NCBI RefSeq assembly: GCF_002224645.1
Contig: NZ_CP022121.1
Coordinates: 496,001 to 560,000, forward strand
Source of the DNA: Dehalobacterium formicoaceticum
GTDB lineage: Bacteria > Bacillota > Dehalobacteriia > Dehalobacteriales > Dehalobacteriaceae
Direction: 5' to 3'
DNA: 64,000 bases
How positions within the stretch are numbered: position 1 is the first letter of the stretch; every line of letters starts with the position of its first letter. Shown in pieces: positions 1 to 64,000 of the stretch. The position numbers were made by a program, and so were the translations under genes. The notes beneath the pieces were generated by a model, which saw only the letters and a program-made list of their open reading frames with translations, ran no database searches and was not told the origin of the DNA.

Positions 1-171
1 ACCTATTTATTCAGTGCTTGATGACTGGATACTACTCCAGCCGGGTTTCCCCATTCGGACATCTCCGGTTCTTCGCCTGCTTGCGGCTTACCGAAGCTTT
101 TCGCAGCTTACCACGTCCTTCTTCGACTCTTGGCGCCAAGGCATCCACCGTACGCTCTTTTTACCTTGACC
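1..171 (-). rRNA. 23S ribosomal RNA, 5' end only
   Basis: Read on the minus strand, this segment carries the conserved start of bacterial 23S rRNA, including the GTACGGTGGATGCCTTGG block close to the 5' terminus and the following GAAGGACGTGG block. The mature 5' end is placed near 171 by analogy with other 23S genes. The gene runs leftwards out of the window, so only about 170 nt are visible. Short open frames across it are meaningless. No 16S gene lies upstream on the same strand, which is unusual (see findings). Confidence 0.93.
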
Positions 172-435
172 TTGCTTTGCAATGCATGTTTGCACTGCTT
201 TCTTCTTTTGGTCTTTGGTTTTCATCTTTTCATGACTACTGACCAAATAACCTACTGATTACTCTTAGATGATGAATCCTAAGCATTTCTTTGTAATACT
301 CAGCTCTCGCTGAGTTACCTTTTACTGCTTCACTGTGTAATTTTCAAAGAACAATTTTTTCTCGCATTCTTGCATTCTCAGGAACTCCGGTCCCTGAAAA
401 CCAAACAGTACTTCAGCCTGATGTATCGACCTTAG
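172..435 (-). other. rRNA spacer upstream of 23S, with boxA-like motif
   Basis: This non-coding stretch has the look of a Firmicute 16S-23S spacer. It holds a boxA-like TTGTTCTTTGAAAA (341-354, minus strand) and a perfect 7-bp hairpin ACTCAGC-tctc-GCTGAGT at 298-315. I see no spacer tRNA. The right edge, near 430-447, is where a molybdenum-hydroxylase FAD-subunit gene abruptly becomes rRNA spacer sequence. The exact junction needs an alignment. Confidence 0.6.
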
Positions 436-699
436 GATACACTTACTTAAATGCTTTTTAATGATGGGGGAAGTTTCCGCCTGGGTAAAGGTAACTCCGC
501 TGCCCATGATCACCTGATCTTCTGTTTCTTTAATTTGGCAAAGATCTCTGATCCCACCCACATCCACAATGGTGCCCGGCATCTCCTTTTTTTGTAAATC
601 CAAAATTAAATCTGTCCCGCCGGCCAGTATCTTCCCCTTGTTTTCTGCTAATAAGTTCAATGCTTCTTCTATGGTCCCTGGTCTAAAATATGCTTCCAT
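322..699 (-). pseudogene. Truncated FAD-binding subunit of a molybdenum hydroxylase (CoxM/XdhB-like)
   Basis: The first ~85 residues from the ATG at 699 match the N-terminus of FAD-binding (CoxM/XdhB) subunits, with the flavin-binding AGGTDL motif and a following strand pattern. These subunits pass electrons from the Fe-S clusters to FAD and NAD. A strong AGGAGGT site sits at about 712-718; GTG and TTG codons just upstream of the ATG are alternative starts. Family members are about 280-300 residues, but here the gene-like sequence stops near position 440 and the frame then runs on through rRNA spacer to a stop at 322. It is therefore a 5' fragment. The hydroxylase at 10.7-13.5 kb has no FAD domain, so this is its plausible lost partner. 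Confidence 0.75.
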
Positions 700-979
700 G
701 TGCAACACTTGGCCACCTCCTATACCAAAATATATGACTCCATTTAGGTTCATTAATAAAGATTAAGGATTATCTATGTATTTGTCAACTTAAAATTAGG
801 CCATATAGTCATTTAATTTTCGGCCACTAAGAAAAAAAATTTAGTCGTTTCATAAGCATATTTAGTTTTCAAAGAGCATTGTTTCACGATGAATGCTAAC
901 GCGCTATCGCTTGTTACATCCTGTATAAATGTTTATCAAAAACATGATAAACCTTTATACAGGGTTATTGTTTTTTTCT

Positions 980-1759
980 TCATGCCAGTTGCTGTTGTTG
1001 TAACCACTCCTTCGTTTCTTTCATGCGGTACGAGTTTCCATTCATGTTGACGATGTATGACTGATGCGTCAACCGGTCAATCATGGCCGCCGTCATCACG
1101 GGATCCTGAAAAATTTCACCCCATCGTTCGAAGGATAAGTTGGTTGTGATGATTGTCGATTTGCGACCAGCCCTCAGCGACAAATGGGTAAACAATAATT
1201 CAGATCCTTCCTTATCAAAAGATATATAACCCATTTCATCGGCAATAACCAAATCATATTTTTCAAAGCGGTTCTGGAAGGCTCGAAGAGTTTGCTCTGC
1301 TCGGCATTCTTTAATCCGGTTAATGAGGAGGGGAACAGTTGTAAACCATACTTTATATCCCTCCAGGCAGGCCTTTAAGCCTAGCCCAATACTCACATGC
1401 GTCTTGCCTGTTCCCGGGTTCCCCGCCAGAATAATGTTGCGCCCCTCCTGAATAAACTCTAATGTTTTCAGCTGCTTTAACTTCTTTTGGGCATCATCTG
1501 GCAAATCCGCGATGACCAAATCTTCAAGGTACTTTTTATGTGTAAATTCAGCCAGACGAATGCGATTATGCCGCGAGGCTTCCCGACGAGCATCACATTC
1601 CTTCTCCAGTAACTGCGCCAGAAATGCTTCATAACTGGCATCCTGCTGCGTTGACTCCCGAACTTGCTCATCCAAATGCTTACGAATCATAGGGAGTCTC
1701 AGTTCTTTGCTATATTCCAATATCGCTTCCTTAAACGCCTTGCGCGGCGCGTTACTCAT
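980..1759 (-). CDS. istB: IS21 helper ATPase IstB (copy A)
   Basis: A 259-residue DnaA/DnaC-like AAA+ ATPase that remodels target DNA and stimulates the IstA transposase. Walker A (GNPGTGKTH) lies around residue 113 and the Walker B region (LVIADEMGY) near 170; a sensor-like TTNLSF follows at about 206. The length is normal for IstB. Its ATG overlaps the istA stop by 4 bp, so translation is probably coupled. After the stop comes an imperfect hairpin (CCTGTATAAA ... TTTATACAGG) that could act as terminator for the element. Confidence 0.95.
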   Translation of the reverse strand: MSNAPRKAFKEAILEYSKELRLPMIRKHLDEQVRESTQQDASYEAFLAQLLEKECDARREASRHNRIRLAEFTHKKYLEDLVIADLPDDAQKKLKQLKTLEFIQEGRNIILAGNPGTGKTHVSIGLGLKACLEGYKVWFTTVPLLINRIKECRAEQTLRAFQNRFEKYDLVIADEMGYISFDKEGSELLFTHLSLRAGRKSTIITTNLSFERWGEIFQDPVMTAAMIDRLTHQSYIVNMNGNSYRMKETKEWLQQQQLA

Positions 1760-3345
1760 GCAACGTCCTCCTTTGCTTTTGGTGTATGGGTATCAAACAT
1801 GTCATCGTACATGCGAAGCTGCTGTGCTGACCGCTCTACAATCTCTTTTCCCGTTTTCGAGAGATTTGGTTGAACAACAGGCATCGCGTCACGATTCCTA
1901 GCACAAAGCACTTTAATTTTATCCGTAGTCACTTGAGCCGGATGAATTTTCTCCAGCTCCCGAATAGCTTGCTCGACTTCCGCAAATGGGACATCGTCTC
2001 GAATATATTGCAATAGCTGTATAAATTCCTTGTCTTGTTTGGTATAATATGTTTCGTATATTTCTTTTATCCTTTTAGGAGCCTGCTGCCATGCCGCACT
2101 ACCGGCAAATGCACCAGGTTTTTTCCTTAGCGTATCCAAATAATGATTCAGATCAAGCCGCCACTCGTGGTTGCCGGTTAATCGCACATGCTCCGCTACC
2201 AAGGATTCCTGATGGAAGCATCGCACCCGGGTCGCATATGCTTTAATCATGATCGATTCACCTACCAAATGATCCGGTACTGAGTAACGATTCTGATCAA
2301 CGATGATGGTGGAATATTTGTTCACCCGTCCATAAATCACGCGAGCTGCATCAAATGGTGGAAGGGTGGGCAGCAATGCGGGGCGCTCTTCTTCCAATCG
2401 TTCCTCCGCCGTCTGGCCGTTGTACTCATCATGGGACTTACGATTACGCTTAGTGCACACATCCTGCAAATATTGATTTGCCTCCTCCAGGGATTCAAAT
2501 TCGTCCCGAAAAGCGAAGGCTTTTCGGCGAACGACCTCGACGCTTCGCTCCACATGACCTTTTTCGTTGCCCTTGCGAATATTGCAAAACCGATACTGAA
2601 AACCATAGTAGAGCGACAATTGAAGCAATCCTTGCGTCGGCTCCTTCTCCGTTCCAATAAACCTTTTCACCGCGACTTTCATGTTATCGTACACCATGGT
2701 ACGATACACTTGGCCGATATGCTGGAAAAACAGGGCGTGTGCTTCCTGAAAACACTCTGTTGTTTGTTTGGTGAACAGATAAGCAAAGCGATAGTTCCCG
2801 TAAGCCGTTGTGAATACGGCCATCTGAAAAACTTGAAATTTTCCATTAATTTTTAGTTTAACCTCACCCCAATCAAATTCGCAAATGTCTCCAAGTTCAT
2901 ACAGAGCCTTAATAAACGCTTCCTTTGGTTTCCGTTCCAAGCTTCTAATGGTTCGAAGAACGGTACTGTAACTTAGTTGAGTACCCTCGGCTTCCAGTGC
3001 TTCAAAGATATCAATGGCTTTTTTTTGCTGCTTGTGCCGCCCCTGATTTCGCTTAGTTTCATTCTCGTCAAGATAGAACTGGATCCTGTTCACAACCTCG
3101 TCAGTCATTTTTCTTTTGGGTCGAATGCCCACAGTATACTTGGGGGCAGAAGTGAGGGTGTCGACTAGTGCCTGGATATCTGCCGACCCGCTCGACAATA
3201 ATTGCTGTCTCCCTTCCTCATATTGTCCAATGTACTTTCCTACGGTGTCCCGATTGATCCCTGTTATTTTCGCAATTTCCCGGCGCGATTTCCCTTCATG
3301 AATATGCATCATTAAAATTTGTTGCTTGATGTTCATTGTGATCAT
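1756..3345 (-). CDS. istA: IS21 transposase IstA (copy A)
   Basis: A 529-residue DDE-type transposase. An N-terminal helix-turn-helix (residues ~16-40, GKSRREIAKITGINRDTV) is followed by an rve-type integrase core, where the first acidic residue is likely in CEFDWGEV (~155) and the second in VYDNMKVAV (~218), and then a C-terminal region typical of the family. A second ATG nine bases further in (MNIKQQ) sits better behind the GGGAGAG site and may be the true start. The product is identical in copies B and C. Confidence 0.95.
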   Translation of the reverse strand: MITMNIKQQILMMHIHEGKSRREIAKITGINRDTVGKYIGQYEEGRQQLLSSGSADIQALVDTLTSAPKYTVGIRPKRKMTDEVVNRIQFYLDENETKRNQGRHKQQKKAIDIFEALEAEGTQLSYSTVLRTIRSLERKPKEAFIKALYELGDICEFDWGEVKLKINGKFQVFQMAVFTTAYGNYRFAYLFTKQTTECFQEAHALFFQHIGQVYRTMVYDNMKVAVKRFIGTEKEPTQGLLQLSLYYGFQYRFCNIRKGNEKGHVERSVEVVRRKAFAFRDEFESLEEANQYLQDVCTKRNRKSHDEYNGQTAEERLEEERPALLPTLPPFDAARVIYGRVNKYSTIIVDQNRYSVPDHLVGESIMIKAYATRVRCFHQESLVAEHVRLTGNHEWRLDLNHYLDTLRKKPGAFAGSAAWQQAPKRIKEIYETYYTKQDKEFIQLLQYIRDDVPFAEVEQAIRELEKIHPAQVTTDKIKVLCARNRDAMPVVQPNLSKTGKEIVERSAQQLRMYDDMFDTHTPKAKEDVA

Positions 3346-3512
3346 CTCTCCCAGCCCCTACCTGTTGAATTTCCTCTCAAGTAGGTTAATCTATTGTGGC
3401 CGGTTTTTCAATGACTACGGTGGCCTACTATTAGATTACCATAGACAATTATCTAATTATTCATCTTTAGAACAAGTTAAAATGTCTTAAAGAGTTTTTT
3501 TCGATTTTAAAA

Positions 3513-3596
3513 CAATTGAGGTGCTAAAGCAGTTCTTGTCTTAAAAACTGCTTTAGCCCTTTTATATTTTCCGAGAGAAGTCGGTTGCCTCAATTG
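3513..3596 (-). terminator. Nested palindrome / three-way-junction terminator after the symporter gene
   Basis: An outer perfect 9-bp stem (CAATTGAGG 3513-3521 with CCTCAATTG 3588-3596) encloses a perfect 12-bp hairpin (GCTAAAGCAGTT 3523-3534 with AACTGCTTTAGC 3546-3557) and a small CCGA/TCGG hairpin (3571-3584). On the minus strand the outer stem is followed by TTTT. The position just past the symporter stop suggests a terminator or RNA 3'-end structure; the branched layout is unusual. Confidence 0.5.
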
Positions 3597-3628
3597 TTAT
3601 TTAGTCTTGACCAAACTTATCAACCTAT

Positions 3629-5152
3629 TCAATCAACATAGTGTATTTTTTCAGCTTTCTTCAATGATCCGTAGAATTCATCCAGAACCTTATCATCAGT
3701 CGGCTTGGTCATCAAACTGACCACAAACATCAATACCGCAGCCACAACCATGCCAAAGAATCCATACCAGTTACCGCCGAAACCTAATTTATAGGTGAGA
3801 AGTACGGTAATAATACCGGCAACAGAAGCAATCACAGCAGCCGGAGCAGTAGCCCTTTTCCAATAGATGGCGCAGATCAGGATCGGGAAGATGGGCATCA
3901 CCATAGCAATGGCAAACATAATCAGCGTCCAGATCAGTTCAGGGGGATCCATGGCAATCCACATACAGGCCAAACCAAGCACCACAATGACAATCCGGCT
4001 GATCAGCATTTGTTTTTTCGGATCTGCTTGTAATTTAAAGGTTTTACCTAAAATATCATGAGAGATGATGGAGCCGGATACCAGCAAGAAACCGTTTGCT
4101 GTCGACAAGCCCACTGCCAGTGCCCCTAAAATGAAGAGGGTCATTAACACTTGGGCAAATCCAGCACCCTGGGAAGCTACTACGGTGTTAATCAAATAAG
4201 GAATAATCAACTCCGTATCGGAACCTGAAAGCCCAGGCACCAAGCCTACGGCCAATAAACCAATAAACATAACCCCGGTCCAAACAACAGTCTGCAGTAT
4301 CGGAACTAAATATTGCAGTCTCTGCTGACTCTTCAGGTTTTCTCCGGAATATCCGGATCGAATAAAGACGTGGGGCAGCATAATGGTCCAGCCTATGGCA
4401 CAAGAAAGAGGATAACCTAAACGAGCAGCATAGGGCACCCATTCATTCGGCCCCGGATAGGAAAACCATGAAGGCGTACTTTGCCATACCGCAGAAACCA
4501 AGTTAGTGACAGAGCCGCCAAAACCAACACTTAAAGCACTGATGCCAATGGCCCATAAAGCAATGATAAATAACCAGCCCTGGGCTGTATCCGCCCAGGC
4601 AACAGATTTCATTCCGCCTACGGAAACAAAGATCAAGGTGCCGATACCCACGACAATAATGACGGCATTATAAGAAACAGCTCCTCCGCTTGCTACCTGA
4701 GCTGCCTTAGCGCAAGCTATAAAAATGGAACTTACATAAGGAAGGGAAACAAAGAAAAATAATAGCCCTAAAATAACCCTTAATGCCGGACTCCGGAACC
4801 TGTCGTCATACAAATCAGCAGGGGTGGTATATCCCCTTTGCGTGTTTAAGAGCCATACCTTGTTCATCACAAAATACATGATGATAGGATATAACGGAAT
4901 ATAACTTAATTCTGAAAGAAAGAAGGTCAACCCGCCGCGGTAATATCCCCCGGGTCCGGCAAAGAAAACCCAGGTGCTCATCAAAGCGGCAACGTAAGTC
5001 ATAACTAAAACAAACCAATTAATTTGACCGCCGGCGGTAAAGTAGTCCTTGGCGCTGCGGTTTTTTTCTTTCCAGTTCGCATAAAATCCTAACCCAAGAA
5101 GGGCTGCCATATAGGTAAGAAATATGATCCAAACAGTGCTGCCACTTAACAT
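3629..5152 (-). CDS. Sodium:solute symporter (SSS family)
   Basis: A 507-residue, highly hydrophobic protein with about 13 predicted membrane segments, of the SSS family (PanF/PutP-like). These carriers move organic solutes inward with sodium. The start is the ATG at 5152, behind an AGGAGGG site; an in-frame ATG further upstream would overlap the preceding gene. It lies one base after a DUF3311 gene, a common pairing in which the small protein accompanies an SSS carrier. Membership in the methyltransferase/hydroxylase cluster suggests that it imports a methylated amine or the related ring compound, but the sequence does not reveal the substrate. Confidence 0.88.
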   Translation of the reverse strand: MLSGSTVWIIFLTYMAALLGLGFYANWKEKNRSAKDYFTAGGQINWFVLVMTYVAALMSTWVFFAGPGGYYRGGLTFFLSELSYIPLYPIIMYFVMNKVWLLNTQRGYTTPADLYDDRFRSPALRVILGLLFFFVSLPYVSSIFIACAKAAQVASGGAVSYNAVIIVVGIGTLIFVSVGGMKSVAWADTAQGWLFIIALWAIGISALSVGFGGSVTNLVSAVWQSTPSWFSYPGPNEWVPYAARLGYPLSCAIGWTIMLPHVFIRSGYSGENLKSQQRLQYLVPILQTVVWTGVMFIGLLAVGLVPGLSGSDTELIIPYLINTVVASQGAGFAQVLMTLFILGALAVGLSTANGFLLVSGSIISHDILGKTFKLQADPKKQMLISRIVIVVLGLACMWIAMDPPELIWTLIMFAIAMVMPIFPILICAIYWKRATAPAAVIASVAGIITVLLTYKLGFGGNWYGFFGMVVAAVLMFVVSLMTKPTDDKVLDEFYGSLKKAEKIHYVD

Positions 5153-5153
5153 G

Positions 5154-5399
5154 TTAATTTCCCTCCTGGTCACTGGCTTTTTGTATTTGATCAGCATCAA
5201 CCAATTTTCTTTGTTTTGTCGTTAAATGTAGGCCTGCATAAATACAAATCCATAGCGGAATCAATGTTAATGCACCATGCAAAAAGGCACCATTGGCATC
5301 ACCATATGCAGGAATTCCAGGGAAGTTGTACAAGACATAAAATAGAACTACGGAGATCAGCCACCATTTCTCTGTTTTCTGATAAGGTTTCTTAGCCAT
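5154..5399 (-). CDS. DUF3311 small membrane protein, symporter partner
   Basis: An 81-residue protein with two hydrophobic segments (about 12-30 and 38-58) and a polar C-terminus. The pattern, including WWLISVVLFYVLYNFPGIP, fits the DUF3311 family, which is found directly upstream of SSS symporters and is thought to be an accessory subunit. An AAGGAGG site precedes the ATG. Its stop is separated from the symporter ATG by one base, so both are surely co-expressed. Confidence 0.8.
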   Translation of the reverse strand: MAKKPYQKTEKWWLISVVLFYVLYNFPGIPAYGDANGAFLHGALTLIPLWICIYAGLHLTTKQRKLVDADQIQKASDQEGN

Positions 5400-5585
5400 T
5401 CATTTCGCCTCCTTAATTATATCGTCTTTAGAAAATAATCTGCTTACATCGATCCATCGGTGTCAGCAGAAACATTGCTTTTTCCCGCCTTTCATGTATA
5501 ACAGAGAGCAGCCCGGTGTTTATGGCAGCAATACCACAAACACCGCAGCATTTTCCCTCATACATGATTTGCAGCAACTTTCTTA

Positions 5586-7034
5586 TTATTTGCTCACTTT
5601 TAATTCTTTATCAGCCCGAGCCACAATGGCATCTAATTCCTTAACCACATTCTCCGGCAAACTGACAGGTTTCAAATCATCCTTCATGGCCAGATAAGCT
5701 TCCTTCGCCCGTTCAGCCAAGGTTTTACCTCCTTTTCCTTCCCAGGTGGCCTTAGCATCACGGGTGAAAAGATTGGACCGGTAACCGTCTCTGAAATGGT
5801 TAAAGGTGTGATCCAGGGTAATAAAGGCTTCGTTTTCTTTTAAGTTCACTAGTTCATTCCAGCCCACATGTTCTTCATCCACCGTGACACCGGCTTTCAA
5901 TTGACGCACCATCCCGAAAAGATCATTGTCAATCATCAATTGAACGGGGCTGATGGTTTTCGCTGTTTCAATCTGTCCGGCGCCGCCCAGGACCGAACCG
6001 CCGGAAAGGGCAACCATAATAGCCAGGGTTGCTTGCTCAATACCGGCTTGGCTATCAAGGATGGGGGAATCCGAGCCCGTCGCATAGGTATGAGCGGGAA
6101 TGCCATAACCGTCCTGGAAAAGTTCCATGGCAATCATCCGGCCAATGGTGGTGGACATGGCAGATTGAGTCGTATTTGTGGACATCATATCCATTTCAAA
6201 GAGCAAAGGAGTTGCCACACATGGGGTGCCCGGCGCAATTAATTGCGCCATAATGATCATCGCCATTACTTCCGCACAGGCAAGTAGTGCTATACCGTCC
6301 GGTGTGATGGGCGCGTTGGCTCCGGCTGCCGGTAAGGAGCAGGGTTGGAGAGGAACGCCGGCCCGTGCACCCTGTAAAATAATATTGGCATCCATATGCT
6401 TGTAAGTCAGAAAAGGAACGGAGCAACAGATCAGGCTGACAATGGGTCTCTTTCTTAATTCTTCTTTACCCCCGGCTACGGCGGCAGCCATTTCAATTAG
6501 ATAGTTCACGTTTTCTGATTCATAAGGCTGCAGCCAGCCATGCTTCCTCGTGTTTCTGATCACGGTATCAAAGGTATGAATATCAATACACTCCGAAGGA
6601 AAATCAGTCCCGGGATTGGTGGAAGGCAGTGAATAATAATTAATATTGTCCAGAGCCTGCATCAGTCTGGTATACTCCGCCACCTGGTCCAGGGTGATAT
6701 GGTTGTAAGTGTCGTTTTCTGATAAATAGAACATGCCCCCGGTATTGGTTCTGGTGTAGAAGGATCCTTCCGGATGGGGGAACTTCAGATCATACTGGGG
6801 ATCCACACCCGCTAAGGTAAATTCCCGGGGTACATCCTTCAGAGCTTTGTCGATGACAGCCTGGGGAAATTTCACATACTGGCCGTTCACTTCTGCCCCG
6901 GCTCCTGCCAAAATCTCTAATACCTCATCATGTTCTACTTTAATTCCTTTGTTCGCCAACAACCATTCCATCTTTTCCTTAAGAAATGCCAATTCCTGTT
7001 CGTTTAATGCTTTTGCTTTAATTCCTTTTGCCAT
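5586..7034 (-). CDS. MttB-family (COG5598) corrinoid methyltransferase, non-pyrrolysine
   Basis: A 482-residue member of the trimethylamine methyltransferase (MttB) superfamily. The founding enzymes carry an in-frame amber codon for pyrrolysine; this frame has none, so it belongs to the non-Pyl branch, whose studied members (MtgB, MtpB, MtcB) transfer a methyl group from a quaternary amine to a corrinoid protein. Length and the NTGGMFYL, NPGTDFPSE and GGAGQIETAK segments fit the family. Start: ATG behind AAGGAGG. A sigma-54 promoter candidate lies ~160 bp upstream. No corrinoid protein or methylcorrinoid:THF methyltransferase lies in the window, so these partners must be encoded elsewhere. 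The substrate is unknown. Confidence 0.88.
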   Translation of the reverse strand: MAKGIKAKALNEQELAFLKEKMEWLLANKGIKVEHDEVLEILAGAGAEVNGQYVKFPQAVIDKALKDVPREFTLAGVDPQYDLKFPHPEGSFYTRTNTGGMFYLSENDTYNHITLDQVAEYTRLMQALDNINYYSLPSTNPGTDFPSECIDIHTFDTVIRNTRKHGWLQPYESENVNYLIEMAAAVAGGKEELRKRPIVSLICCSVPFLTYKHMDANIILQGARAGVPLQPCSLPAAGANAPITPDGIALLACAEVMAMIIMAQLIAPGTPCVATPLLFEMDMMSTNTTQSAMSTTIGRMIAMELFQDGYGIPAHTYATGSDSPILDSQAGIEQATLAIMVALSGGSVLGGAGQIETAKTISPVQLMIDNDLFGMVRQLKAGVTVDEEHVGWNELVNLKENEAFITLDHTFNHFRDGYRSNLFTRDAKATWEGKGGKTLAERAKEAYLAMKDDLKPVSLPENVVKELDAIVARADKELKVSK

Positions 7035-7196
7035 GCTTGTTACTCCTCCTTATTATTAATATGTTTTAATTTAAATAAATAATTTGTTTGAATTATTTTA
7101 TTTATTTTCCTCCAATCAAATCCTCGCTTTCCTGATTTCTTTTGCTGTAATGATTTGATCACCTTCACTAAAAGGTGTTCCTAGTCTATAGTTAGT

Positions 7197-7212
7197 AGCA
7201 AATTCTATGCCA
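7197..7212 (-). promoter_or_regulatory. Sigma-54 (-24/-12) promoter for the methyltransferase gene
   Basis: On the minus strand the segment reads TGGCATAGAATTTGCT. GG and GC are spaced exactly as in the RpoN consensus TGGCAC-N5-TTGC. It predicts a transcript start near 7186 and a ~150-nt leader. The adjacent gene encodes a sigma-54 activator. Upstream (7213-7450), AT-rich DNA contains inverted repeats such as ATTTCAT-tt-ATGAAAT (7351-7366) and TTGTTT..AAACAA (near 7320-7335) that could be activator sites. Confidence 0.75.
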
Positions 7213-7450
7213 ATATGAATTTGTTATATTTATTTTATTGAATCCTTCCTATTTTGTTTGCAAATCGGCCATTTTGCTGTCATCTTCAATTTATCTTCCC
7301 ATATAATAAATAAAAAGATTTGTTTCGAAAAACAAGATTGAAAGAAGAATATTTCATTTATGAAATCTTTCCTTCGTCTGCCTCAACAAATCTTTCTCCA
7401 TCAATCACTTGACCTAAAAGAGCCTCTTTTCAATTATGAAACGAAATCAT

Positions 7451-9061
7451 TCATTGTTGATCATTGTACTGTTGCATCTTGCGCCATAAGGTAATCGTAC
7501 TGATACCCAGCATTTCAGCAGCTTCCTTTTTTTTGTATTTAGCGGCGACCAATGCTTTTTCAATGGCAATTTTCTCTGTTTCCATAACTATTTGCCCTAA
7601 GGTTAATGTGCCCACTTGATCTGTCAACTGATTAATAATTTCCATAGACTGATCATCAGGACGAAATACGGGGGGCAAATGTTGCGGCAAAATCAGATGC
7701 TCTTCTTTTCCCATCATATTCAGGGCATACTCCACACAATTTTGCAGTTCCCTGACATTGCCCGGCCATGGATATTCCTTTAAAATGTTAAGCGCTTCCT
7801 TGCTGATGCCCTCAACATACTTTCCTAACAAATTATTATGTTTTCGAATAAAATAACGAGCCAATAAAGAAATATCATCTGGTCTTTCCCTTAAAGGGGT
7901 TACCTTAATTTGCAGCACGTTTAACCTGAAAAACAAGTCGCTGCGAAATTTATTTTCTGAAATCATCTTCACCAGATCCTTGTTTGTCGAAGATATAACA
8001 CGCACATTTATACGCAGCGGTTTTTTTCCGCCGATGCGCGTTATTTCTCTTTCCTGCAAAACCCTGAGAATTTTGATCTGCAAATTTAGTTCCATCTCGC
8101 TGATCTCATCTAAAAAAATTGTCCCACCATCTGCCTGCTCAAAAGCCCCGGGCGCACCTCCTTTTTTTGCTCCGGTGAAAGCACCTTCATCATAGCCAAA
8201 TAGGCTGCTCTCAATTAATGTAGCGGGTAAAGCACCGCAGTTGATGGCAACAAATGGTTTGTTTCTGCGCTCACTGGCATTATGAATAGATTGAGCAAAT
8301 AGCTCCTTCCCCGTCCCTGTTTCTCCATAGATTAGGACAGTGGAGTTACTGGAAGCAATGTGCTTAGCCTGATCCACTACTTTTAAAAATGCCTCGTTTT
8401 GCCCGATAATATCGGAAAAATTATAACGGGCAAATTGAAACTTTTTCACTTCATCCATTAACAGCTTGTTTTTTTGCGTCGCTACCTCATTATTAAAACC
8501 AAACCCAAAATTGGATGTAATAGGAATGCGCACTGCCAATGCTTCTTCAAAAGAAATAGAATCCCCAACGACAGGTTCATTCGTCTGCATCGCTTTCAAA
8601 GCGGCTTTGCTGATCTTATTAATAAATTTACGATTCACGCTTCCGTCCGGATTATAACTGGAGATACGCTTACCCTGCTTATCAAAAATAACCGCCTCCC
8701 CACCTACCACCTTAGCAATCAATGGCAAAGCCTTTTCCAAAGCGTTGCGCAGATTGCCTTCCCTCTGCACCCGTTCCACATTGCTGCAACAGAGTACATA
8801 GGAACCGATGGGAATCACCCAGGCCTCCGCTCCGTCTTCAATCTGTGAAGGCCCGATAAATGGCTTATTTTCTTGACCACCTTTTTGAGCTAAATCATAA
8901 ATCTTACCTTTCATATCCTGCAATTCTTCACCTTTAGAGTTTACGGTTTTAATTCTTCGCCCATCAATATCCGTTAATGTTGCATAACCCCCAGTTACGC
9001 CGGCGAGTGGTGCAAGGCTTTCCAGCAAAGTATTGAGCAAAGTCTTTTCATTTATCTCCAT
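7451..9061 (-). CDS. Sigma-54-dependent transcriptional activator (bEBP)
   Basis: A 536-residue enhancer-binding protein. The N-terminal ~210 residues form a sensory region, apparently two PAS/GAF-like halves (each with a 'G-G-x-A-x-x-x-D-x-x-G-x-R' pattern). The AAA+ domain follows, with Walker A GETGTGKE (~247), the sigma-54-contacting loop, here GAFTGA (~292), and a Walker B region ending FLDEISE (~314). A Fis-type helix-turn-helix closes the protein. The start at 9061 has a well-spaced AGGAGA. It probably senses the substrate and activates the two -24/-12 promoters nearby. A GGTGGA/TCCACC inverted repeat at 9110-9128, ~50 bp upstream, may be an autoregulatory site. Confidence 0.93.
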   Translation of the reverse strand: MEINEKTLLNTLLESLAPLAGVTGGYATLTDIDGRRIKTVNSKGEELQDMKGKIYDLAQKGGQENKPFIGPSQIEDGAEAWVIPIGSYVLCCSNVERVQREGNLRNALEKALPLIAKVVGGEAVIFDKQGKRISSYNPDGSVNRKFINKISKAALKAMQTNEPVVGDSISFEEALAVRIPITSNFGFGFNNEVATQKNKLLMDEVKKFQFARYNFSDIIGQNEAFLKVVDQAKHIASSNSTVLIYGETGTGKELFAQSIHNASERRNKPFVAINCGALPATLIESSLFGYDEGAFTGAKKGGAPGAFEQADGGTIFLDEISEMELNLQIKILRVLQEREITRIGGKKPLRINVRVISSTNKDLVKMISENKFRSDLFFRLNVLQIKVTPLRERPDDISLLARYFIRKHNNLLGKYVEGISKEALNILKEYPWPGNVRELQNCVEYALNMMGKEEHLILPQHLPPVFRPDDQSMEIINQLTDQVGTLTLGQIVMETEKIAIEKALVAAKYKKKEAAEMLGISTITLWRKMQQYNDQQ

Positions 9062-9212
9062 AATGCATTCTCCTAAAATTTGCTGCAATGCACAGCATTC
9101 TTGAAATCTGGTGGAGCTCTATTCCACCTATAGCTTAGAAATCGTTATCTCATATTAACATTTTAACTAATTCGACATTTTAATACAAATTTTTTTCTTG
9201 ATAAAATGAAAA

Positions 9213-9244
9213 CAGGTAGATTTTCCCCAGGAAAAACCTACCTG
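9213..9244 (-). terminator. Rho-independent terminator after the MFS gene
   Basis: On the minus strand, CAGGTAGGTTTTTCC pairs with GGAAAATCTACCTG around a short loop and is followed by TTTTCATTTT. It separates the hydroxylase-transporter transcript from the activator gene. Confidence 0.8.
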
Positions 9245-9291
9245 CATATCTTTTTATCATTGACTTGGGACTATATGGCAAAAACAGCGAA

Positions 9292-10668
9292 TTAATTCTC
9301 CAGCACCTTCCCTTTTGTTTCTACAGCGAAGAAGATGAAGATCAGTGCGGATAAAATAAAGGCGCTGGCAAGAATGGTGAAAACGCCCATAAAGCCGATA
9401 CTGGCCAGGAAAAAACCAATAATCATAGGGCCAAGCATAGAACCAATCCGGGACACCGCTGTGGAAGCTCCCGCCGCCGTAATTCTAACATCGGTAGGAT
9501 ACAATTCCGGAGTATAGGTATACATGACACAAATTGATGCGGAAACAGCCAATGAGGTCACAATCCCAATCACAAGGATAATACTCATGGATGCATTATG
9601 GGATAAGGCATAGCCGTAAGCCAAAGCACATAAGGCAGCAACAAACAGGTTTGGAATAATGGTCTTCTTGCGGCCTACCTTGTCCATCATGAAAGAGGCG
9701 ATAACTTCATTAGGCATATAAGCGATTTGCATAATCAACACATAGAGAAATGATTTTTGCATCGTGTGTCCCGCCTCAACAAAAACAGTGGGCAGCCACG
9801 AAAACAGTCCGTAATAAGCAAACATAATCAGGAACCAGGTGCACCATAACACGATCGTGTTTTTCCTATATTTCCCTGTAAATAAGGTGCTGATTTTAAC
9901 CTTCTCAGTTGCCGCTTTCACCACAACGTTATTGACAACTTCCGGGTCAACAGCGGGCAATTCTTTGCCGTGTTCTTTAATAATCTCTGCTTCTAATTTC
10001 GTCACAATGTCATCCGCTTCTTGCACACGTCCCTTGGTAATTAACCAACGGGGTGATTCCGGCAAGTGTCTGCGTACAACAAAGATAAAGAAAGCAGGTA
10101 AAGCACCGAATACAAAGGCCGCCCGCCATCCCAGGCTGGGGATAACAAAGAAGGACAAAGCTGCAGCTGTTGCCCAGCCCGCGCCCCAGAAAACATTGAC
10201 CAGGCCCTGAATTTTTCCTCTATGAAGCGAAGGGGCAAACTCCCCAAGAAGAGCAGGCACGACCGGAGATTCCCCGCCTAAGCCAATACCCACCAGAAAA
10301 CGGAAAACCAGTAAAAGTGCAAAGGAAGGAGCGAAGGCGCAAGCTAGTGATGCCAGAGAAAAGATCAGCATCGTCCATTGAAAGACGAATTTTCGTCCCC
10401 ACTTATCTGCCGCATAACCGGCAACTAACGAGCCGAAAAACATCCCCAACAATCCTACACTTAGCAAAACCCCACTTTCCGCCGGGGTTAGGTTCCAATA
10501 GCCTTTCAGGGCGGCAACAACAAAAGTTACCAATGCAATATCAAAGGAATCAAAAGCCCAGGCAATACCGTTAATGACGAGCATTTTTTTATGAAACTTA
10601 CTGACAGGCAGTCGTTCCATTCTGGCAATAACCATTCTCCCATCTGACTGAGAAGTTGCTGTTTCCAA
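9292..10668 (-). CDS. MFS transporter, NiaP-like / metabolite:H+ symporter
   Basis: A 458-residue major facilitator protein with twelve predicted membrane segments. The N-terminal RLPVSKFHKK segment, WAFDSFDIALVTF in the first helix, DKWGRKFVF between helices 2 and 3 and the GIGLGGESPV segment resemble the NiaP / aromatic-acid branch of the family, which takes up nicotinate and related ring acids. The assignment to NiaP rather than another MHS-type group is from memory of the family and not certain. It follows the hydroxylase gene by 50 bp with no visible terminator, so both are probably one sigma-54-driven transcript. Confidence 0.82.
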   Translation of the reverse strand: METATSQSDGRMVIARMERLPVSKFHKKMLVINGIAWAFDSFDIALVTFVVAALKGYWNLTPAESGVLLSVGLLGMFFGSLVAGYAADKWGRKFVFQWTMLIFSLASLACAFAPSFALLLVFRFLVGIGLGGESPVVPALLGEFAPSLHRGKIQGLVNVFWGAGWATAAALSFFVIPSLGWRAAFVFGALPAFFIFVVRRHLPESPRWLITKGRVQEADDIVTKLEAEIIKEHGKELPAVDPEVVNNVVVKAATEKVKISTLFTGKYRKNTIVLWCTWFLIMFAYYGLFSWLPTVFVEAGHTMQKSFLYVLIMQIAYMPNEVIASFMMDKVGRKKTIIPNLFVAALCALAYGYALSHNASMSIILVIGIVTSLAVSASICVMYTYTPELYPTDVRITAAGASTAVSRIGSMLGPMIIGFFLASIGFMGVFTILASAFILSALIFIFFAVETKGKVLEN

Positions 10669-10718
10669 ATTAGTTCATCCTCCTTCTATTATTTTAATCT
10701 TAGAACCTTAATTTTTCA

Positions 10719-13520
10719 TTATTTTTTTAGCAACCCCCCCAAATATTTTTTTACAGGCAGTTTGTTGACTCTGACACCTACAGCATCATAGATGGCATTG
10801 GTAATCGCCGGAGCTACAGACAGTACACCGATTTCCGCTACCCCTTTGGAACCGAAAGGTCCGGTGAGATCCTGATCGCCGACGAAAATGATCTTCATAC
10901 TATCCGGCATATCATTAATACGAGGCACTTTGCATTTGCCCAGGGTGTCCGTTTTATTGATTCCTTTTTCAATCTCAAAATCATTGGTCATGCCGTAACC
11001 CATGCCCATGATGATCGCACCCTCAATTTGAGTCCGGGCTGCTTCCGGATTGATGATCTGTCCCCCATCCAAAGCCATGGTACAATTCAGCACGGTTACA
11101 TTACCCGTTTCCGGATCCACAGCTACAGCTACCGCTGTGGTATTATACGCTACTGTATGGTGCACATTGTAATCCTTGGGGTCGATGGCGTGGTCTTCAT
11201 TGGTATTCTCTGACACGGGACATGATTTGGGCATCATAAAATCTACCCATATTTTCAAAGGTTCGGTACTTTGGGCTGCTAATTCCCCAAAACTTAATCT
11301 TTGATTTCCTGTTTCTTTATCCACAATAAAGCCATTTCGGAGTGATAAACGATCCTCATCTACACCCAATATCGCTGCGCCTTTTTCCAGGATCAGCTTG
11401 CGCATCTTTTTGCTTGCTTCAATGGTAGGATGTCCCCACAAATAAACGCCCCTGGAAGCCATTACCCCGCCCCCGTAAGGAACTGTGCCGGTATTTCCGG
11501 CATCTACTTCAATGTCCGTAATATCTATATCTAAAATTTCGGAAACCATCTGGCAAAGGGAGGTATGGGATCCTTGCCCCATTTCGGTGCAGGCAACCCT
11601 TAGGATAAATTTACCGCCCTCTAACAGATCCAATGCCGCACCGGCTAATTCATCCGGTCCTAAGCCCCCTGCCACAGAGCGCCAAGCGCTGGCCACACCA
11701 ATACCAATATGATCGCCTTTTTGTTTTAAAGGCAGCAATTCCTCTTCTACCACTTTTTTGATGGCTTGAATAGTGTCCTTGTAACCAACCCCGGTGGTAA
11801 ATATCTGTCCCGTAGCTGCCGGTACGCCCACTTCCAAAGCGTTGATTTCCCGCAAGGTAATAGGGTCCATATTCAATTTTCTGCTTAAAATATCCAGGGT
11901 GGATTCTGCGGCAAAGTGAGACTGTCCGGCACCGAATCCTCTCATGGCTCCGGCAATTAAATTGTTGGTGTAAACACAGGTTGCTTGGACATTCAAGTTG
12001 GGAATATAATATGGGCCTGTGCTAAAGGAAACTGATTGCTCGACCACACGAGGGCTCCATGAAATGTAAGCGCCGCCGTCGGCAAGAATCTGAATATCCA
12101 TACCTTGAATTTTACCATCTTTGTTGGCAGCAACCCGATACTTCATCTTGTAGCTATGGCGCTTGGGATGAAAACGCAAAGTCTCTTTTCTGGTGAGCAC
12201 CATCTTAGCCGGGCGGCCTGTTTTTAGAGAGGCGATTGCTACATAAGCGTGAGTTGTAAGCTCGGTTTTGCCGCCAAAGGCTCCGCCTGCCGGCATATGA
12301 ACCACTTCAATTTTGTCAACATCCATGTTTAAAATAGGGGCTAGTTGATCTCTGTCCGCAAAGGGACTTTGATTAGGTGCATAAATAAGGACCTTGCCGT
12401 TTTCCCCCATGCGAGATACAGCACCGTCTGTTTCCATCCAGGCATGCTCTTCCGGCGGAACAACAAATTCCTCTTCTACCACCACATCCGCTTGGGCAAA
12501 TGCTTCCTCTATATTCCCCCGATACATATGGACCTCTTTACAGATATTGCCTTTCTCCCCTGCATAAGCATTCCAGAAGGGGCCCAATTCCGGATTAGGA
12601 ATCAATGGTGCGTCAGGAGCCAAGGCTTCTTCAATGGTAAAAATGCCGGGCAATTCTTTATAAGTTATCTGAACTGCATCCGCCCCTTTTTGGGCCGTTT
12701 CTTCATCCTCAGCAAAAACCACTACAATGGGTTCGCCAATATAACGTACCTTGTCCACAGCCAGAACCGGTTGATCTTTGGCCAATACGCCGTGAATGTT
12801 ATTCCCCGGGATATCCTTGGCTGTTAAGACCAGCTGCACACCAGGAATTTGCTCAGCTGCGGTGGTATCGATCGAAAGAATCTTCGCATGGGGATATTGG
12901 CTTAAAACCATTTTACCGTACAACATATTATCAAAATAATAATCCCCATAGAATACTGTTTTCCCCGTGACCTTATCTTCCACATCAATCCGGCGCACAG
13001 ACTTGCCGATTACGTTATTTTCTGCTGCATCTTCCGCCACATATGGTTCAGGAGTCTCACCCCTTACTACCACTGCCGCTCTTTGAATGGCTTTGATCAC
13101 CCGGGGATAAGTGCCGCATCTGCACAAATTCAGCTTTAAGGCCTTCTTAATTTCTTCCTCCGAAGGATCGGGATTTTTTAATAACAGTGCTTTTGCTGTC
13201 ATAATCATACCGGGGGTGCAAAACCCGCATTGCACGGCACTGCATTCCACAAAAGCTTTTTGCACAGGATCCATTTCTCCGTCTTTTACTAAGCCTTCAA
13301 CGGTCACAATGTGTTTTCCCTGAAGATCTGACAGTTTGGCCCGGCATGACCTTTTGGCTTCATTGTCTATCAGGACTGTACATGCTCCGCAAACAGCCTC
13401 TTCACAGCCTCTTTTTGTTCCTGTTAGCTTTAGTACATCTCTTAAATAATCCAAAAGATACGTGCGTTTTTCATCATCCTGAATATTTATTTCCTGTTCA
13501 TTCACCCAAAACTGCACCAT
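10719..13520 (-). CDS. Molybdenum hydroxylase, fused 2Fe-2S and Mo-binding subunits (xanthine dehydrogenase family)
   Basis: A 933-residue fusion. Residues ~1-160 form the small subunit: a plant-type 2Fe-2S domain (CEEAVCGAC near 40) and the second cluster domain (CGFCTPGM ... CRCGTYPR, ~97-135). The remainder is the Mo-binding subunit with GGAFGGKTE (~417), RGFGAGQ (~530) and the catalytic-glutamate segment GVAEIGVLS (~897). Such enzymes hydroxylate N-heterocycles or purines using water. The FAD subunit is absent from the chain; a truncated one lies at 322-699. The ATG at 13520 is preceded by AAAGGGGGAAAG and begins the ferredoxin fold; an upstream in-frame ATG at 13592 has no such site. Order with MttB and a NiaP-like carrier suggests an N-heterocyclic substrate (inference). 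Confidence 0.9.
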   Translation of the reverse strand: MVQFWVNEQEINIQDDEKRTYLLDYLRDVLKLTGTKRGCEEAVCGACTVLIDNEAKRSCRAKLSDLQGKHIVTVEGLVKDGEMDPVQKAFVECSAVQCGFCTPGMIMTAKALLLKNPDPSEEEIKKALKLNLCRCGTYPRVIKAIQRAAVVVRGETPEPYVAEDAAENNVIGKSVRRIDVEDKVTGKTVFYGDYYFDNMLYGKMVLSQYPHAKILSIDTTAAEQIPGVQLVLTAKDIPGNNIHGVLAKDQPVLAVDKVRYIGEPIVVVFAEDEETAQKGADAVQITYKELPGIFTIEEALAPDAPLIPNPELGPFWNAYAGEKGNICKEVHMYRGNIEEAFAQADVVVEEEFVVPPEEHAWMETDGAVSRMGENGKVLIYAPNQSPFADRDQLAPILNMDVDKIEVVHMPAGGAFGGKTELTTHAYVAIASLKTGRPAKMVLTRKETLRFHPKRHSYKMKYRVAANKDGKIQGMDIQILADGGAYISWSPRVVEQSVSFSTGPYYIPNLNVQATCVYTNNLIAGAMRGFGAGQSHFAAESTLDILSRKLNMDPITLREINALEVGVPAATGQIFTTGVGYKDTIQAIKKVVEEELLPLKQKGDHIGIGVASAWRSVAGGLGPDELAGAALDLLEGGKFILRVACTEMGQGSHTSLCQMVSEILDIDITDIEVDAGNTGTVPYGGGVMASRGVYLWGHPTIEASKKMRKLILEKGAAILGVDEDRLSLRNGFIVDKETGNQRLSFGELAAQSTEPLKIWVDFMMPKSCPVSENTNEDHAIDPKDYNVHHTVAYNTTAVAVAVDPETGNVTVLNCTMALDGGQIINPEAARTQIEGAIIMGMGYGMTNDFEIEKGINKTDTLGKCKVPRINDMPDSMKIIFVGDQDLTGPFGSKGVAEIGVLSVAPAITNAIYDAVGVRVNKLPVKKYLGGLLKK

Positions 13521-13721
13521 ACATCTTTCCCCCTTTAAAAGTTTAAACAAACGCAATTCTCCCGAACCTATTGATTGTTTTTCACGATGCATTCTTGTCT
13601 TTCGTCGCCAGAACTGCCCCCCTTTTCGTTTCCTTGATCATTTGCCCCGGAATTCGTAAGTTGATTCCGAAAATCGAAATCCGTGTCATAATTTTATCAT
13701 ACGTTTGAAATATTATTTATA

Positions 13722-13737
13722 AGCAATATTTATGCCA
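13722..13737 (-). promoter_or_regulatory. Sigma-54 (-24/-12) promoter for the hydroxylase-transporter operon
   Basis: The minus strand reads TGGCATAAATATTGCT, again with GG and GC at the correct RpoN spacing and nearly the same sequence as the promoter at 7197-7212. It lies about 200 bp upstream of the hydroxylase ATG. The leader contains an inverted repeat CGGAAT..ATTCCG near 13652-13673. Confidence 0.75.
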
Positions 13738-13803
13738 GATTCAAAATTTTGCTTTTTTGCTTAAGTTTTGTTTAATATTTTGATTAATTAAATAATTAAA
13801 TAG

Positions 13804-13978
13804 CATGACTATCCAACTAGCTCTGGATAGGTAATTGTTGTTATCCTAAGCGATAGCGAAGATCTATTGTTTAATTGTTTAAACCCTTAAAGGAAAAAAG
13901 GCAAAATTCTTCACTTCCCTTCGCTGCGTTCGAAATGACAGAAAAAGAATAGAATTCCTGAGAAAATTGATAGTCATG
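13804..13978. repeat. MITE/REP-like intergenic element
   Basis: The sequence is bounded by a perfect 10-bp inverted repeat (CATGACTATC 13804-13813, GATAGTCATG 13969-13978) that continues into loosely complementary A/T-rich arms. Inside are segments like CTAAGCGATAGCGAAGATC and CTTCGCTGCGTTCGAAATGACA, resembling short dispersed intergenic repeats seen in Clostridia. It has no coding capacity. Only one copy is in this window, so its repetitive nature is an inference. Confidence 0.4.
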
Positions 13979-14144
13979 TTAAATAATTGATTAGCTAATT
14001 AATTTACTTATTTATTTCACATTTGAAGGATCCTGATTTTCTTGCCAAACAAGACCGTTCATGCCAAGGGTTACCTTTATATTTTCATTATTGATATCGT
14101 TTCTTTCATTATCGAAATGTTTTATATACGGAGCATAAAAAAAA

Positions 14145-14191
14145 GAAGGAACTATCACAAAACATTTCTTCCGTTTTATGATAGTTCCTTC
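14145..14191 (-). terminator. Rho-independent terminator after nifJ
   Basis: A perfect 13-bp stem (GAAGGAACTATCA 14145-14157 with TGATAGTTCCTTC 14179-14191) is followed on the minus strand by eight U residues. It lies ~50 bp past the nifJ stop. From 13979 to 14144 I see only A/T-rich spacer. Confidence 0.9.
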
Positions 14192-14240
14192 ATTATCTTA
14201 ATTTGATAATTCTTTAAAAAGAGGTTTCAAGCACAAAAAT

Positions 14241-17200
14241 TTACTTAAGATTTGCCAAACGCAGATAAGACTGATATCTTTCTTCTGCATCATCTGATGT
14301 CTTTTTAAACATCTCTTCCGCTATTTCAGGATAGAGTTTGGCCAAAGCGGAATAACGCACTTCACTCATGATGAAGTCTTTAAAGCTTCCCGTAGGTTCC
14401 TTGGAATCAAGGGAGAAGGGGTTCTTTCCTTCTTGCTTCAAGAGGGGGTTGTAGCGATACAGATGCCAGTATCCACACTCAACCGCCTTTTTCATTTCTT
14501 CCATAGCATGGGACATGCCGCCCTTAATACCATGGTTGATGCAAGGACTATAGGCGATGATCAGGGAAGGTCCGGGATAGTTTTCCGCTTCTTGAATTGC
14601 TTTAATAGCTTGATTATAATCGGCACCCATAGCAATCTGTGCTACATAAACATAACCATAGGACATGGCCATCATACCCAGATCTTTTTTCTTAGTCTTT
14701 TTTCCGGAGGCAGCAAATTTGGCAATGGCTGCCGCTGGGGTGGACTTGGAGGATTGTCCCCCTGTATTGGAATAAACTTCTGTATCGTAAACAAAGATAT
14801 TTACATCTTCACCGGAAGCCAGGACATGATCCACACCGCCAAAGCCGATATCGTAGGCCCAGCCATCCCCACCGAACGCCCATTGGGATTTTTTCACTAG
14901 GAAGTCGGCTCTTTCCCTGATTTGTTTCAAAACAGGATGATCCTGACCTTCTAATAAAGGAATAATCTTGGCCGCTGCTTCTTTTGACGCTTCGGCCTGG
15001 TCTTTCCCAGCCAGCCATTGACTAAAGGCGTCCTTCAATTCAGGAGATATTTCTAAGGTGATGGCTTCATTTATTAAATCCGTAACCTTATTTCTGATTT
15101 GCCGAGCACCCAAGAACATACCAAAACCAAATTCCGCATTGTCCTCAAAAAGGGAGTTAGACCAGCTGGGTCCTTTTCCTTCTTTATTGACACAGAAAGG
15201 CATGGAAGGCGCCGCTCCCCCCCAAATGGAGGAACAACCGGTGGCATTGGCAATCATCATGCGATCTCCAAAGAGCTGGGTGATCAGCTTGAGATAAGGG
15301 GTTTCGCCGCATCCGGCACAGGCCCCGGTAAATTCCACTAATGGCTGAGCAAACTGACTGCCTTTGATGGAATACTTATTCATGAGATCATCTTTAATGC
15401 TCACAGTGGTGCTATAGTTCCAATTGGGCACTTGATCTTCCGCTTGAGATTCAATAGATTCCATGGTTAATGCCTTGACCTTGGCCGGGCAAACTGCTGC
15501 ACAGCTGCCGCAACCCTGACAATCCATAGGGCTGACCTGGATCCGATAAGCAAGACCTTTTAATTCCTTGCCCAAGGCAGCTAAGGTGTTAAAGCCTTCG
15601 GGAGCTTGCGCTAATTCTTCTTCGTTTAACAGCACCGGACGGATGGAGGCATGAGGGCAGACAAAAGAGCAGCGGTTACACTGAATACAATTTTCCTGAT
15701 GCCATTGGGGAACAAAGGAAGCCACGCCCCGTTTTTCATATCTGCTAGTTTGGGTGGGATAGGTGCCGCTTTCGCAGCCATGTTTCATAAACACGCTGAC
15801 GGGCAATTTGTCCCCTTCATTGCGATTCATGGGTTCTAAGATATCGGTAACAAAGGCAGGTACATCCTGGGCTGCCGCTGCTTCATCCACCGCATCCTTC
15901 CACGAAGCGGGGACCTCCACTTTAACCAATGCAGCAATCCCTTGATCGATAGCGGCATTATTCATGTCTACTATTTTTTGCCCCTTCTTACCATAGGCAT
16001 GTTCCACAGATTCTTTCAAATATTCCACTGCTTTGTCCATGGGAATCACTTGAGCCAGCTTAAAGAAGGCCGACTGCATAATCATATTGGTGCGATTTCC
16101 CAGGCCTAATTCCTGAGCAATGTCCACTGCATCCACCGTATAGAAGTTGATTTTCTTTTCGGCAAGATCTTTCTTTAAAGACGCCGGAAGTTTTTCTTCC
16201 AATTCTTCCTGCCGCCACACGCAATTTAAGAGGAAGGTTCCTCCTTCTTTTAATCCGGATAAAAGATCATATTTATGAACATAAGCCGGATTGCTGCAGG
16301 AAACAAAATCCGAATTGGTTATAAGATAAGGTGCTTTAATAGGTTTTTTCCCAAAACGCAGGTGGGAAATGGTAATCCCGCCGGATTTTTTGGAATCATA
16401 GGAGAAATAAGCCTGAGCATACAAATCTGTTTTGTCTCCGATAATTTCCACCGCTTGTTTATTAGCTCCTACGGTCCCATCCGATCCTAATCCCCAGAAT
16501 TTACATTGGATGGTACCCTCCGGGGTCATGTCAATATTCTGACTGCTGATCAAAGAAGTATTGGTTACATCATCAATAATACTTAGTGTGAAATTGTGTT
16601 TGGGCTCTTGTTCCTTAAGATTATCGAAAACTGCGATAATATCTGCCGGCACCGTGTCTTTGGAGCCTAACCCATACCGTCCCCCCACAATCAGAGGAGC
16701 ATTAACTTTTCCGTAAAACATGCTTAAAACATCCATATAAAGTGGCTCACCAGGTGCTCCGATGGTTTTTACCCGGTCTAAAACAGCAATTTTCTTGACC
16801 GTCTCCGGTAAAACATCAAAGAAATATTTGGCGGAGAAAGGTCGATAAAGATGAACTTTTATTAAACCAACCTTTTCTCCCTGAGCTACCAGGTAGTCCA
16901 CCACCGTTTCAATGGTGTCACACGCAGAGCCCATGGCAACAATAATATGCTCCGCATCCGGTGCGCCATAGTAAACAAAAGGCTTGTATTCTCTGCCGGT
17001 AAGTTTGCTGATCTCTTTCATATAGGCAGCTACTGTATCAGGTACATTTTCATAATGAGTATTGCTGGCTTCCCGGCATTGGAAAAAGATGTCCGGGTTT
17101 TGGTTTGTACCCCTGATCACAGGGTGTTCCGGATTTAAAGCCTGATCTTTAAAAGCTTTAATGCTGTCCTGATCTACCAGCTTGGCAAAGTCTTCATATT

Positions 17201-17759
17201 CAATAACTTCAACCTTTTGCTGCTCATGGGAGGTGCGGAAGCCATCAAAAAAGTGCAGAAAAGGAACGCGGGATTTAATAGCTGCCAAATGGGCAATTCC
17301 TCCCAAATCAATAACTTCCTGTACGCTGTTGGAGGCGAGCATCGCCCAGCCCGTCTGGTTGCAGGCCATCACATCAGAATGATCTCCGAATATATTCAAG
17401 GCATGGGTAGCCAGTGATCGGGCACTCACATGCATCACCCCGGGTAAAAACTCCCCGGCAATTTTATACATGTTAGGAATCATCAGCAACAAACCCTGGG
17501 AAGCAGTATAGGTGGTGGTGAGAGCCCCTGCGGATAAAGATCCGTGTACAGCTCCCGCTGCTCCGGCCTCAGATTGCATTTCAACCACATCTACTACTTG
17601 TCCAAAAATATTCTTTTGCTTAAGGGCACTCCATTCATCTGCATACTCCGCCATGGTCGATGACGGCGTAATGGGATAGATGGCAGCGACTTCTGTAAAA
17701 GCATAAGATACATAGGCTGCTGCTTTGTTTCCATCCATCGTTTTCATATGTTTTGTCAT
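14241..17759 (-). CDS. nifJ: Pyruvate:ferredoxin (flavodoxin) oxidoreductase, single-chain
   Basis: A 1172-residue homodimer-type PFOR that interconverts pyruvate and CoA with acetyl-CoA, CO2 and reduced ferredoxin in the cytoplasm. Seen in order: the N-terminal pyrimidine-binding domain (YPITPSSTMAE ~30), the gamma-type domain, an 8Fe ferredoxin insert (CIQCNRCSFVCP ~690 and CQGCGSCAAVCP ~745), and the C-terminal TPP-binding domain (GDGWAYDIGFGGVDH ~960, with TEVYSNTGGQ). Length is standard. The ATG at 17759 has a well-placed AAGGAG; a longer frame starting at 17801 lacks one. It forms its own transcript with a strong terminator. Confidence 0.96.
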   Translation of the reverse strand: MTKHMKTMDGNKAAAYVSYAFTEVAAIYPITPSSTMAEYADEWSALKQKNIFGQVVDVVEMQSEAGAAGAVHGSLSAGALTTTYTASQGLLLMIPNMYKIAGEFLPGVMHVSARSLATHALNIFGDHSDVMACNQTGWAMLASNSVQEVIDLGGIAHLAAIKSRVPFLHFFDGFRTSHEQQKVEVIEYEDFAKLVDQDSIKAFKDQALNPEHPVIRGTNQNPDIFFQCREASNTHYENVPDTVAAYMKEISKLTGREYKPFVYYGAPDAEHIIVAMGSACDTIETVVDYLVAQGEKVGLIKVHLYRPFSAKYFFDVLPETVKKIAVLDRVKTIGAPGEPLYMDVLSMFYGKVNAPLIVGGRYGLGSKDTVPADIIAVFDNLKEQEPKHNFTLSIIDDVTNTSLISSQNIDMTPEGTIQCKFWGLGSDGTVGANKQAVEIIGDKTDLYAQAYFSYDSKKSGGITISHLRFGKKPIKAPYLITNSDFVSCSNPAYVHKYDLLSGLKEGGTFLLNCVWRQEELEEKLPASLKKDLAEKKINFYTVDAVDIAQELGLGNRTNMIMQSAFFKLAQVIPMDKAVEYLKESVEHAYGKKGQKIVDMNNAAIDQGIAALVKVEVPASWKDAVDEAAAAQDVPAFVTDILEPMNRNEGDKLPVSVFMKHGCESGTYPTQTSRYEKRGVASFVPQWHQENCIQCNRCSFVCPHASIRPVLLNEEELAQAPEGFNTLAALGKELKGLAYRIQVSPMDCQGCGSCAAVCPAKVKALTMESIESQAEDQVPNWNYSTTVSIKDDLMNKYSIKGSQFAQPLVEFTGACAGCGETPYLKLITQLFGDRMMIANATGCSSIWGGAAPSMPFCVNKEGKGPSWSNSLFEDNAEFGFGMFLGARQIRNKVTDLINEAITLEISPELKDAFSQWLAGKDQAEASKEAAAKIIPLLEGQDHPVLKQIRERADFLVKKSQWAFGGDGWAYDIGFGGVDHVLASGEDVNIFVYDTEVYSNTGGQSSKSTPAAAIAKFAASGKKTKKKDLGMMAMSYGYVYVAQIAMGADYNQAIKAIQEAENYPGPSLIIAYSPCINHGIKGGMSHAMEEMKKAVECGYWHLYRYNPLLKQEGKNPFSLDSKEPTGSFKDFIMSEVRYSALAKLYPEIAEEMFKKTSDDAEERYQSYLRLANLK

Positions 17760-17861
17760 ATAACTTGTTCTCCTTTTTAATAATTTTTGTTCCGTATACA
17801 CAGAATATTTATAATGAAAGTAATTTTTACCTCATTATCATGATGCCGTTTTTGATGCTCC

Positions 17862-18137
17862 TTAGTAAATCAAAAAAAATTTAAGCAATGACAATAAAAT
17901 AATTCCTGGAATCCCCAAAAAACCAGCTACCAATACCGTCACAGTATTAATGGGCAGAAAAAACCCCCAAGGTTCGGCAAAGATATTGATCAACCACAAG
18001 ATCAAAAAACCCATTAACCCATTCACTAATATTTTGAAGATCAATCGTACCGGTGTCAATAAGAACTTCAAGGCCGGAAGCAATAAAAGTAAGGCAATGA
18101 TACCAATCAAAATGATTTGCCAGGTCTCCCCATTCAT
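17862..18137 (-). CDS. bofA: BofA-family protein (pro-sigma-K processing inhibitor)
   Basis: A 91-residue membrane protein with three hydrophobic segments and the family pattern LPINTVTVLVAGFLGIPGIILL near the C-terminus. In Bacillus, BofA holds the SpoIVFB protease inactive in the forespore outer membrane until sigma-K is needed. The gene sits downstream of recR and yaaL exactly as in Bacillus subtilis. A GGGGGTGGG-like stretch precedes the ATG. It supports a spore-forming host. Confidence 0.85.
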   Translation of the reverse strand: MNGETWQIILIGIIALLLLLPALKFLLTPVRLIFKILVNGLMGFLILWLINIFAEPWGFFLPINTVTVLVAGFLGIPGIILLSLLKFFLIY

Positions 18138-18207
18138 ATGCCCACCCCCTAATAACTCTTATTACGGGCAATCAACGCCAAATATGCGATCGTTTCAAAA
18201 TCTGCAG

Positions 18208-18483
18208 TTATGCCTTCTTGACGGGCTTTTTTAATAGATGAATATACTTTCTTTCCGCGGCGCTCTGCCAATAAATCACTTGGTCCACTAAATCCGTTTC
18301 CGTTACTTCATGGTAGGTCTTCTCTGCCCATTGCCATTCCTGACGCACCTTATTGACCAGAAGGACATACTGCCGTGCAGGATCCCCCGGCCCCGGTTTC
18401 AAAAATAAATTCCTTAACCGTTCAAATAAAATCATCATATGAAATCTCAAAGATTTTATGAAATGAAAGATTTTTTTCTCCAT
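18208..18483 (-). CDS. YaaL-family protein (DUF2508)
   Basis: A 91-residue basic protein, predicted mostly helical, starting MEKKIFHFIKS behind a TAGGGGGAAAAG site. The central segment (VNKVRQEWQWAEKTYHEVTETDLVDQVIYW) matches the DUF2508/YaaL family, whose function is unknown. Position between recR and bofA is the conserved one. The open frame extends 26 codons upstream without a ribosome site. Confidence 0.78.
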   Translation of the reverse strand: MEKKIFHFIKSLRFHMMILFERLRNLFLKPGPGDPARQYVLLVNKVRQEWQWAEKTYHEVTETDLVDQVIYWQSAAERKYIHLLKKPVKKA

Positions 18484-18668
18484 CTCTTTTCCCCCTAATG
18501 TTTTTACCATTATATGGGGGAATTGTCCCAAATATGAGCAATACTTCCCACCCTGGGACACACTTAAACCTTATCACAAAATCAGAACAATTATATCATA
18601 ATTTCAAGAACTTTATTTAAAATATTTAAGAATCTCTTAGCATAATTATTTTCTCCAGGCATGAAGCA

Positions 18669-18690
18669 AGACAGACCAATCGGTCTGTCT
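18669..18690. terminator. Perfect 9-bp palindrome directly after recR
   Basis: AGACAGACC-aatc-GGTCTGTCT ends two bases from the recR stop. It lacks a long U tract on either side, so it is either a weak terminator/processing hairpin or a protein-binding palindrome. Confidence 0.4.
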
Positions 18691-18692
18691 CC

Positions 18693-19295
18693 TTAAATTT
18701 CTTTTCTTCCTTCGAAGGCCTTAGCTAAGGTTACTTCATCTGCATATTCCAAATCCCCACCTACAGGCAGGCCATGAGCGATTCGTGTTACCTTAACCCC
18801 TAATGGCTTTAAAAGTCGGGATAAATAAAGCGCTGTCGCCTCTCCTTCCACATTGAGGTTAGTAGCCACGACCACCTCTGCCACCGGTGATTCCCTCAAA
18901 CGAGACAATAACTGCGTCACCGTTAATTGCTCCGGACCAATCCCCTCAATAGGGGATATTGCCCCATGAAGAACATGATATCTACCCCTAAATTCTCTGG
19001 TCTTTTCCATAGCAATAACATCCCGAGGCTGTTCCACAATACACAGCACCTTGTCATCTCGATTCTGATCCTGACAAAAAGCGCAAGGTTCCTGATCTGT
19101 CAGATTGGCGCAGATGGAACATTGTTTAATCTTTTGACGAGCATCAATGATGGATTGGGATAAACCCAAAGCATCCCGATCCGGGGCATTTAATAAATGA
19201 AAGGCCAACCTTTGGGCGGATTTCGGACCAACACCAGGAAGTTTCATCAGCTCATCAATTAATCTGGCCACCGGTGCCGGGTAGTAATTAAACAT
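18693..19295 (-). CDS. recR: Recombination protein RecR
   Basis: A 200-residue protein of normal length that works with RecF/RecO to load RecA at gaps. It contains the helix-hairpin-helix [18 protein letters not shown] (~18-36), a four-cysteine zinc finger (CSIC..CAFC ~57-75) and a TOPRIM domain (~80-175, with [13 protein letters not shown] and [13 protein letters not shown]). The gene follows ybaB by ~50 bp in the classic dnaX-ybaB-recR order. Confidence 0.97.
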
Positions 19296-19345
19296 TGTTC
19301 CGCTCCTTATTCATAGTAAGAACTCTTTTCCTGAATCCATTTCCA

Positions 19346-19663
19346 TTAAAACAAACCGGGAATCTTCATCCCTCCGGTAATCTTATTCATTTCTTCCGAA
19401 ACCATCTCCTGAGATTTTCGCAAGGCTTCATTAACTGCAGCGAGCATCAAATCCTCCAGCATCTCTACATCTTCCGGATCTACCGCTTCCGGCTTAATCC
19501 GAATAGACATAAGCTCTTGTTTTCCATTTGCCACCACTGTGACCATCCCGCCGCCGGCACTGGCTTCAATTTCCTTCGAAGCCAACTCTTCTTGCATGCG
19601 CGCCATATCGGCTTGCATCTTCTGAACCTGTTTCATCATTTTTTGCATATTTCCCATACCCAT
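19346..19663 (-). CDS. YbaB/EbfC-family nucleoid-associated protein
   Basis: A 105-residue protein with a methionine-rich N-terminus ([20 protein letters not shown]), a coiled helix and the conserved [20 protein letters not shown] core. It forms a tweezer-like dimer that binds DNA. The ATG at 19663 is preceded by GAAGGAGG; a GTG at 19696, immediately after dnaX, would add 11 residues without a better site. Confidence 0.92.
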
Positions 19664-19696
19664 TTTAAATCCTCCTTCAATATCGTTTCTGATCAC

Positions 19697-21256
19697 CTAA
19701 TCTACGATCTCCACTTTTACCTCATTGCCTAAAAATTTTTGAACCCCAGCCTCAATTTCGTCCTCTTTTTCCGGGGAGAGATCATCAGTCGTACTCTGTA
19801 CAGTCAGCTCCTGTCTAAAAACAGTGCCTAAGGCCTCTTCGATAATTTTTTTATGCTCAATCTTTTCGATCGTTTCTGCATGAAGCTTAAACTGTTGCAG
19901 ATACTGCATAATTATCTTATTCTGTCTTAATTCCACAGGTGTCCCTTCTTTTAAAAATGCTCCGGTGCTTTTATTTTTTTTATTCACCAACTCCATCACT
20001 TGAGGCCAATGTGCTTGAACAGATTTTATATTCACCTGTATGGCCGGTGGCACATTCTCCTTTTTTACGGGTTCTTTTGGTTGTTTATGTTGTACCGGTT
20101 GTTGATGCCCTTTATGCTCTTTATGTTGTGCTGATTGCACCGGTTGTACATTCTCTTGATCGTTTTTTTCCGGTATCCTTGCCGCTCTGATTAAAGAGAG
20201 TTCTAAGGTAATGCGGGGTTGAGTGCTGTTTTTAAGTTGAGCTTCTCCTTCACTTAAAACATCCAGGATATTAAACAATACCTCCACAGTAAAGATCTTG
20301 CTTTGCTCCGCCAAGTCCCGATGTAAAAAATCCGGCACATCTAATTTTTCAACCGCTTTATTCGATAGTTTAACCAAAATTAAATTTCTGAAATACTCCG
20401 TTAAATCATGATGAAAAAGCCGGATATCCTTACCTTCCTGGATTAAGCTATCAATCAAGGAAATCATGCGGCCATAATCTCTTTCTGCCATAGACAAAAC
20501 AATATTTTTAATAAATTCATTATCTACCGCGCCCAATAGGGAAGCAATGGTCTCTTCCGTAATCATTTCTTCCGAAAAACTTAAACATTGATCCAATAAA
20601 CTTAAGGCATCCCGCATACTGCCCTCCGCCTTTTTAGCAATCATCTGCAGAGCCGCATCATTTACTTTTAATCCTTCAACCGTACAAATATGCTGCAATC
20701 GGTCAATAATAAAACGCATGCCAATACGTTTAAAATCAAAACGCTGACATCGGGAAAGTACAGTGATCGGTACCTTATGAGGTTCTGTTGTCGCTAAAAT
20801 AAATATAACATGCTTGGGCGGCTCTTCCAAGGTCTTTAAGAGAGCATTAAAGGCTTCTGTAGTAAGCATATGAACTTCATCAATAATATATATTTTATAT
20901 TTTCCTTCTACCGGGGCATATTTCACCTTTTCCCTGAGATCCCGAATTTCATCAATCCCGCGATTGGATGCTGCATCAATTTCGATCATATCCATGGCCT
21001 GACCTGACTTGAACCGCTTGCACATTTCACATTGATCACAAGCTTCACCCTCAACAGGAGCAAGACAATTAACTGCTTTGGCCAATATCTTGGCAGAACT
21101 GGTTTTACCTGTCCCCCGGGGGCCGGTAAAAAGATAAGCATGCACTATCCTATTTGCTTTGATCGCATTTTTTAAGGTTTTGCTGATATGATCCTGTCCA
21201 GCAACATCCTCAAATTTTTGGGGTCGCCACTGACGGTACAATGCAACATATGCCAA
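19697..21256 (-). CDS. dnaX: DNA polymerase III subunits gamma/tau
   Basis: A 519-residue clamp-loader ATPase. Walker A is GPRGTGKTS (~44), followed by a zinc module (CLAPVEGEACDQCEMCKRF ~64-82), Walker B IIDEVHML (~120) and an SRC motif (LSRCQRF ~168). A charged, Gln/His-rich linker (~365-395) leads to a short tau-like C-terminus. A slippery heptamer A-AAA-AAG, in the zero frame, occurs in the linker (20060-20066); see findings. The gene lies downstream of the SRP RNA. Confidence 0.96.
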   Translation of the reverse strand: MAYVALYRQWRPQKFEDVAGQDHISKTLKNAIKANRIVHAYLFTGPRGTGKTSSAKILAKAVNCLAPVEGEACDQCEMCKRFKSGQAMDMIEIDAASNRGIDEIRDLREKVKYAPVEGKYKIYIIDEVHMLTTEAFNALLKTLEEPPKHVIFILATTEPHKVPITVLSRCQRFDFKRIGMRFIIDRLQHICTVEGLKVNDAALQMIAKKAEGSMRDALSLLDQCLSFSEEMITEETIASLLGAVDNEFIKNIVLSMAERDYGRMISLIDSLIQEGKDIRLFHHDLTEYFRNLILVKLSNKAVEKLDVPDFLHRDLAEQSKIFTVEVLFNILDVLSEGEAQLKNSTQPRITLELSLIRAARIPEKNDQENVQPVQSAQHKEHKGHQQPVQHKQPKEPVKKENVPPAIQVNIKSVQAHWPQVMELVNKKNKSTGAFLKEGTPVELRQNKIIMQYLQQFKLHAETIEKIEHKKIIEEALGTVFRQELTVQSTTDDLSPEKEDEIEAGVQKFLGNEVKVEIVD

Positions 21257-21404
21257 TTTTCTTGCCTCCCCATTTAATCGATCTATTATTAACCTACTTA
21301 TTCGCCCAACATCCTATTTTCCCTTTATTAGAGAACTTGGCTTGCGCCAAGCCGAAGGCCTAGGGAAAGCCTAAAAATAAAAGACGCCCCAACGGACGCC
21401 TTGA

Positions 21405-21685
21405 AAAATTTAGCCGTGCACCTGTTTTTGAGCATATCCTCCGAGCGTTACTCAAACAGTTAACTCAAACCAGGCACCCTTACGGCACACAAGATTGGCT
21501 ACTTACCGCTGCTTCCTTCCGGACCTGACGGGGTTTATAGCTTCTTATTGCGTAAGACCCAATTATCATCGCCACTTATTTTAGGCAGACCCCACAGAAT
21601 AAACCCTGCCACAGGAATTCAACCCCACTATAGCGGATTGTGGGTTACAAGGCACCGCTACCTCCCCATCTAGCACGGCAAAAGA
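21405..21685 (-). ncRNA. ffs: Signal recognition particle RNA, long Bacillus/Clostridium type (scRNA)
   Basis: The minus strand contains the universal SRP domain-IV core (CAGGTCCGGAAGGAAGCAGC, ~21505-21530) and the Alu-domain block of Gram-positive SRP RNA (GGGGAGGTAGCGGTGCC, ~21648-21670). The ends pair: TTTGCCGTGC at the 5' side with GCACGGCTAAA at the 3' side, giving about 280 nt. Position upstream of dnaX is as in Bacillus. Ends are approximate to within about 10 nt. Confidence 0.93.
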
Positions 21686-21736
21686 ATTTTTTAAAAAAGA
21701 TCGGTATGTCTTGATTCCATACCGATCAGAATTTAC

Positions 21737-21826
21737 TGGCGGAGAGAACAGGATTCGAACCTGCGAGGCTGTTACACCAACACGCTTTCCAGGCGTGCGC
21801 CTTAAGCCGGACTCGGCCATCTCTCC
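21737..21826 (-). tRNA. tRNA-Ser (anticodon GGA)
   Basis: A 90-nt class II tRNA starting GGAGAGATGGCCGAG and ending with an encoded CCA. The anticodon stem CACGC/GCGTG encloses the loop CTGGAAA, giving anticodon GGA. The T arm contains GGTTCGAATCC, and the acceptor GGAGAGA pairs with TCTCTCC. Confidence 0.97.
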
Positions 21827-21958
21827 TAATGTTAATCAACCTATCTCATTAGACTGACTAGCTAATTATACATGCATTTGACCAATGTTGCAAGTCATTT
21901 CTCCGATAACTTTTGTTAAAATTGCCTGAATTTTTCCCAAGAGTGGTAATAATATCCC

Positions 21959-24055
21959 TCAGACACCAATGCCCAATAACAATCCTCCCCGATAAACCAG
22001 GAAAGAAACAAACCATGCTAAGGCCAGGGTATATCCTATGACGAACAAAGGCCATTTCCATGAATTTGTCTCCCGATAGATGACCGCTACCGTGGACAAA
22101 CAAGGAATATAAATCAGGATAAAAAGCATTAACACATAAGCGATCAAAGGAGTAAATCCCGACTGGGTTCTTACCCGATCAGCAAAACCCAAAGATACTT
22201 CTCCTGACGATAAACCTGCCTCTTCATCTATTTCCATGCTATATAAGGTGCTCATGGTGCTGACAACAATTTCTTTGGCAGCAACACCTGAAATGAGAGC
22301 CACGCCAATCTTCCAATCAAATCCTAAAGGTTCAAGCACCGGTTCCACCAGGTGGCCAATGCGTCCGGCAAAGCTTTGCTCCATTGCTTGAGCCGCATCA
22401 AAATTTGATGCTCCATTCGTCTGGGGAAAGGTAAATAAGGCCCACATTAAAATTGACGCTGCTAAAATAACGGTTCCAGCTTTTTTGAGATAGAGCACGG
22501 CTCGTTCCCATACCTGAGTTAAAACGCTGCGCCAGACCGGCATTCGATAAACAGGAAGTTCCATCACAAAGGGCTCAGCCGGACCGGGAAACAGCCAGGT
22601 GCGAAATAATTTTGCCATCAATACAGCTAATAATATGCCGATTAAGTAAATAGAAAAGATCACATTCCCCGCCATATTAGGGCTGAAAAATGCTGCTGCT
22701 AACAAGGTATAAACGGGTAAGCGTGCCCCACAGCTCATTAAGGGGATCACCAAAATGGTCACCAACCGGTCCCGAGGATTTTCTAGGGTACGAGTCGCCA
22801 TAATAGCGGGAATAGAGCAACCAAAACCCAGGATCATGGGAATGAATGATTTGCCGTGCAAACCCATACGATGCATTAATTTATCCATAATAAAGGCCGC
22901 TCTGGACATATATCCGGTACCTTCTAAAAAGGTAATTCCCAAAAAGAGGAGCAAGATGTTAGGAAGAAAAATAATAACCCCGCCAACCCCACCAATAATC
23001 CCATCCACAATTAAAGAACGGAATAAACCATCCGGCAGTATCCCATGAACAAGCTCAGCAAATTTTGAGATCCCCATATCCAGCCACCCCATGGGCAATT
23101 CACCCAGGGTAAAGGTGATTTGAAAAAGCAGCCACATAATCATCAGAAAGATCGGTAACCCCAAAAATCGATTTAAGAGCACCTGATCAATTTTTTCCGT
23201 CATGGATTCCCGATCATCTCCGGGAAAAAGCACGCTTTCCCGGACCGCTCCCCGGGCAAAAGCGTACCGGCTGTCAACCAAAAACAGTTCCGGATCTTCC
23301 CCAAAATGCTCCTCCAAAGACCGGCGGCTTTTTTCTACCTGGATTAACAAATCATCGGCATGATATTTCTTTTTCATGCGGGCTAGTACATCCGGATCAT
23401 TTTCCAAGAGCTTTACGGCTAACCAACGGCCAATAGCCGGTCGATACCTGACAGAGTTCTCATCGCCTTTAATCTTTTCGGGCATTAAGTTCCTTAATAT
23501 CTCAATTTCTGCTTCCACTTCTTTTTGATAGCGAATAGGTCTTTCCTGATATCGGTCACGCCCTTCAAAGAGATGAATAGCAGCCTGTAATAGCTCCTCC
23601 ACCCCCTTGCTTTTTGTGCCTATCACCGGCAGCACGGGATGACCTAAAAGAGTGGCCAGTAAATCCACATCAATTTTGAAATTGGCCTCCTCTGCTAAAT
23701 CCATCATATTCAAGCCGAGTACAATGGGTATTCCCAATTCCTTTAATTGTACGGTCAGACCCAGATGTCTTTCCAAATTGGTGGCATCGGCAATATCAAT
23801 AATCACATCGATCTTCTCTTCCAGCAATACCTGTCGGGTAACTACTTCATCCGGAGAATTGGAGGTCAGACTGTAAATCCCCGGCAAATCAATAATTTTA
23901 AAGTCGTAGTTCTGGTAGCTGCGATGACCTTCTCTTTTTTCTACCGTAACTCCGGGGTAATTGCCCACATGCTGACGGGCTCCGGTAAGATAATTAAAAA
24001 TGGTGGTTTTTCCGCTATTGGGGTTACCCGCCAAGGCGATGGTCATTTTCTCCAT
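21959..24055 (-). CDS. feoB: Ferrous iron transporter FeoB
   Basis: A 698-residue inner-membrane protein for Fe(II) uptake. An N-terminal G domain (G1 GNPNSGKTT ~10-18, G3 DLPGIYSL ~57, G4 NMMD ~117) and a helical GDI-like domain are followed by about ten membrane segments. These contain the Cys-bearing gates LGFGCSIPAIMATR (~405) and the matching downstream GVALISGVAAKEIVVSTM core (~608). Length is normal. Start two bases after the feoA stop. Confidence 0.97.
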   Translation of the reverse strand: MEKMTIALAGNPNSGKTTIFNYLTGARQHVGNYPGVTVEKREGHRSYQNYDFKIIDLPGIYSLTSNSPDEVVTRQVLLEEKIDVIIDIADATNLERHLGLTVQLKELGIPIVLGLNMMDLAEEANFKIDVDLLATLLGHPVLPVIGTKSKGVEELLQAAIHLFEGRDRYQERPIRYQKEVEAEIEILRNLMPEKIKGDENSVRYRPAIGRWLAVKLLENDPDVLARMKKKYHADDLLIQVEKSRRSLEEHFGEDPELFLVDSRYAFARGAVRESVLFPGDDRESMTEKIDQVLLNRFLGLPIFLMIMWLLFQITFTLGELPMGWLDMGISKFAELVHGILPDGLFRSLIVDGIIGGVGGVIIFLPNILLLFLGITFLEGTGYMSRAAFIMDKLMHRMGLHGKSFIPMILGFGCSIPAIMATRTLENPRDRLVTILVIPLMSCGARLPVYTLLAAAFFSPNMAGNVIFSIYLIGILLAVLMAKLFRTWLFPGPAEPFVMELPVYRMPVWRSVLTQVWERAVLYLKKAGTVILAASILMWALFTFPQTNGASNFDAAQAMEQSFAGRIGHLVEPVLEPLGFDWKIGVALISGVAAKEIVVSTMSTLYSMEIDEEAGLSSGEVSLGFADRVRTQSGFTPLIAYVLMLFILIYIPCLSTVAVIYRETNSWKWPLFVIGYTLALAWFVSFLVYRGGLLLGIGV

Positions 24056-24057
24056 GT

Positions 24058-24291
24058 CTATTCCTCCTCAAGCTCTACCATTTCAGCCTCGGTTTTTCTT
24101 AATGAAATATGCGCACCTCTCAGCTTTATTTCCACCGGATCCCCCAGAGGCGCATATCTTTCCACAGTCACCTCACATCCTGGGGATACACCCATTTCTA
24201 CCAATCTTCGTCTGATTGCACCGCTTCCCTTAACCCGGGATACCTTGCCTTTTTTCCCCGGTGCCAAATCCTTTAAAGTTATTTTACTCAT
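24058..24291 (-). CDS. feoA: FeoA-family protein
   Basis: A 77-residue SH3-like cytoplasmic protein that assists FeoB. Typical features are LKDLAPGKKGKV at the N-terminus, the RRRLVEMGVSPGCEVTVER core and a C-terminal LRGAHISLRKTEA. It overlaps the preceding small gene by 4 bp and precedes feoB directly, so the three are one operon. Confidence 0.95.
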   Translation of the reverse strand: MSKITLKDLAPGKKGKVSRVKGSGAIRRRLVEMGVSPGCEVTVERYAPLGDPVEIKLRGAHISLRKTEAEMVELEEE

Positions 24292-24470
24292 TTTTCTCCA
24301 TTCCCTTCATCGATGTCTATTTTCTCAATTTGTTCGCAAGTCTCTTTTTTTGACGGGCAATTGTGGCATCCTTGACAACAAGAAGAGCGTTTTTCAAAAT
24401 GCTGGATCAGATGACGTATCATATAGAAGAGTGCTACAGCACAAATTAACAGAATCAATAATAACTCCAT
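24288..24470 (-). CDS. FeoB-associated Cys-rich membrane protein
   Basis: A 60-residue protein with one N-terminal membrane helix (residues 2-20) followed by a cysteine cluster SSCCQGCHNCPSKKETC. It fits the family of small Cys-rich proteins encoded beside feoAB, possibly a metal-binding helper. AAGGAGG lies upstream. It is the first gene of the operon, just behind a DtxR-box candidate. Confidence 0.82.
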   Translation of the reverse strand: MELLLILLICAVALFYMIRHLIQHFEKRSSCCQGCHNCPSKKETCEQIEKIDIDEGNGEK

Positions 24471-24496
24471 TTGACCTGCCCACCTCCTTAATTTTG

Positions 24497-24510
24497 TTAG
24501 GTGTGCCTAA
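24497..24510 (-). promoter_or_regulatory. DtxR/IdeR-type operator of the feo operon
   Basis: TTAGG-tgtg-CCTAA, a palindrome in the style of DtxR/MntR boxes, lies ~30 bp before the first feo gene. It overlaps a second A/T-rich inverted repeat CTAATTTTTTT/AAAAAAATTAG (24507-24533), which may be a terminator for the regulator gene. Confidence 0.6.
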
Positions 24511-24538
24511 TTTTTTTATTTTAAAAAAATTAGCATTA

Positions 24539-24949
24539 TTATTCACTTTCATTTAAGGCAACCTGGGACTCCAAAAACTTCAGCAATTGAGAGATTGTAT
24601 CCGCGCTGATCGCATGTTCCATGAGGCAGGCATCCTGATCAGCGATAGCTGGGGGCACTTCCAAAACCTCTGTTAGAAATTTTTTCAGCAAACGATGGCG
24701 TTTACGTACTTCCGCAGCCCGCATCCTACCCTCTTCAGTCAATTCTACCGGACCATATTTTTCATGCCGTAAAAACCCTATATCTACTAAAGATTTTACT
24801 GCTTCACTGGCACTGGGCTTAGAGATTTTCATAAACCTGGCTAAATCTGTAATCCGGACAAGATTATTCTCTTCAGAAATAATCAGAATGGCTTCTAAAT
24901 AATCCTCCAGGGAATTGGAAATCCTAATTTCAATCTTATTAACTTTCAT
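24539..24949 (-). CDS. DtxR/MntR-family metal-dependent repressor
   Basis: A 136-residue regulator. The winged helix lies at ~10-70 (SLEDYLEAILIIS, then ITDLARFMKISKPSASEAVKSL as recognition helix region), followed by a metal-binding/dimerisation helix (ADQDACLMEHAIS). There is no C-terminal SH3 domain, so it is of the short MntR/IdeR-like type. Adjacent to feoAB, it most likely responds to Fe(II). Its own promoter carries a related palindrome, suggesting autoregulation. Confidence 0.9.
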   Translation of the reverse strand: MKVNKIEIRISNSLEDYLEAILIISEENNLVRITDLARFMKISKPSASEAVKSLVDIGFLRHEKYGPVELTEEGRMRAAEVRKRHRLLKKFLTEVLEVPPAIADQDACLMEHAISADTISQLLKFLESQVALNESE

Positions 24950-24952
24950 TTT

Positions 24953-25007
24953 GTTAGACAGTCCTAACTTTTTCTTTTATCTTACCCTCATTATGATAAA
25001 CTGTCAA
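24953..25007 (-). promoter_or_regulatory. Sigma-A promoter of the DtxR-type gene with overlapping operator
   Basis: On the minus strand a perfect -35 TTGACA (25002-25007), 17-bp spacer and -10 TAAGAT (24979-24984) precede the repressor gene. The palindrome GTTAG-gactgt-CTAAC (24953-24968) covers the expected transcription start and resembles the feo operator, which fits negative autoregulation. Confidence 0.7.
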
Positions 25008-25155
25008 GAGATAGTTTTCTTAGATCATCCATAATCAAAGGCAGGAAATCTGATGGAATATTTTTCAATCCAATTTTTCTCTTTAGGTCTTGACCTGACA
25101 AGCTGTTTTATGGTACTTTTGTTAATGTGATTGTTTTGATGTAAAGGAGTGTCCT

Positions 25156-25689
25156 ATGGAATTAAAACCACATGATCAGGATTATTGGTTATTAGTAGAA
25201 GATATTTTAACTAATGAAACCTTTTCTCAGCTAATTAATTATAATCATCATCATACTTCTATCATGGAACATGCCCTCACTGTTTCTTATCTATCTTATT
25301 TGATTTGTAAAAAATTGAATTTAGATTATGTCTCCGGAGCCAGAGGCGGCCTATTACACGATTTTTTCTTATATGATTGGCGTGAGTACAAAAAACAACC
25401 CCACAAAAAAAATCACGGTTTGAATCATCCGAAGGTTGCTTTGGCAAACTCCCATCAATGTTTTGAGCTTAATAAAGTTGAATGTGATATTATTCTAAAG
25501 CATATGTGGCCCAAAGCCATTGGCTTCCCCAGATATTGGGAATCCGCTATTGTTTCCTTTGTCGATAAATATTGTGCCTGTAATGAATTTTGGATTAAAT
25601 TTACTTCCTTTGCTTTTAGTTACAGAAAGACAAAATTGGGCAGTACCCTTAAAAAAATATCCTCCTTTGCGATGTTGCAAAATCATTAA
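25156..25689 (+). CDS. HD-domain phosphohydrolase-like protein
   Basis: A 177-residue soluble protein. It has a histidine-rich entry (NYNHHHTSIMEH), then LLHDFFLYDW (residues ~70-79, the HD pair) and a downstream histidine at LKHMWPKAIGFPRY (~115), as in metal-dependent HD phosphohydrolases. The sequence alone does not give the substrate. AAAGGAG precedes the ATG and a terminator follows at once, so it is a single-gene transcript. Confidence 0.78.
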   Translation: MELKPHDQDYWLLVEDILTNETFSQLINYNHHHTSIMEHALTVSYLSYLICKKLNLDYVSGARGGLLHDFFLYDWREYKKQPHKKNHGLNHPKVALANSHQCFELNKVECDIILKHMWPKAIGFPRYWESAIVSFVDKYCACNEFWIKFTSFAFSYRKTKLGSTLKKISSFAMLQNH

Positions 25690-25690
25690 A

Positions 25691-25721
25691 AAGAGGTTTG
25701 GTGACCGTACCCAAACCTCTT
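25691..25721 (+). terminator. Rho-independent terminator after the HD gene
   Basis: AAGAGGTTTGG pairs perfectly with CCAAACCTCTT and is followed by TTTTACTTT. Confidence 0.9.
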
Positions 25722-25725
25722 TTTA

Positions 25726-26217
25726 CTTTATTTAATTGTTTCGGAAATTTATGATGATCCGTTATTCTTTTGCCGGTTAAGCACCGTTTATCGTGAATTG
25801 AATCACCTTTTAACCTGAACAACGGAACTCCTGCTGCCACCGCCGCATGCTTTGCCTGTCTATGTTTTTGTTATATTTTGCAGGAAAACCTTCCCCTTTT
25901 TATCATCAGACCGGGCAAAGTGCTTCTTAAAAGCATTTAATGTTAAACATGCCGGCAAATTTTTATTCTAACCCTTCTTTTTGATCAATACGCTTACCCA
26001 TCCTACCCCTCCCAAAACATAGACTTAACTCTTTTATCTCAACCAGGCCTGGGTTTTTAGCAGATCCAGCAGCCCTGCCCGAAATGCACCCTTTTTTCTT
26101 TCCGTCAGGACATGAATCTGTTATTGTGATGATGGAAAACATTAAACCCCTGCATTACTTAGAATGTCAGCCTTGAATGCTCCATGTCAAAAATTCTTCA
26201 ATTTACTTTGCCATTAC
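25726..26217. other. Intergenic stretch with no recognisable feature
   Basis: Both strands were read; I find no convincing gene, RNA or repeat here. The short frames lack ribosome sites and family patterns. Confidence 0.5.
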
Positions 26218-26535
26218 TTACCACACGGTGAAACGTATCGACCATAACCCGGACGGGGGCCCCCTCCCTATGTATAAGATCCGAATTGATCCCCCCACGG
26301 TAACTTCAAAAACTGCCTGTGCTTGATGGAGCTTTTCTTCTTTGAAGGCAGAAATTTTCGCCATGCTATCCTTTAATTCTATTAATGTTAATGGTATGGG
26401 TAACCCAAAAAACTTACCGAAGATTACCAATGCCGTTTTTCTCCCTAAGAAGAAGGCTCTCACAAAAATGACTGTTACCCATTGGAAAAAGAACTCTTTC
26501 ATCTGTTTGATTTTATTATTCATCTGATGTTCCAT
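26218..26535 (-). CDS. Hypothetical protein, small, one hydrophobic segment
   Basis: A 105-residue frame starting MEHQMNNKIKQM behind a run of six G residues. It has one hydrophobic stretch (FFFQWVTVIFVRAFFL and following) and a lysine-rich middle. I do not recognise a family. An in-frame longer version starts at 26640 without a good ribosome site. The surrounding 1.5 kb is otherwise empty, so this could be a decayed gene. Confidence 0.3.
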   Translation of the reverse strand: MEHQMNNKIKQMKEFFFQWVTVIFVRAFFLGRKTALVIFGKFFGLPIPLTLIELKDSMAKISAFKEEKLHQAQAVFEVTVGGSIRILYIGRGPPSGLWSIRFTVW

Positions 26536-27302
26536 TTTATTTCCCCCCTCAATTTTCCCTTTCCCTCTTTCATCATTAAACCCTGCTACGAGATCCTGTT
26601 TGCGGTTCTTGATTTTTCCCCAGGCCTTTTCCTTGCTCATAATTTACCAAAATCAAGGAGGGAATCCCAGTAAAGATTGTCGTCCGGAAAAAGAACCTTT
26701 CGTGGTCATTCACCAAATACGAATAAAAACACACCCCTTTTAGATGTGTTTTTTATAGAAGTTATGGCCCAATCCCAATAAAATCAAGGGTTTTTGCCTT
26801 TCCTAATATGAACCGTTGCTGCAAGGTTTCATCAGTATGAATAGTATTGCTTCATAAACAGGTTCTCCCATTGAGCATCAATTAAAACAATTGCTTACCG
26901 TCAAGTAATGATTGAATTTTCGCTTCATGATTCATTTTTTTGATTTGTTTAATAAAACTAGAGCCATGAATTTAATCATCATGGCAAAAAGTCAGAGCAG
27001 ACCTTTCCTTTTTCTTATATTGCCCGGCTATTTCGACATTTATCTCCATTTTGTCAAAAAGAAATTAGCCTGATGATAGATTTTTGGTTGTCAATGGCCG
27101 ACAAATCTGTTATGTTTTTGATATCAAGCACTGTAAAAGCCTAGCGGTAAAATGTCAACATTAAAAAAATGAGAAATTGGAAAAAAAATAAGGGAACATG
27201 AAAAGTTCTGCTAAAAAAGGGTAACCCAAATAAACCTCGCACCAAATACCAATAAATGTAAGACGGTGAAAGGATATAAGAAGACCCAGTTAGGAAAAAG
27301 AG
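26536..27302. other. Intergenic stretch before the IS110 element
   Basis: No gene is supported. A small hairpin AAAACACA/TGTGTTTT followed by TT lies at 26726-26752 and could be a terminator. The right-hand part probably includes the 3' end of the IS110-family element, whose exact boundary I cannot place. Confidence 0.4.
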
Positions 27303-28535
27303 TTAATCTCTCCTTTCTGGTGGTGTGTACAGTTTGTTGGTCTTTAGTAGCATAAAGACCAACCGTACCAATTTTCGGGCAGTTAAGACGAGAGCACGTT
27401 TGTGCTGATGTTTCAAAGCTTCAGAATACTTTTTAGCATAAAAGGCGGCGTAATCACTATCATAGCGACGAACAAGGTTGGCAGCTTGTACCAAATAGTA
27501 ACGCAGATACTTGTTGCCGGTACGTAATCGCTTAGTTTCATCGCTTTCAAATTCTCCGGATTGATATTGGGACCAAACAAGGCCTGTATACTTAGCCAGG
27601 GCATTATGATTGTCAAAGCGATTAATATCACCAATTTCAGCAATAATACCGGCAGCAAATACAGGACCAATGCCTTTGACTGAAGACAAAGTTTCAGGGA
27701 CAGATTTCATGATCTTTCCAATTTCTTTATCGATCTTAGTGACTTCTTTTTCCATGGTCTGAATTACAGTAAGCATGACCGATAAAGAAAGATTAACAGG
27801 ATCAGCCATGGCCTTATCAAGGCGATATGAAGAGCGAGCCAGTTTTTGTAAGAATAAAGCTAACTCTTCAGGGTTATCAAAACGGTTTTTCCCTTTTTCC
27901 TTTAGAAAATCCACCAATTCAGTAATGGACATGGAAACAATCTGTTCAGGCTCAAGTTCTTGCAAAACTGCCAGGCAGGTAGCCCCAAACATATTGGAAA
28001 AAGGGTTGTCCTGGCGCAGACCACTGAATTTAAGGAAGACCTGATTGAGAAAGTAGGTTTTGTCTCGGGCGATACTTTGCATCAGATGAAAGCGGGTTCG
28101 TGTAAGTCGCTGAAGAGCTTCATATTGAATGCACGAAGTCAATTCATGAGGAAGACGGCCAAATCTAAGTTGGTCCGCAATCACCCAGGCATCAATACGG
28201 TCATTTTTAGGAAGACAATCATATCCTTTCTTGAAACGAGCTACCTTTCTTGCATTAAGTACAAAAACCTGAGACTGAAAATCAGTAACTTCGTGGAGCC
28301 CGGCATTGAGAAAATGGGCTAAATGCCAGCCCAAATTAGAAGTAGCCTCCATACCAACACGAACAAGACTAGTCTGATATTTGACAGCAGATTGAAGGAT
28401 ACGTTGCAATAAAGTTTCAGCCCCGTTTAAATCGTTGGGAATAGAAAAGGAAGCAAGAGCATCACCGGAATCATTCATGAACTGCACAGAATGAGAGCGG
28501 AGGCTCACGTCAATTCCTACCATAAGATTTGCCAT
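27303..28535 (-). CDS. IS110-family transposase (DEDD recombinase)
   Basis: A 410-residue recombinase. The N-terminal RuvC-like DEDD domain begins VGIDVSLRSHSV (first Asp), with a Glu in GMEATSNLG and Asp in NDRIDAWVIAD. The C-terminal Transposase_20 domain has the helix-hairpin-helix SSVKGIGPVFAAGIIAEIGD and the AANLVRRYDS region near the catalytic Ser typical of IS110. The ATG at 28535 sits behind GGGAGGTG. IS110 elements have no long inverted repeats, and I could not define the ends. The conserved leader upstream probably encodes a bridge RNA. Confidence 0.93.
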   Translation of the reverse strand: MANLMVGIDVSLRSHSVQFMNDSGDALASFSIPNDLNGAETLLQRILQSAVKYQTSLVRVGMEATSNLGWHLAHFLNAGLHEVTDFQSQVFVLNARKVARFKKGYDCLPKNDRIDAWVIADQLRFGRLPHELTSCIQYEALQRLTRTRFHLMQSIARDKTYFLNQVFLKFSGLRQDNPFSNMFGATCLAVLQELEPEQIVSMSITELVDFLKEKGKNRFDNPEELALFLQKLARSSYRLDKAMADPVNLSLSVMLTVIQTMEKEVTKIDKEIGKIMKSVPETLSSVKGIGPVFAAGIIAEIGDINRFDNHNALAKYTGLVWSQYQSGEFESDETKRLRTGNKYLRYYLVQAANLVRRYDSDYAAFYAKKYSEALKHQHKRALVLTARKLVRLVFMLLKTNKLYTPPERRD

Positions 28536-28569
28536 ATCCACACCTCCCTTCGATAAATAATCAAATACT

Positions 28570-28760
28570 TCTCAGACCTGGGTGCCCATGGGAACCATCT
28601 AAAGCAGCCTCGTCATCAGAACTCATGAACAGGAAAACGACAGCTTGGGTGCTACCCCCGAATTCCTGACCCGGTGCAACTAGCGGTTAGATACTCGATG
28701 ATGGACCACGGGTGGCAGGCTTTATAAAGCAGTATCCAGCAGGATCCGCAAGGAGTGACA
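28570..28760 (-). ncRNA. Candidate bridge RNA of the IS110-family element
   Basis: IS110 elements transcribe a structured RNA from the non-coding side of the transposase gene, whose two loops specify target and donor DNA. On the minus strand this leader is unusually GC-rich for the locus and full of short complementary segments (for example CCTGCCACCCGTGGTCC, GGGGGTAGCACCC and CCCATGGGCACCC), with no reading frame of quality. Boundaries are approximate and the loops are not assigned. Confidence 0.5.
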
Positions 28761-28873
28761 GAAATCTCCCGAAAAGTACCTGTCGATCCCATTGTCCCAT
28801 GAGCAGGTCCAAGAAACAAGACAGAATAAAGCAATAAAAAAGACAGCAAAAAGAGAACAAAAAGGCAACAAAA

Positions 28874-28918
28874 AACCAGCCAAGCAACAGCTAGTATTTC
28901 TACTCTGGCTGGCTGGTT
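28874..28918 (-). terminator. Hairpin with U tract beyond the IS110 leader
   Basis: AACCAGCCA pairs with TGGCTGGTT over a 27-nt loop, followed on the minus strand by TTTTTTG. No upstream gene on that strand is evident, so it may be a relic or an insulator at the element's edge. Confidence 0.35.
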
Positions 28919-29248
28919 TCCAATCACTAAGGAATTCAAGCATCCTGTTATGGGTCATATACCCTGAGCGTATTATATTTAAACGCCATAGTAACCAGGA
29001 TTACTGATTTCCAAAAGTGCTCTATATTCAATTAAAAAGTTTTACCATCTAGTTTTGAAGAAACAAATCAAACAACAAAATGATTTGACCACAATCTATA
29101 ATCGCGCGCCTTACAGATTAAACATGGACTACAAGTTTGCGAATGAAGAGATTCTTCAAAACTGGGAACCGGTTCCCCGGATCGCTATTCTTCAACTGGA
29201 AATTATGCTATCCGGTGGATCTAATACTATTATACGAGGAGTTGCATC

Positions 29249-29839
29249 ATGAAAAAAGTTCTGATTATCGCCTCCAGTCCCCGGAAAAATGGCAATACCG
29301 ACTTCTTGGGTCAATGGTCAGCAGACATCGCCCAACAAAACAATTATGAAACCGAGATCATTTATCTAAGGGACTATCGGTTTTCTTCCTGTATTGCCTG
29401 TGGAGCATGTAATCAAGACGGCCGATGTCATGTCAAGGATGAAATGATCCCAATGTATCCGAAAATCACCGGCAGTGAAAAGATTATTTTTGCGGCCCCG
29501 ATATTCTTCCAAGCCTTAGGCGCTCTTCCCAAGGCTTTGATTGACCGCACCCAATGCTATTGGGCAGCCCATTATGTCCTTAATGAAAAAGTTATCCCGG
29601 ATGAAGCTTTCAGGAGAAAGAGAGGTTTATTTGCCCTGCTCTGTGGAGCAACCAATCTATCAGATACCTTTATTTGCGCTGAAAAATCCTTAAAAGTATT
29701 CGCCTCCACCATTGAAACCAAATATGAGGGAGGACTGTTTTTCCCGGAAATTGATGAAAAAGGATCCATTGCAGAAAAACCTGATGTCAAAGAACAATTG
29801 ACCTTGGCTTTAAATCAATTTTTTCAGAAACAGGTATAA
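29249..29839 (+). CDS. Flavodoxin-fold NAD(P)H-dependent FMN reductase-like protein
   Basis: A 196-residue protein with the flavodoxin-like phosphate-binding loop SSPRKNGNT (residues 9-17). The cysteine pattern FSSCIACGACNQDGRCHVKDEM (~47-66) is typical of iron-sulfur flavoproteins and related reductases. APIFFQALGALPKALIDR is the usual FMN-contact loop. It probably reduces a small acceptor using FMN; the substrate is unknown. Start behind GAGGAG, terminator directly after. Confidence 0.85.
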   Translation: MKKVLIIASSPRKNGNTDFLGQWSADIAQQNNYETEIIYLRDYRFSSCIACGACNQDGRCHVKDEMIPMYPKITGSEKIIFAAPIFFQALGALPKALIDRTQCYWAAHYVLNEKVIPDEAFRRKRGLFALLCGATNLSDTFICAEKSLKVFASTIETKYEGGLFFPEIDEKGSIAEKPDVKEQLTLALNQFFQKQV

Positions 29840-29847
29840 TTAAAAAA

Positions 29848-29883
29848 GAAACAAAAACCCTCCATAGAGGAGGGTTTTGTTTC
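29848..29883. terminator. Bidirectional terminator between convergent genes
   Basis: GAAACAAAAACCCTCC pairs with GGAGGGTTTTGTTTC across a 5-nt loop, with U-rich tails on both strands. It serves the flavin reductase gene (+) and the ferritin-like gene (-). Confidence 0.88.
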
Positions 29884-29892
29884 TTAACTTTG

Positions 29893-30366
29893 TTATTTTA
29901 GCTGGGAAAGGAGCCGGATATGGCCCCGTTCTTGATTAATTAATTCCTCGATAATTTCTTTGCTTTGAAGAGCGATAACATTTTTTAACTCCGCAAAAAA
30001 TATAATGGAATCCTTTTCAAAGCGGAGGGCCAAATCAATCGCTTCCTCTTTGGTCTTCACCCTTTCCGCCAGTTCATTAATATCTGCACCGGGATTAAAA
30101 ACATGATTATCTACCAAGGCCTTCACATATTCCAGATATTCCCCATCATAAGTTTCTTGAGCCTGATGATCGGTGGTTTTCTCCAATAATTGTTCAAAAT
30201 CCTTAATATGCTGTTCCTCTTGACCTTTGAGCTTTAGAAAAATATCCTTGACCTCCGGATCCTGGGTTTTCCCGGCCACAGCACCGTAAAACTCCCGTCC
30301 GTTTTTCTCAATTTCCACAGCAAATGTAATTACATCCATACCATTAAATGCAGGTAACAACACCAT
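29893..30366 (-). CDS. Ferritin-like (rubrerythrin-type) diiron protein
   Basis: About 157 residues forming a four-helix bundle. Metal ligands of the ferritin-like type are visible: EIEKNGREFY (~20), GQEEQHIKDFEQLL (~45), RFEKDSIIFFAEL (~115) and NQERGHIRLL (~145). There is no rubredoxin tail; the small rubredoxin-like gene just upstream, divergently oriented, may supply one. It is likely involved in peroxide or iron handling. The start is uncertain: AAGGGGGAG lies right before this ATG, and GTG or TTG a few codons further in would be better spaced; longer starts also exist. Confidence 0.82.
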   Translation of the reverse strand: MVLLPAFNGMDVITFAVEIEKNGREFYGAVAGKTQDPEVKDIFLKLKGQEEQHIKDFEQLLEKTTDHQAQETYDGEYLEYVKALVDNHVFNPGADINELAERVKTKEEAIDLALRFEKDSIIFFAELKNVIALQSKEIIEELINQERGHIRLLSQLK

Positions 30367-30442
30367 CTCCCCCTTCATCTTGATAAATACCAAGTATTTC
30401 TTCTAATATTAATATATTTTTCAGTTTTTATCCACTCCTACA

Positions 30443-30470
30443 TTGACTATTTTCTTGGATATGATATATA
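30443..30470 (+). promoter_or_regulatory. Sigma-A-type promoter of the rubredoxin-like gene
   Basis: TTGACT (30443-30448) and TATATA (30465-30470) are spaced by 16 bp and lie ~45 bp before the small gene's ATG. Confidence 0.45.
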
Positions 30471-30514
30471 GTAAGATTATCAGGAAAGATGAAAAAATTT
30501 AAGGAGGATCGGTC

Positions 30515-30685
30515 ATGACTAAAATGATGTGTACCATGTGTAAATACACCATTGAAACGGAAACACCCCCAGAGAGATGCCCCTCTTGCGGCAATGCCTG
30601 TACCTTCGTCGATGCTACCTGCTACACTCCGGAGTGTGGATTTGATGATAATATTAACACAGATATCTATAAGAATCGTGACTAA
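30515..30685 (+). CDS. Small rubredoxin-like zinc-ribbon/iron protein
   Basis: A 56-residue protein, starting behind AAGGAGG. It contains two cysteine knuckles near the N-terminus (CTMCKY and CPSCGNAC) and a third Cys pair (CYTPECG), so a rubredoxin/zinc-ribbon-like metal site is likely. Divergent from the ferritin-like gene 150 bp away, it may act with it in oxygen or peroxide protection (inference). A terminator follows. Confidence 0.7.
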
Positions 30686-30715
30686 TTATAATAAAAAAGG
30701 CCCTTATTTGATCTC

Positions 30716-30743
30716 AAAAACCGGATCTCTGGATCCGGTTTTT
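30716..30743 (+). terminator. Rho-independent terminator
   Basis: AAAAACCGGATC pairs with GATCCGGTTTTT over a 4-nt loop, followed by CTT. It lies between the rubredoxin-like gene and endonuclease IV. Confidence 0.85.
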
Positions 30744-30784
30744 CTTAAAAGCTATTTTTATTTTACAAGGAGGTAGGTTCCATT

Positions 30785-31618
30785 ATGTTCTTGATCGGTT
30801 GTCATTTATCCTCTGCCAAAGGTTTTGAGGCCATGGGGAAGGATGCCTTAAAAATTGGCGCCAACACCTTTCAATTTTTTACCCGCAATCCTAGAGGAAG
30901 TAAAGGTAAGAAAGTTGATCCCATGGATGCAAAGGCACTTTTAGCGCTGATGAAAGAACATCAATTTGGCCCTATCTTAGCCCATGCACCTTATACGATG
31001 AACCCGGCCGCAGCAGTAGAGAGAACTCGTGAATTCGCCTGGGAAACCATGGCGGATGATCTGGCGCGGATGGAATATCTGCCCGGCAATCTTTATAACT
31101 TTCATCCCGGTAATCATGTGGGACAAGGAACCGAAGCCGGGATCCGGCTAATTATTGAAATGCTAAATAAAATTCTCAAGCGGTCGCAAACAACCATTGT
31201 CCTGCTGGAAACCATGGCCGGGAAGGGCACGGAGATCGGTCGTTCTTTTGAAGAATTAAAGGAGATTTTAGATGGCGTAATCTTAAAGGATAAAATGGGA
31301 GTTTGCCTGGATACCTGCCATATCAGCGATGCCGGATATGATATTATCAACAATCTGGATGGTGTTATTGAAGAATTCCATCAAATCATCGGTTTGGACA
31401 AGCTCTATGCCATCCATTTAAATGACAGCATGAATGATCCGGCCAGCCGCAAAGACCGGCATCAAAAAATTGGACAAGGAACCCTGGGTTTAAAAACAAT
31501 CACCGCTGTGATCAATCACCCAAAGCTGCATCATCTGCCTTTTTTTCTGGAAACACCTAATGAACTTTCCGGGTATACAGAAGAAATCGGCTTATTGCGT
31601 AAAGCCTATTTGAAATAA
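30785..31618 (+). CDS. nfo: Deoxyribonuclease IV (AP endonuclease, Nfo family)
   Basis: A 277-residue TIM-barrel enzyme that cuts 5' of abasic sites in base excision repair. Trinuclear-zinc motifs are present: LAHAPYTMN (His), NFHPGNHVG (His), LLETMAGKG (Glu), [13 protein letters not shown] (Asp, His), [17 protein letters not shown] (His, Asp, His) and FFLETPNE (Glu). Length is normal. AAGGAGG precedes the ATG. Confidence 0.96.
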
Positions 31619-31719
31619 AGTACGTGAAAAACCTCCAAATAATTTCTTTTTACTGAATCCATTCTACATGATTTATTTACTTGTTTTTCATGCTGGACAA
31701 ATACAGGAGGAGTAATCGA

Positions 31720-32043
31720 ATGGGTTATGTTTATTTATTCCTTGCCATTTCTTTAGAATTATTGGGTACATTCCTGCTGAAATATGCCGCAGGTTTTACC
31801 AAACTTCTTCCATCCCTGGGCTGTCTCATCGCCTATGGTCTTTGCTTTTTTCTTTTTTCCAAAGCGCTGCTCTCAATCAATTTAAGTGTTGCTTATGCAA
31901 CATGGTCCGCGATTGGGATTATCGCCTCTGTCTTTATTTCCATCGGTATTTTTAAGGAAACGATTAATTTTCTGGGGATAATTGGTGTCGTTCTGGTGAT
32001 AGCCGGAGTCATATTATTAAATGTCTATGGAACATCCCATTAA
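31720..32043 (+). CDS. Small multidrug resistance (SMR) family transporter
   Basis: A 107-residue protein with four membrane helices. The essential acidic residue is in helix 1 (LFLAISLELLGTFLLKYAAGF), and helix 3 has the SVAYATWSAIG signature of EmrE/QacE. It probably exports cationic drugs or guanidinium-type compounds as a dimer. ATG at 31720 behind AGGAGG. Confidence 0.92.
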   Translation: MGYVYLFLAISLELLGTFLLKYAAGFTKLLPSLGCLIAYGLCFFLFSKALLSINLSVAYATWSAIGIIASVFISIGIFKETINFLGIIGVVLVIAGVILLNVYGTSH

Positions 32044-32050
32044 AGTCCAT

Positions 32051-32317
32051 TTACTCAGTCTTCTGGGTCAATTTATAAATTTTACCTTGATAATCGACCG
32101 CATATAATTCGTTATTCTGATCAATGCCAAAGGAGGAAATCCGCAGATCGCTATCTAAAAGCAGCTTGTTTTCTGTGCTCAAATTATCATCAAGCCACAG
32201 GGCCCAAATCATACCGGTGCCAAAATCGCCGTAAATGTAAGCTCCTTTCAGTGCGGGGATATCATCACCGTAATACACCGATCCCCCGGTGATGGAATTA
32301 CCTAGGGGGTTGGTCAA
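32051..32317 (-). pseudogene. C-terminal remnant of a PQQ/sorbosone-dehydrogenase-like beta-propeller
   Basis: An 88-residue frame whose sequence (GGSVYYGDDIPALKGAYIYGDFGTGMIWAL, then ISSFGIDQNNELYAVDYQGKIYKL) matches the last blade of glucose/sorbosone dehydrogenase-type propellers, which are normally over 350 residues. Nothing corresponding is found upstream, where mutT begins after a few bases. It is a truncated relic. Confidence 0.7.
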
Positions 32318-32324
32318 TGTGTTA

Positions 32325-32708
32325 CTACTTATTTTCCGTCAATTTCCTTAAGATCTCCACATCCGCCGGGCAGAAATCGTACTCGGATACTTCTTTTACA
32401 GAAATCCATCGAATATCCCGGTGCTCCAACTTTTGTATTATTCCCTCTGCAATCCTTGCGTTAAAAAGAGTCAGATGCACTGTAATATCAGGGTATTCAT
32501 GCACCACATCCATAAATACATCGCCAACAGACAAGGTAACGGCCAGCTCCTCCTGACATTCACGCATAAGAGCCTGTTCTTTTGTTTCGTTAGGTTCTAC
32601 CTTACCGCCGACAAATTCCCACAGCAGGGGGCGATCCTTGTGTGCCGGCCGCTGGCAGATCAAGAATTTATCATTGTCCCATATCAGGGCGGCAACCACT
32701 TCCGTCAA
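32325..32708 (-). CDS. NUDIX hydrolase, MutT / 8-oxo-dGTP diphosphatase type
   Basis: A 127-residue protein with a full Nudix box (GGKVEPNETKEQALMRECQEEL, residues ~34-55) and the N-terminal VVAALIWDNDKFLICQRP strand of MutT-like sanitising enzymes. The size is typical. It likely clears oxidised nucleotides; assignment to 8-oxo-dGTP itself is by family. It follows the EamA transporter on the same strand, 27 bp away. Confidence 0.88.
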   Translation of the reverse strand: MTEVVAALIWDNDKFLICQRPAHKDRPLLWEFVGGKVEPNETKEQALMRECQEELAVTLSVGDVFMDVVHEYPDITVHLTLFNARIAEGIIQKLEHRDIRWISVKEVSEYDFCPADVEILRKLTENK

Positions 32709-32735
32709 CTTCCTACCACCAATCTATTTGTTTTA

Positions 32736-33689
32736 TTAATTTGCATCCTTTTCCAGTCCCGGAGAAATCTTGCCTCTGTCATCTGAAACACTTTTTCCTA
32801 GCAAGGATGAGAAGTTAGATATCAACAACCCCGCGATAATTATCACTCCACCCGCCCACTGCACTACAGTAAGCTCTTCCCCAAGAAACACTTGCGCCGT
32901 AATAAGACCTACAACTGGGACGAGAAGTGACAATGGAGCAATCTTCTGAGCCGGATACTTCGAGAGCAGTGTACTCCAGATGCCATAGCCTATCAGTGTA
33001 GAAAAAATTGCAAGATACAATATAGAAAAGATTGAAAAGGCATTAATTTCTCTAAGAGCATGCCAAATCAGATCCGGTTTTTCCAAGATTAAAGAAGCAA
33101 TCAGCATTGGAAGCGGCGGAAAAAGGCTTGACCACACAACCATACTAAACATATTCAGCTTAGTTCCCTGTGCAGCTGCTTCATTAGACGCCTGTCTTAC
33201 GACAATATTGGAAAGCCCCCAAAAAAACGCCGCTACTAAAGTTAATAGAAATGGTCCCACCGGTATAGTTGAAGCCTGTTGGTTGCCAATATTCCCACTG
33301 ATGAAAAGAAGCCCCATCCCGGCCAAAATAAGACCGACAATTTGACCTATTCTGATTCGCTCCTTAAACCATATCCCAGCAAACAAAATTGTAAAAAAGG
33401 CTTGAGATTGCAATACCACAGATGCAACACCAGCCGGCATTCCTATATGAATTGCATAGAATAAAAAGGAGAATTGTCCTACTCCCACAGCCAGTCCATA
33501 AGCGATAATATATTTCCAACCGACGGCCGGACGCTTTACAAAAATAATTGCAGGAAAGGCCGCAAAGATGAAGCGTAACGCCACCAATAACATTGGCGGT
33601 ATTTCGTTAACTCCCAATTTGATCACGGTAAAATTAATGCCCCATAATACTATAACGACGGCGGCAAGTGCTATATCGCGAGCTTTCAC
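32736..33689 (-). CDS. EamA-family drug/metabolite transporter
   Basis: A 317-residue membrane protein of two repeated EamA domains, ten helices in all. Repeat 1 starts ALAAVVIVLWGINFTVIKLG and repeat 2 LTLVAAFFWGLSNIVVRQAS; the second repeat ends with the usual PVVGLITAQVFLGEEL. Such carriers export amino acids or metabolites; the substrate cannot be told from sequence. Confidence 0.9.
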   Translation of the reverse strand: MKARDIALAAVVIVLWGINFTVIKLGVNEIPPMLLVALRFIFAAFPAIIFVKRPAVGWKYIIAYGLAVGVGQFSFLFYAIHIGMPAGVASVVLQSQAFFTILFAGIWFKERIRIGQIVGLILAGMGLLFISGNIGNQQASTIPVGPFLLTLVAAFFWGLSNIVVRQASNEAAAQGTKLNMFSMVVWSSLFPPLPMLIASLILEKPDLIWHALREINAFSIFSILYLAIFSTLIGYGIWSTLLSKYPAQKIAPLSLLVPVVGLITAQVFLGEELTVVQWAGGVIIIAGLLISNFSSLLGKSVSDDRGKISPGLEKDAN

Positions 33690-33832
33690 AGGATGAACTC
33701 ATATCCCTTCATTTGATATTATTCAGCTATTCAGACGAAAGAACAGCATACGATACCATTCTTTCCACTACAGTATACCAATAATCGGAATAATATTAAA
33801 GGATATATAATTACTTCTCGAGGAAAAGGAAA

Positions 33833-33864
33833 AGCCTGCTGCAGATATTGACCGCAAACAGGCT
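33833..33864 (-). repeat. Relict tRNA-type terminator, first copy
   Basis: AGCCTG/CAGGCT hairpin followed by a tRNA-like CCA end (TGGCGGGGAACATGGG on the plus strand). It is about 90% identical over ~45 bp to the segment beside the tRNA-Ser fragment at 36.18 kb. The tRNA part itself is decayed beyond recognition. It may be an old attachment-site scar. From 33865 to 34028 I see nothing else. Confidence 0.5.
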
Positions 33865-34028
33865 CATGGCGGGGAACATGGGTTTGATACAAAATGCCCC
33901 CGGCAGCCTTGTTTCCGTTTGTCAGGTGAACACCTCTATAAATGCATGATGATTGAGATACTGAGATTACAGAAATGCACACGCATGCGCTTTGACCTAT
34001 GGGATGGCGTGCTTTATAAATTATTCCA

Positions 34029-34271
34029 GCTCAAACGTTTATCCCGGATGCACTATCTGTAAGTGATGCTGTGGAATTGACGGGCTATTGCCAAACCACA
34101 ATATCAGAATGGATCTCCAAAGAAAAATTTTTTGGAGTGTGGTACTACAACAAATACTTGATACCAAAGGACTGCCTGATCGAATACATGGCAACCAAAG
34201 CTTACCGCATAACTCAGAAATCAAATAAACACATGAGTCTGATACGAAAATTTCAAGAGAAACAAGCCTAA
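34029..34271 (+). pseudogene. 3' remnant of an ICE-type helix-turn-helix gene
   Basis: The frame reads PDALSVSDAVELTGYCQTT, then NKYLIPKDCLIEYM. This is clearly related to the C-terminal half of the 182-residue HTH protein at 36558-37106 (PDVLNVIEASEITGYHRNS, NKYLIPKPCLLEFM). No start or N-terminal half is present. It is probably what remains of an earlier, related element. Confidence 0.65.
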
Positions 34272-34451
34272 ACCGTATCTTAGTAAGAAAGAACTAAGAT
34301 ATCTGTGCTCTTACATAGCTGTTCGACTTTTGGCAGGCGAATATGTTTCCGCAAAAGTATACTTTATTAAATACTTTTATGTTTATAACCTCAAAATATG
34401 TGTATTTTATATCAGTTTTGCGATATACTATCAGTAAGAGAGGTGATAAAC

Positions 34452-35663
34452 ATGATTCTAAGACCGATGTATATTGAAAAGATTATGCCCTATGTGGATA
34501 CGCCCTTTGTCAAAATACTTTCCGGCGTCCGTCGCTGCGGCAAATCTACAATATTGAAAATGATTGCGGATGAACTGCGAGGGCGCGGTGTCCCAGAGGA
34601 AAGGATATTGGCATATAACTTCGATTCCTTACAGCATGAGGACATCAAAACAGCAAAGCTCTTGTACGATACGGTGAAGGGACAACTTTCAAAGGACGGA
34701 AAAACTTATCTTTTTTTAGATGAAATCCAAGAAGTAAAGTCATGGGAGAAAGCCGTCAATTCCTTTATGACGGATTTCGATGTGGACATTTATGTGACCG
34801 GCTCTAACTCACGCATGATGTCCTCTGAAATATCCACTTACCTGACAGGCCGCTATATTTCTATCCGTGTTTTCCCACTTTCCTTTGCGGAATACTTGTC
34901 CTTCCGTAAGAAATATACTTCTGTGGGCGACATTCGATTGGAGCTTGCACGGTATCTCCGGCTGGGCGGCTTTCCTGCTGTCCATTTACAGGAATACACG
35001 CTGGATGAAGCTTATACGATTGTGAAGGATATTTACAACTCAACCATATTCACAGATATTGTAAAACGTAATCAAATACGCAAGGTAGACCAGTTAGAGC
35101 GCATTGTCAGGTTTGCTTTTGACAATGTGGGTCGGACATTTTCAGCCGCATCCATCGCCAAGTATCTGAAAAATGAGCATCGCTCAATCGACAATGAAAC
35201 AGTCTACAATTATTTAAGCAAGCTGGAGAGCGCTTTTATTCTGCACCGCTGTTCCCGCTTTGATATTCAGGGCAAGGAAATACTGAAAACCCAGGAAAAA
35301 TTCTTTTTAGCCGATCCCGCATTCCGTTTCAGTGTCCTCGGCTATACACCTGACAGCGTGGCGGCCATGCTGGAGAACCTTATATACCTTGATCTTTTAC
35401 GGCGCGGCTATGATGTCAACATCGGCAAGCTCGACAACACCGTGATTGATTTTGTCGCTACAAAGCAAGAAAACAAGCTGTATATCCAGATTGCCGAGCG
35501 GATCGAGCGTGAAGAAACCCAGCAGCGGGAATACGGCAGGCTTCTGGGCATCGCAGACAATTACCCCAAATATGTCCTGCTGGCAGACGAATTCGCTGGG
35601 GGGAATTATCAGGGCATTAAAACTATGCACATTGCGGATTTCCTATTGAGCGAAGAATATTAA
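34452..35663 (+). CDS. AAA_14/DUF4143 ATPase
   Basis: A 403-residue protein with an N-terminal AAA_14 domain (Walker A GVRRCGKST ~24, Walker B LFLDEIQEV ~87, sensor VTGSNSRM ~116), a winged-helix middle (~215-265) and a C-terminal DUF4143 nuclease-like fold (ENLIYLDLLRRGYDVNIGKL, then DFVATKQENKLYIQIAE). The family is common in anaerobes and mobile elements; its biological role is not established. Start behind AGAGAGGTG. It lies alone between two attachment-site-like repeats. Confidence 0.88.
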   Translation: MILRPMYIEKIMPYVDTPFVKILSGVRRCGKSTILKMIADELRGRGVPEERILAYNFDSLQHEDIKTAKLLYDTVKGQLSKDGKTYLFLDEIQEVKSWEKAVNSFMTDFDVDIYVTGSNSRMMSSEISTYLTGRYISIRVFPLSFAEYLSFRKKYTSVGDIRLELARYLRLGGFPAVHLQEYTLDEAYTIVKDIYNSTIFTDIVKRNQIRKVDQLERIVRFAFDNVGRTFSAASIAKYLKNEHRSIDNETVYNYLSKLESAFILHRCSRFDIQGKEILKTQEKFFLADPAFRFSVLGYTPDSVAAMLENLIYLDLLRRGYDVNIGKLDNTVIDFVATKQENKLYIQIAERIEREETQQREYGRLLGIADNYPKYVLLADEFAGGNYQGIKTMHIADFLLSEEY

Positions 35664-35917
35664 TCAAATTCACAGTGCCAGAAGATGGAATCATACATGC
35701 TTATTATAACAGGGTGACTGAGAGGGTGACTGATAATTTAAATCAACGCCAAACGCCTTGATGCCGGGGTTGGTATTAACCATTTCCGGCCTGTCACATT
35801 TGCTGAGCTGGAAAAAAATAATCAAGAATTTAAGGGTGGGAGTAACAATACGGTAAGCGTCAGACGGTAAATGCTTTATATTTCATTTTATAAACTAATC
35901 TTAAAACCAAATAGAAA

Positions 35918-35966
35918 GCCGAAGAATCGTAATGCGAAAATGCACTTCAATTCTCCGGCTTTTTTT
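35918..35966 (+). terminator. Rho-independent terminator-like hairpin
   Basis: AAAGCCGaAGAAT and ATTCTcCGGCTTT form a long imperfect stem followed by TTTTTATTT. The ~250 bp between the ATPase stop and this hairpin carry no gene. Confidence 0.7.
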
Positions 35967-35989
35967 ATTTCCTCAGAAAGGAGAAGTCC

Positions 35990-36109
35990 ATGTTAGTGCA
36001 CTACAAGAAAAACAGGAAACCAGCCTACTATGACTCAGATTCTGTGTCAGTCGGTAAAATCCTGCCGGACGAGCGCCCTCGCGGTCCTTTCAAAAGCTGT
36101 GGCAACTAG
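35990..36109 (+). CDS. Short hypothetical peptide near the ICE boundary
   Basis: A 39-codon frame (MLVHYKKNRKPAYYDSDSVS...) with a good GAAAGGAG site. The sequence downstream stays open in the same frame after the stop, so it may be a truncated gene. No family is recognised. Confidence 0.35.
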   Translation: MLVHYKKNRKPAYYDSDSVSVGKILPDERPRGPFKSCGN

Positions 36110-36215
36110 GGCACGAAGGATTTCTACAAAAGCATCAAAAAAGCCCTCAAAAGAGGGCGTAGAAAGCCGGGAAAAAGGAAGAGCCTGCTGCGGACATTGA
36201 CCGCAAACAGGCTCA

Positions 36216-36276
36216 TGGCGGAGGCGGTGAGATTCGAACTCACGTGCCGGTTGCCCGACAACCTGATTTCGAGTCG
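36216..36276 (-). tRNA. 3' fragment of tRNA-Ser(CGA): left attachment site of the ICE
   Basis: On the minus strand a 61-nt piece runs from the anticodon loop (CTCGAAA) through the long serine-type variable arm (GTTGTCGGGCAAC) and T arm (GAGTTCGAATCTC) to CCA. The 5' half is absent; sequence right of 36276 is unrelated. A hairpin GAGCCTG...CAGGCTC (36181-36214) with a U-rich tail forms its terminator. A displaced 3' tRNA end is the hallmark of a tyrosine-recombinase integration; the element lies to the right. It is not a functional tRNA. Confidence 0.8.
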
Positions 36277-36557
36277 TTTGTCTTATGCACACTATGGTGG
36301 AAATTAGAAGAAGATAAAAGCACATGGAAGTATCTACAAACCCACTAATTTCAGCGTTTTCTGGACCCGAATACTGAAAGGCCTTGAAAAATCAATAGTT
36401 CGAATCAACTCCGATTTTGGCTGTTTTTTTGGAAAAAGGAGAGAAATTGGAGAGAACAAGAGAGATTTAGGAGAGAACAAAAGGCTTTTCTAACTGTTTT
36501 ATATAGAGCTTCAGGATCACCTGCCGTTGACAATCCAATTAAGGAAAAGGTGATTCT

Positions 36558-37106
36558 ATGAAGAAGAAAAATAGCAGTAAATACGATTACTTGATCAATG
36601 AGTATCCAGCGGTTATTACCAAAGACCAATTCTATCGGATCTGCAATATCAGTAAAAAGACCGCGAAGCACTTATTAGACAACGGACTGGTCCCCTGCGT
36701 CAACAGCGGTAAAAAAACCAGAAAATACAAACTCAAGCTAACTGATGTCATTGTATATCTCGAGGCTCGAGATGTTTCTCCTGAAAACTATACGGCACCA
36801 CTCGGATGGTATAAACGAGGTTCTACCTACAAGGGTCATAAACGTGAACCAAGAGTGTTGACGGAGGAAGAGAGGAATCAGCTTACAAAGTTCTATTCTC
36901 ATCGGATGGCCTATTACCCGGATGTTCTAAACGTCATCGAAGCATCCGAGATCACTGGTTACCATAGAAACTCAGTTGCCAAGTGGTGCACCAAGAAGCA
37001 AGTTCAATGCTTCAATATGGGAAACAAATATCTGATACCAAAACCATGCCTACTCGAATTCATGTTAAGCCCATTCTTTCAGGGTTTGAAATCGAAGATC
37101 GACTAG
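36558..37106 (+). CDS. Helix-turn-helix protein with two excisionase-like domains
   Basis: A 182-residue protein, first gene of the ICE. The N-terminal DNA-binding motif (FYRICNISKKTAKHLLDNGLVP ~25-46) and the C-terminal one (VIEASEITGYHRNSVAKWCTKK ~125-147) are both of MerR/Xis type. It could regulate the element or act as recombination directionality factor. A half-copy remains at 34029-34271. A weak terminator (37140-37160) follows. Confidence 0.7.
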   Translation: MKKKNSSKYDYLINEYPAVITKDQFYRICNISKKTAKHLLDNGLVPCVNSGKKTRKYKLKLTDVIVYLEARDVSPENYTAPLGWYKRGSTYKGHKREPRVLTEEERNQLTKFYSHRMAYYPDVLNVIEASEITGYHRNSVAKWCTKKQVQCFNMGNKYLIPKPCLLEFMLSPFFQGLKSKID

Positions 37107-37139
37107 GAAATATGGAATTGAATCATCAACTAAGATAGG

Positions 37140-37160
37140 ACCGTCACAAAACGTGGCGGT
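37140..37160 (+). terminator. Short terminator after the HTH gene
   Basis: ACCGTCAC and GTGGCGGT form an 8-bp stem with one mismatch, followed by TTTATTTT. Confidence 0.5.
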
Positions 37161-37190
37161 TTTATTTTGCCAAAATTTAAGGAGGTCGCC

Positions 37191-37532
37191 ATGAAAGAAA
37201 CCTTTAATCAACGTTACAAGCAAGTCTGCCAATTGGCGGAGCAGCAAGGCGAAGCCTTTGCCGAAGTTGTATCTGAATCCTTCGATGATCTGGATAGCCT
37301 GGGCGAATTCGTCGATACCCTGTTCTACATGCATTCCATCACGGATGATGAGCAATTCGCTGTTTTTCTCGGAATAATGTACGAGATCATGGGCATGCAG
37401 ATGCCTGAAGAAATCGACTGCCACATTGTCATGGAGCAGAGGCTAAGCATTTTCTACAGTTGCTTCCTGACTTCATTCCTGACAGGAGTTTTTGATCGGG
37501 TCGGAGGTGATTTCTCTTGCCCTGCAATGTGA
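37191..37532 (+). CDS. Conserved ICE protein of unknown function
   Basis: A 113-residue acidic protein starting MKETFNQRYKQV behind AAGGAGG. The middle (DSLGEFVDTLFYMHSITDDEQFAVFLGIMYEIMG) is predicted helical. I do not recognise a named family. It overlaps the parA start by 16 bp, so it belongs to the partition operon. Confidence 0.6.
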   Translation: MKETFNQRYKQVCQLAEQQGEAFAEVVSESFDDLDSLGEFVDTLFYMHSITDDEQFAVFLGIMYEIMGMQMPEEIDCHIVMEQRLSIFYSCFLTSFLTGVFDRVGGDFSCPAM

Positions 37533-38338
37533 TTGCCATCGCCAATCAGAAGGGCGGAGTCGGCAAGACCACCACCTGCACCAATCTGGGCATTGGATTG
37601 GCCTCCGAAGGCAAGAAGGTTTTGCTTGTGGATTGCGATCCCCAGGGCAGCCTGACGATCAGCTTGGGTAACTCTCAGCCGGATCAACTACCAGTGTCAC
37701 TGTCCTCTGTTCTAGGTAAGACCATGAATGAAACCGCGCTTTCTCCCCAGGAAGGCATCCTGCATCATCCTGAAGGTGTGGATCTGATGCCCGCCAACAT
37801 TGAATTGTCTGGACTTGAGGTCTCGTTGGTCAATGTGATGAGTCGGGAAAAGATCCTGAAAGAGTATCTTGACGGAATCAAATCTGGCTACGACTACATC
37901 CTGCTTGACTGTATGCCTTCTCTTGGCATGCTGACGGTCAATACTCTGGCTGCTGCAGACAGTGTCCTCATTCCTGTCCAGGCCCAGTATTTGTCCGCAA
38001 AAGGGCTGGAGCTGCTGCTTCAAACCGTCAATAAAGTCCGCAAGCAAATCAATCCCAAACTGAAGATCGATGGCATTCTGCTGACTATGGTTGATAACCG
38101 GACCAATGACGCCAGGGAAATAAGTAGCCTTTTGCGGGAGACCTATGGAACCAAGCTGAAGGTGTTCGACTCGTCCATCCCCCACTCCGTGAGGGCGGCA
38201 GAAACTGCTTCCTATGGGAAAAGCATCTTTGCCCATGATCCCAAGGGTAAAGTAGCAGAAGCCTACAGAAATCTGACGAAGGAGGTGATGAAGCTTGAAA
38301 CCCAGCGGCAGAAATCTAAATCTGACCTCATACGATGA
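37517..38338 (+). CDS. parA: ParA-family partition ATPase
   Basis: A 273-residue Walker-type ATPase (deviant Walker A KGGVGKTT at ~11-18, CDPQGSLT ~42, Walker B-like LLDCMPSLG ~131). It starts at a TTG with GGAGGTGA well placed; no better ATG exists. Such proteins segregate plasmids or the circular form of ICEs. parB follows with an overlap. Confidence 0.92.
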   Translation: MPCNVIAIANQKGGVGKTTTCTNLGIGLASEGKKVLLVDCDPQGSLTISLGNSQPDQLPVSLSSVLGKTMNETALSPQEGILHHPEGVDLMPANIELSGLEVSLVNVMSREKILKEYLDGIKSGYDYILLDCMPSLGMLTVNTLAAADSVLIPVQAQYLSAKGLELLLQTVNKVRKQINPKLKIDGILLTMVDNRTNDAREISSLLRETYGTKLKVFDSSIPHSVRAAETASYGKSIFAHDPKGKVAEAYRNLTKEVMKLETQRQKSKSDLIR

Positions 38339-39233
38339 GATCTTTCAGACTGAAGAAGCAAGGATCGAAGCCACACAGGAAAAGGTCATCGACATTCCTC
38401 TTACACAGCTGCATCCATTCAAGAATCACCCCTTCAAGGTGACAGATGACGAATCAATGCTGGAGACCGCTGAGAGCATCACCAAGCACGGCGTCCTGGT
38501 ACCGGTCATCGCCCGTCCCCGTGAAGAAGGTGGATATGAGTTGATCTCCGGCCACCGTCGCAAGCGTGCCAGTGAGTTGGCCGGTAAGGAAACTCTTCCT
38601 TGCATCGTCCGCAATCTCGACGATGATGCTGCCACCATCATCATGGTTGACAGCAATATTCAACGTGAGAATATCCTGCCTAGTGAACGCGCCTTCGCTT
38701 ATAAATTGAAGCTGGAAGCTCTTGATAGGCAGCTTGGTCGACCGCCAAAAGAAAATGTGGGACAAGTTGTCCCTACTTATTCAGGCAAGCGTTCCACTGA
38801 AATTATTGGTGATCAAACCGGCGAAAGCTATAAGCAAGTCCAACGCTTTATCCGCCTGACAGAACTAGTCCCTGAGCTGCTCGATATGGTCGATGCTAAA
38901 AAAATCGCCTTCAATCCAGCGGTTGAACTTTCCTATCTCATGCCCCATGAACAGGTCCAGCTGATGGAAGCCATGGACATGGAGCAGGCTACACCTTCCC
39001 TGTCACAGGCTCAGCGTTTGAAAAAGTACAGCCAAGACGGCAAGCTGACCTTTGATGTTATGACCGCAATCATGTCGGAGGACAAAAAAGGTGAACTGGA
39101 CAAGGTGACGCTCACCGGTGAGAAGCTCAAAAAGTATTTTCCAAAATCCTATACACCCCAGCAGATGGAGGAAACCATCATCAAACTGCTGGAAGGCTGG
39201 TCGCGGAAGCGTCAGCAATCACAGGAACGGTAA
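38295..39233 (+). CDS. parB: ParB-family partition protein
   Basis: A 312-residue protein. It carries the ParB N-terminal nuclease/CTPase fold (LTQLHPFKNHPF, then LVPVIARPREEGGYELISGHRRKRAS ~68-93 and MVDSNIQRENILPSERAFAY ~116-135) and a helix-turn-helix (STEIIGDQTGESYKQVQRFIRL ~170-191). Start TTG behind GGAGGTGATG, the same arrangement as parA, within the parA 3' end. A terminator follows. Confidence 0.92.
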   Translation: MKPSGRNLNLTSYDEIFQTEEARIEATQEKVIDIPLTQLHPFKNHPFKVTDDESMLETAESITKHGVLVPVIARPREEGGYELISGHRRKRASELAGKETLPCIVRNLDDDAATIIMVDSNIQRENILPSERAFAYKLKLEALDRQLGRPPKENVGQVVPTYSGKRSTEIIGDQTGESYKQVQRFIRLTELVPELLDMVDAKKIAFNPAVELSYLMPHEQVQLMEAMDMEQATPSLSQAQRLKKYSQDGKLTFDVMTAIMSEDKKGELDKVTLTGEKLKKYFPKSYTPQQMEETIIKLLEGWSRKRQQSQER

Positions 39234-39243
39234 TTCCCCTCCG

Positions 39244-39266
39244 AAGTGCTTCAATACGAAGCGCTT
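39244..39266 (+). terminator. Rho-independent terminator after parB
   Basis: AAGTGCTTC pairs with GAAGCGCTT (one G-U) over AATAC, then TTTTTT. Confidence 0.75.
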
Positions 39267-39299
39267 TTTTTATTCAACCGGTCGAAGGGAGGGATGCAG

Positions 39300-40235
39300 A
39301 TGGCTGTATTTCGAGTTGAGAAAACAAGGGATTACACCGTTATGGCGAATCATCATCTGAAAAACAAGGATCTGTCGCTTAAGTCCAAAGGTCTTCTATC
39401 TCAGATGCTGTCACTCCCGGAAGACTGGGATTACACCCTCAAGGGGCTTTCCATGATCAACCGGGAGAGCATCGATGCCATTCGGGAAGCGGTCCGTGAA
39501 CTGGAACGAGCAGGATACATCGTTAGGACAAGGGAAAGAAATGAGTTTGGTCACCTTAAGGGTACGGACTACACGATTTATGAAAAGCCTCATCTGGTAG
39601 TAGATCCTTCAGAAATCAAAGAACCACTGTCGGGTAATCCTGTATTGGATAAACCTATGTTGGAAAATCCAATCTTGGATAATCCAGTGTTGGAGAAACC
39701 TACGTTGGGAAATCCAACGCAATTAAATACTAAGAAAACAAATACAGATTCATTAATGACTAAGGGATTAAGTAAACATCCATCAATCCCTGATCCATCA
39801 AGAGAAGCCAAGATCGAGAAAGATGAGATGAGATTGGATGCTCATTCCATCAAGGAGGCCATCCAGGAGAAAATCGAATACAAGTTTATTGTTCAGCGTT
39901 ATGACAAGGATCGTCTGGATGAAATCGTGGACCTGATGGTGGAGACCCTCTGTTCCAAGCGAGAATACATCACCGTTGCCGGGGATGATTATCCGGCATC
40001 ACTGGTCCAAGAACGGCTGCAGCGCATCGACAGCACCCACATCGAATATGTCTTTGAGTGCCTCGATAAAAACACCACCTTCATCCGGAACATCAAGAAA
40101 TATCTGCTCACAACACTTTTCAATGCCCCATCTACCATCGACAGCTATTACACCGCACTGGTGAAACATGATCTTTACGGGGCAGGTTCCCGCTTTTATG
40201 AGGATCTTGGGAGCCTTATTAAGCCCAGCAAGTAA
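39300..40235 (+). CDS. Replication-initiator-like HTH protein (DUF6017-type)
   Basis: A 311-residue protein. Residues ~1-95 form a winged-helix region as in RepA/DnaD-like ICE proteins (MAVFRVEKTRDYTVMANHHL, SLKSKGLLSQMLSLPEDWDYT). A repetitive Pro-rich linker (~113-142) leads to the C-terminal domain (~180-311, DRLDEIVDLMVETL, AGDDYPASLVQERL) seen in DUF6017 proteins of Firmicute ICEs. The ATG at 39300 has GGGAGG. Autonomous replication of the ICE circle is a likely role but not proven. Confidence 0.7.
   Translation: MAVFRVEKTRDYTVMANHHLKNKDLSLKSKGLLSQMLSLPEDWDYTLKGLSMINRESIDAIREAVRELERAGYIVRTRERNEFGHLKGTDYTIYEKPHLVVDPSEIKEPLSGNPVLDKPMLENPILDNPVLEKPTLGNPTQLNTKKTNTDSLMTKGLSKHPSIPDPSREAKIEKDEMRLDAHSIKEAIQEKIEYKFIVQRYDKDRLDEIVDLMVETLCSKREYITVAGDDYPASLVQERLQRIDSTHIEYVFECLDKNTTFIRNIKKYLLTTLFNAPSTIDSYYTALVKHDLYGAGSRFYEDLGSLIKPSK
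39636..39725 (+). repeat. Six tandem 15-bp units encoding an (N/K)-P-x-L-(D/E) pentapeptide
   Basis: Codons spell NPVLD KPMLE NPILD NPVLE and then KPTLG NPTQL, five to six degenerate units in the linker of the initiator-like protein. The unit length is constant at 15 bp. Confidence 0.8.
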
Positions 40236-40357
40236 GAAGGTTTGATTCCCATGCAAGTTTTGTAAATCAAATTAGCACGATAATCAAATCCCAAAGTTTC
40301 ATCCGGCCATAAGAACCTGAATCAAATGTTCATCTTTTCTGAAAGGAGTTACTCAAA

Positions 40358-40711
40358 ATGAAAAGACCTCTCGCCTATATCACGGCTTCCTGGGGCGTTG
40401 ATCCAACTGAAAATATGGAGATCGCCGCCAAATACAGCCGGAAAGTATACGACGCTGGTTACAATCCCATCTGTCCGATTCTAATGCTTTCAACCTTCAT
40501 TGATGACGGCATCCCCCAGGAGCATAAGGACAGACAGGATATCGAGCTTGATTACCTCAGACGCTCCAACGTCCTCGTAGTTTGCGGCTCTCGGATCGAC
40601 GAAGCTGTTAAGAATGACATTGCCATTGCTGAACGTTATCGCATCCCGGCAACAACCTTAAGCGGCATCCTGACCGTTAAGAGCCATGGTCAGAAAAACC
40701 CTGCCAGATAA
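40358..40711 (+). CDS. DUF7768-like protein (deoxyribosyltransferase-type fold)
   Basis: A 117-residue protein beginning KRPLAYITASWGVDPTENMEIAAKYSRKVYDAGYNPICP. The layout (SRKVYDAG near 30, HKDRQDIELDYLRRSNVLVVCG near 65-85, IDEAVKNDIAIAE) resembles the nucleoside 2-deoxyribosyltransferase fold of small ICE proteins. A catalytic role is not certain. It has a GAAAGGAG site and stands 120 bp after the previous gene. Confidence 0.65.
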   Translation: MKRPLAYITASWGVDPTENMEIAAKYSRKVYDAGYNPICPILMLSTFIDDGIPQEHKDRQDIELDYLRRSNVLVVCGSRIDEAVKNDIAIAERYRIPATTLSGILTVKSHGQKNPAR

Positions 40712-40799
40712 CAGAAAAATACATTCCTGATTTTGCGCGTAACATTGGGAAAAAGGAATGTTTCGTGCAATTTCAAAAACAGAAAAGGAGAAGAAATCT

Positions 40800-41204
40800 A
40801 TGGACGTATTGATTGTTGAACCTGAAAAGGCGCCGCGAATGGCCAATATCACCGGTGACTTGAACTCTCTGCAGCAGGTTGTCGGCGGTTACATCGAAGC
40901 CGTCTATCCCTATGATGACCCGGTTGCCATTGTCTGTCATGAAGAAGGCAAGCTCATCGGCCTCCCCCTTAACCGAAAGCTTGAGGACTACGACATCATC
41001 GCAGGAACCTTTATCGTCTGCGGTCTGGGCGAAGAGGATTTCGATTCCCTCACACCAGAGCTGGCAGAAAAGTATCGGGAGAAATTTGCAGATCCTGAGA
41101 TCTTCATGAAGATGGGCAGCCGCATCGTCGCTATCCCCATCAAACCCAAGGACGAGCTGCATATGGCCAAACCGAAACAGAAATCTATCGAGCCTGAGCT
41201 TTAA
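40800..41204 (+). CDS. DUF3846-family ICE protein
   Basis: A 134-residue protein with the DUF3846 pattern: LQQVVGGYIEAVYPYDDPVAIVCHEEGKLIGLPLNR, then DIIAGTFIVCG. Found widely in conjugative elements; function unknown. The ATG at 40800 follows AAAAGGAGAAG. Confidence 0.78.
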   Translation: MDVLIVEPEKAPRMANITGDLNSLQQVVGGYIEAVYPYDDPVAIVCHEEGKLIGLPLNRKLEDYDIIAGTFIVCGLGEEDFDSLTPELAEKYREKFADPEIFMKMGSRIVAIPIKPKDELHMAKPKQKSIEPEL

Positions 41205-41313
41205 GCTCATTATTCCATTGGTTTATTCCAGATTGTGAAGCTTCAAGGACTGGTTGTAAGGAGGTATAAGTTCTATTTGGACTATCAAGTGTTGAACGTT
41301 TATGTAGAAATAG

Positions 41314-41333
41314 TCACGATATCGTGATACAAT
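41314..41333 (+). promoter_or_regulatory. Palindromic operator and -10 box of the XRE-SEFIR unit
   Basis: TCACGATATCGTGA is a perfect 14-bp palindrome (41314-41327) immediately followed by a -10-like TACAAT (41328-41333). It lies ~30 bp before the XRE gene; repression by that protein would be expected. The -35 region is weak. Confidence 0.6.
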
Positions 41334-41363
41334 TTTACCAGTAAAGTTAGTTGGAGGAATGAA

Positions 41364-41594
41364 ATGCCTGTAATTTACAACAAATTGTTCAAACTGCTTA
41401 TCGATCGGAGAATGTCTAGTTCTGAGCTAATGAACAAAGCTGGATTCAGCGCAAATATCATCACCAGACTTAAGAAGAACGAGTATGTTTCTATGGAGAG
41501 TATCGAAAAAATATGCAATGCACTCCAAGTTGGTGTTGACGAAATTCTTGATTTTGTCTCAGTTGAATCAGGCGGTCCAAATGAACGTCTTTAG
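41364..41594 (+). CDS. XRE-family (Cro/CI-type) helix-turn-helix regulator
   Basis: A 76-residue one-domain repressor: the helix-turn-helix (MSSSELMNKAGFSANIITRLKKNEYVSMESIEKICNAL, ~17-54) fills most of it. GGAGG precedes the ATG. Its neighbours are a palindromic operator upstream and the SEFIR gene 60 bp downstream, so it is a candidate regulator of that gene. Confidence 0.88.
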   Translation: MPVIYNKLFKLLIDRRMSSSELMNKAGFSANIITRLKKNEYVSMESIEKICNALQVGVDEILDFVSVESGGPNERL

Positions 41595-41654
41595 ATGATA
41601 TTCGTTTGTTTGGATGTCGAATCATAAATTAATATAAATGAGGTGGCGGTCAAC

Positions 41655-42587
41655 ATGGCGGAAAACATTAAGGTTTTTATTTCATATTCTTGGGATAGTG
41701 AAGAGCATAAGCAATGGGTAAAATCATTAACTGATAAACTCATTCAGGATGGAGTTGATGCTTCACTAGATCAGTATGACTTGACTTTAGGTGACCGCCT
41801 TCCTCACTTTATGGAGCAGCGTATTGCGGAATCCAACCATGTATTAATTATCTGTACGCCAAAATATAAAATAAAATCAGATCAACGAGCTGGTGGCGTA
41901 GGCTATGAAGGTCATATTATCTCAGGCGAATTACTCTCATCTAGAAATGAGAGAAAATTTATTCCAGTAATACGTGAAGGTACTCCTTTTACATCTATGC
42001 CAAAATGCCTCGAAGGAAAGTTGGCAATTGATTTAACTGGAGATCGAAATTTCAACGATGATCATAATTATAAGGACTTGATTACGACACTTTATGGAAA
42101 TCGCTCAAAGCCTCCAATGGGAACTAAACCAGCATATATTCCTAATAGTAGCAAACCCGTTTCCCAAGGGTTTGACAGTTCTGAGGATATAAAAATCCTC
42201 GGAATCATTACAGATGAGGTTACAGTTCCAAAAAATGATGGAACCAGAGGTTCTGCACTCTATAAAATTCCATTTAAGTTATCAAAGAAACCAAGCGACA
42301 TATGGAAGAAAATTTTCGTTGCTACTTGGAACATGCCTCCCAGCTTCACTTCGATGCATAGACCCAAAATCGCATCTGTGTTTGGAGATACTGTTTATTT
42401 AGATGGCACCACAATTGAAGAGGTAAGAGATTATCATCGAAAAACTCTATTGCTTTGTGTCGAAGAAGCAAATAAAAAGGAAAAACTAATTTTAGCTGAG
42501 GAAGAGCGCCGCCGTAAGAGACAAGAAGAATTTGAAAAAACTCAAAGCCAAAAAATAAATGATGTAATTAAAGACATCGAATTTTGA
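41655..42587 (+). CDS. SEFIR (TIR-like) domain protein, candidate defence effector
   Basis: A 310-residue protein. The N-terminal ~140 residues match the SEFIR domain of the TIR superfamily (VFISYSWDSEEHKQWVKSLTDKL; DASLDQYDLTLGDRLPHFMEQRI; HVLIICTPKYKIK; GVGYEGHIIS; FIPVIREG). Bacterial SEFIR proteins include single-gene anti-phage effectors that deplete NAD. Residues ~175-270 form an unrecognised domain, followed by a charged coiled-coil (EEERRRKRQEEFEK). The DNA is clearly more A/T-rich than the neighbouring ICE genes, consistent with separate acquisition. ATG at 41655 behind GAGGTGG. A strong terminator follows. Confidence 0.85.
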   Translation: MAENIKVFISYSWDSEEHKQWVKSLTDKLIQDGVDASLDQYDLTLGDRLPHFMEQRIAESNHVLIICTPKYKIKSDQRAGGVGYEGHIISGELLSSRNERKFIPVIREGTPFTSMPKCLEGKLAIDLTGDRNFNDDHNYKDLITTLYGNRSKPPMGTKPAYIPNSSKPVSQGFDSSEDIKILGIITDEVTVPKNDGTRGSALYKIPFKLSKKPSDIWKKIFVATWNMPPSFTSMHRPKIASVFGDTVYLDGTTIEEVRDYHRKTLLLCVEEANKKEKLILAEEERRRKRQEEFEKTQSQKINDVIKDIEF

Positions 42588-42649
42588 TAACATGCAGTTG
42601 CTTTAAATACTAAATTTCCAAATGCAGTTTTGAAAAGTATTGATTCTTG

Positions 42650-42669
42650 GACCGATTGAAAAATCGGTC
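42650..42669 (+). terminator. Rho-independent terminator closing the XRE-SEFIR unit
   Basis: GACCGATT pairs with AATCGGTC over a 4-nt loop, then TTTTTTCTTTT. Confidence 0.9.
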
Positions 42670-42719
42670 TTTTTTCTTTTTAATCATCGCAACAAAATTT
42701 TTTGAAGGAGGAATTTTTC

Positions 42720-43049
42720 ATGCAGGAAGAAGTGGAAAACAGGACCGTCGCCCTGGCCGTCAGTACCACCCGAATGACCGGACGTGTTCTGAAGACTGCA
42801 CTCATCAAGCTATTGGCTGAGATGAAGAAGAGTCGGGACAGTCCGCCGCAGATTCCCCATGGCAAGCAGACCGTTAAGGAGCTCATCGGTCAGAATGCCG
42901 GAGTCTCCAACATTGAGATCACGGATAAAAACATCAAGTCCTTTGAGCAGGTCGCTAGAAAATACGGCGTGGACTATGCCCTCAAGAAGGACACCACCGG
43001 AGAGAAACCCAAATATCTGGTCTTCTTCAAGGCCCGGGACGCTGATGCC
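42720..43049 (+). pseudogene. PcfB-family (DUF3801) conjugation protein, 5' part, interrupted by IS21 copy B
   Basis: The first 110 codons of a PcfB-like protein (MQEEVENRTVALAVSTTRMTGRVLKTAL..., then TGEKPKYLVFFKARDADA). PcfB proteins pair with the VirD4-type coupling protein at the donor membrane. The frame is cut at 43049 by the IS. Removing the IS and one duplication copy restores a 159-residue frame. GAAGGAGG precedes the ATG. Confidence 0.85.
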
Positions 43050-43151
43050 TGTCTATGGTAATCTAATAGTAGGCCACCGTAGTCATTGAAAAACCGGCCA
43101 CAATAGATTAACCTACTTGAGAGGAAATTCAACAGGTAGGGGCTGGGAGAG

Positions 43152-44741
43152 ATGATCACAATGAACATCAAGCAACAAATTTTAATGATGCATATTCATG
43201 AAGGGAAATCGCGCCGGGAAATTGCGAAAATAACAGGGATCAATCGGGACACCGTAGGAAAGTACATTGGACAATATGAGGAAGGGAGACAGCAATTATT
43301 GTCGAGCGGGTCGGCAGATATCCAGGCACTAGTCGACACCCTCACTTCTGCCCCCAAGTATACTGTGGGCATTCGACCCAAAAGAAAAATGACTGACGAG
43401 GTTGTGAACAGGATCCAGTTCTATCTTGACGAGAATGAAACTAAGCGAAATCAGGGGCGGCACAAGCAGCAAAAAAAAGCCATTGATATCTTTGAAGCAC
43501 TGGAAGCCGAGGGTACTCAACTAAGTTACAGTACCGTTCTTCGAACCATTAGAAGCTTGGAACGGAAACCAAAGGAAGCGTTTATTAAGGCTCTGTATGA
43601 ACTTGGAGACATTTGCGAATTTGATTGGGGTGAGGTTAAACTAAAAATTAATGGAAAATTTCAAGTTTTTCAGATGGCCGTATTCACAACGGCTTACGGG
43701 AACTATCGCTTTGCTTATCTGTTCACCAAACAAACAACAGAGTGTTTTCAGGAAGCACACGCCCTGTTTTTCCAGCATATCGGCCAAGTGTATCGTACCA
43801 TGGTGTACGATAACATGAAAGTCGCGGTGAAAAGGTTTATTGGAACGGAGAAGGAGCCGACGCAAGGATTGCTTCAATTGTCGCTCTACTATGGTTTTCA
43901 GTATCGGTTTTGCAATATTCGCAAGGGCAACGAAAAAGGTCATGTGGAGCGAAGCGTCGAGGTCGTTCGCCGAAAAGCCTTCGCTTTTCGGGACGAATTT
44001 GAATCCCTGGAGGAGGCAAATCAATATTTGCAGGATGTGTGCACTAAGCGTAATCGTAAGTCCCATGATGAGTACAACGGCCAGACGGCGGAGGAACGAT
44101 TGGAAGAAGAGCGCCCCGCATTGCTGCCCACCCTTCCACCATTTGATGCAGCTCGCGTGATTTATGGACGGGTGAACAAATATTCCACCATCATCGTTGA
44201 TCAGAATCGTTACTCAGTACCGGATCATTTGGTAGGTGAATCGATCATGATTAAAGCATATGCGACCCGGGTGCGATGCTTCCATCAGGAATCCTTGGTA
44301 GCGGAGCATGTGCGATTAACCGGCAACCACGAGTGGCGGCTTGATCTGAATCATTATTTGGATACGCTAAGGAAAAAACCTGGTGCATTTGCCGGTAGTG
44401 CGGCATGGCAGCAGGCTCCTAAAAGGATAAAAGAAATATACGAAACATATTATACCAAACAAGACAAGGAATTTATACAGCTATTGCAATATATTCGAGA
44501 CGATGTCCCATTTGCGGAAGTCGAGCAAGCTATTCGGGAGCTGGAGAAAATTCATCCGGCTCAAGTGACTACGGATAAAATTAAAGTGCTTTGTGCTAGG
44601 AATCGTGACGCGATGCCTGTTGTTCAACCAAATCTCTCGAAAACGGGAAAAGAGATTGTAGAGCGGTCAGCACAGCAGCTTCGCATGTACGATGACATGT
44701 TTGATACCCATACACCAAAAGCAAAGGAGGACGTTGCATGA
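43152..44741 (+). CDS. istA: IS21 transposase IstA (copy B)
   Basis: Identical in protein sequence to the copy A transposase: 529 residues, HTH at the N-terminus and rve-type DDE core. Reads in the same direction as the conjugation genes it interrupts, so it may also influence their transcription. Confidence 0.95.
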   Translation: MITMNIKQQILMMHIHEGKSRREIAKITGINRDTVGKYIGQYEEGRQQLLSSGSADIQALVDTLTSAPKYTVGIRPKRKMTDEVVNRIQFYLDENETKRNQGRHKQQKKAIDIFEALEAEGTQLSYSTVLRTIRSLERKPKEAFIKALYELGDICEFDWGEVKLKINGKFQVFQMAVFTTAYGNYRFAYLFTKQTTECFQEAHALFFQHIGQVYRTMVYDNMKVAVKRFIGTEKEPTQGLLQLSLYYGFQYRFCNIRKGNEKGHVERSVEVVRRKAFAFRDEFESLEEANQYLQDVCTKRNRKSHDEYNGQTAEERLEEERPALLPTLPPFDAARVIYGRVNKYSTIIVDQNRYSVPDHLVGESIMIKAYATRVRCFHQESLVAEHVRLTGNHEWRLDLNHYLDTLRKKPGAFAGSAAWQQAPKRIKEIYETYYTKQDKEFIQLLQYIRDDVPFAEVEQAIRELEKIHPAQVTTDKIKVLCARNRDAMPVVQPNLSKTGKEIVERSAQQLRMYDDMFDTHTPKAKEDVA

Positions 44742-45517
44742 GTAACGCGCCGCGCAAGGCGTTTAAGGAAGCGATATTGGAATATAGCAAAGAACTGAGA
44801 CTCCCTATGATTCGTAAGCATTTGGATGAGCAAGTTCGGGAGTCAACGCAGCAGGATGCCAGTTATGAAGCATTTCTGGCGCAGTTACTGGAGAAGGAAT
44901 GTGATGCTCGTCGGGAAGCCTCGCGGCATAATCGCATTCGTCTGGCTGAATTTACACATAAAAAGTACCTTGAAGATTTGGTCATCGCGGATTTGCCAGA
45001 TGATGCCCAAAAGAAGTTAAAGCAGCTGAAAACATTAGAGTTTATTCAGGAGGGGCGCAACATTATTCTGGCGGGGAACCCGGGAACAGGCAAGACGCAT
45101 GTGAGTATTGGGCTAGGCTTAAAGGCCTGCCTGGAGGGATATAAAGTATGGTTTACAACTGTTCCCCTCCTCATTAACCGGATTAAAGAATGCCGAGCAG
45201 AGCAAACTCTTCGAGCCTTCCAGAACCGCTTTGAAAAATATGATTTGGTTATTGCCGATGAAATGGGTTATATATCTTTTGATAAGGAAGGATCTGAATT
45301 ATTGTTTACCCATTTGTCGCTGAGGGCTGGTCGCAAATCGACAATCATCACAACCAACTTATCCTTCGAACGATGGGGTGAAATTTTTCAGGATCCCGTG
45401 ATGACGGCGGCCATGATTGACCGGTTGACGCATCAGTCATACATCGTCAACATGAATGGAAACTCGTACCGCATGAAAGAAACGAAGGAGTGGTTACAAC
45501 AACAGCAACTGGCATGA
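44738..45517 (+). CDS. istB: IS21 helper ATPase IstB (copy B)
   Basis: Identical to the other IstB copies (259 residues, Walker A GNPGTGKT). Overlaps istA by 4 bp. The hairpin after it (CCCTGTATAAA...TTTATACAGGG) is fully paired here, unlike in copy A, and could stop read-through into the coupling-protein gene. Confidence 0.95.
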   Translation: MSNAPRKAFKEAILEYSKELRLPMIRKHLDEQVRESTQQDASYEAFLAQLLEKECDARREASRHNRIRLAEFTHKKYLEDLVIADLPDDAQKKLKQLKTLEFIQEGRNIILAGNPGTGKTHVSIGLGLKACLEGYKVWFTTVPLLINRIKECRAEQTLRAFQNRFEKYDLVIADEMGYISFDKEGSELLFTHLSLRAGRKSTIITTNLSFERWGEIFQDPVMTAAMIDRLTHQSYIVNMNGNSYRMKETKEWLQQQQLA

Positions 45518-45727
45518 AGAAAAAAACAATAACCCTGTATAAAGGTTTATCATGTTTTTGATAAACATTTATACAGGGTGTAACAAGCGATAGCGCGTTA
45601 GCATTCATCGTGAAACAATGCTCTTTGAAAACTAAATATGCTTATGAAACGACTAAATTTTTTTTTCTTAGTGGCCGAAAATTAAATGACTATATGGCCT
45701 AATTTTAAGTTGACAAATACAGATGCC

Positions 45728-45877
45728 CTCACCGCTGCCTTCACAGAATACACGGCGAAGGTCCTCAAAAAGGACAAGCAGCCTTCCATCCTGGAACAGC
45801 TTGCCAAATTTAAGGCTCTGGTTCAGACCAAAATCATGGACCGGGTGAAAAACAAAGATAAGGAGCTGACGCGATGA
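45728..45877 (+). pseudogene. PcfB-family protein, 3' part after IS21 copy B
   Basis: The last 49 codons (LTAAFTEYTAKVLKKDKQP...) continue the frame broken at 43049. The stop overlaps the ATG of the coupling protein by 4 bp, showing that the two were translationally coupled before the insertion. Confidence 0.85.
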
Positions 45878-47649
45878 ACGTAAAAATCAAGCGGATGCTC
45901 CTTTTAAACCTCCCCTATGTCCTGATCGCTCTCTTTGCCACGAACCTCGGAGAGGCCTGGCGATTTTCTCCTGGACTGGATATCTCGCAAAAAGTCCTGC
46001 ATCTCATGGACGGCTTTGCTTTTGCTTTTCAGTCGCCTTGGCCAAGTCTGCTCCTACAGGATCTGATCCTGGGCATTGGAATCGCCGCCTGCATCAAGCT
46101 GGCTGTCTATGTGAAAGGCAGAAACGCCAAAAAGTACCGTAAAAACATCGAATACGGCTCAGCGCGCTGGGGCAGACCTGAGGATATCAAACCCTTTATC
46201 GATCCAACCTTTCGCAACAACGTCATCCTCACGGAGACAGAGCGCCTGACCATGAACAACCGCCCTAAGGACCCCAGGCTTGCTCGAAACAAAAACGTCA
46301 TGGTGGTAGGTGGTTCCGGATCTGGTAAGACGCGGTTTTGGCTCAAGCCAAATCTCATGCAGTGCCATTCCAGCTATGTGGTCACCGATCCCAAGGGCAG
46401 CGTCGTGGTGGAATGCGGACAGCTTCTCCTGCGGGAAGGCTACAAGATCAAGATCCTCAATACCATCAACTTCAGTAAATCCATGCACTACAATCCCTTT
46501 GCCTACATCAAGAGTGAAAAAGACATCCTCAAGCTGGTGACGGCACTTATTGCCAACACCAAAGGTGAAGGCAAGGCCGGAGATGATTTCTGGGTGAAGG
46601 CGGAGACCCTGCTCTATACCGCCCTCATGGGCTACATCCACTATGAAGCTCCGGAAAGCGAGCAGAACTTTACAACCCTCATTGAGCTTATCAATGCCTC
46701 AGAGGTCCGGGAGGACGACGAGGACTTCCAGAACCCGGTGGATCTCATGTTCGCCGCACTGGAGGAACGTGACTCGGAGCATTTTGCAGTCCGGCAGTAC
46801 AAGAAATACAAACTGGCTGCCGGTAAGACCGCCAAATCCATCCTGATCAGCTGCGGAGCCCGTCTGGCACCCTTTGACATCAAGGAGCTCAGAGACCTGA
46901 CGGCCTACGACGAAATGGAACTGGATGCCCTGGGTGACCGGAAAACGGCGCTGTTCATCATCATCAGCGACACCGATGACACCTTCAACTTCCTGGTTTC
47001 CATGGCCTATACGCAGCTCTTCAATCTGCTGTGCGACAAGGCAGATGACGTCTATGGCGGACGTCTGCCTGTGCATGTGCGCTGCCTCATTGATGAGGCG
47101 GCGAATATCGGTCAAATTCCCAAGCTGGAAAAGCTGGTAGCCACCATCCGAAGCCGGGAGATCTCGGCCTGTCTGGTGCTGCAGGCTCAGTCCCAGCTGA
47201 AGGCTCTTTATAAAGATCACTGCGACACCATCATCGGCAATATGGACAGCACGATCTTTCTGGGCGGCAAGGAGCGCACCACACTAAAGGAGCTTTCAGA
47301 AACCCTTGGGAAGGAGACCATCGACACCTTCAACACCGGGGAAAGCCGAGGCCGTGAGGTTTCCCACAGTCTGAACTACCAGAAACTCGGAAAGGAGCTG
47401 ATGAGCATCGACGAACTGGCCGTACTGGACGGCGGCAAGTGTATTCTGCAGCTGCGCGGGGTGCGGCCTTTTCTCTCGAGCAAGTACGACATCACCAAAC
47501 ACCCCAACTACAAGTACCTCTCCGATGCGGACCCGCGCAATGCCTTCAACATCGAGAAGTACCTGTCCACCCGTCTCAAGCCCAAGCCGGATGAAATCTA
47601 TGAGGTCTACCACTTGGATTTGTCCAACCAACCCGAAGCCGCTGAATGA
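45874..47649 (+). CDS. VirD4/TraG-type coupling protein (T4CP)
   Basis: A 591-residue inner-membrane ATPase that brings the relaxase-DNA complex to the secretion channel. Two N-terminal membrane segments (~8-25 and ~52-72) are followed by Walker A GGSGSGKTR (~145-153), the TDPKGS segment (~172) and Walker B CLIDEAANIG (~404). Downstream QAQSQLKALY and the SGE-like NTGESRGREVS segment fit the family. Co-expressed with PcfB upstream before copy B inserted. Confidence 0.93.
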   Translation: MNVKIKRMLLLNLPYVLIALFATNLGEAWRFSPGLDISQKVLHLMDGFAFAFQSPWPSLLLQDLILGIGIAACIKLAVYVKGRNAKKYRKNIEYGSARWGRPEDIKPFIDPTFRNNVILTETERLTMNNRPKDPRLARNKNVMVVGGSGSGKTRFWLKPNLMQCHSSYVVTDPKGSVVVECGQLLLREGYKIKILNTINFSKSMHYNPFAYIKSEKDILKLVTALIANTKGEGKAGDDFWVKAETLLYTALMGYIHYEAPESEQNFTTLIELINASEVREDDEDFQNPVDLMFAALEERDSEHFAVRQYKKYKLAAGKTAKSILISCGARLAPFDIKELRDLTAYDEMELDALGDRKTALFIIISDTDDTFNFLVSMAYTQLFNLLCDKADDVYGGRLPVHVRCLIDEAANIGQIPKLEKLVATIRSREISACLVLQAQSQLKALYKDHCDTIIGNMDSTIFLGGKERTTLKELSETLGKETIDTFNTGESRGREVSHSLNYQKLGKELMSIDELAVLDGGKCILQLRGVRPFLSSKYDITKHPNYKYLSDADPRNAFNIEKYLSTRLKPKPDEIYEVYHLDLSNQPEAAE

Positions 47650-47656
47650 GCGGCTT
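47636..47656 (+). terminator. Terminator overlapping the coupling-protein stop codon
   Basis: AAGCCGCT pairs with AGCGGCTT over GAATG and continues into TTTT; the stop codon lies in the loop and stem. Confidence 0.75.
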
Positions 47657-47693
47657 TTTTCATCTCAAAATTTAAAATAATGGAGGTCAATCA

Positions 47694-47909
47694 ATGGAAT
47701 TCTTTAACAGTGCAGTAGATGTACTTCAAACCCTCGTCGTCGCTCTCGGTGCAGGTCTTGCCATCTGGGGCGTCATCAACCTTCTCGAAGGCTACGGCAA
47801 CGACAACCCCGGTGCCAAATCCCAGGGCATGAAGCAGCTCATGGCGGGCGGCGGTGTCGCCCTCATCGGCATCGTACTGGTGCCGCTGCTTTCCGGTCTG
47901 TTCGGTTAA
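47694..47909 (+). CDS. Maff2-family small membrane protein (VirB2-like pilin candidate)
   Basis: A 71-residue protein with two hydrophobic helices separated by a polar loop (EGYGNDNPGAKSQGMKQ), the Maff2 pattern. Its place at the start of the type IV secretion block fits a VirB2-like channel/pilus subunit. AATGGAGG precedes the ATG. Confidence 0.85.
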   Translation: MEFFNSAVDVLQTLVVALGAGLAIWGVINLLEGYGNDNPGAKSQGMKQLMAGGGVALIGIVLVPLLSGLFG

Positions 47910-47923
47910 TCGGGTAGAAAGCG

Positions 47924-48793
47924 ATGGAAAGCATACTCGACAAAATCACCGAATGGCTGAAGACGATGCTTGTCGAAGGCATCATCACAAATTTGTCGGG
48001 GATGTTTGATAACGTCAACCAGCAGGTTGGCGAAATCGCAGGTCAAGTGGGATTGACGCCGGCGGCATGGAATGCCGGCGTCTTTTCCATGATCCGCAGC
48101 CTCTCCGAAAGTGTCATCATCCCCATCGCGGGTGTGATCCTTGCCTTTGTGATGACCTACGAGCTCATCCAGATGGTCATCGACCGGAATAATCTTCACG
48201 ATATCGATACCTGGATCTTTTTCAAATGGATCTTCAAAACCTTTGTGGCCGTTCTTCTGGTCACCCATACCTTTGATATCGTCATGGGCATCTTCGATAT
48301 GGCACAGTCGGTGGTCAACAGCGCTTCCGGCGTCATATCAGCAGACGCCTCGGTGGATCTGGCCACCACAGTGGCAGACCTTCAGACGCGGCTGACCGCC
48401 ATGGAACTGGGGCCGCTTTTCGGACTTTGGTTTCAGAGCCTCTTCATTGGCTTTACTATGCAGGCCCTGAGTATCTGCATCTTCCTGGTCATTTATGGCC
48501 GCATGATCGAGATCTATCTGGTCACGTCGGTGGGACCCATCCCCATGGCCACCATGGTCAACCGGGAATGGGGCGGTATGGGACAGAATTATCTTCGCTC
48601 CCTTTTGGCCCTGGCCTTTCAGGCCTTTCTCATCATGGTCTGTGTCGGCATCTATGCCGTCCTGGTGCAGAACATTGCCACGGAACCCGACATCATCAAA
48701 GCCGTCTGGACCACCCTGGGCTATACGGTTCTGCTCTGCTTCACCCTGTTCAAGACCGGAAGTCTTGCCAAATCCATCTTCAATGCCCATTAA
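47924..48793 (+). CDS. VirB6/TrbL-like conjugal transfer membrane protein
   Basis: A 289-residue protein with about six membrane helices (for example SVIIPIAGVILAFVMTYELIQMV and AVLLVTHTFDIVMGI) and the TrbL-like core SLFIGFTMQALSICIFLVIYGRMIEIYLVTSVGPIPMATM. It probably forms the inner-membrane part of the channel. Starts 14 bp after the Maff2 stop. Confidence 0.88.
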   Translation: MESILDKITEWLKTMLVEGIITNLSGMFDNVNQQVGEIAGQVGLTPAAWNAGVFSMIRSLSESVIIPIAGVILAFVMTYELIQMVIDRNNLHDIDTWIFFKWIFKTFVAVLLVTHTFDIVMGIFDMAQSVVNSASGVISADASVDLATTVADLQTRLTAMELGPLFGLWFQSLFIGFTMQALSICIFLVIYGRMIEIYLVTSVGPIPMATMVNREWGGMGQNYLRSLLALAFQAFLIMVCVGIYAVLVQNIATEPDIIKAVWTTLGYTVLLCFTLFKTGSLAKSIFNAH

Positions 48794-48811
48794 GCGAAAG
48801 GAGGAAAGCCT

Positions 48812-49222
48812 GTGGCCTATGTCCCTGTACCGAAGGATCTGACCAAGATCAAAACCAAGGTGATGCTCAATCTCACCAAGCGTCAACTGATTTCATTTGG
48901 CAGCGGTGCCATACTGGGCGTCCCGCTGTTTTTTCTTGCTAAACCCCACATGAGTGTCAGCACGGCAGCTCTTTTGATGGTGCTGTCCATGCTGCCTTTT
49001 TTCCTGCTGGCCATGTATGAACGAAACGGTCAGCCCCTGGAAAAGATCCTCTATCAGCTCATTCAGAGCCGATTCATCCGACCGAAGAAGCGGCCCTACC
49101 GGACCGATAACTTCTATGCCGCCGTAGAGCGGCAAACCAATCTGGACAAGGAGGTAAAAGCGATTGTCCACCAAGAAAACCATCCAACGAAAACTCAGCC
49201 GCGAGGAAAGAAATCGCATTGA
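48812..49222 (+). CDS. PrgI-family conjugation protein (VirB3-like position)
   Basis: A 136-residue protein with two membrane helices (LISFGSGAILGVPLFFLA and TAALLMVLSMLPFFLLAMY) and a charged C-terminus, as in PrgI proteins that sit next to VirB4. GTG start behind AAGGAGG. Its 3' end overlaps the VirB4 gene by 59 bp. Confidence 0.88.
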   Translation: MAYVPVPKDLTKIKTKVMLNLTKRQLISFGSGAILGVPLFFLAKPHMSVSTAALLMVLSMLPFFLLAMYERNGQPLEKILYQLIQSRFIRPKKRPYRTDNFYAAVERQTNLDKEVKAIVHQENHPTKTQPRGKKSH

Positions 49223-51560
49223 AAGCGCCATCGCCAGAGCCAAGCGTGACAGCAAAGTTCCGGCAACGGCCCAGCAGACGATCCCTTACCTACGCATGCA
49301 TCCCGACGGCATCTGCCAGGCAACGGATGCCTTATATACCAAGACCATTCAGTTTCAGGACATCAACTACCAGCTGGCTCAGAACGATGACAAGACGGCC
49401 ATCTTTGACTGCTGGTGCGACTTTCTCAACTACTTTGACAGTTCCATCCGCTTTCAGTTTTCCTTCCTGAATCTGAGCGCCAGCATCGAGGAATTCGAGC
49501 AGTCCATCCTGATCCCGGACCAGAACGACGACTTCGATGACATCCGCGAAGAGTATGCCAACATGCTCCGAGGCCAGCTGGCCAAGGGCAACAACGGCCT
49601 GTCCAAGACCAAGTTCATCACCTTTGGCATCGAGGCGGAGAATCTTCGCACAGCCAAACCCAGACTGGAGCGCATCGAGAATGATCTCCTGAACAGCTTC
49701 AAGCGCCTTGGCGTCGCAGCAGATCCTTTGAGCGGCAAAGACCGCCTGAAGCTCCTGCACAGTATTTACCACCTGGACGGGCAGGAGCGCTTTCTCTTTG
49801 ACTGGGACTGGCTGCCCCTATCGGGCCTTTCCACCAAAGACTACATCGCACCCGCATCCTTTGATTTTTCCGAGAGCAGGAACTTTCGGATGGGCAAAAA
49901 GAATTGCTCTGTTTCCTTCCTGCAGATCCTCGCCCCCGAGCTCAACGATCGCATGCTGGCGGATTTTCTGTCCATGGACAACAGCCTGGTGGTGACGCTC
50001 CACATCCAGTCCATCGACCAGACCTCGGCCATCAAAACCATCAAGCGCAAGATCACCGATCTGGACCGGATGAAGATCGAAGAGCAGAAGAAGGCCGTCC
50101 GTTCCGGCTACGACATGGACATTATCCCGTCGGATCTAGCTACCTACGGCGGCGAAGCCAAGAAGCTGCTACAGGATCTGCAGAGCCACAATGAGCGCAT
50201 GTTCCTTGTGACCTTTCTGATCATGAATACCGCCGACGGCAAACAGCAGCTGGACAACAATATCTTTCAGGCTCAGGGCATCGCCCAGAAATACAACTGT
50301 CAGCTGGTCCGGCTGGACTTCCAGCAGGAATCCGCCCTCAACTCATCCCTGCCCCTTGGTCACAATCAGATCGAGATCCAGCGAGGTCTGACCACCTCCA
50401 GCACCGCCATCTTCGTGCCCTTTACCACCCAGGAGCTGTTCCAGCGAGAAGGCGAACCCCTGTATTACGGGCTCAATGCGCTGTCCAACAACCTGATCAT
50501 GGTGGACCGAAAAGCCCTGAAGAATCCCAATGGCCTGATCCTGGGCACTCCGGGCAGCGGAAAATCCTTCTCCGCCAAGCGCGAGATCGCCAATGCCTTT
50601 CTCATCACCCAGGACGACATCACCATCTGCGATCCTGAGGGCGAGTATTACCCCCTGGTGGAGCGCCTTCAGGGGCAGGTCATCAAGATCTCACCCACCA
50701 GCGGACATTACATCAACCCCATGGACATCAACCTCAACTACTCTGAGGACGAAAGCCCGCTGTCCCTGAAATCCGACTTTATCCTTTCCCTGTGCGAGCT
50801 CATCGTCGGCGGCAGAGATGGCCTCCAGCCCATTGAAAAAACTGTCATCGACCGCTGTGTGCGCATGGTGTATCAGGCCTACCTCAATGAGCCCAGGCCG
50901 GAGAATGTCCCTATTTTGGGAGACCTGCACCGAATCCTTCTGGAGCAGCCGGAAAAGGAAGCCCGGCTCATTGCAACGGCACTGGAAATCTACGTCAGCG
51001 GCTCCCTCAATGTCTTTAACCACCGGACCAACGTGAATATCCAGAACCGCCTGGTTTGCTTTGACATCAAGGAACTGGGCAAGCAGCTGAAGAAGCTGGG
51101 CATGCTCATCGTGCAGGATCAGGTCTGGGGCCGCGTAACCGCCAACCGTGCCGAGGGCAGAAGCACCCGCTACTACATCGATGAATTCCATTTGCTGCTC
51201 AAGGAGGAACAAACCGCCGCCTACTCGGTGGAGATTTGGAAGCGATTCAGAAAGTGGGGCGGCATTCCGACGGGCATCACCCAGAACGTCAAGGACCTGC
51301 TGTCCTCCCGGGAAATCGAGAATATCTTTGAAAACAGCGACTTCGTCTACATGCTGAATCAGGCAGGCGGGGACCGCCAGATCCTGGCCAAACAGCTCAA
51401 CATCTCGCCTCATCAGCTGTCCTATGTCACCCATTCCGGTGAAGGTGAAGGCCTGTTGTTCTATGGAAATGTGATCCTGCCCTTTGCAGACCGTTTTCCG
51501 AAGGATACCGAGCTCTACCGCATCATGACGACGAAGCCAGCTGAGGTCAAGGGGGTATGA
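49164..51560 (+). CDS. VirB4-like type IV secretion ATPase
   Basis: A 798-residue cytoplasmic ATPase. An N-terminal domain without motif is followed by Walker A GTPGSGKSF (~459), the DPEGEY segment (~488) and Walker B YYIDEFHLLL (~670), with FENSDFVYMLNQ after it, as in VirB4/TraE/CD0408-type proteins. TTG start with AAGGAGG, inside the preceding gene. It powers assembly of the transfer channel. Confidence 0.95.
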   Translation: MSTKKTIQRKLSREERNRIESAIARAKRDSKVPATAQQTIPYLRMHPDGICQATDALYTKTIQFQDINYQLAQNDDKTAIFDCWCDFLNYFDSSIRFQFSFLNLSASIEEFEQSILIPDQNDDFDDIREEYANMLRGQLAKGNNGLSKTKFITFGIEAENLRTAKPRLERIENDLLNSFKRLGVAADPLSGKDRLKLLHSIYHLDGQERFLFDWDWLPLSGLSTKDYIAPASFDFSESRNFRMGKKNCSVSFLQILAPELNDRMLADFLSMDNSLVVTLHIQSIDQTSAIKTIKRKITDLDRMKIEEQKKAVRSGYDMDIIPSDLATYGGEAKKLLQDLQSHNERMFLVTFLIMNTADGKQQLDNNIFQAQGIAQKYNCQLVRLDFQQESALNSSLPLGHNQIEIQRGLTTSSTAIFVPFTTQELFQREGEPLYYGLNALSNNLIMVDRKALKNPNGLILGTPGSGKSFSAKREIANAFLITQDDITICDPEGEYYPLVERLQGQVIKISPTSGHYINPMDINLNYSEDESPLSLKSDFILSLCELIVGGRDGLQPIEKTVIDRCVRMVYQAYLNEPRPENVPILGDLHRILLEQPEKEARLIATALEIYVSGSLNVFNHRTNVNIQNRLVCFDIKELGKQLKKLGMLIVQDQVWGRVTANRAEGRSTRYYIDEFHLLLKEEQTAAYSVEIWKRFRKWGGIPTGITQNVKDLLSSREIENIFENSDFVYMLNQAGGDRQILAKQLNISPHQLSYVTHSGEGEGLLFYGNVILPFADRFPKDTELYRIMTTKPAEVKGV

Positions 51561-51561
51561 G

Positions 51562-53712
51562 ATGAGCGCCAAGAAAGCCAAACGCACCGTCACCCGGCTT
51601 CGGTTCACAGAGGAACGCAGCACCCCGGAGTATCAAAAAGCCACTCAGAAGGTGGACAAGGCAGCGAATAAGCTGGAGAAAGCAGTAAAAAGGGCTAAGG
51701 TAGAATCGCTGGGAACCCACGAGACGAATATTTCCTTTGGTCCCATTAAAAAGCCAGTGAAACTGCAGTTTGAAGAGCTTCAGGTGAAGAAAACACCCTC
51801 GGCTTTAAAGTCCGCAGCGGCGACCCTGCCTGCTGCAGAGGTCCACCTGCAGATTGCGAGATCCGAAGATGACAATGTTGGCGTGGAGGCTGCCCACCGC
51901 CTGGAAGGAACCGCGGAAGGCACCGTCCGGACCGCACAGAATGCGCACCGGTCCCATGCGCTGAAAGCAGAGCGAAAATCTCTGAAGGCGGAGAAGACGC
52001 TGGACCAGGCCAACGTCAGCCTGCTTCAAAAACGGGCAGCCAGTGAACGGCCGCTCTTTTCGACCAATCCCTTATCCCGCTGGCAGCAAAAGCAGGCCAT
52101 CAAGAAGGAATATGCTGCAGCTAAAGCCGGAAAAGGTGCGGAAAACGTTCAGAAGGCGGCCCAAACCACCGTGAAAACCGCGAAAACAGCGAAGGAGGCG
52201 CTGGAGAAGGCTACCGCTTTCATTGCCCGGCACAGCAAGGTTTTTCTGGGCATCATCGGCATCTTCTTTGTTGTCATGCTGATTTTAAACACCTTTGCCA
52301 GCTGCTCTCAGATGGCCGTGGGCGGGCTCAATGCCTTTCTCACCACTTCCTACACCGCATCCGATGAGGACATCACCGCCGCTGATCTTGAGTACACCCG
52401 TCTGGAGGCAGACCTTGAGTATGACCTGCTCAACATCGAACCGGATTATCCCGGCTTTGATGAATACCGCTACACGGTAGATCCCATTGGCCATGATCCT
52501 CATGAGCTGATCGCCTACCTGACGGCAAGGTTCGAAGATTTTACCTACGCCGAAGTCGAAGCTGAGCTGAGATCTCTCTTTTCCTCCATGTACAGCTTGC
52601 GCATCACGGAGACCGTCGAAGTGCGATACCGTACCGAAACCAGGTACCGGACCTATACCGTGACCGATCCCGAAACCGGTGAGGTCCAGACCATCCGCGA
52701 AAGCTATGAAGTGGAGGTCCCCTATAATTTCTACATCCTGAACATCAACCTGAGCAGCCAGTCCTTGTACTCCGTCGTCTATCCGCGCATGAACGCCGAC
52801 CAGCGGGAAATGTATCTCGTGTATATGGATACCAAGGGCAACAAGCAGTATTTCGGCAATCCCTTTTCTTTCAATTGGCCGAGCCACGTCACCAGCCTTT
52901 ATGGCTGGCGGGTCCATCCCATCACGGATCGGCTGCAGATCCACCGGGGTCTCGATCTGGGCGTAGCTTTGGGCACACCGATCCAGTCCATCCATGACGG
53001 CGAAGTGGTCCGGGTCGGCTACGATGCCAGCGGCTATGGAAACTATGTGGTCATTGAAGAAAAGAACGGCTACCGCAGCACCTATGCCCATTGCTCCAGC
53101 ATTCTGGTAACAGAAGGCCAGAACGTCCTGCGGGGCCAGGCCATTGCCAAGGCAGGAAGCACCGGTGCCAGTACCGGCAGCCATCTGCATCTGGAACTGA
53201 CATTGAACGGCCAGTACCTCAATCCCTATTTCTTCATCGAGGGGACTGATCCCTACACTCCGCGAGCCGTCGGCGCCACCAACGGCGCTTATACCGACTA
53301 CGACATCCCGCCGGAAGCACTGTCTGATCCAACCTTCGCGGCCCTGATCAAGGAAGCGGAGAAGTATCTTGGCTATCCCTATGTGTGGGGAGGCTCCACG
53401 CCATCGACGTCCTTTGACTGCTCCGGCTTTGTCTGCTGGGTGTTCAAGAATTCGGGCGTCTATCCGCTCTCCCGAACTACTGCCCAGGGCATCTTTGACC
53501 AGTGTGCCATCATCCCACCCTCGGAGGCCAGGCCCGGCGACATTGTGTTCTTTACCGGCACTTACGACAGCATCGGTCCGGTGTCCCATGTGGCCATCTA
53601 TGTGGGCGACGGCATGATGATCCACGCCGGAAATCCCATCCAATATGCCTCCATGAACACCTCGTATTTCCAATCCCATTTTTACGCCTTCGGGCGTTTG
53701 CCAAGGAGGTAA
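51562..53712 (+). CDS. Bifunctional cell-wall hydrolase, M23 + NlpC/P60 (VirB1-like)
   Basis: A 716-residue protein. An Ala/Lys-rich cytoplasmic N-terminus (~1-225, predicted helical) is followed by one membrane helix (LGIIGIFFVVMLILNTFASC ~230-250) and an external part with an M23 peptidase domain (SLYGWRVHP ~444, zinc ligands in HRGLDLG and HLHLELT) and a C-terminal NlpC/P60 domain (catalytic Cys in FDCSGF ~619, His in VSHVAIYVGDG ~678). It opens the peptidoglycan for the channel, like Orf14/CwlT of Tn916. Two different peptidases on one chain is typical of this ICE group. Confidence 0.93.
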   Translation: MSAKKAKRTVTRLRFTEERSTPEYQKATQKVDKAANKLEKAVKRAKVESLGTHETNISFGPIKKPVKLQFEELQVKKTPSALKSAAATLPAAEVHLQIARSEDDNVGVEAAHRLEGTAEGTVRTAQNAHRSHALKAERKSLKAEKTLDQANVSLLQKRAASERPLFSTNPLSRWQQKQAIKKEYAAAKAGKGAENVQKAAQTTVKTAKTAKEALEKATAFIARHSKVFLGIIGIFFVVMLILNTFASCSQMAVGGLNAFLTTSYTASDEDITAADLEYTRLEADLEYDLLNIEPDYPGFDEYRYTVDPIGHDPHELIAYLTARFEDFTYAEVEAELRSLFSSMYSLRITETVEVRYRTETRYRTYTVTDPETGEVQTIRESYEVEVPYNFYILNINLSSQSLYSVVYPRMNADQREMYLVYMDTKGNKQYFGNPFSFNWPSHVTSLYGWRVHPITDRLQIHRGLDLGVALGTPIQSIHDGEVVRVGYDASGYGNYVVIEEKNGYRSTYAHCSSILVTEGQNVLRGQAIAKAGSTGASTGSHLHLELTLNGQYLNPYFFIEGTDPYTPRAVGATNGAYTDYDIPPEALSDPTFAALIKEAEKYLGYPYVWGGSTPSTSFDCSGFVCWVFKNSGVYPLSRTTAQGIFDQCAIIPPSEARPGDIVFFTGTYDSIGPVSHVAIYVGDGMMIHAGNPIQYASMNTSYFQSHFYAFGRLPRR

Positions 53713-53714
53713 CC

Positions 53715-53966
53715 ATGAATCCCAAAATACAAAAATTGACGGAGGAGATCGATAAGATCACCCACCGAATCAAAAGCCTTGAGGCCAGACTCATCGAGCT
53801 AAAGGCACAGAAGGACGAGCTGGAGAAGACCGAGATCGTGGAAATGGTCCGCAGCGTCTCGGCCACTCCGGAAGAGCTGGCCGCATTCATCAGGGCGTTT
53901 CGCGAAACAGGCGGAGCGCCCGATTATTTCAAAACACAGGAGGATAACGCCAATGAAAATGAATAA
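53715..53966 (+). CDS. DUF4315-family small coiled-coil protein
   Basis: An 83-residue protein, its first half a coiled coil (KLTEEIDKITHRIKSLEARLIELKAQKDELE) and the second with the DUF4315 motif VSATPEELAAFIRAFRE. Function unknown; always beside the DUF4366 gene in related elements. AAGGAGG lies in the 3' end of the hydrolase gene. Confidence 0.85.
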   Translation: MNPKIQKLTEEIDKITHRIKSLEARLIELKAQKDELEKTEIVEMVRSVSATPEELAAFIRAFRETGGAPDYFKTQEDNANENE

Positions 53967-54684
53967 GAAATGGCCTCGTGCTTCGGCCATGCTGTTTGCT
54001 ATGCTGCTTTGCCTTTCTATCCTTTCCGTCCCAGCCTATGCACAGACCGACGAATCCAAGGTGAATACGGCTAGCTCCGATCCGATAGAGGAAGCTGTGG
54101 TGGTGCCGACGACCGAGCCTGCACCCTCTGATCCCGTCAAAGAAACTGAACCGGAAGCTGCTGTGCCCCTGACTCCTGAAGGAAATCTGACCATTGTGGA
54201 TGACCTGGAAGGAGAACAGGCCGAAGACAAGCAGTTCATTACGGTCAAAACCAAAGCGGGCAACACCTTCTATCTGATCATCGACCGGGCAGGCAAGGAA
54301 AATAACGTATACTTCCTGAACCTGGTGGATGAAGCTGACCTCAGAGCCCTGATGGAGGAGGACGGTACGCTGGAGCCACAGCTGGGAGAAGGTGCGGTTC
54401 CAACCGTACCTGAGCCGGAACCCGAGCCTACTCCGGAGCCAGAAACGGAAGTGGAGGAACCCGCACCTGTAAAAAGCATGAATCCTGTACCGATCCTCAT
54501 GGTCCTCCTGGTCATTCTGGGCGGTGGAGGACTTTGGTACTTCAAGCTGAGAAAGCCCAAGCCCAGCGTCAAGGGAAGTACCCATCTGGATGAGTACAGC
54601 TTTGATGATGACGACGACTATGATGAAAAACTGCTGGTTGAAGAGGATCAGGAAAATTCAGAATCGGAGCGTGATGACGAATGA
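53953..54684 (+). CDS. DUF4366-family secreted/membrane protein
   Basis: A 243-residue protein. Signal peptide at residues 1-31 (lysines, then SAMLFAMLLCLSILSVPAYA), a Glu/Pro-rich external part with the core GNTFYLIIDRAGKENNVYFLNLV (~96-118), a Pro-Glu repeat (PEPEPEPTPEPETE), one membrane helix (~177-196) and an acidic tail. This is the DUF4366/CD1107 layout of Firmicute ICEs; role unknown, probably part of the surface complex. Overlaps its neighbours. Confidence 0.88.
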   Translation: MKMNKKWPRASAMLFAMLLCLSILSVPAYAQTDESKVNTASSDPIEEAVVVPTTEPAPSDPVKETEPEAAVPLTPEGNLTIVDDLEGEQAEDKQFITVKTKAGNTFYLIIDRAGKENNVYFLNLVDEADLRALMEEDGTLEPQLGEGAVPTVPEPEPEPTPEPETEVEEPAPVKSMNPVPILMVLLVILGGGGLWYFKLRKPKPSVKGSTHLDEYSFDDDDDYDEKLLVEEDQENSESERDDE

Positions 54685-54875
54685 CGCATTTTACGGACAG
54701 TCCCTTTGAACGGCTGATGAAGCAAAAGCCCAGGCAGCGGCAGGAGAAGCTCTCTCCTGTCCTACCCAAGACCCATCCCTGCCATGGCTGCAGCTATCTT
54801 CAGGGCAACTGCTGCACTGGTGTCTGCTACCGGGAGCTGATCCTACCCCACAAGAAAAGGAAGGTGGACAAATGA
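54681..54875 (+). CDS. Small Cys-rich ICE protein of unknown function
   Basis: A 64-residue basic protein with a cysteine cluster PCHGCSYLQGNCCTGVCYREL (~33-53) that could bind zinc. Overlaps both neighbouring genes by 4 bp, so it is clearly expressed with them. No family name comes to mind. Confidence 0.7.
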   Translation: MTHFTDSPFERLMKQKPRQRQEKLSPVLPKTHPCHGCSYLQGNCCTGVCYRELILPHKKRKVDK

Positions 54876-57013
54876 AACTGGTGATTGCAGAAAAACCAAG
54901 TGTGGCGCAGTCCATTGCCGCAGTACTGGGAGCAAACAGGCGAAAGGACGGTTATTTGGAAGGAACGGATGTCCTGGTTTCCTGGTGTGTTGGACATCTG
55001 GTGGAGCTCTCTCCGGCGGATGTCTATGACGAGCGCTATGACAAATGGCGCTTTGAGGATCTGCCGATCCTTCCGGAGCCATGGAAATACCAGGTGCCCA
55101 AGGACAAGCAAAAGCAATTCAAAATCCTGAAAAGCCTGATGGGTGAAGCCCGAGTGACGGAGATCATCTGCGCTACGGATGCCGGACGTGAAGGGGAACT
55201 GATCTTCCGTCTGGTCTATCGCCAGGCGGGTTGTCAGAAACCGGTGAAGCGCTTATGGATCAGTTCCATGGAGGATCAGGCCATCAGCGAAGGCTTCAGG
55301 AAACTAAGGCCCAGCCAGGAATATGATCCGCTCTATCAATCTGCCCTCTGCCGGGCGCAGGCGGATTGGCTGGTCGGAATCAACGCAACGAGGCTCTTTT
55401 CCGTTTTGTATCGTCAGACCCTCAATGTCGGCCGCGTCATGTCTCCTACGCTGTCCATGATCGTGGACCGCTGGTCTGTCATTCAAGATTTCAGGTCCGA
55501 GCCATTCTACACCGTTGTGCTGAAGCTCCCCGGTTTTGAAGCAGCCAGTGAAAAGCTGAAGATCAAGGCCGAGGCTGAAAAACTCCTGATAGAGTGCCAG
55601 GGAAAGTCGGCCACAGTCACTGAAGTAAGGACCCAGGAGAAGACAGAGAAGCCGCCTAAGCTTTATGACCTGACCACTCTGCAGCGGGAATCCAACCGGT
55701 TTCTTGGGTATACCGCCCAGCAAACACTGGATTATGCCCAAAGCCTTTATGAGAAAAAACTCATCACCTATCCCCGAACCGACAGCCGCTACCTGACGGC
55801 TGATATGGCGCAGTCCACTGCAGGCGTCCTTCAGTCAGCGCTTTCCCTTTTGCCAGAGAAATTGACGAAGGGATATTCGACGGATCTAAAGCAATTGCTG
55901 GATGATTCCAAGGTCAGCGACCATCACGCTATCATCCCGACCCATGCTCTGAAGGAAAATATCCTGGATAGTCTGCCCAAGGGCGAGCAGGAGCTCTTAA
56001 AGCTTCTGGCCATTCGCCTCATCACCGCCGCAGGAGAAGCCCATCGGTATTCAGAAACGACGGTCGTTTTGGACTGCTGTGATCAACGCTTCACTACCAA
56101 GGGAAAGACGATTCTGCAGTCCGGCTGGAAGTCTGTGGATGAGCATTATCGCAGCACGCTTACCACTCGAAAATCGGAAAAAAAGACGGAAGCCCCGCTG
56201 CCCAGACTGGAAAAAGACCAGCGCTTTGATGCGGTCTCTGTCCGGCTGGAGGAGGGAAAAACCACTCCTCCTAAGCTTTTTACCGAGGATACGCTGCTCT
56301 CCGCCATGGAGAATGCTGGCCTGGAGGACGTGCCCGAGGATGCTGAGCGCAAAGGTCTGGGGACTCCGGCCACACGGGCAGGCATCCTGGAAAAGCTGAT
56401 CAAGACTGAGATGGTAGAGCGCCGAGGTGATAAAAAGCTCAAGACCCTGCAGCCCACCCATAAGGGAGTTTCTTTGGCCACGATCTTACCGGAGCAGATC
56501 AAATCCCCTCAGATGACGGCGGAATGGGAGGAAAAGCTGAAGCGCATTGAAAAGGGTCAGCTCTCACCTGAGATCTTCATGGCGGAGATCTCTCAGCACC
56601 TGAAGGATCTGGTTAGAACCTATCGGGCGATCTCTGAAGCCCCCGGCGAGCTGGCCTTGAATCCGGAAAGCATCGGTTCTTGCCCGCGCTGCCAGGATCA
56701 GGTGCTGGAAGGGGAACGTCGTTTTTTCTGCCAGAACAAAGCCTGTACTTTCGCCTTATGGAAGGACAACCGTTTCTTCAAGGACAAGAAAAAAACACTG
56801 ACTCGCGAGGCAGCTGCTGCTCTTCTGCAGGATGGCTGTATTCAGATGAAAAGCCTGTATTCGCCCAAGACGCAAAAGACCTACGATGCTCGAATCATCA
56901 TGGAGGATACCGGCGGCAAGTACGTCAATTTCAGGCTGGAATTTATGCCTGATGAAACCAAGGATAAGGACAAAACATCAACAAAATCCAAGGAAAGGAT
57001 GGAAAAATCATGA
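54872..57013 (+). CDS. topB: DNA topoisomerase III
   Basis: A 713-residue type IA topoisomerase. TOPRIM domain at the N-terminus (LVIAEKPSVAQSIAAVLG, then ATDAGREGELIF ~99-110), catalytic Tyr in ITYPRTDSRY (~299), ending in a zinc-ribbon-like part (SCPRCQDQVLEGERRFFCQNKAC ~605-628). ICE-borne TopB enzymes resolve DNA during transfer or replication. Length is normal for the plasmid/ICE type. Confidence 0.95.
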   Translation: MKLVIAEKPSVAQSIAAVLGANRRKDGYLEGTDVLVSWCVGHLVELSPADVYDERYDKWRFEDLPILPEPWKYQVPKDKQKQFKILKSLMGEARVTEIICATDAGREGELIFRLVYRQAGCQKPVKRLWISSMEDQAISEGFRKLRPSQEYDPLYQSALCRAQADWLVGINATRLFSVLYRQTLNVGRVMSPTLSMIVDRWSVIQDFRSEPFYTVVLKLPGFEAASEKLKIKAEAEKLLIECQGKSATVTEVRTQEKTEKPPKLYDLTTLQRESNRFLGYTAQQTLDYAQSLYEKKLITYPRTDSRYLTADMAQSTAGVLQSALSLLPEKLTKGYSTDLKQLLDDSKVSDHHAIIPTHALKENILDSLPKGEQELLKLLAIRLITAAGEAHRYSETTVVLDCCDQRFTTKGKTILQSGWKSVDEHYRSTLTTRKSEKKTEAPLPRLEKDQRFDAVSVRLEEGKTTPPKLFTEDTLLSAMENAGLEDVPEDAERKGLGTPATRAGILEKLIKTEMVERRGDKKLKTLQPTHKGVSLATILPEQIKSPQMTAEWEEKLKRIEKGQLSPEIFMAEISQHLKDLVRTYRAISEAPGELALNPESIGSCPRCQDQVLEGERRFFCQNKACTFALWKDNRFFKDKKKTLTREAAAALLQDGCIQMKSLYSPKTQKTYDARIIMEDTGGKYVNFRLEFMPDETKDKDKTSTKSKERMEKS

Positions 57014-57189
57014 ATGTCAAGGAACGGATCAAGGCTCTCCTCGGCATTGAGGTGAGCACGGATAATCTGCTGGAGCTCTGGGAGAATCCGGAGAAATATG
57101 TTTTATCACCGGAAGATGCCGACAAACTGGGAGATCTGTTTCTCTTAGTTGAGATGATGGACGAGCTGGAGGTGGATAGCGATGAATAA
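57010..57189 (+). CDS. Small acidic ICE protein
   Basis: A 59-residue frame (MNVKERIKALLGIEVSTDNLLELWENPEKYVL...) overlapping the topB stop by 4 bp and the next start by 8 bp. Mostly helical and acidic. Not assigned to a family; the tight overlaps support it as a real gene. Confidence 0.65.
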   Translation: MNVKERIKALLGIEVSTDNLLELWENPEKYVLSPEDADKLGDLFLLVEMMDELEVDSDE

Positions 57190-59419
57190 CACTGATGAAC
57201 TTCGTTATGTCCAGGCCTTTGCCAGGATCATCGGCGTCAAGGAGAATGACGCGCTGGAATACGCTCAGAGAAAGGGCATCGGCGCTTTGGTGGAGAACGC
57301 CACACAGCTTTTGAGTACACCTGCACAGCGGGAAAAGCACCAGGCCTTTCTGGATCTTTATCGAATGAGCAGCGGCATCAACACGAAAAACCCGGTCATC
57401 AATTCACCGGATGCGGCAGCGGGGTTCTTTCGCTCGGTGATGGATCAGGTCCATGACAAGGAGGCCTTTGTCGTGGCATTCCTCAATACCAAGAACCGTG
57501 TCATCGATCACGAGGTCGTATCCCTTGGGACCATCAATAGCTCCATCGTCCATCCCAGGGAGGTCTTCCGTAACGCTATCGTCAATAAGGCCAATGCGGT
57601 GATCCTTTGTCACAACCACCCATCCGGCGATCTGACGCCAAGCCCCGAAGATCTCACCGTGACGAAAAGGCTGAAGGAAACGGGCAATCTTCTGGGCATC
57701 CAGGTGCTGGATCACCTGATCATCAATGGGATCAATCAGCAGGATCACTATTCCTTCCAGGCCCACGGCGTGCTTGAATCGCCCGCAGCTTACGGCCAAA
57801 AGGAAGCGGTCAGGGAATCCTCAGCTCAGACGGCCCCCGGAAAAAGCATCAAGGATGGACTTAAGGAGATCACGGACAAGCTGGAACAAGGCATCCGTGA
57901 TTTTTTCAGCGGCGACAAATACCAGGACTACCTGCGCACCATGTCGAGGTTCCATCATTATTCCCTGAACAATACGATCCTGATCGCCATGCAAAAACCG
58001 GATGCCACACTAGTGGCCGGATACAATCGCTGGCAGGATCAGTTCCAGCGAAATGTTCTGAAGGGTGAAAAAGGCATCCGTATCATTGCCCCAGCCCCTG
58101 TCAAAACGAAAAGGGAAGTTGAAAAGCTAGATCCTGTGACGCAGAAACCCTTGCGGGATGTCACTGGCAAGACTTTGAAGGAGGAAGTGGAAATCAATAT
58201 CCCCCGGTTTCGGGTCGTTTCAGTCTTTGATGTCTCCCAGACGGACGGGAAGCCCCTGCCCCAGCTGGCAAGTACCCTGACCGGCGACGTCAAGCAATAT
58301 GACGTTTTCATGGAGGCTCTGAAGCGATCCTCCCCGGTTCCCATCTCCTTCGAAGCCATGCCTGGCAGCACCGATGGCTATTTCAGCCATGGCAGACAAA
58401 AGATCGCCATTCGGGATGACATGAGCGAAATCCAGACGGTCTCTGCGGCCATCCATGAGATCGCCCACGCCAAGCTTCATAATCTGCAGCCTGACCAGGA
58501 AAAGGATCATGGAGAAGCTGGCAAAGCACCGGAAAAGTCCAAGGATCGAAGAACAGAAGAAGTGGAGGCAGAAAGTGTCTCCTTCGCAGTATGTGCCTAT
58601 TATGGCATCGCCACCGACGAGAACAGCTTTGGCTATATCGCTGCATGGAGCAAGGACAAGGATCTTCCTGAGCTGAAGGCTTCCCTGGAGACCATCAGCA
58701 AGACCTCAGCAGAGCTCATTGATGACATCGACCGCCATTTTAAGGAAATCACCCAGGAGCGCGGGATTTCTGCAGCAGACATAGAAAAGCAAAACGAAAA
58801 GACGGAGACTGATGAGAATCCTTCTCCTCGCCTACAGGAGGTGGAATTCCTCACCGGCCCGGATGACACCTACGCCATCTATCAACTGAAAAACGATGAG
58901 AATCTGCGCAACCATCAATTCGAGAGCCTGCATCACCTGCAAAAGCTTGGTCTGACTGTGGACTATAAGAATTATGATCTGACCTACACCGGACATTTTG
59001 AGGCAGTAGCTGACACTAATGGGACGCTGAACGTCATCTATGAAAAATTCAATGAGGATCGGCCCAAGGACTTCACCGGGCATAGCCTATCCATGAGCGA
59101 TGTCATCGTCTTGAAGCAACACGGTGACTACACGGCTCATTATGTGGATGCTATCGGCTTCAAGGAAGTGGCAGAGTTCATCAAACCCATCAATCCCTTG
59201 CGGAGCATCGAGGATACGGTGGAGCAGAATGACAATCAATTTGATGGACTGATCAATAACGTTCAAACCAAAGAATTTGAAAAAACTAGAGAGGCTAGCG
59301 AAGTTGATGAAGAGAAAAAACCGCAGAAAGAATCCGTAAAGCAGCAGCTGAAAAAGTCTGCGGAGAAATCAGAGATCAGCAAAACATTGCCTCACAAAAC
59401 TGCAGAAATGGAGAGATGA
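57182..59419 (+). CDS. RadC-ArdC-like fusion protein (JAB domain, ssDNA-binding and zincin domain, YodL/LPD-type tail)
   Basis: A 745-residue multidomain protein. Residues ~60-200 are a RadC/JAB domain with the metal motif CHNHPSGDLTPSPED (~145). Residues ~215-450 resemble ArdC antirestriction proteins: an N-terminal ssDNA-binding part (FFSGDKYQDYLRTMSRFHHYSLNNTILIAMQ ~240-270) and a zincin motif HEIAHAKLH (~424). The C-terminal part (~555-700, DDTYAIYQLKNDENLRNHQF, LDTY-like folds) is of the DUF4316/YodL/LPD kind. The likely role is to protect or process transferred DNA in the recipient. The last ~60 residues are Lys/Glu-rich. Confidence 0.85.
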   Translation: MNNTDELRYVQAFARIIGVKENDALEYAQRKGIGALVENATQLLSTPAQREKHQAFLDLYRMSSGINTKNPVINSPDAAAGFFRSVMDQVHDKEAFVVAFLNTKNRVIDHEVVSLGTINSSIVHPREVFRNAIVNKANAVILCHNHPSGDLTPSPEDLTVTKRLKETGNLLGIQVLDHLIINGINQQDHYSFQAHGVLESPAAYGQKEAVRESSAQTAPGKSIKDGLKEITDKLEQGIRDFFSGDKYQDYLRTMSRFHHYSLNNTILIAMQKPDATLVAGYNRWQDQFQRNVLKGEKGIRIIAPAPVKTKREVEKLDPVTQKPLRDVTGKTLKEEVEINIPRFRVVSVFDVSQTDGKPLPQLASTLTGDVKQYDVFMEALKRSSPVPISFEAMPGSTDGYFSHGRQKIAIRDDMSEIQTVSAAIHEIAHAKLHNLQPDQEKDHGEAGKAPEKSKDRRTEEVEAESVSFAVCAYYGIATDENSFGYIAAWSKDKDLPELKASLETISKTSAELIDDIDRHFKEITQERGISAADIEKQNEKTETDENPSPRLQEVEFLTGPDDTYAIYQLKNDENLRNHQFESLHHLQKLGLTVDYKNYDLTYTGHFEAVADTNGTLNVIYEKFNEDRPKDFTGHSLSMSDVIVLKQHGDYTAHYVDAIGFKEVAEFIKPINPLRSIEDTVEQNDNQFDGLINNVQTKEFEKTREASEVDEEKKPQKESVKQQLKKSAEKSEISKTLPHKTAEMER

Positions 59420-59421
59420 AG

Positions 59422-59646
59422 ATGGTTAGTTTTAGTATTGAAGAGCTTAACCTCATGTGTATTTATGATACGGGCACCCGGTCCGGCCTGATGGCAGGAC
59501 TTGAAAAAATCGCCCTGGAGCTTGCTCCTGAAGAAGCAGAGCTTGCCGGGCTTATCCAAAGAGCTTTGAAGAAGCTGACGGCCATGAGTGATCAGGAATA
59601 TGGAGAGTTGATACTGGTTCCCGACTACAAGGAAGAAGAGGACTAA
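59422..59646 (+). CDS. TTRAP-family transposon-transfer assisting protein
   Basis: A 74-residue acidic protein: SFSIEELNLMCIYDTGTRSGLMAGLEKIALEL then MSDQEYGELILVPDY, the TTRAP pattern. Starts at the second of two ATGs, with GGAGAG correctly spaced. Function in conjugation is undefined. Confidence 0.85.
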   Translation: MVSFSIEELNLMCIYDTGTRSGLMAGLEKIALELAPEEAELAGLIQRALKKLTAMSDQEYGELILVPDYKEEED

Positions 59647-59696
59647 AACAGAGCAACTACAGCAGAAGGGTGGTGAGCACTTGAGGAGGTGATGAT

Positions 59697-60035
59697 TTGG
59701 CAAACAGGAAGCGTCAGATCCCCATTATTATTATGGTCAATGAGCGTGAAAAGGCGCTGATCGAGGAAAAGATGCGCCAGCTGGGGACAAAAAACATGGG
59801 GGCCTACATCAGAAAAATGGCTATTGACGGCTATGTGGTCCGGCTGGACCTCTCCGACATTTCTGAACTGGTATCGCTCCTTCGAAGAAGCGGCAACAAC
59901 CTGAATCAATACGCCAAGCGGGCGCACGAGACCGGACGCATCTATGAAGCCGATATTGAGGATATCCAGAGCAGCCTAAAGAGTGTATGGGAAAAGGCGG
60001 ATCAGATCATGACCCGCCTTTCCACCATAGACTAA
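59697..60035 (+). CDS. mobC: MobC-family relaxosome accessory protein
   Basis: A 112-residue protein: ribbon-helix-helix-like N-terminus (IPIIIMVNEREKALIEEKMRQLG, NMGAYIRKMAIDGY) and the MobC core LVSLLRRSGNNLNQYAKRAHETG (~61-83). It helps the relaxase open oriT. TTG start behind GAGGAGGTG. The origin of transfer is probably within a few hundred bp, but I cannot identify it by sequence alone. Confidence 0.92.
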   Translation: MANRKRQIPIIIMVNEREKALIEEKMRQLGTKNMGAYIRKMAIDGYVVRLDLSDISELVSLLRRSGNNLNQYAKRAHETGRIYEADIEDIQSSLKSVWEKADQIMTRLSTID

Positions 60036-60122
60036 ATTTTTTTCGACAACATGGACGACCTTTGGATTCCTTGCTACGATCAGGGTAGAAGAAAATTTTT
60101 CGGATGAATGGAGGTGTGCAGC

Positions 60123-60407
60123 ATGAGATTTCTCATCAAGCTGTTTTTATTCCCAATCACACTGGCTTTAACAATCCTTGTTGCAGCCTGCCGTTTGCTG
60201 TGTCAGCTGTCTACCATGGTGCTGGGAATCGTGGCATTTGTCTGCTTTGCTATTGCGCTTGGAACCATGGTCCTGCTTCAGGATGTTCCGGAAGGACTGA
60301 GATTAATGGGCCTCGCCTGGTTGATCAGTCCCTTCGGACTGCCGCTAATCGCAGCATTCCTGGTTGAACTGCTTGGCGTATTCAACGATTCGCTGAAAGT
60401 AATTTGA
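60123..60407 (+). CDS. CD1845-like small membrane protein
   Basis: A 94-residue protein of three hydrophobic helices (KLFLFPITLALTILVAACRLL; LGIVAFVCFAIALGTMVLL; LAWLISPFGLPLIAAFLVELLG). Matches the small membrane protein seen between mobC and the relaxase in this ICE group. GGAGGTG precedes the ATG. Role unknown. Confidence 0.8.
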   Translation: MRFLIKLFLFPITLALTILVAACRLLCQLSTMVLGIVAFVCFAIALGTMVLLQDVPEGLRLMGLAWLISPFGLPLIAAFLVELLGVFNDSLKVI

Positions 60408-60432
60408 GAAATCGAAGTATAATCCTGTGACG

Positions 60433-60458
60433 GGCGTGGTGGAGCAATCTGCCGCGCC
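60433..60458 (+). terminator. Terminator before the relaxase gene
   Basis: GGCGTGG pairs with CCGCGCC (one G-U) and is followed by TTTTTCTTTT. Confidence 0.7.
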
Positions 60459-60485
60459 TTTTTCTTTTGGAAGGAGGTGTCCGCT

Positions 60486-61244
60486 GTGGCAACCACGAGA
60501 TTAATCCCCATGCACGTTATAAAAGGTCAAACCGTGGCCCACACGGTACATGAACGCCTTTCCTATGCCATCAATCCTGAAAAAACCAACAGCGGACAGC
60601 TCGTCAAAGCCTATGGCTGTGAACCGGAAACCGCTGCTGGAGAGATGCTGCTTTGCAAAAAAGAATATGAGACTTACATAGGACGCAGTGAAGAGAAGAA
60701 AAGTGACATCGTGCTCTATCAGATCCGGCAGTCCTTTAAGCCAGGAGAAATCTCCCCGGAGAAAGCACAGGAGATCGGTTTTGATCTGGCCATGAGCTTC
60801 ACCAAGGGTAAGTATCAATTTGTCGTCGCCACCCATACCGATCATTCCCATATCCATAATCACATCATTTTCAATTCCACATCCAACGACCATACACAGA
60901 AATTCAGGAATTTCCTTGGCTCCAGTGATGCGATCCGGAAAATCAGCGACAAGCTTTGCCTTGAGAACGGACTCTCAATTATTGAAGCTCCAAAGCAGGG
61001 ACCGTCTCATTACGGCAAGTGGCTGGGCGACAAAAAACCGCTATCCTGGCAGGAGAAGTTGCGTCAAACTATCGATGCCGTCATGGCACAAAAACCAGTA
61101 GATTTTGATGCTTTCCTGAAGTTAATGGCGGAGAATGGTTATAAAGTGAAGCAGGGGCAGCATCTAGCCTTCAACGCAAATGGTCAGCAAAAATTCACCA
61201 GATTGCGATCCCTGGGCGAAGGATATTCTGAAGATGAGCTAAGA
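60486..61244 (+). pseudogene. MobP-type relaxase, N-terminal part, interrupted by IS21 copy C
   Basis: The first 253 codons of a relaxase that nicks and binds oriT. The metal-binding motif THTDHSHIHNHIIFNS (~114-129) is the H-x-D-x2-H-x-H-N-H signature of MobP enzymes; an upstream Tyr-containing segment (ERLSYAINPEKT ~20-31) may hold the catalytic residue. GTG start behind AAGGAGGTG. The frame breaks at 61244 and resumes at 63923, past the IS. Confidence 0.88.
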
Positions 61245-61448
61245 TGTATTTGTCAACTTAAAATTAGGCCATATAGTCATTTAATTTTCGGCCACTAAGA
61301 AAAAAAAATTTAGTCGTTTCATAAGCATATTTAGTTTTCAAAGAGCATTGTTTCACGATGAATGCTAACGCGCTATCGCTTGTTACACCCTGTATAAATG
61401 TTTATCAAAAACATGATAAACCTTTATACAGGGTTATTGTTTTTTTCT

Positions 61449-62228
61449 TCATGCCAGTTGCTGTTGTTGTAACCACTCCTTCGTTTCTTTCATGCGGTAC
61501 GAGTTTCCATTCATGTTGACGATGTATGACTGATGCGTCAACCGGTCAATCATGGCCGCCGTCATCACGGGATCCTGAAAAATTTCACCCCATCGTTCGA
61601 AGGATAAGTTGGTTGTGATGATTGTCGATTTGCGACCAGCCCTCAGCGACAAATGGGTAAACAATAATTCAGATCCTTCCTTATCAAAAGATATATAACC
61701 CATTTCATCGGCAATAACCAAATCATATTTTTCAAAGCGGTTCTGGAAGGCTCGAAGAGTTTGCTCTGCTCGGCATTCTTTAATCCGGTTAATGAGGAGG
61801 GGAACAGTTGTAAACCATACTTTATATCCCTCCAGGCAGGCCTTTAAGCCTAGCCCAATACTCACATGCGTCTTGCCTGTTCCCGGGTTCCCCGCCAGAA
61901 TAATGTTGCGCCCCTCCTGAATAAACTCTAATGTTTTCAGCTGCTTTAACTTCTTTTGGGCATCATCTGGCAAATCCGCGATGACCAAATCTTCAAGGTA
62001 CTTTTTATGTGTAAATTCAGCCAGACGAATGCGATTATGCCGCGAGGCTTCCCGACGAGCATCACATTCCTTCTCCAGTAACTGCGCCAGAAATGCTTCA
62101 TAACTGGCATCCTGCTGCGTTGACTCCCGAACTTGCTCATCCAAATGCTTACGAATCATAGGGAGTCTCAGTTCTTTGCTATATTCCAATATCGCTTCCT
62201 TAAACGCCTTGCGCGGCGCGTTACTCAT
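61449..62228 (-). CDS. istB: IS21 helper ATPase IstB (copy C)
   Basis: Identical in sequence to the other two IstB copies (259 residues). Transcribed against the relaxase gene. Confidence 0.95.
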   Translation of the reverse strand: MSNAPRKAFKEAILEYSKELRLPMIRKHLDEQVRESTQQDASYEAFLAQLLEKECDARREASRHNRIRLAEFTHKKYLEDLVIADLPDDAQKKLKQLKTLEFIQEGRNIILAGNPGTGKTHVSIGLGLKACLEGYKVWFTTVPLLINRIKECRAEQTLRAFQNRFEKYDLVIADEMGYISFDKEGSELLFTHLSLRAGRKSTIITTNLSFERWGEIFQDPVMTAAMIDRLTHQSYIVNMNGNSYRMKETKEWLQQQQLA

Positions 62229-63814
62229 GCAACGTCCTCCTTTGCTTTTGGTGTATGGGTATCAAACATGTCATCGTACATGCGAAGCTGCTGTGCTGAC
62301 CGCTCTACAATCTCTTTTCCCGTTTTCGAGAGATTTGGTTGAACAACAGGCATCGCGTCACGATTCCTAGCACAAAGCACTTTAATTTTATCCGTAGTCA
62401 CTTGAGCCGGATGAATTTTCTCCAGCTCCCGAATAGCTTGCTCGACTTCCGCAAATGGGACATCGTCTCGAATATATTGCAATAGCTGTATAAATTCCTT
62501 GTCTTGTTTGGTATAATATGTTTCGTATATTTCTTTTATCCTTTTAGGAGCCTGCTGCCATGCCGCACTACCGGCAAATGCACCAGGTTTTTTCCTTAGC
62601 GTATCCAAATAATGATTCAGATCAAGCCGCCACTCGTGGTTGCCGGTTAATCGCACATGCTCCGCTACCAAGGATTCCTGATGGAAGCATCGCACCCGGG
62701 TCGCATATGCTTTAATCATGATCGATTCACCTACCAAATGATCCGGTACTGAGTAACGATTCTGATCAACGATGATGGTGGAATATTTGTTCACCCGTCC
62801 ATAAATCACGCGAGCTGCATCAAATGGTGGAAGGGTGGGCAGCAATGCGGGGCGCTCTTCTTCCAATCGTTCCTCCGCCGTCTGGCCGTTGTACTCATCA
62901 TGGGACTTACGATTACGCTTAGTGCACACATCCTGCAAATATTGATTTGCCTCCTCCAGGGATTCAAATTCGTCCCGAAAAGCGAAGGCTTTTCGGCGAA
63001 CGACCTCGACGCTTCGCTCCACATGACCTTTTTCGTTGCCCTTGCGAATATTGCAAAACCGATACTGAAAACCATAGTAGAGCGACAATTGAAGCAATCC
63101 TTGCGTCGGCTCCTTCTCCGTTCCAATAAACCTTTTCACCGCGACTTTCATGTTATCGTACACCATGGTACGATACACTTGGCCGATATGCTGGAAAAAC
63201 AGGGCGTGTGCTTCCTGAAAACACTCTGTTGTTTGTTTGGTGAACAGATAAGCAAAGCGATAGTTCCCGTAAGCCGTTGTGAATACGGCCATCTGAAAAA
63301 CTTGAAATTTTCCATTAATTTTTAGTTTAACCTCACCCCAATCAAATTCGCAAATGTCTCCAAGTTCATACAGAGCCTTAATAAACGCTTCCTTTGGTTT
63401 CCGTTCCAAGCTTCTAATGGTTCGAAGAACGGTACTGTAACTTAGTTGAGTACCCTCGGCTTCCAGTGCTTCAAAGATATCAATGGCTTTTTTTTGCTGC
63501 TTGTGCCGCCCCTGATTTCGCTTAGTTTCATTCTCGTCAAGATAGAACTGGATCCTGTTCACAACCTCGTCAGTCATTTTTCTTTTGGGTCGAATGCCCA
63601 CAGTATACTTGGGGGCAGAAGTGAGGGTGTCGACTAGTGCCTGGATATCTGCCGACCCGCTCGACAATAATTGCTGTCTCCCTTCCTCATATTGTCCAAT
63701 GTACTTTCCTACGGTGTCCCGATTGATCCCTGTTATTTTCGCAATTTCCCGGCGCGATTTCCCTTCATGAATATGCATCATTAAAATTTGTTGCTTGATG
63801 TTCATTGTGATCAT
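62225..63814 (-). CDS. istA: IS21 transposase IstA (copy C)
   Basis: Identical to the other IstA copies (529 residues, HTH plus rve-type DDE core); overlaps istB by 4 bp. Confidence 0.95.
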   Translation of the reverse strand: MITMNIKQQILMMHIHEGKSRREIAKITGINRDTVGKYIGQYEEGRQQLLSSGSADIQALVDTLTSAPKYTVGIRPKRKMTDEVVNRIQFYLDENETKRNQGRHKQQKKAIDIFEALEAEGTQLSYSTVLRTIRSLERKPKEAFIKALYELGDICEFDWGEVKLKINGKFQVFQMAVFTTAYGNYRFAYLFTKQTTECFQEAHALFFQHIGQVYRTMVYDNMKVAVKRFIGTEKEPTQGLLQLSLYYGFQYRFCNIRKGNEKGHVERSVEVVRRKAFAFRDEFESLEEANQYLQDVCTKRNRKSHDEYNGQTAEERLEEERPALLPTLPPFDAARVIYGRVNKYSTIIVDQNRYSVPDHLVGESIMIKAYATRVRCFHQESLVAEHVRLTGNHEWRLDLNHYLDTLRKKPGAFAGSAAWQQAPKRIKEIYETYYTKQDKEFIQLLQYIRDDVPFAEVEQAIRELEKIHPAQVTTDKIKVLCARNRDAMPVVQPNLSKTGKEIVERSAQQLRMYDDMFDTHTPKAKEDVA

Positions 63815-63922
63815 CTCTCCCAGCCCCTACCTGTTGAATTTCCTCTCAAGTAGGTTAATCTATTGTGGCCGGTTTTTCAATGACTACGGTGGCCTACTAT
63901 TAGATTACCATAGACACTAAGA

Positions 63923-64000
63923 TCTGCGATACTCGGAAAAACTGTCCACACACCAAAAGCCAAAGTTCCAAATCGAAAAAATCCAGGTAAGATCAATCTT
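63923..64000 (+). pseudogene. MobP-type relaxase, continuation after IS21 copy C (runs out of the window)
   Basis: After the duplication the frame reads on from ...EDELR as SAILGKTVHTPKAKVPN, with no stop up to the window end. It is the resumption of the relaxase gene; the rest lies to the right of the window. Confidence 0.8.

Follow-up and report, generated by a model that had tools for sequence, protein, structure and literature searches.

Introduction

When a mobile element inserts into a tRNA gene, it is understood to mend the interrupted gene with a fragment that it carries, and standard island mapping relies on that behavior. Insertion by a tyrosine integrase commonly leaves an intact tRNA at the end of the element.

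The anticodon-centered tDNA islands of the Islander set comprise, as far as the accessible text of PMC4383910 describes them, a tyrosine integrase, a crossover at the anticodon loop, and a tRNA fragment at one end, and these features are shared by the locus described here. The attP of a tDNA island holds a fragment of the target and restores it, whereas here both halves of the target are orphaned and a whole, foreign tRNA is present. A search of tRNAs against their own fragments would not be expected to link the intact tRNA of this locus (C) to either of the split tRNAs (A and B). The locus also resembles the anticodon-loop sites of archaeal and bacterial tyrosine recombinases covered in the accessible part of PMC8371274, where a 7-bp overlap coincides with the anticodon loop and is flanked by a dyad stem. 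With the CD1110-type conjugative elements of Bacillota it shares a VirB4 of the CD1110 family, PrgI, TrbL_2, a coupling protein, an M23/NlpC hydrolase, MobC, and a relaxase, but it differs from them in its spare-tRNA attachment module and its nesting. A mec cassette amid nested mobile elements characterizes the nested recombinase island of Dehalobacter, although that island is located between rdhB and rumA rather than in a tRNA gene (PMC11578063, in its accessible portion). Elements that carry a whole tRNA do not appear in the accessible text of PMC8371274, PMC4383910, and PMC9897764, and no description of them was found in the literature searched, which consisted mostly of papers available without subscription; an earlier description is possible. 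The peculiarity here lies in a tRNA that is both foreign and complete, past which follow an attachment arm and a second core.

The window analyzed is a stretch of 64,000 nucleotides from Dehalobacterium formicoaceticum (genome positions 496001–560000), the genome of which is a single contig of 3,766,545 bases. Positions refer to the window unless they are marked as genome positions. The original prediction for this window was that a conjugative element had integrated into a tRNA-Ser(CGA) gene, leaving a displaced 3′ fragment of the tRNA at its boundary. We find that the fragment, denoted A, is very probably accounted for by nested elements that carry spare tRNAs, which is the best explanation of the locus as a whole. 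This explanation draws on split junctions, cognate tRNA halves, a shared core, arm repeats, nesting, recurrence, and exchange of the spare, all of which can be read from the sequence.

Results and Discussion

A tRNA Fragment at the Left Junction

36216–36273, minus strand: orphan 3′ half of tRNA-Ser(CGA) A, at the left junction of element 1
36267–36273, unstranded: 7-bp core TTTCGAG, which is the anticodon loop, repeated at genome 692167–692173 at the other end of element 1
36274–64000, plus strand: left 27.7 kb of element 1, delimited by the junction, arm repeats, and gene content

The 58 nt of fragment A run from the CTCGAAA loop (anticodon CGA) through the TCAGG strand of the anticodon stem, the long variable arm, the T arm, and the acceptor strand CGCCTCC to GCCA, which bears out tRNA-Ser(CGA) as the target. 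The break in the gene falls at the 7-nt anticodon loop, DNA of the conjugative element lies to its right, and the match to the tRNA stops with the loop at 36273; the predicted end at 36276 is 3 nt too far. The prediction was right in placing the crossover at the anticodon loop, the chromosome to the left of the fragment, and a conjugative element to its right.

The predicted downstream tRNA identical to the fragment does not exist, since the sequence of fragment A occurs once in the genome in a search that allowed up to 3 mismatches. Three tRNA-Ser 3′ halves of the form CTCGAAA...CCGCCA were identified genome-wide, and these are A, B, and C. Pattern searches of the D. formicoaceticum genome returned no match to CTCGAAA...CCGCCA or CTCAAAA...CACCA beyond the spares and the orphan halves.

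Pairing of tRNA Halves at the Far End of the Locus

Genome 589264–590271: integrase 1, with its N-terminal part in another frame (589070–590271)
Genome 590346–590401: orphan 3′ half of tRNA-Ser(CGA) B, directly after integrase 1
Within genome 690.4–692.7 kb: integrase 2, a tyrosine integrase of 445 aa
Genome 691749–691838, minus strand: intact tRNA-Ser(CGA) C, carried by element 2

The partner of fragment A is an orphan 5′ half about 160 kb away, next to tadA at genome 692.17 kb. All 12 stem bases of fragment A (5 in the anticodon stem and 7 in the acceptor stem) pair with this 5′ half, and ARAGORN calls a tRNA-Ser(CGA) when the two are joined. Together, these observations argue that fragment A is not a chance match. 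Beyond the window the analysis extended over genome 560001–700000. The order between genome 690.4 and 692.7 kb is a tyrosine integrase, intact tRNA C, two orphan 5′ halves, and tadA. Both 5′ halves belong to other tRNA-Ser(CGA) genes and end in CTCGAAA, with cores at 691978–691984 and 692167–692173. A tyrosine integrase beyond the window had been anticipated, and integrases were found both at genome 589264–590271 and within 690.4–692.7 kb. The Phage_integrase domain was detected in the two proteins with E-values of 1.7e-25 and 3.5e-13, and integrase 1 is 38% identical to integrase 2.

We joined every 5′ half to every 3′ half at the anticodon loop and submitted each product to a tRNA call. The cognate joins (A with A, using the outer 5′ half; B with B, using the inner 5′ half; and C with C) were all called as tRNA-Ser(CGA), and none of the six cross joins was called as a tRNA. 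Stem pairing was complete (12/12) for the halves of both A and B; among 34 3′ halves from other genomes, one fitted as well for A and none for B. Crossing over in the anticodon loop of the carried tRNA was considered and rejected: it would yield hybrid tRNAs, and the cross joins fail.

An intact tRNA-Ser(CGA) does exist beyond the window, as predicted, but it does not have the last ~61 nt of the fragment, and the halves fail to pair. No intact tRNA-Ser(CGA) other than this one, C, was found in the genome, where a tRNA-Ser(TGA) is also present. Fragment A is thus not a conventional displaced fragment: the host tRNA is not restored, both of its halves are orphans, and the intact tRNA is a foreign spare in a nested element.

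Limits and Nesting of the Two Elements

Attachment sites of tyrosine integrases usually bear direct repeats (arm sites), and such repeats are found at the left end of element 1.

36438–36478, plus strand: left-arm direct repeats of element 1, with GGAGAGA at 36438 and GGAGAGAAC at 36449 and 36470

Element 1 spans genome 532274–692173 and consists of its own DNA at 532274–590401 and a right end at 691985–692173 (net 58,317 bp). Element 2, at genome 590402–691984 (101,583 bp), lies inside element 1. Element 1 split tRNA A and carried the whole of tRNA B; element 2 split B and carries C. The 224 kb examined contain five copies of GGAGAGAAC, of which four are at the ends of element 1 (genome 532449 and 532470 on the left, 692060 and 692073 on the right) and one is in an unrelated tRNA. 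The positions of the right-hand pair place the right end of element 1 outside element 2. Exactly four copies of GGATAGAAC occur in the same 224 kb, two at either end of element 2. The repeats of each element therefore bracket its ends, in independent agreement with the join test. The two junctions of element 2 are identical over 7 bp and those of element 1 over 9 bp, which corresponds to the anticodon loop and, in element 1, two further bases.

Gene Content of the Elements

36558–37106, plus strand: HTH_17 protein at the left end of element 1, matched by HTH_17 genes at the same end of element 2
37517–38338, plus strand: ParA-type ATPase
38295–39233, plus strand: ParB N-terminal domain protein
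41643–42587, plus strand: TIR/SEFIR protein (PADLOC bSEFIR), cargo
45874–47649, plus strand: coupling protein (T4SS-DNA_transf, TraG/TraD C)
47924–48793, plus strand: TrbL_2 (VirB6-like)
48812–49222, plus strand: PrgI family
49164–51560, plus strand: VirB4-like conjugal ATPase of the CD1110 family
51562–53712, plus strand: Peptidase_M23 and NLPC_P60 cell-wall hydrolase of the transfer apparatus
54872–57013, plus strand: DNA topoisomerase
59697–60035, plus strand: MobC/NikA-like mobilization protein
60477–61298, plus strand: MobA/VirD2-type relaxase domain in a 273-aa frame, followed by an IS21 copy
61449–63814, minus strand: IS21 transposase and IstB helper, inserted in element 1

Element 1 has both the VirB4 of the CD1110 family and the coupling protein that define CD1110-type ICEs. 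Judged from the reading frame, its relaxase is probably truncated; resumption of the relaxase past the IS21 copy was evaluated and is unsupported (E 0.44). Near its N-terminus, integrase 1 shows a frame break (by eye), which is either real or a homopolymer sequencing error. The broken integrase frame and the relaxase frame that ends before IS21 suggest that element 1 is probably no longer autonomous. Further cargo of element 1, at genome 569418–579449 (L011), comprises a ThsA-like protein and a type III restriction enzyme and methyltransferase.

Element 2 encodes an HTH protein, ParA, a relaxase (465-aa frame, Relaxase domain 4e-39), PrgI, and, as assigned by Pfam only, a coupling protein and a TraG/VirB4-type ATPase. 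Its cargo includes genes for BrxL and PglZ proteins (BREX-like defense genes) at genome 675480–679810 (L019). Also within element 2 is a cluster of ten genes at genome 642209–653203 (L018 2209–13203), flanked by inverted IS66 copies, one confirmed by NCBIfam and the other an identically starting frame of equal length. The cluster encodes, in order, a PocR kinase, a B12-binding protein, a URO-D protein, a response regulator, a second URO-D protein, MtrH, DUF1638, RACo, a third URO-D protein, and a Na/H exchanger. In order and predicted domain type, which is the level at which the comparison was made rather than by accession, the cluster fits mecA-J as described in the accessible text of PMC10344839. 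The mec genes are said to sit in ‘mobile accessory elements’, with no element named in the accessible part of PMC10327494. Element 2 would be a defined vehicle for dichloromethane-degradation genes.

An Older Layer to the Left of Fragment A

36181–36214 (approximate), minus strand: terminator-like hairpin 3′ of fragment A, with a T-rich stretch downstream (by eye)
33824–33872, unstranded: second copy of the terminator and tRNA 3′ end, 94% identical over 49 bp to 36173–36221; trace of element 0
34038–34196, plus strand: decayed HTH gene like that at 36558–37106 (41.5% over 53 aa); trace of element 0

The region 36121–36275 is 84.5% identical to the spare-tRNA region of an integrase-bearing element in another genome (L086 in G381), the 5′ half of which is identical to 5′ half A. 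The second copy of the terminator and tRNA 3′ end lies to the left of the fragment A region, at a distance of 2.35 kb. The similarity to L086, the identical 5′ half, and the remnants to the left suggest that tRNA A was itself probably delivered by an earlier element, which we denote element 0. The terminator beside the fragment had been described as native. A hairpin with a T-rich stretch is indeed present, but the similarity to L086 and the second copy make its native status doubtful, and its sequence relationships suggest that it probably came with an older element.

No right end of element 0 was seen beside tadA, and no integrase of element 0 was recognizable to the left of fragment A (best tblastn E 0.13). 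An intact element to the left of the fragment was rejected, as only a small decayed remnant lies there. Within this remnant is a gene for an AAA_14/DUF4143 ATPase (34398–35663).

Recurrence in Other Genomes

A scan of genome contigs identified 17 relatives of integrase 2, of which 14 extend past the integrase (L031, L032, and L036 end too early). A tRNA-Ser(CGA) adjoins the integrase on the opposite strand in all 14. In 12 of them, this tRNA is followed by an arm bearing the GGATAGAAC repeat twice, by TTTCGAG, and then by a foreign 5′ half, giving a recurrent order that runs from the integrase through the complete spare tRNA, the arm, and the second anticodon-loop core to the orphan 5′ half. 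The exceptions are L033, with the tRNA but no second core, and L029, in which the repeats lie on the opposite side of the tRNA (by eye), as in a conventional element, and are absent from the arm.

We then searched 398 genomes of the phylum and read the DNA after each integrase, which yielded 22 distinct places. The full layout was identified at 10 places (two in the D. formicoaceticum genome) and, at one more, as far as the contig end. Four places had no more than a 3′ half before other DNA began, as at tRNA B, four had a complete tRNA without a second core, and three had neither. Among the 10 full-layout places, four are in tRNA-Leu(CAA), with the core TTTTGAG; the remaining targets are tRNA-Ser(CGA). 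These four include a third element of this kind in D. formicoaceticum itself.

Genome 3183036–3251543 (L128 and L129), ~68.5 kb: element in tRNA-Leu(CAA), with a complete spare tRNA-Leu(CAA)

The joined halves of this tRNA-Leu(CAA) are called as tRNA-Leu(CAA), but so is a cross join, and ARAGORN therefore does not discriminate here. Stem pairing does discriminate, with 12/12 for the cognate halves and 10/12 for the cross join.

In a search for partner halves, the second core was present at 23 of 24 integrase loci. Partner 3′ halves with 12/12 pairing and discriminating stems were found for D. formicoaceticum (A, B, and Leu), G002, G005, G008, G100, and G161. Pairing was also 12/12 in G004, G011, G195, G220, and G269, though with common stems that 6–9 of 34–36 foreign halves fit too, and in G203 and G148, in which the stems of the split tRNA are the same as those of the carried one. 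The best score for one further orphan half in G148 was 10/12, and pairing in G381 was 11/12. The partner search found no partner 3′ half in the draft genomes G001, G003, G006, G007, G010, and G013, and G009 and G014 were uninformative. A 3′ half flanked on its outer side by an integrase, as expected where a carried tRNA has itself been split, is present in D. formicoaceticum, G381 (two cases), G203, G284, and G148. At least two orphan 5′ halves are stacked past the spare tRNA at L034, L065, L074, and L083, an arrangement that suggests repeated nesting elsewhere. One locus (L048 in G011) was called intact, yet element-like sequence lies beyond it.

The spare tRNA also varies separately from its surroundings. 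Two loci (L021 and L023) have integrase DNA that is 97% identical and arms that are 89% identical, yet their spare tRNAs have no detectable similarity. Conversely, one spare tRNA is letter-for-letter identical in seven loci, the integrase DNA of which is about 78% to 97% identical to that of L021. The contrast between L021 and L023 and the occurrence of one tRNA across seven diverged loci indicate, at the level of sequence, that the spare moves independently of its flanks.

Alternative Explanations

In a conventional tDNA island, attP would carry the 3′ part of the target, integration would rebuild the tRNA, and fragment A would be the displaced cognate copy. A tyrosine integrase, a tRNA target, and a displaced 3′ fragment are all present, the integrase lies inside the element and attB within the tRNA gene, and some relatives look conventional (L033, L085, L070, and L071). 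However, a restored tRNA with a cognate displaced fragment is not seen: no cognate intact tRNA was found in the genome at up to 3 mismatches, all six cross joins fail, and identity at the junctions is only 7–9 bp. Moreover, a restoring element would leave no orphan 5′ halves, and these exist. We consider a conventional island highly improbable.

It is likewise very unlikely that the locus arose by ordinary tandem accretion of islands in one tRNA and subsequent scrambling through rearrangement or homologous recombination, the spares being duplicates of host tRNAs. Tandem tDNA arrays are known (accessible text of PMC4383910), and several IS copies are present at the locus. Yet rather than lying side by side with fragments of one shared tRNA, the right ends stack and involve three different tRNAs; the arm repeats reveal an ordered nest with the right end of element 1 outside element 2; and the same layout recurs across many genomes. 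The spare is also conserved with the element rather than with the host, one sequence being identical in seven different genomes. Halves A and B keep complete stem pairing, as would befit a functional split tRNA joined in trans, but the split coincides with an integrase core and with the ends of the elements, an intact copy is available, and 100–160 kb separate the halves, making this reading exceedingly improbable.

Proposed Mechanism and Implications

Under the favored explanation of nested elements with spare tRNAs, the tyrosine integrase of element 1 would exchange strands at the 7-nt loop of tRNA A and leave two orphan halves. The loop alone would have to match, such that divergent tRNA-Ser(CGA) genes could serve as targets, and with only about 7–9 bp common to element and target the split gene would not be rebuilt. 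The complete and different tRNA-Ser(CGA) carried by the element, located between the integrase gene and the right attachment arm, would supply the lost tRNA. Because this spare has the same anticodon loop, it would constitute a new attB for the next element; element 2 would have inserted into spare B in this way, bringing its own spare C. Excision of element 2 would yield the circle junction ...CTCCACACA-TTTCGAG-TGCAACGAT... and would rejoin tRNA B. We infer that the integrases catalyze insertion and that the host obtains from the spare a transcribed and charged tRNA, which repays it for the one lost. tRNA-Ser(TGA) may read UCG by wobble and is present in the genome, which suggests that loss of tRNA-Ser(CGA) may be costly rather than lethal.

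Collectively, we regard it as reasonably likely that these loci represent a family of conjugative elements that bring their own attachment site. A complete tRNA would replace the one destroyed, the host would become reliant on the element, the next element would gain a target, and nesting would build up. The spare would act as an exchangeable cassette, swapped among attachment modules that are otherwise almost the same, with versions for at least two isoacceptors, Ser(CGA) and Leu(CAA). If true, pairing tRNAs with their own fragments would be expected to miss such elements, a single-copy tRNA would be a safe target despite almost no sequence match, and the nesting of such elements, instead of their lining up, would be explained.
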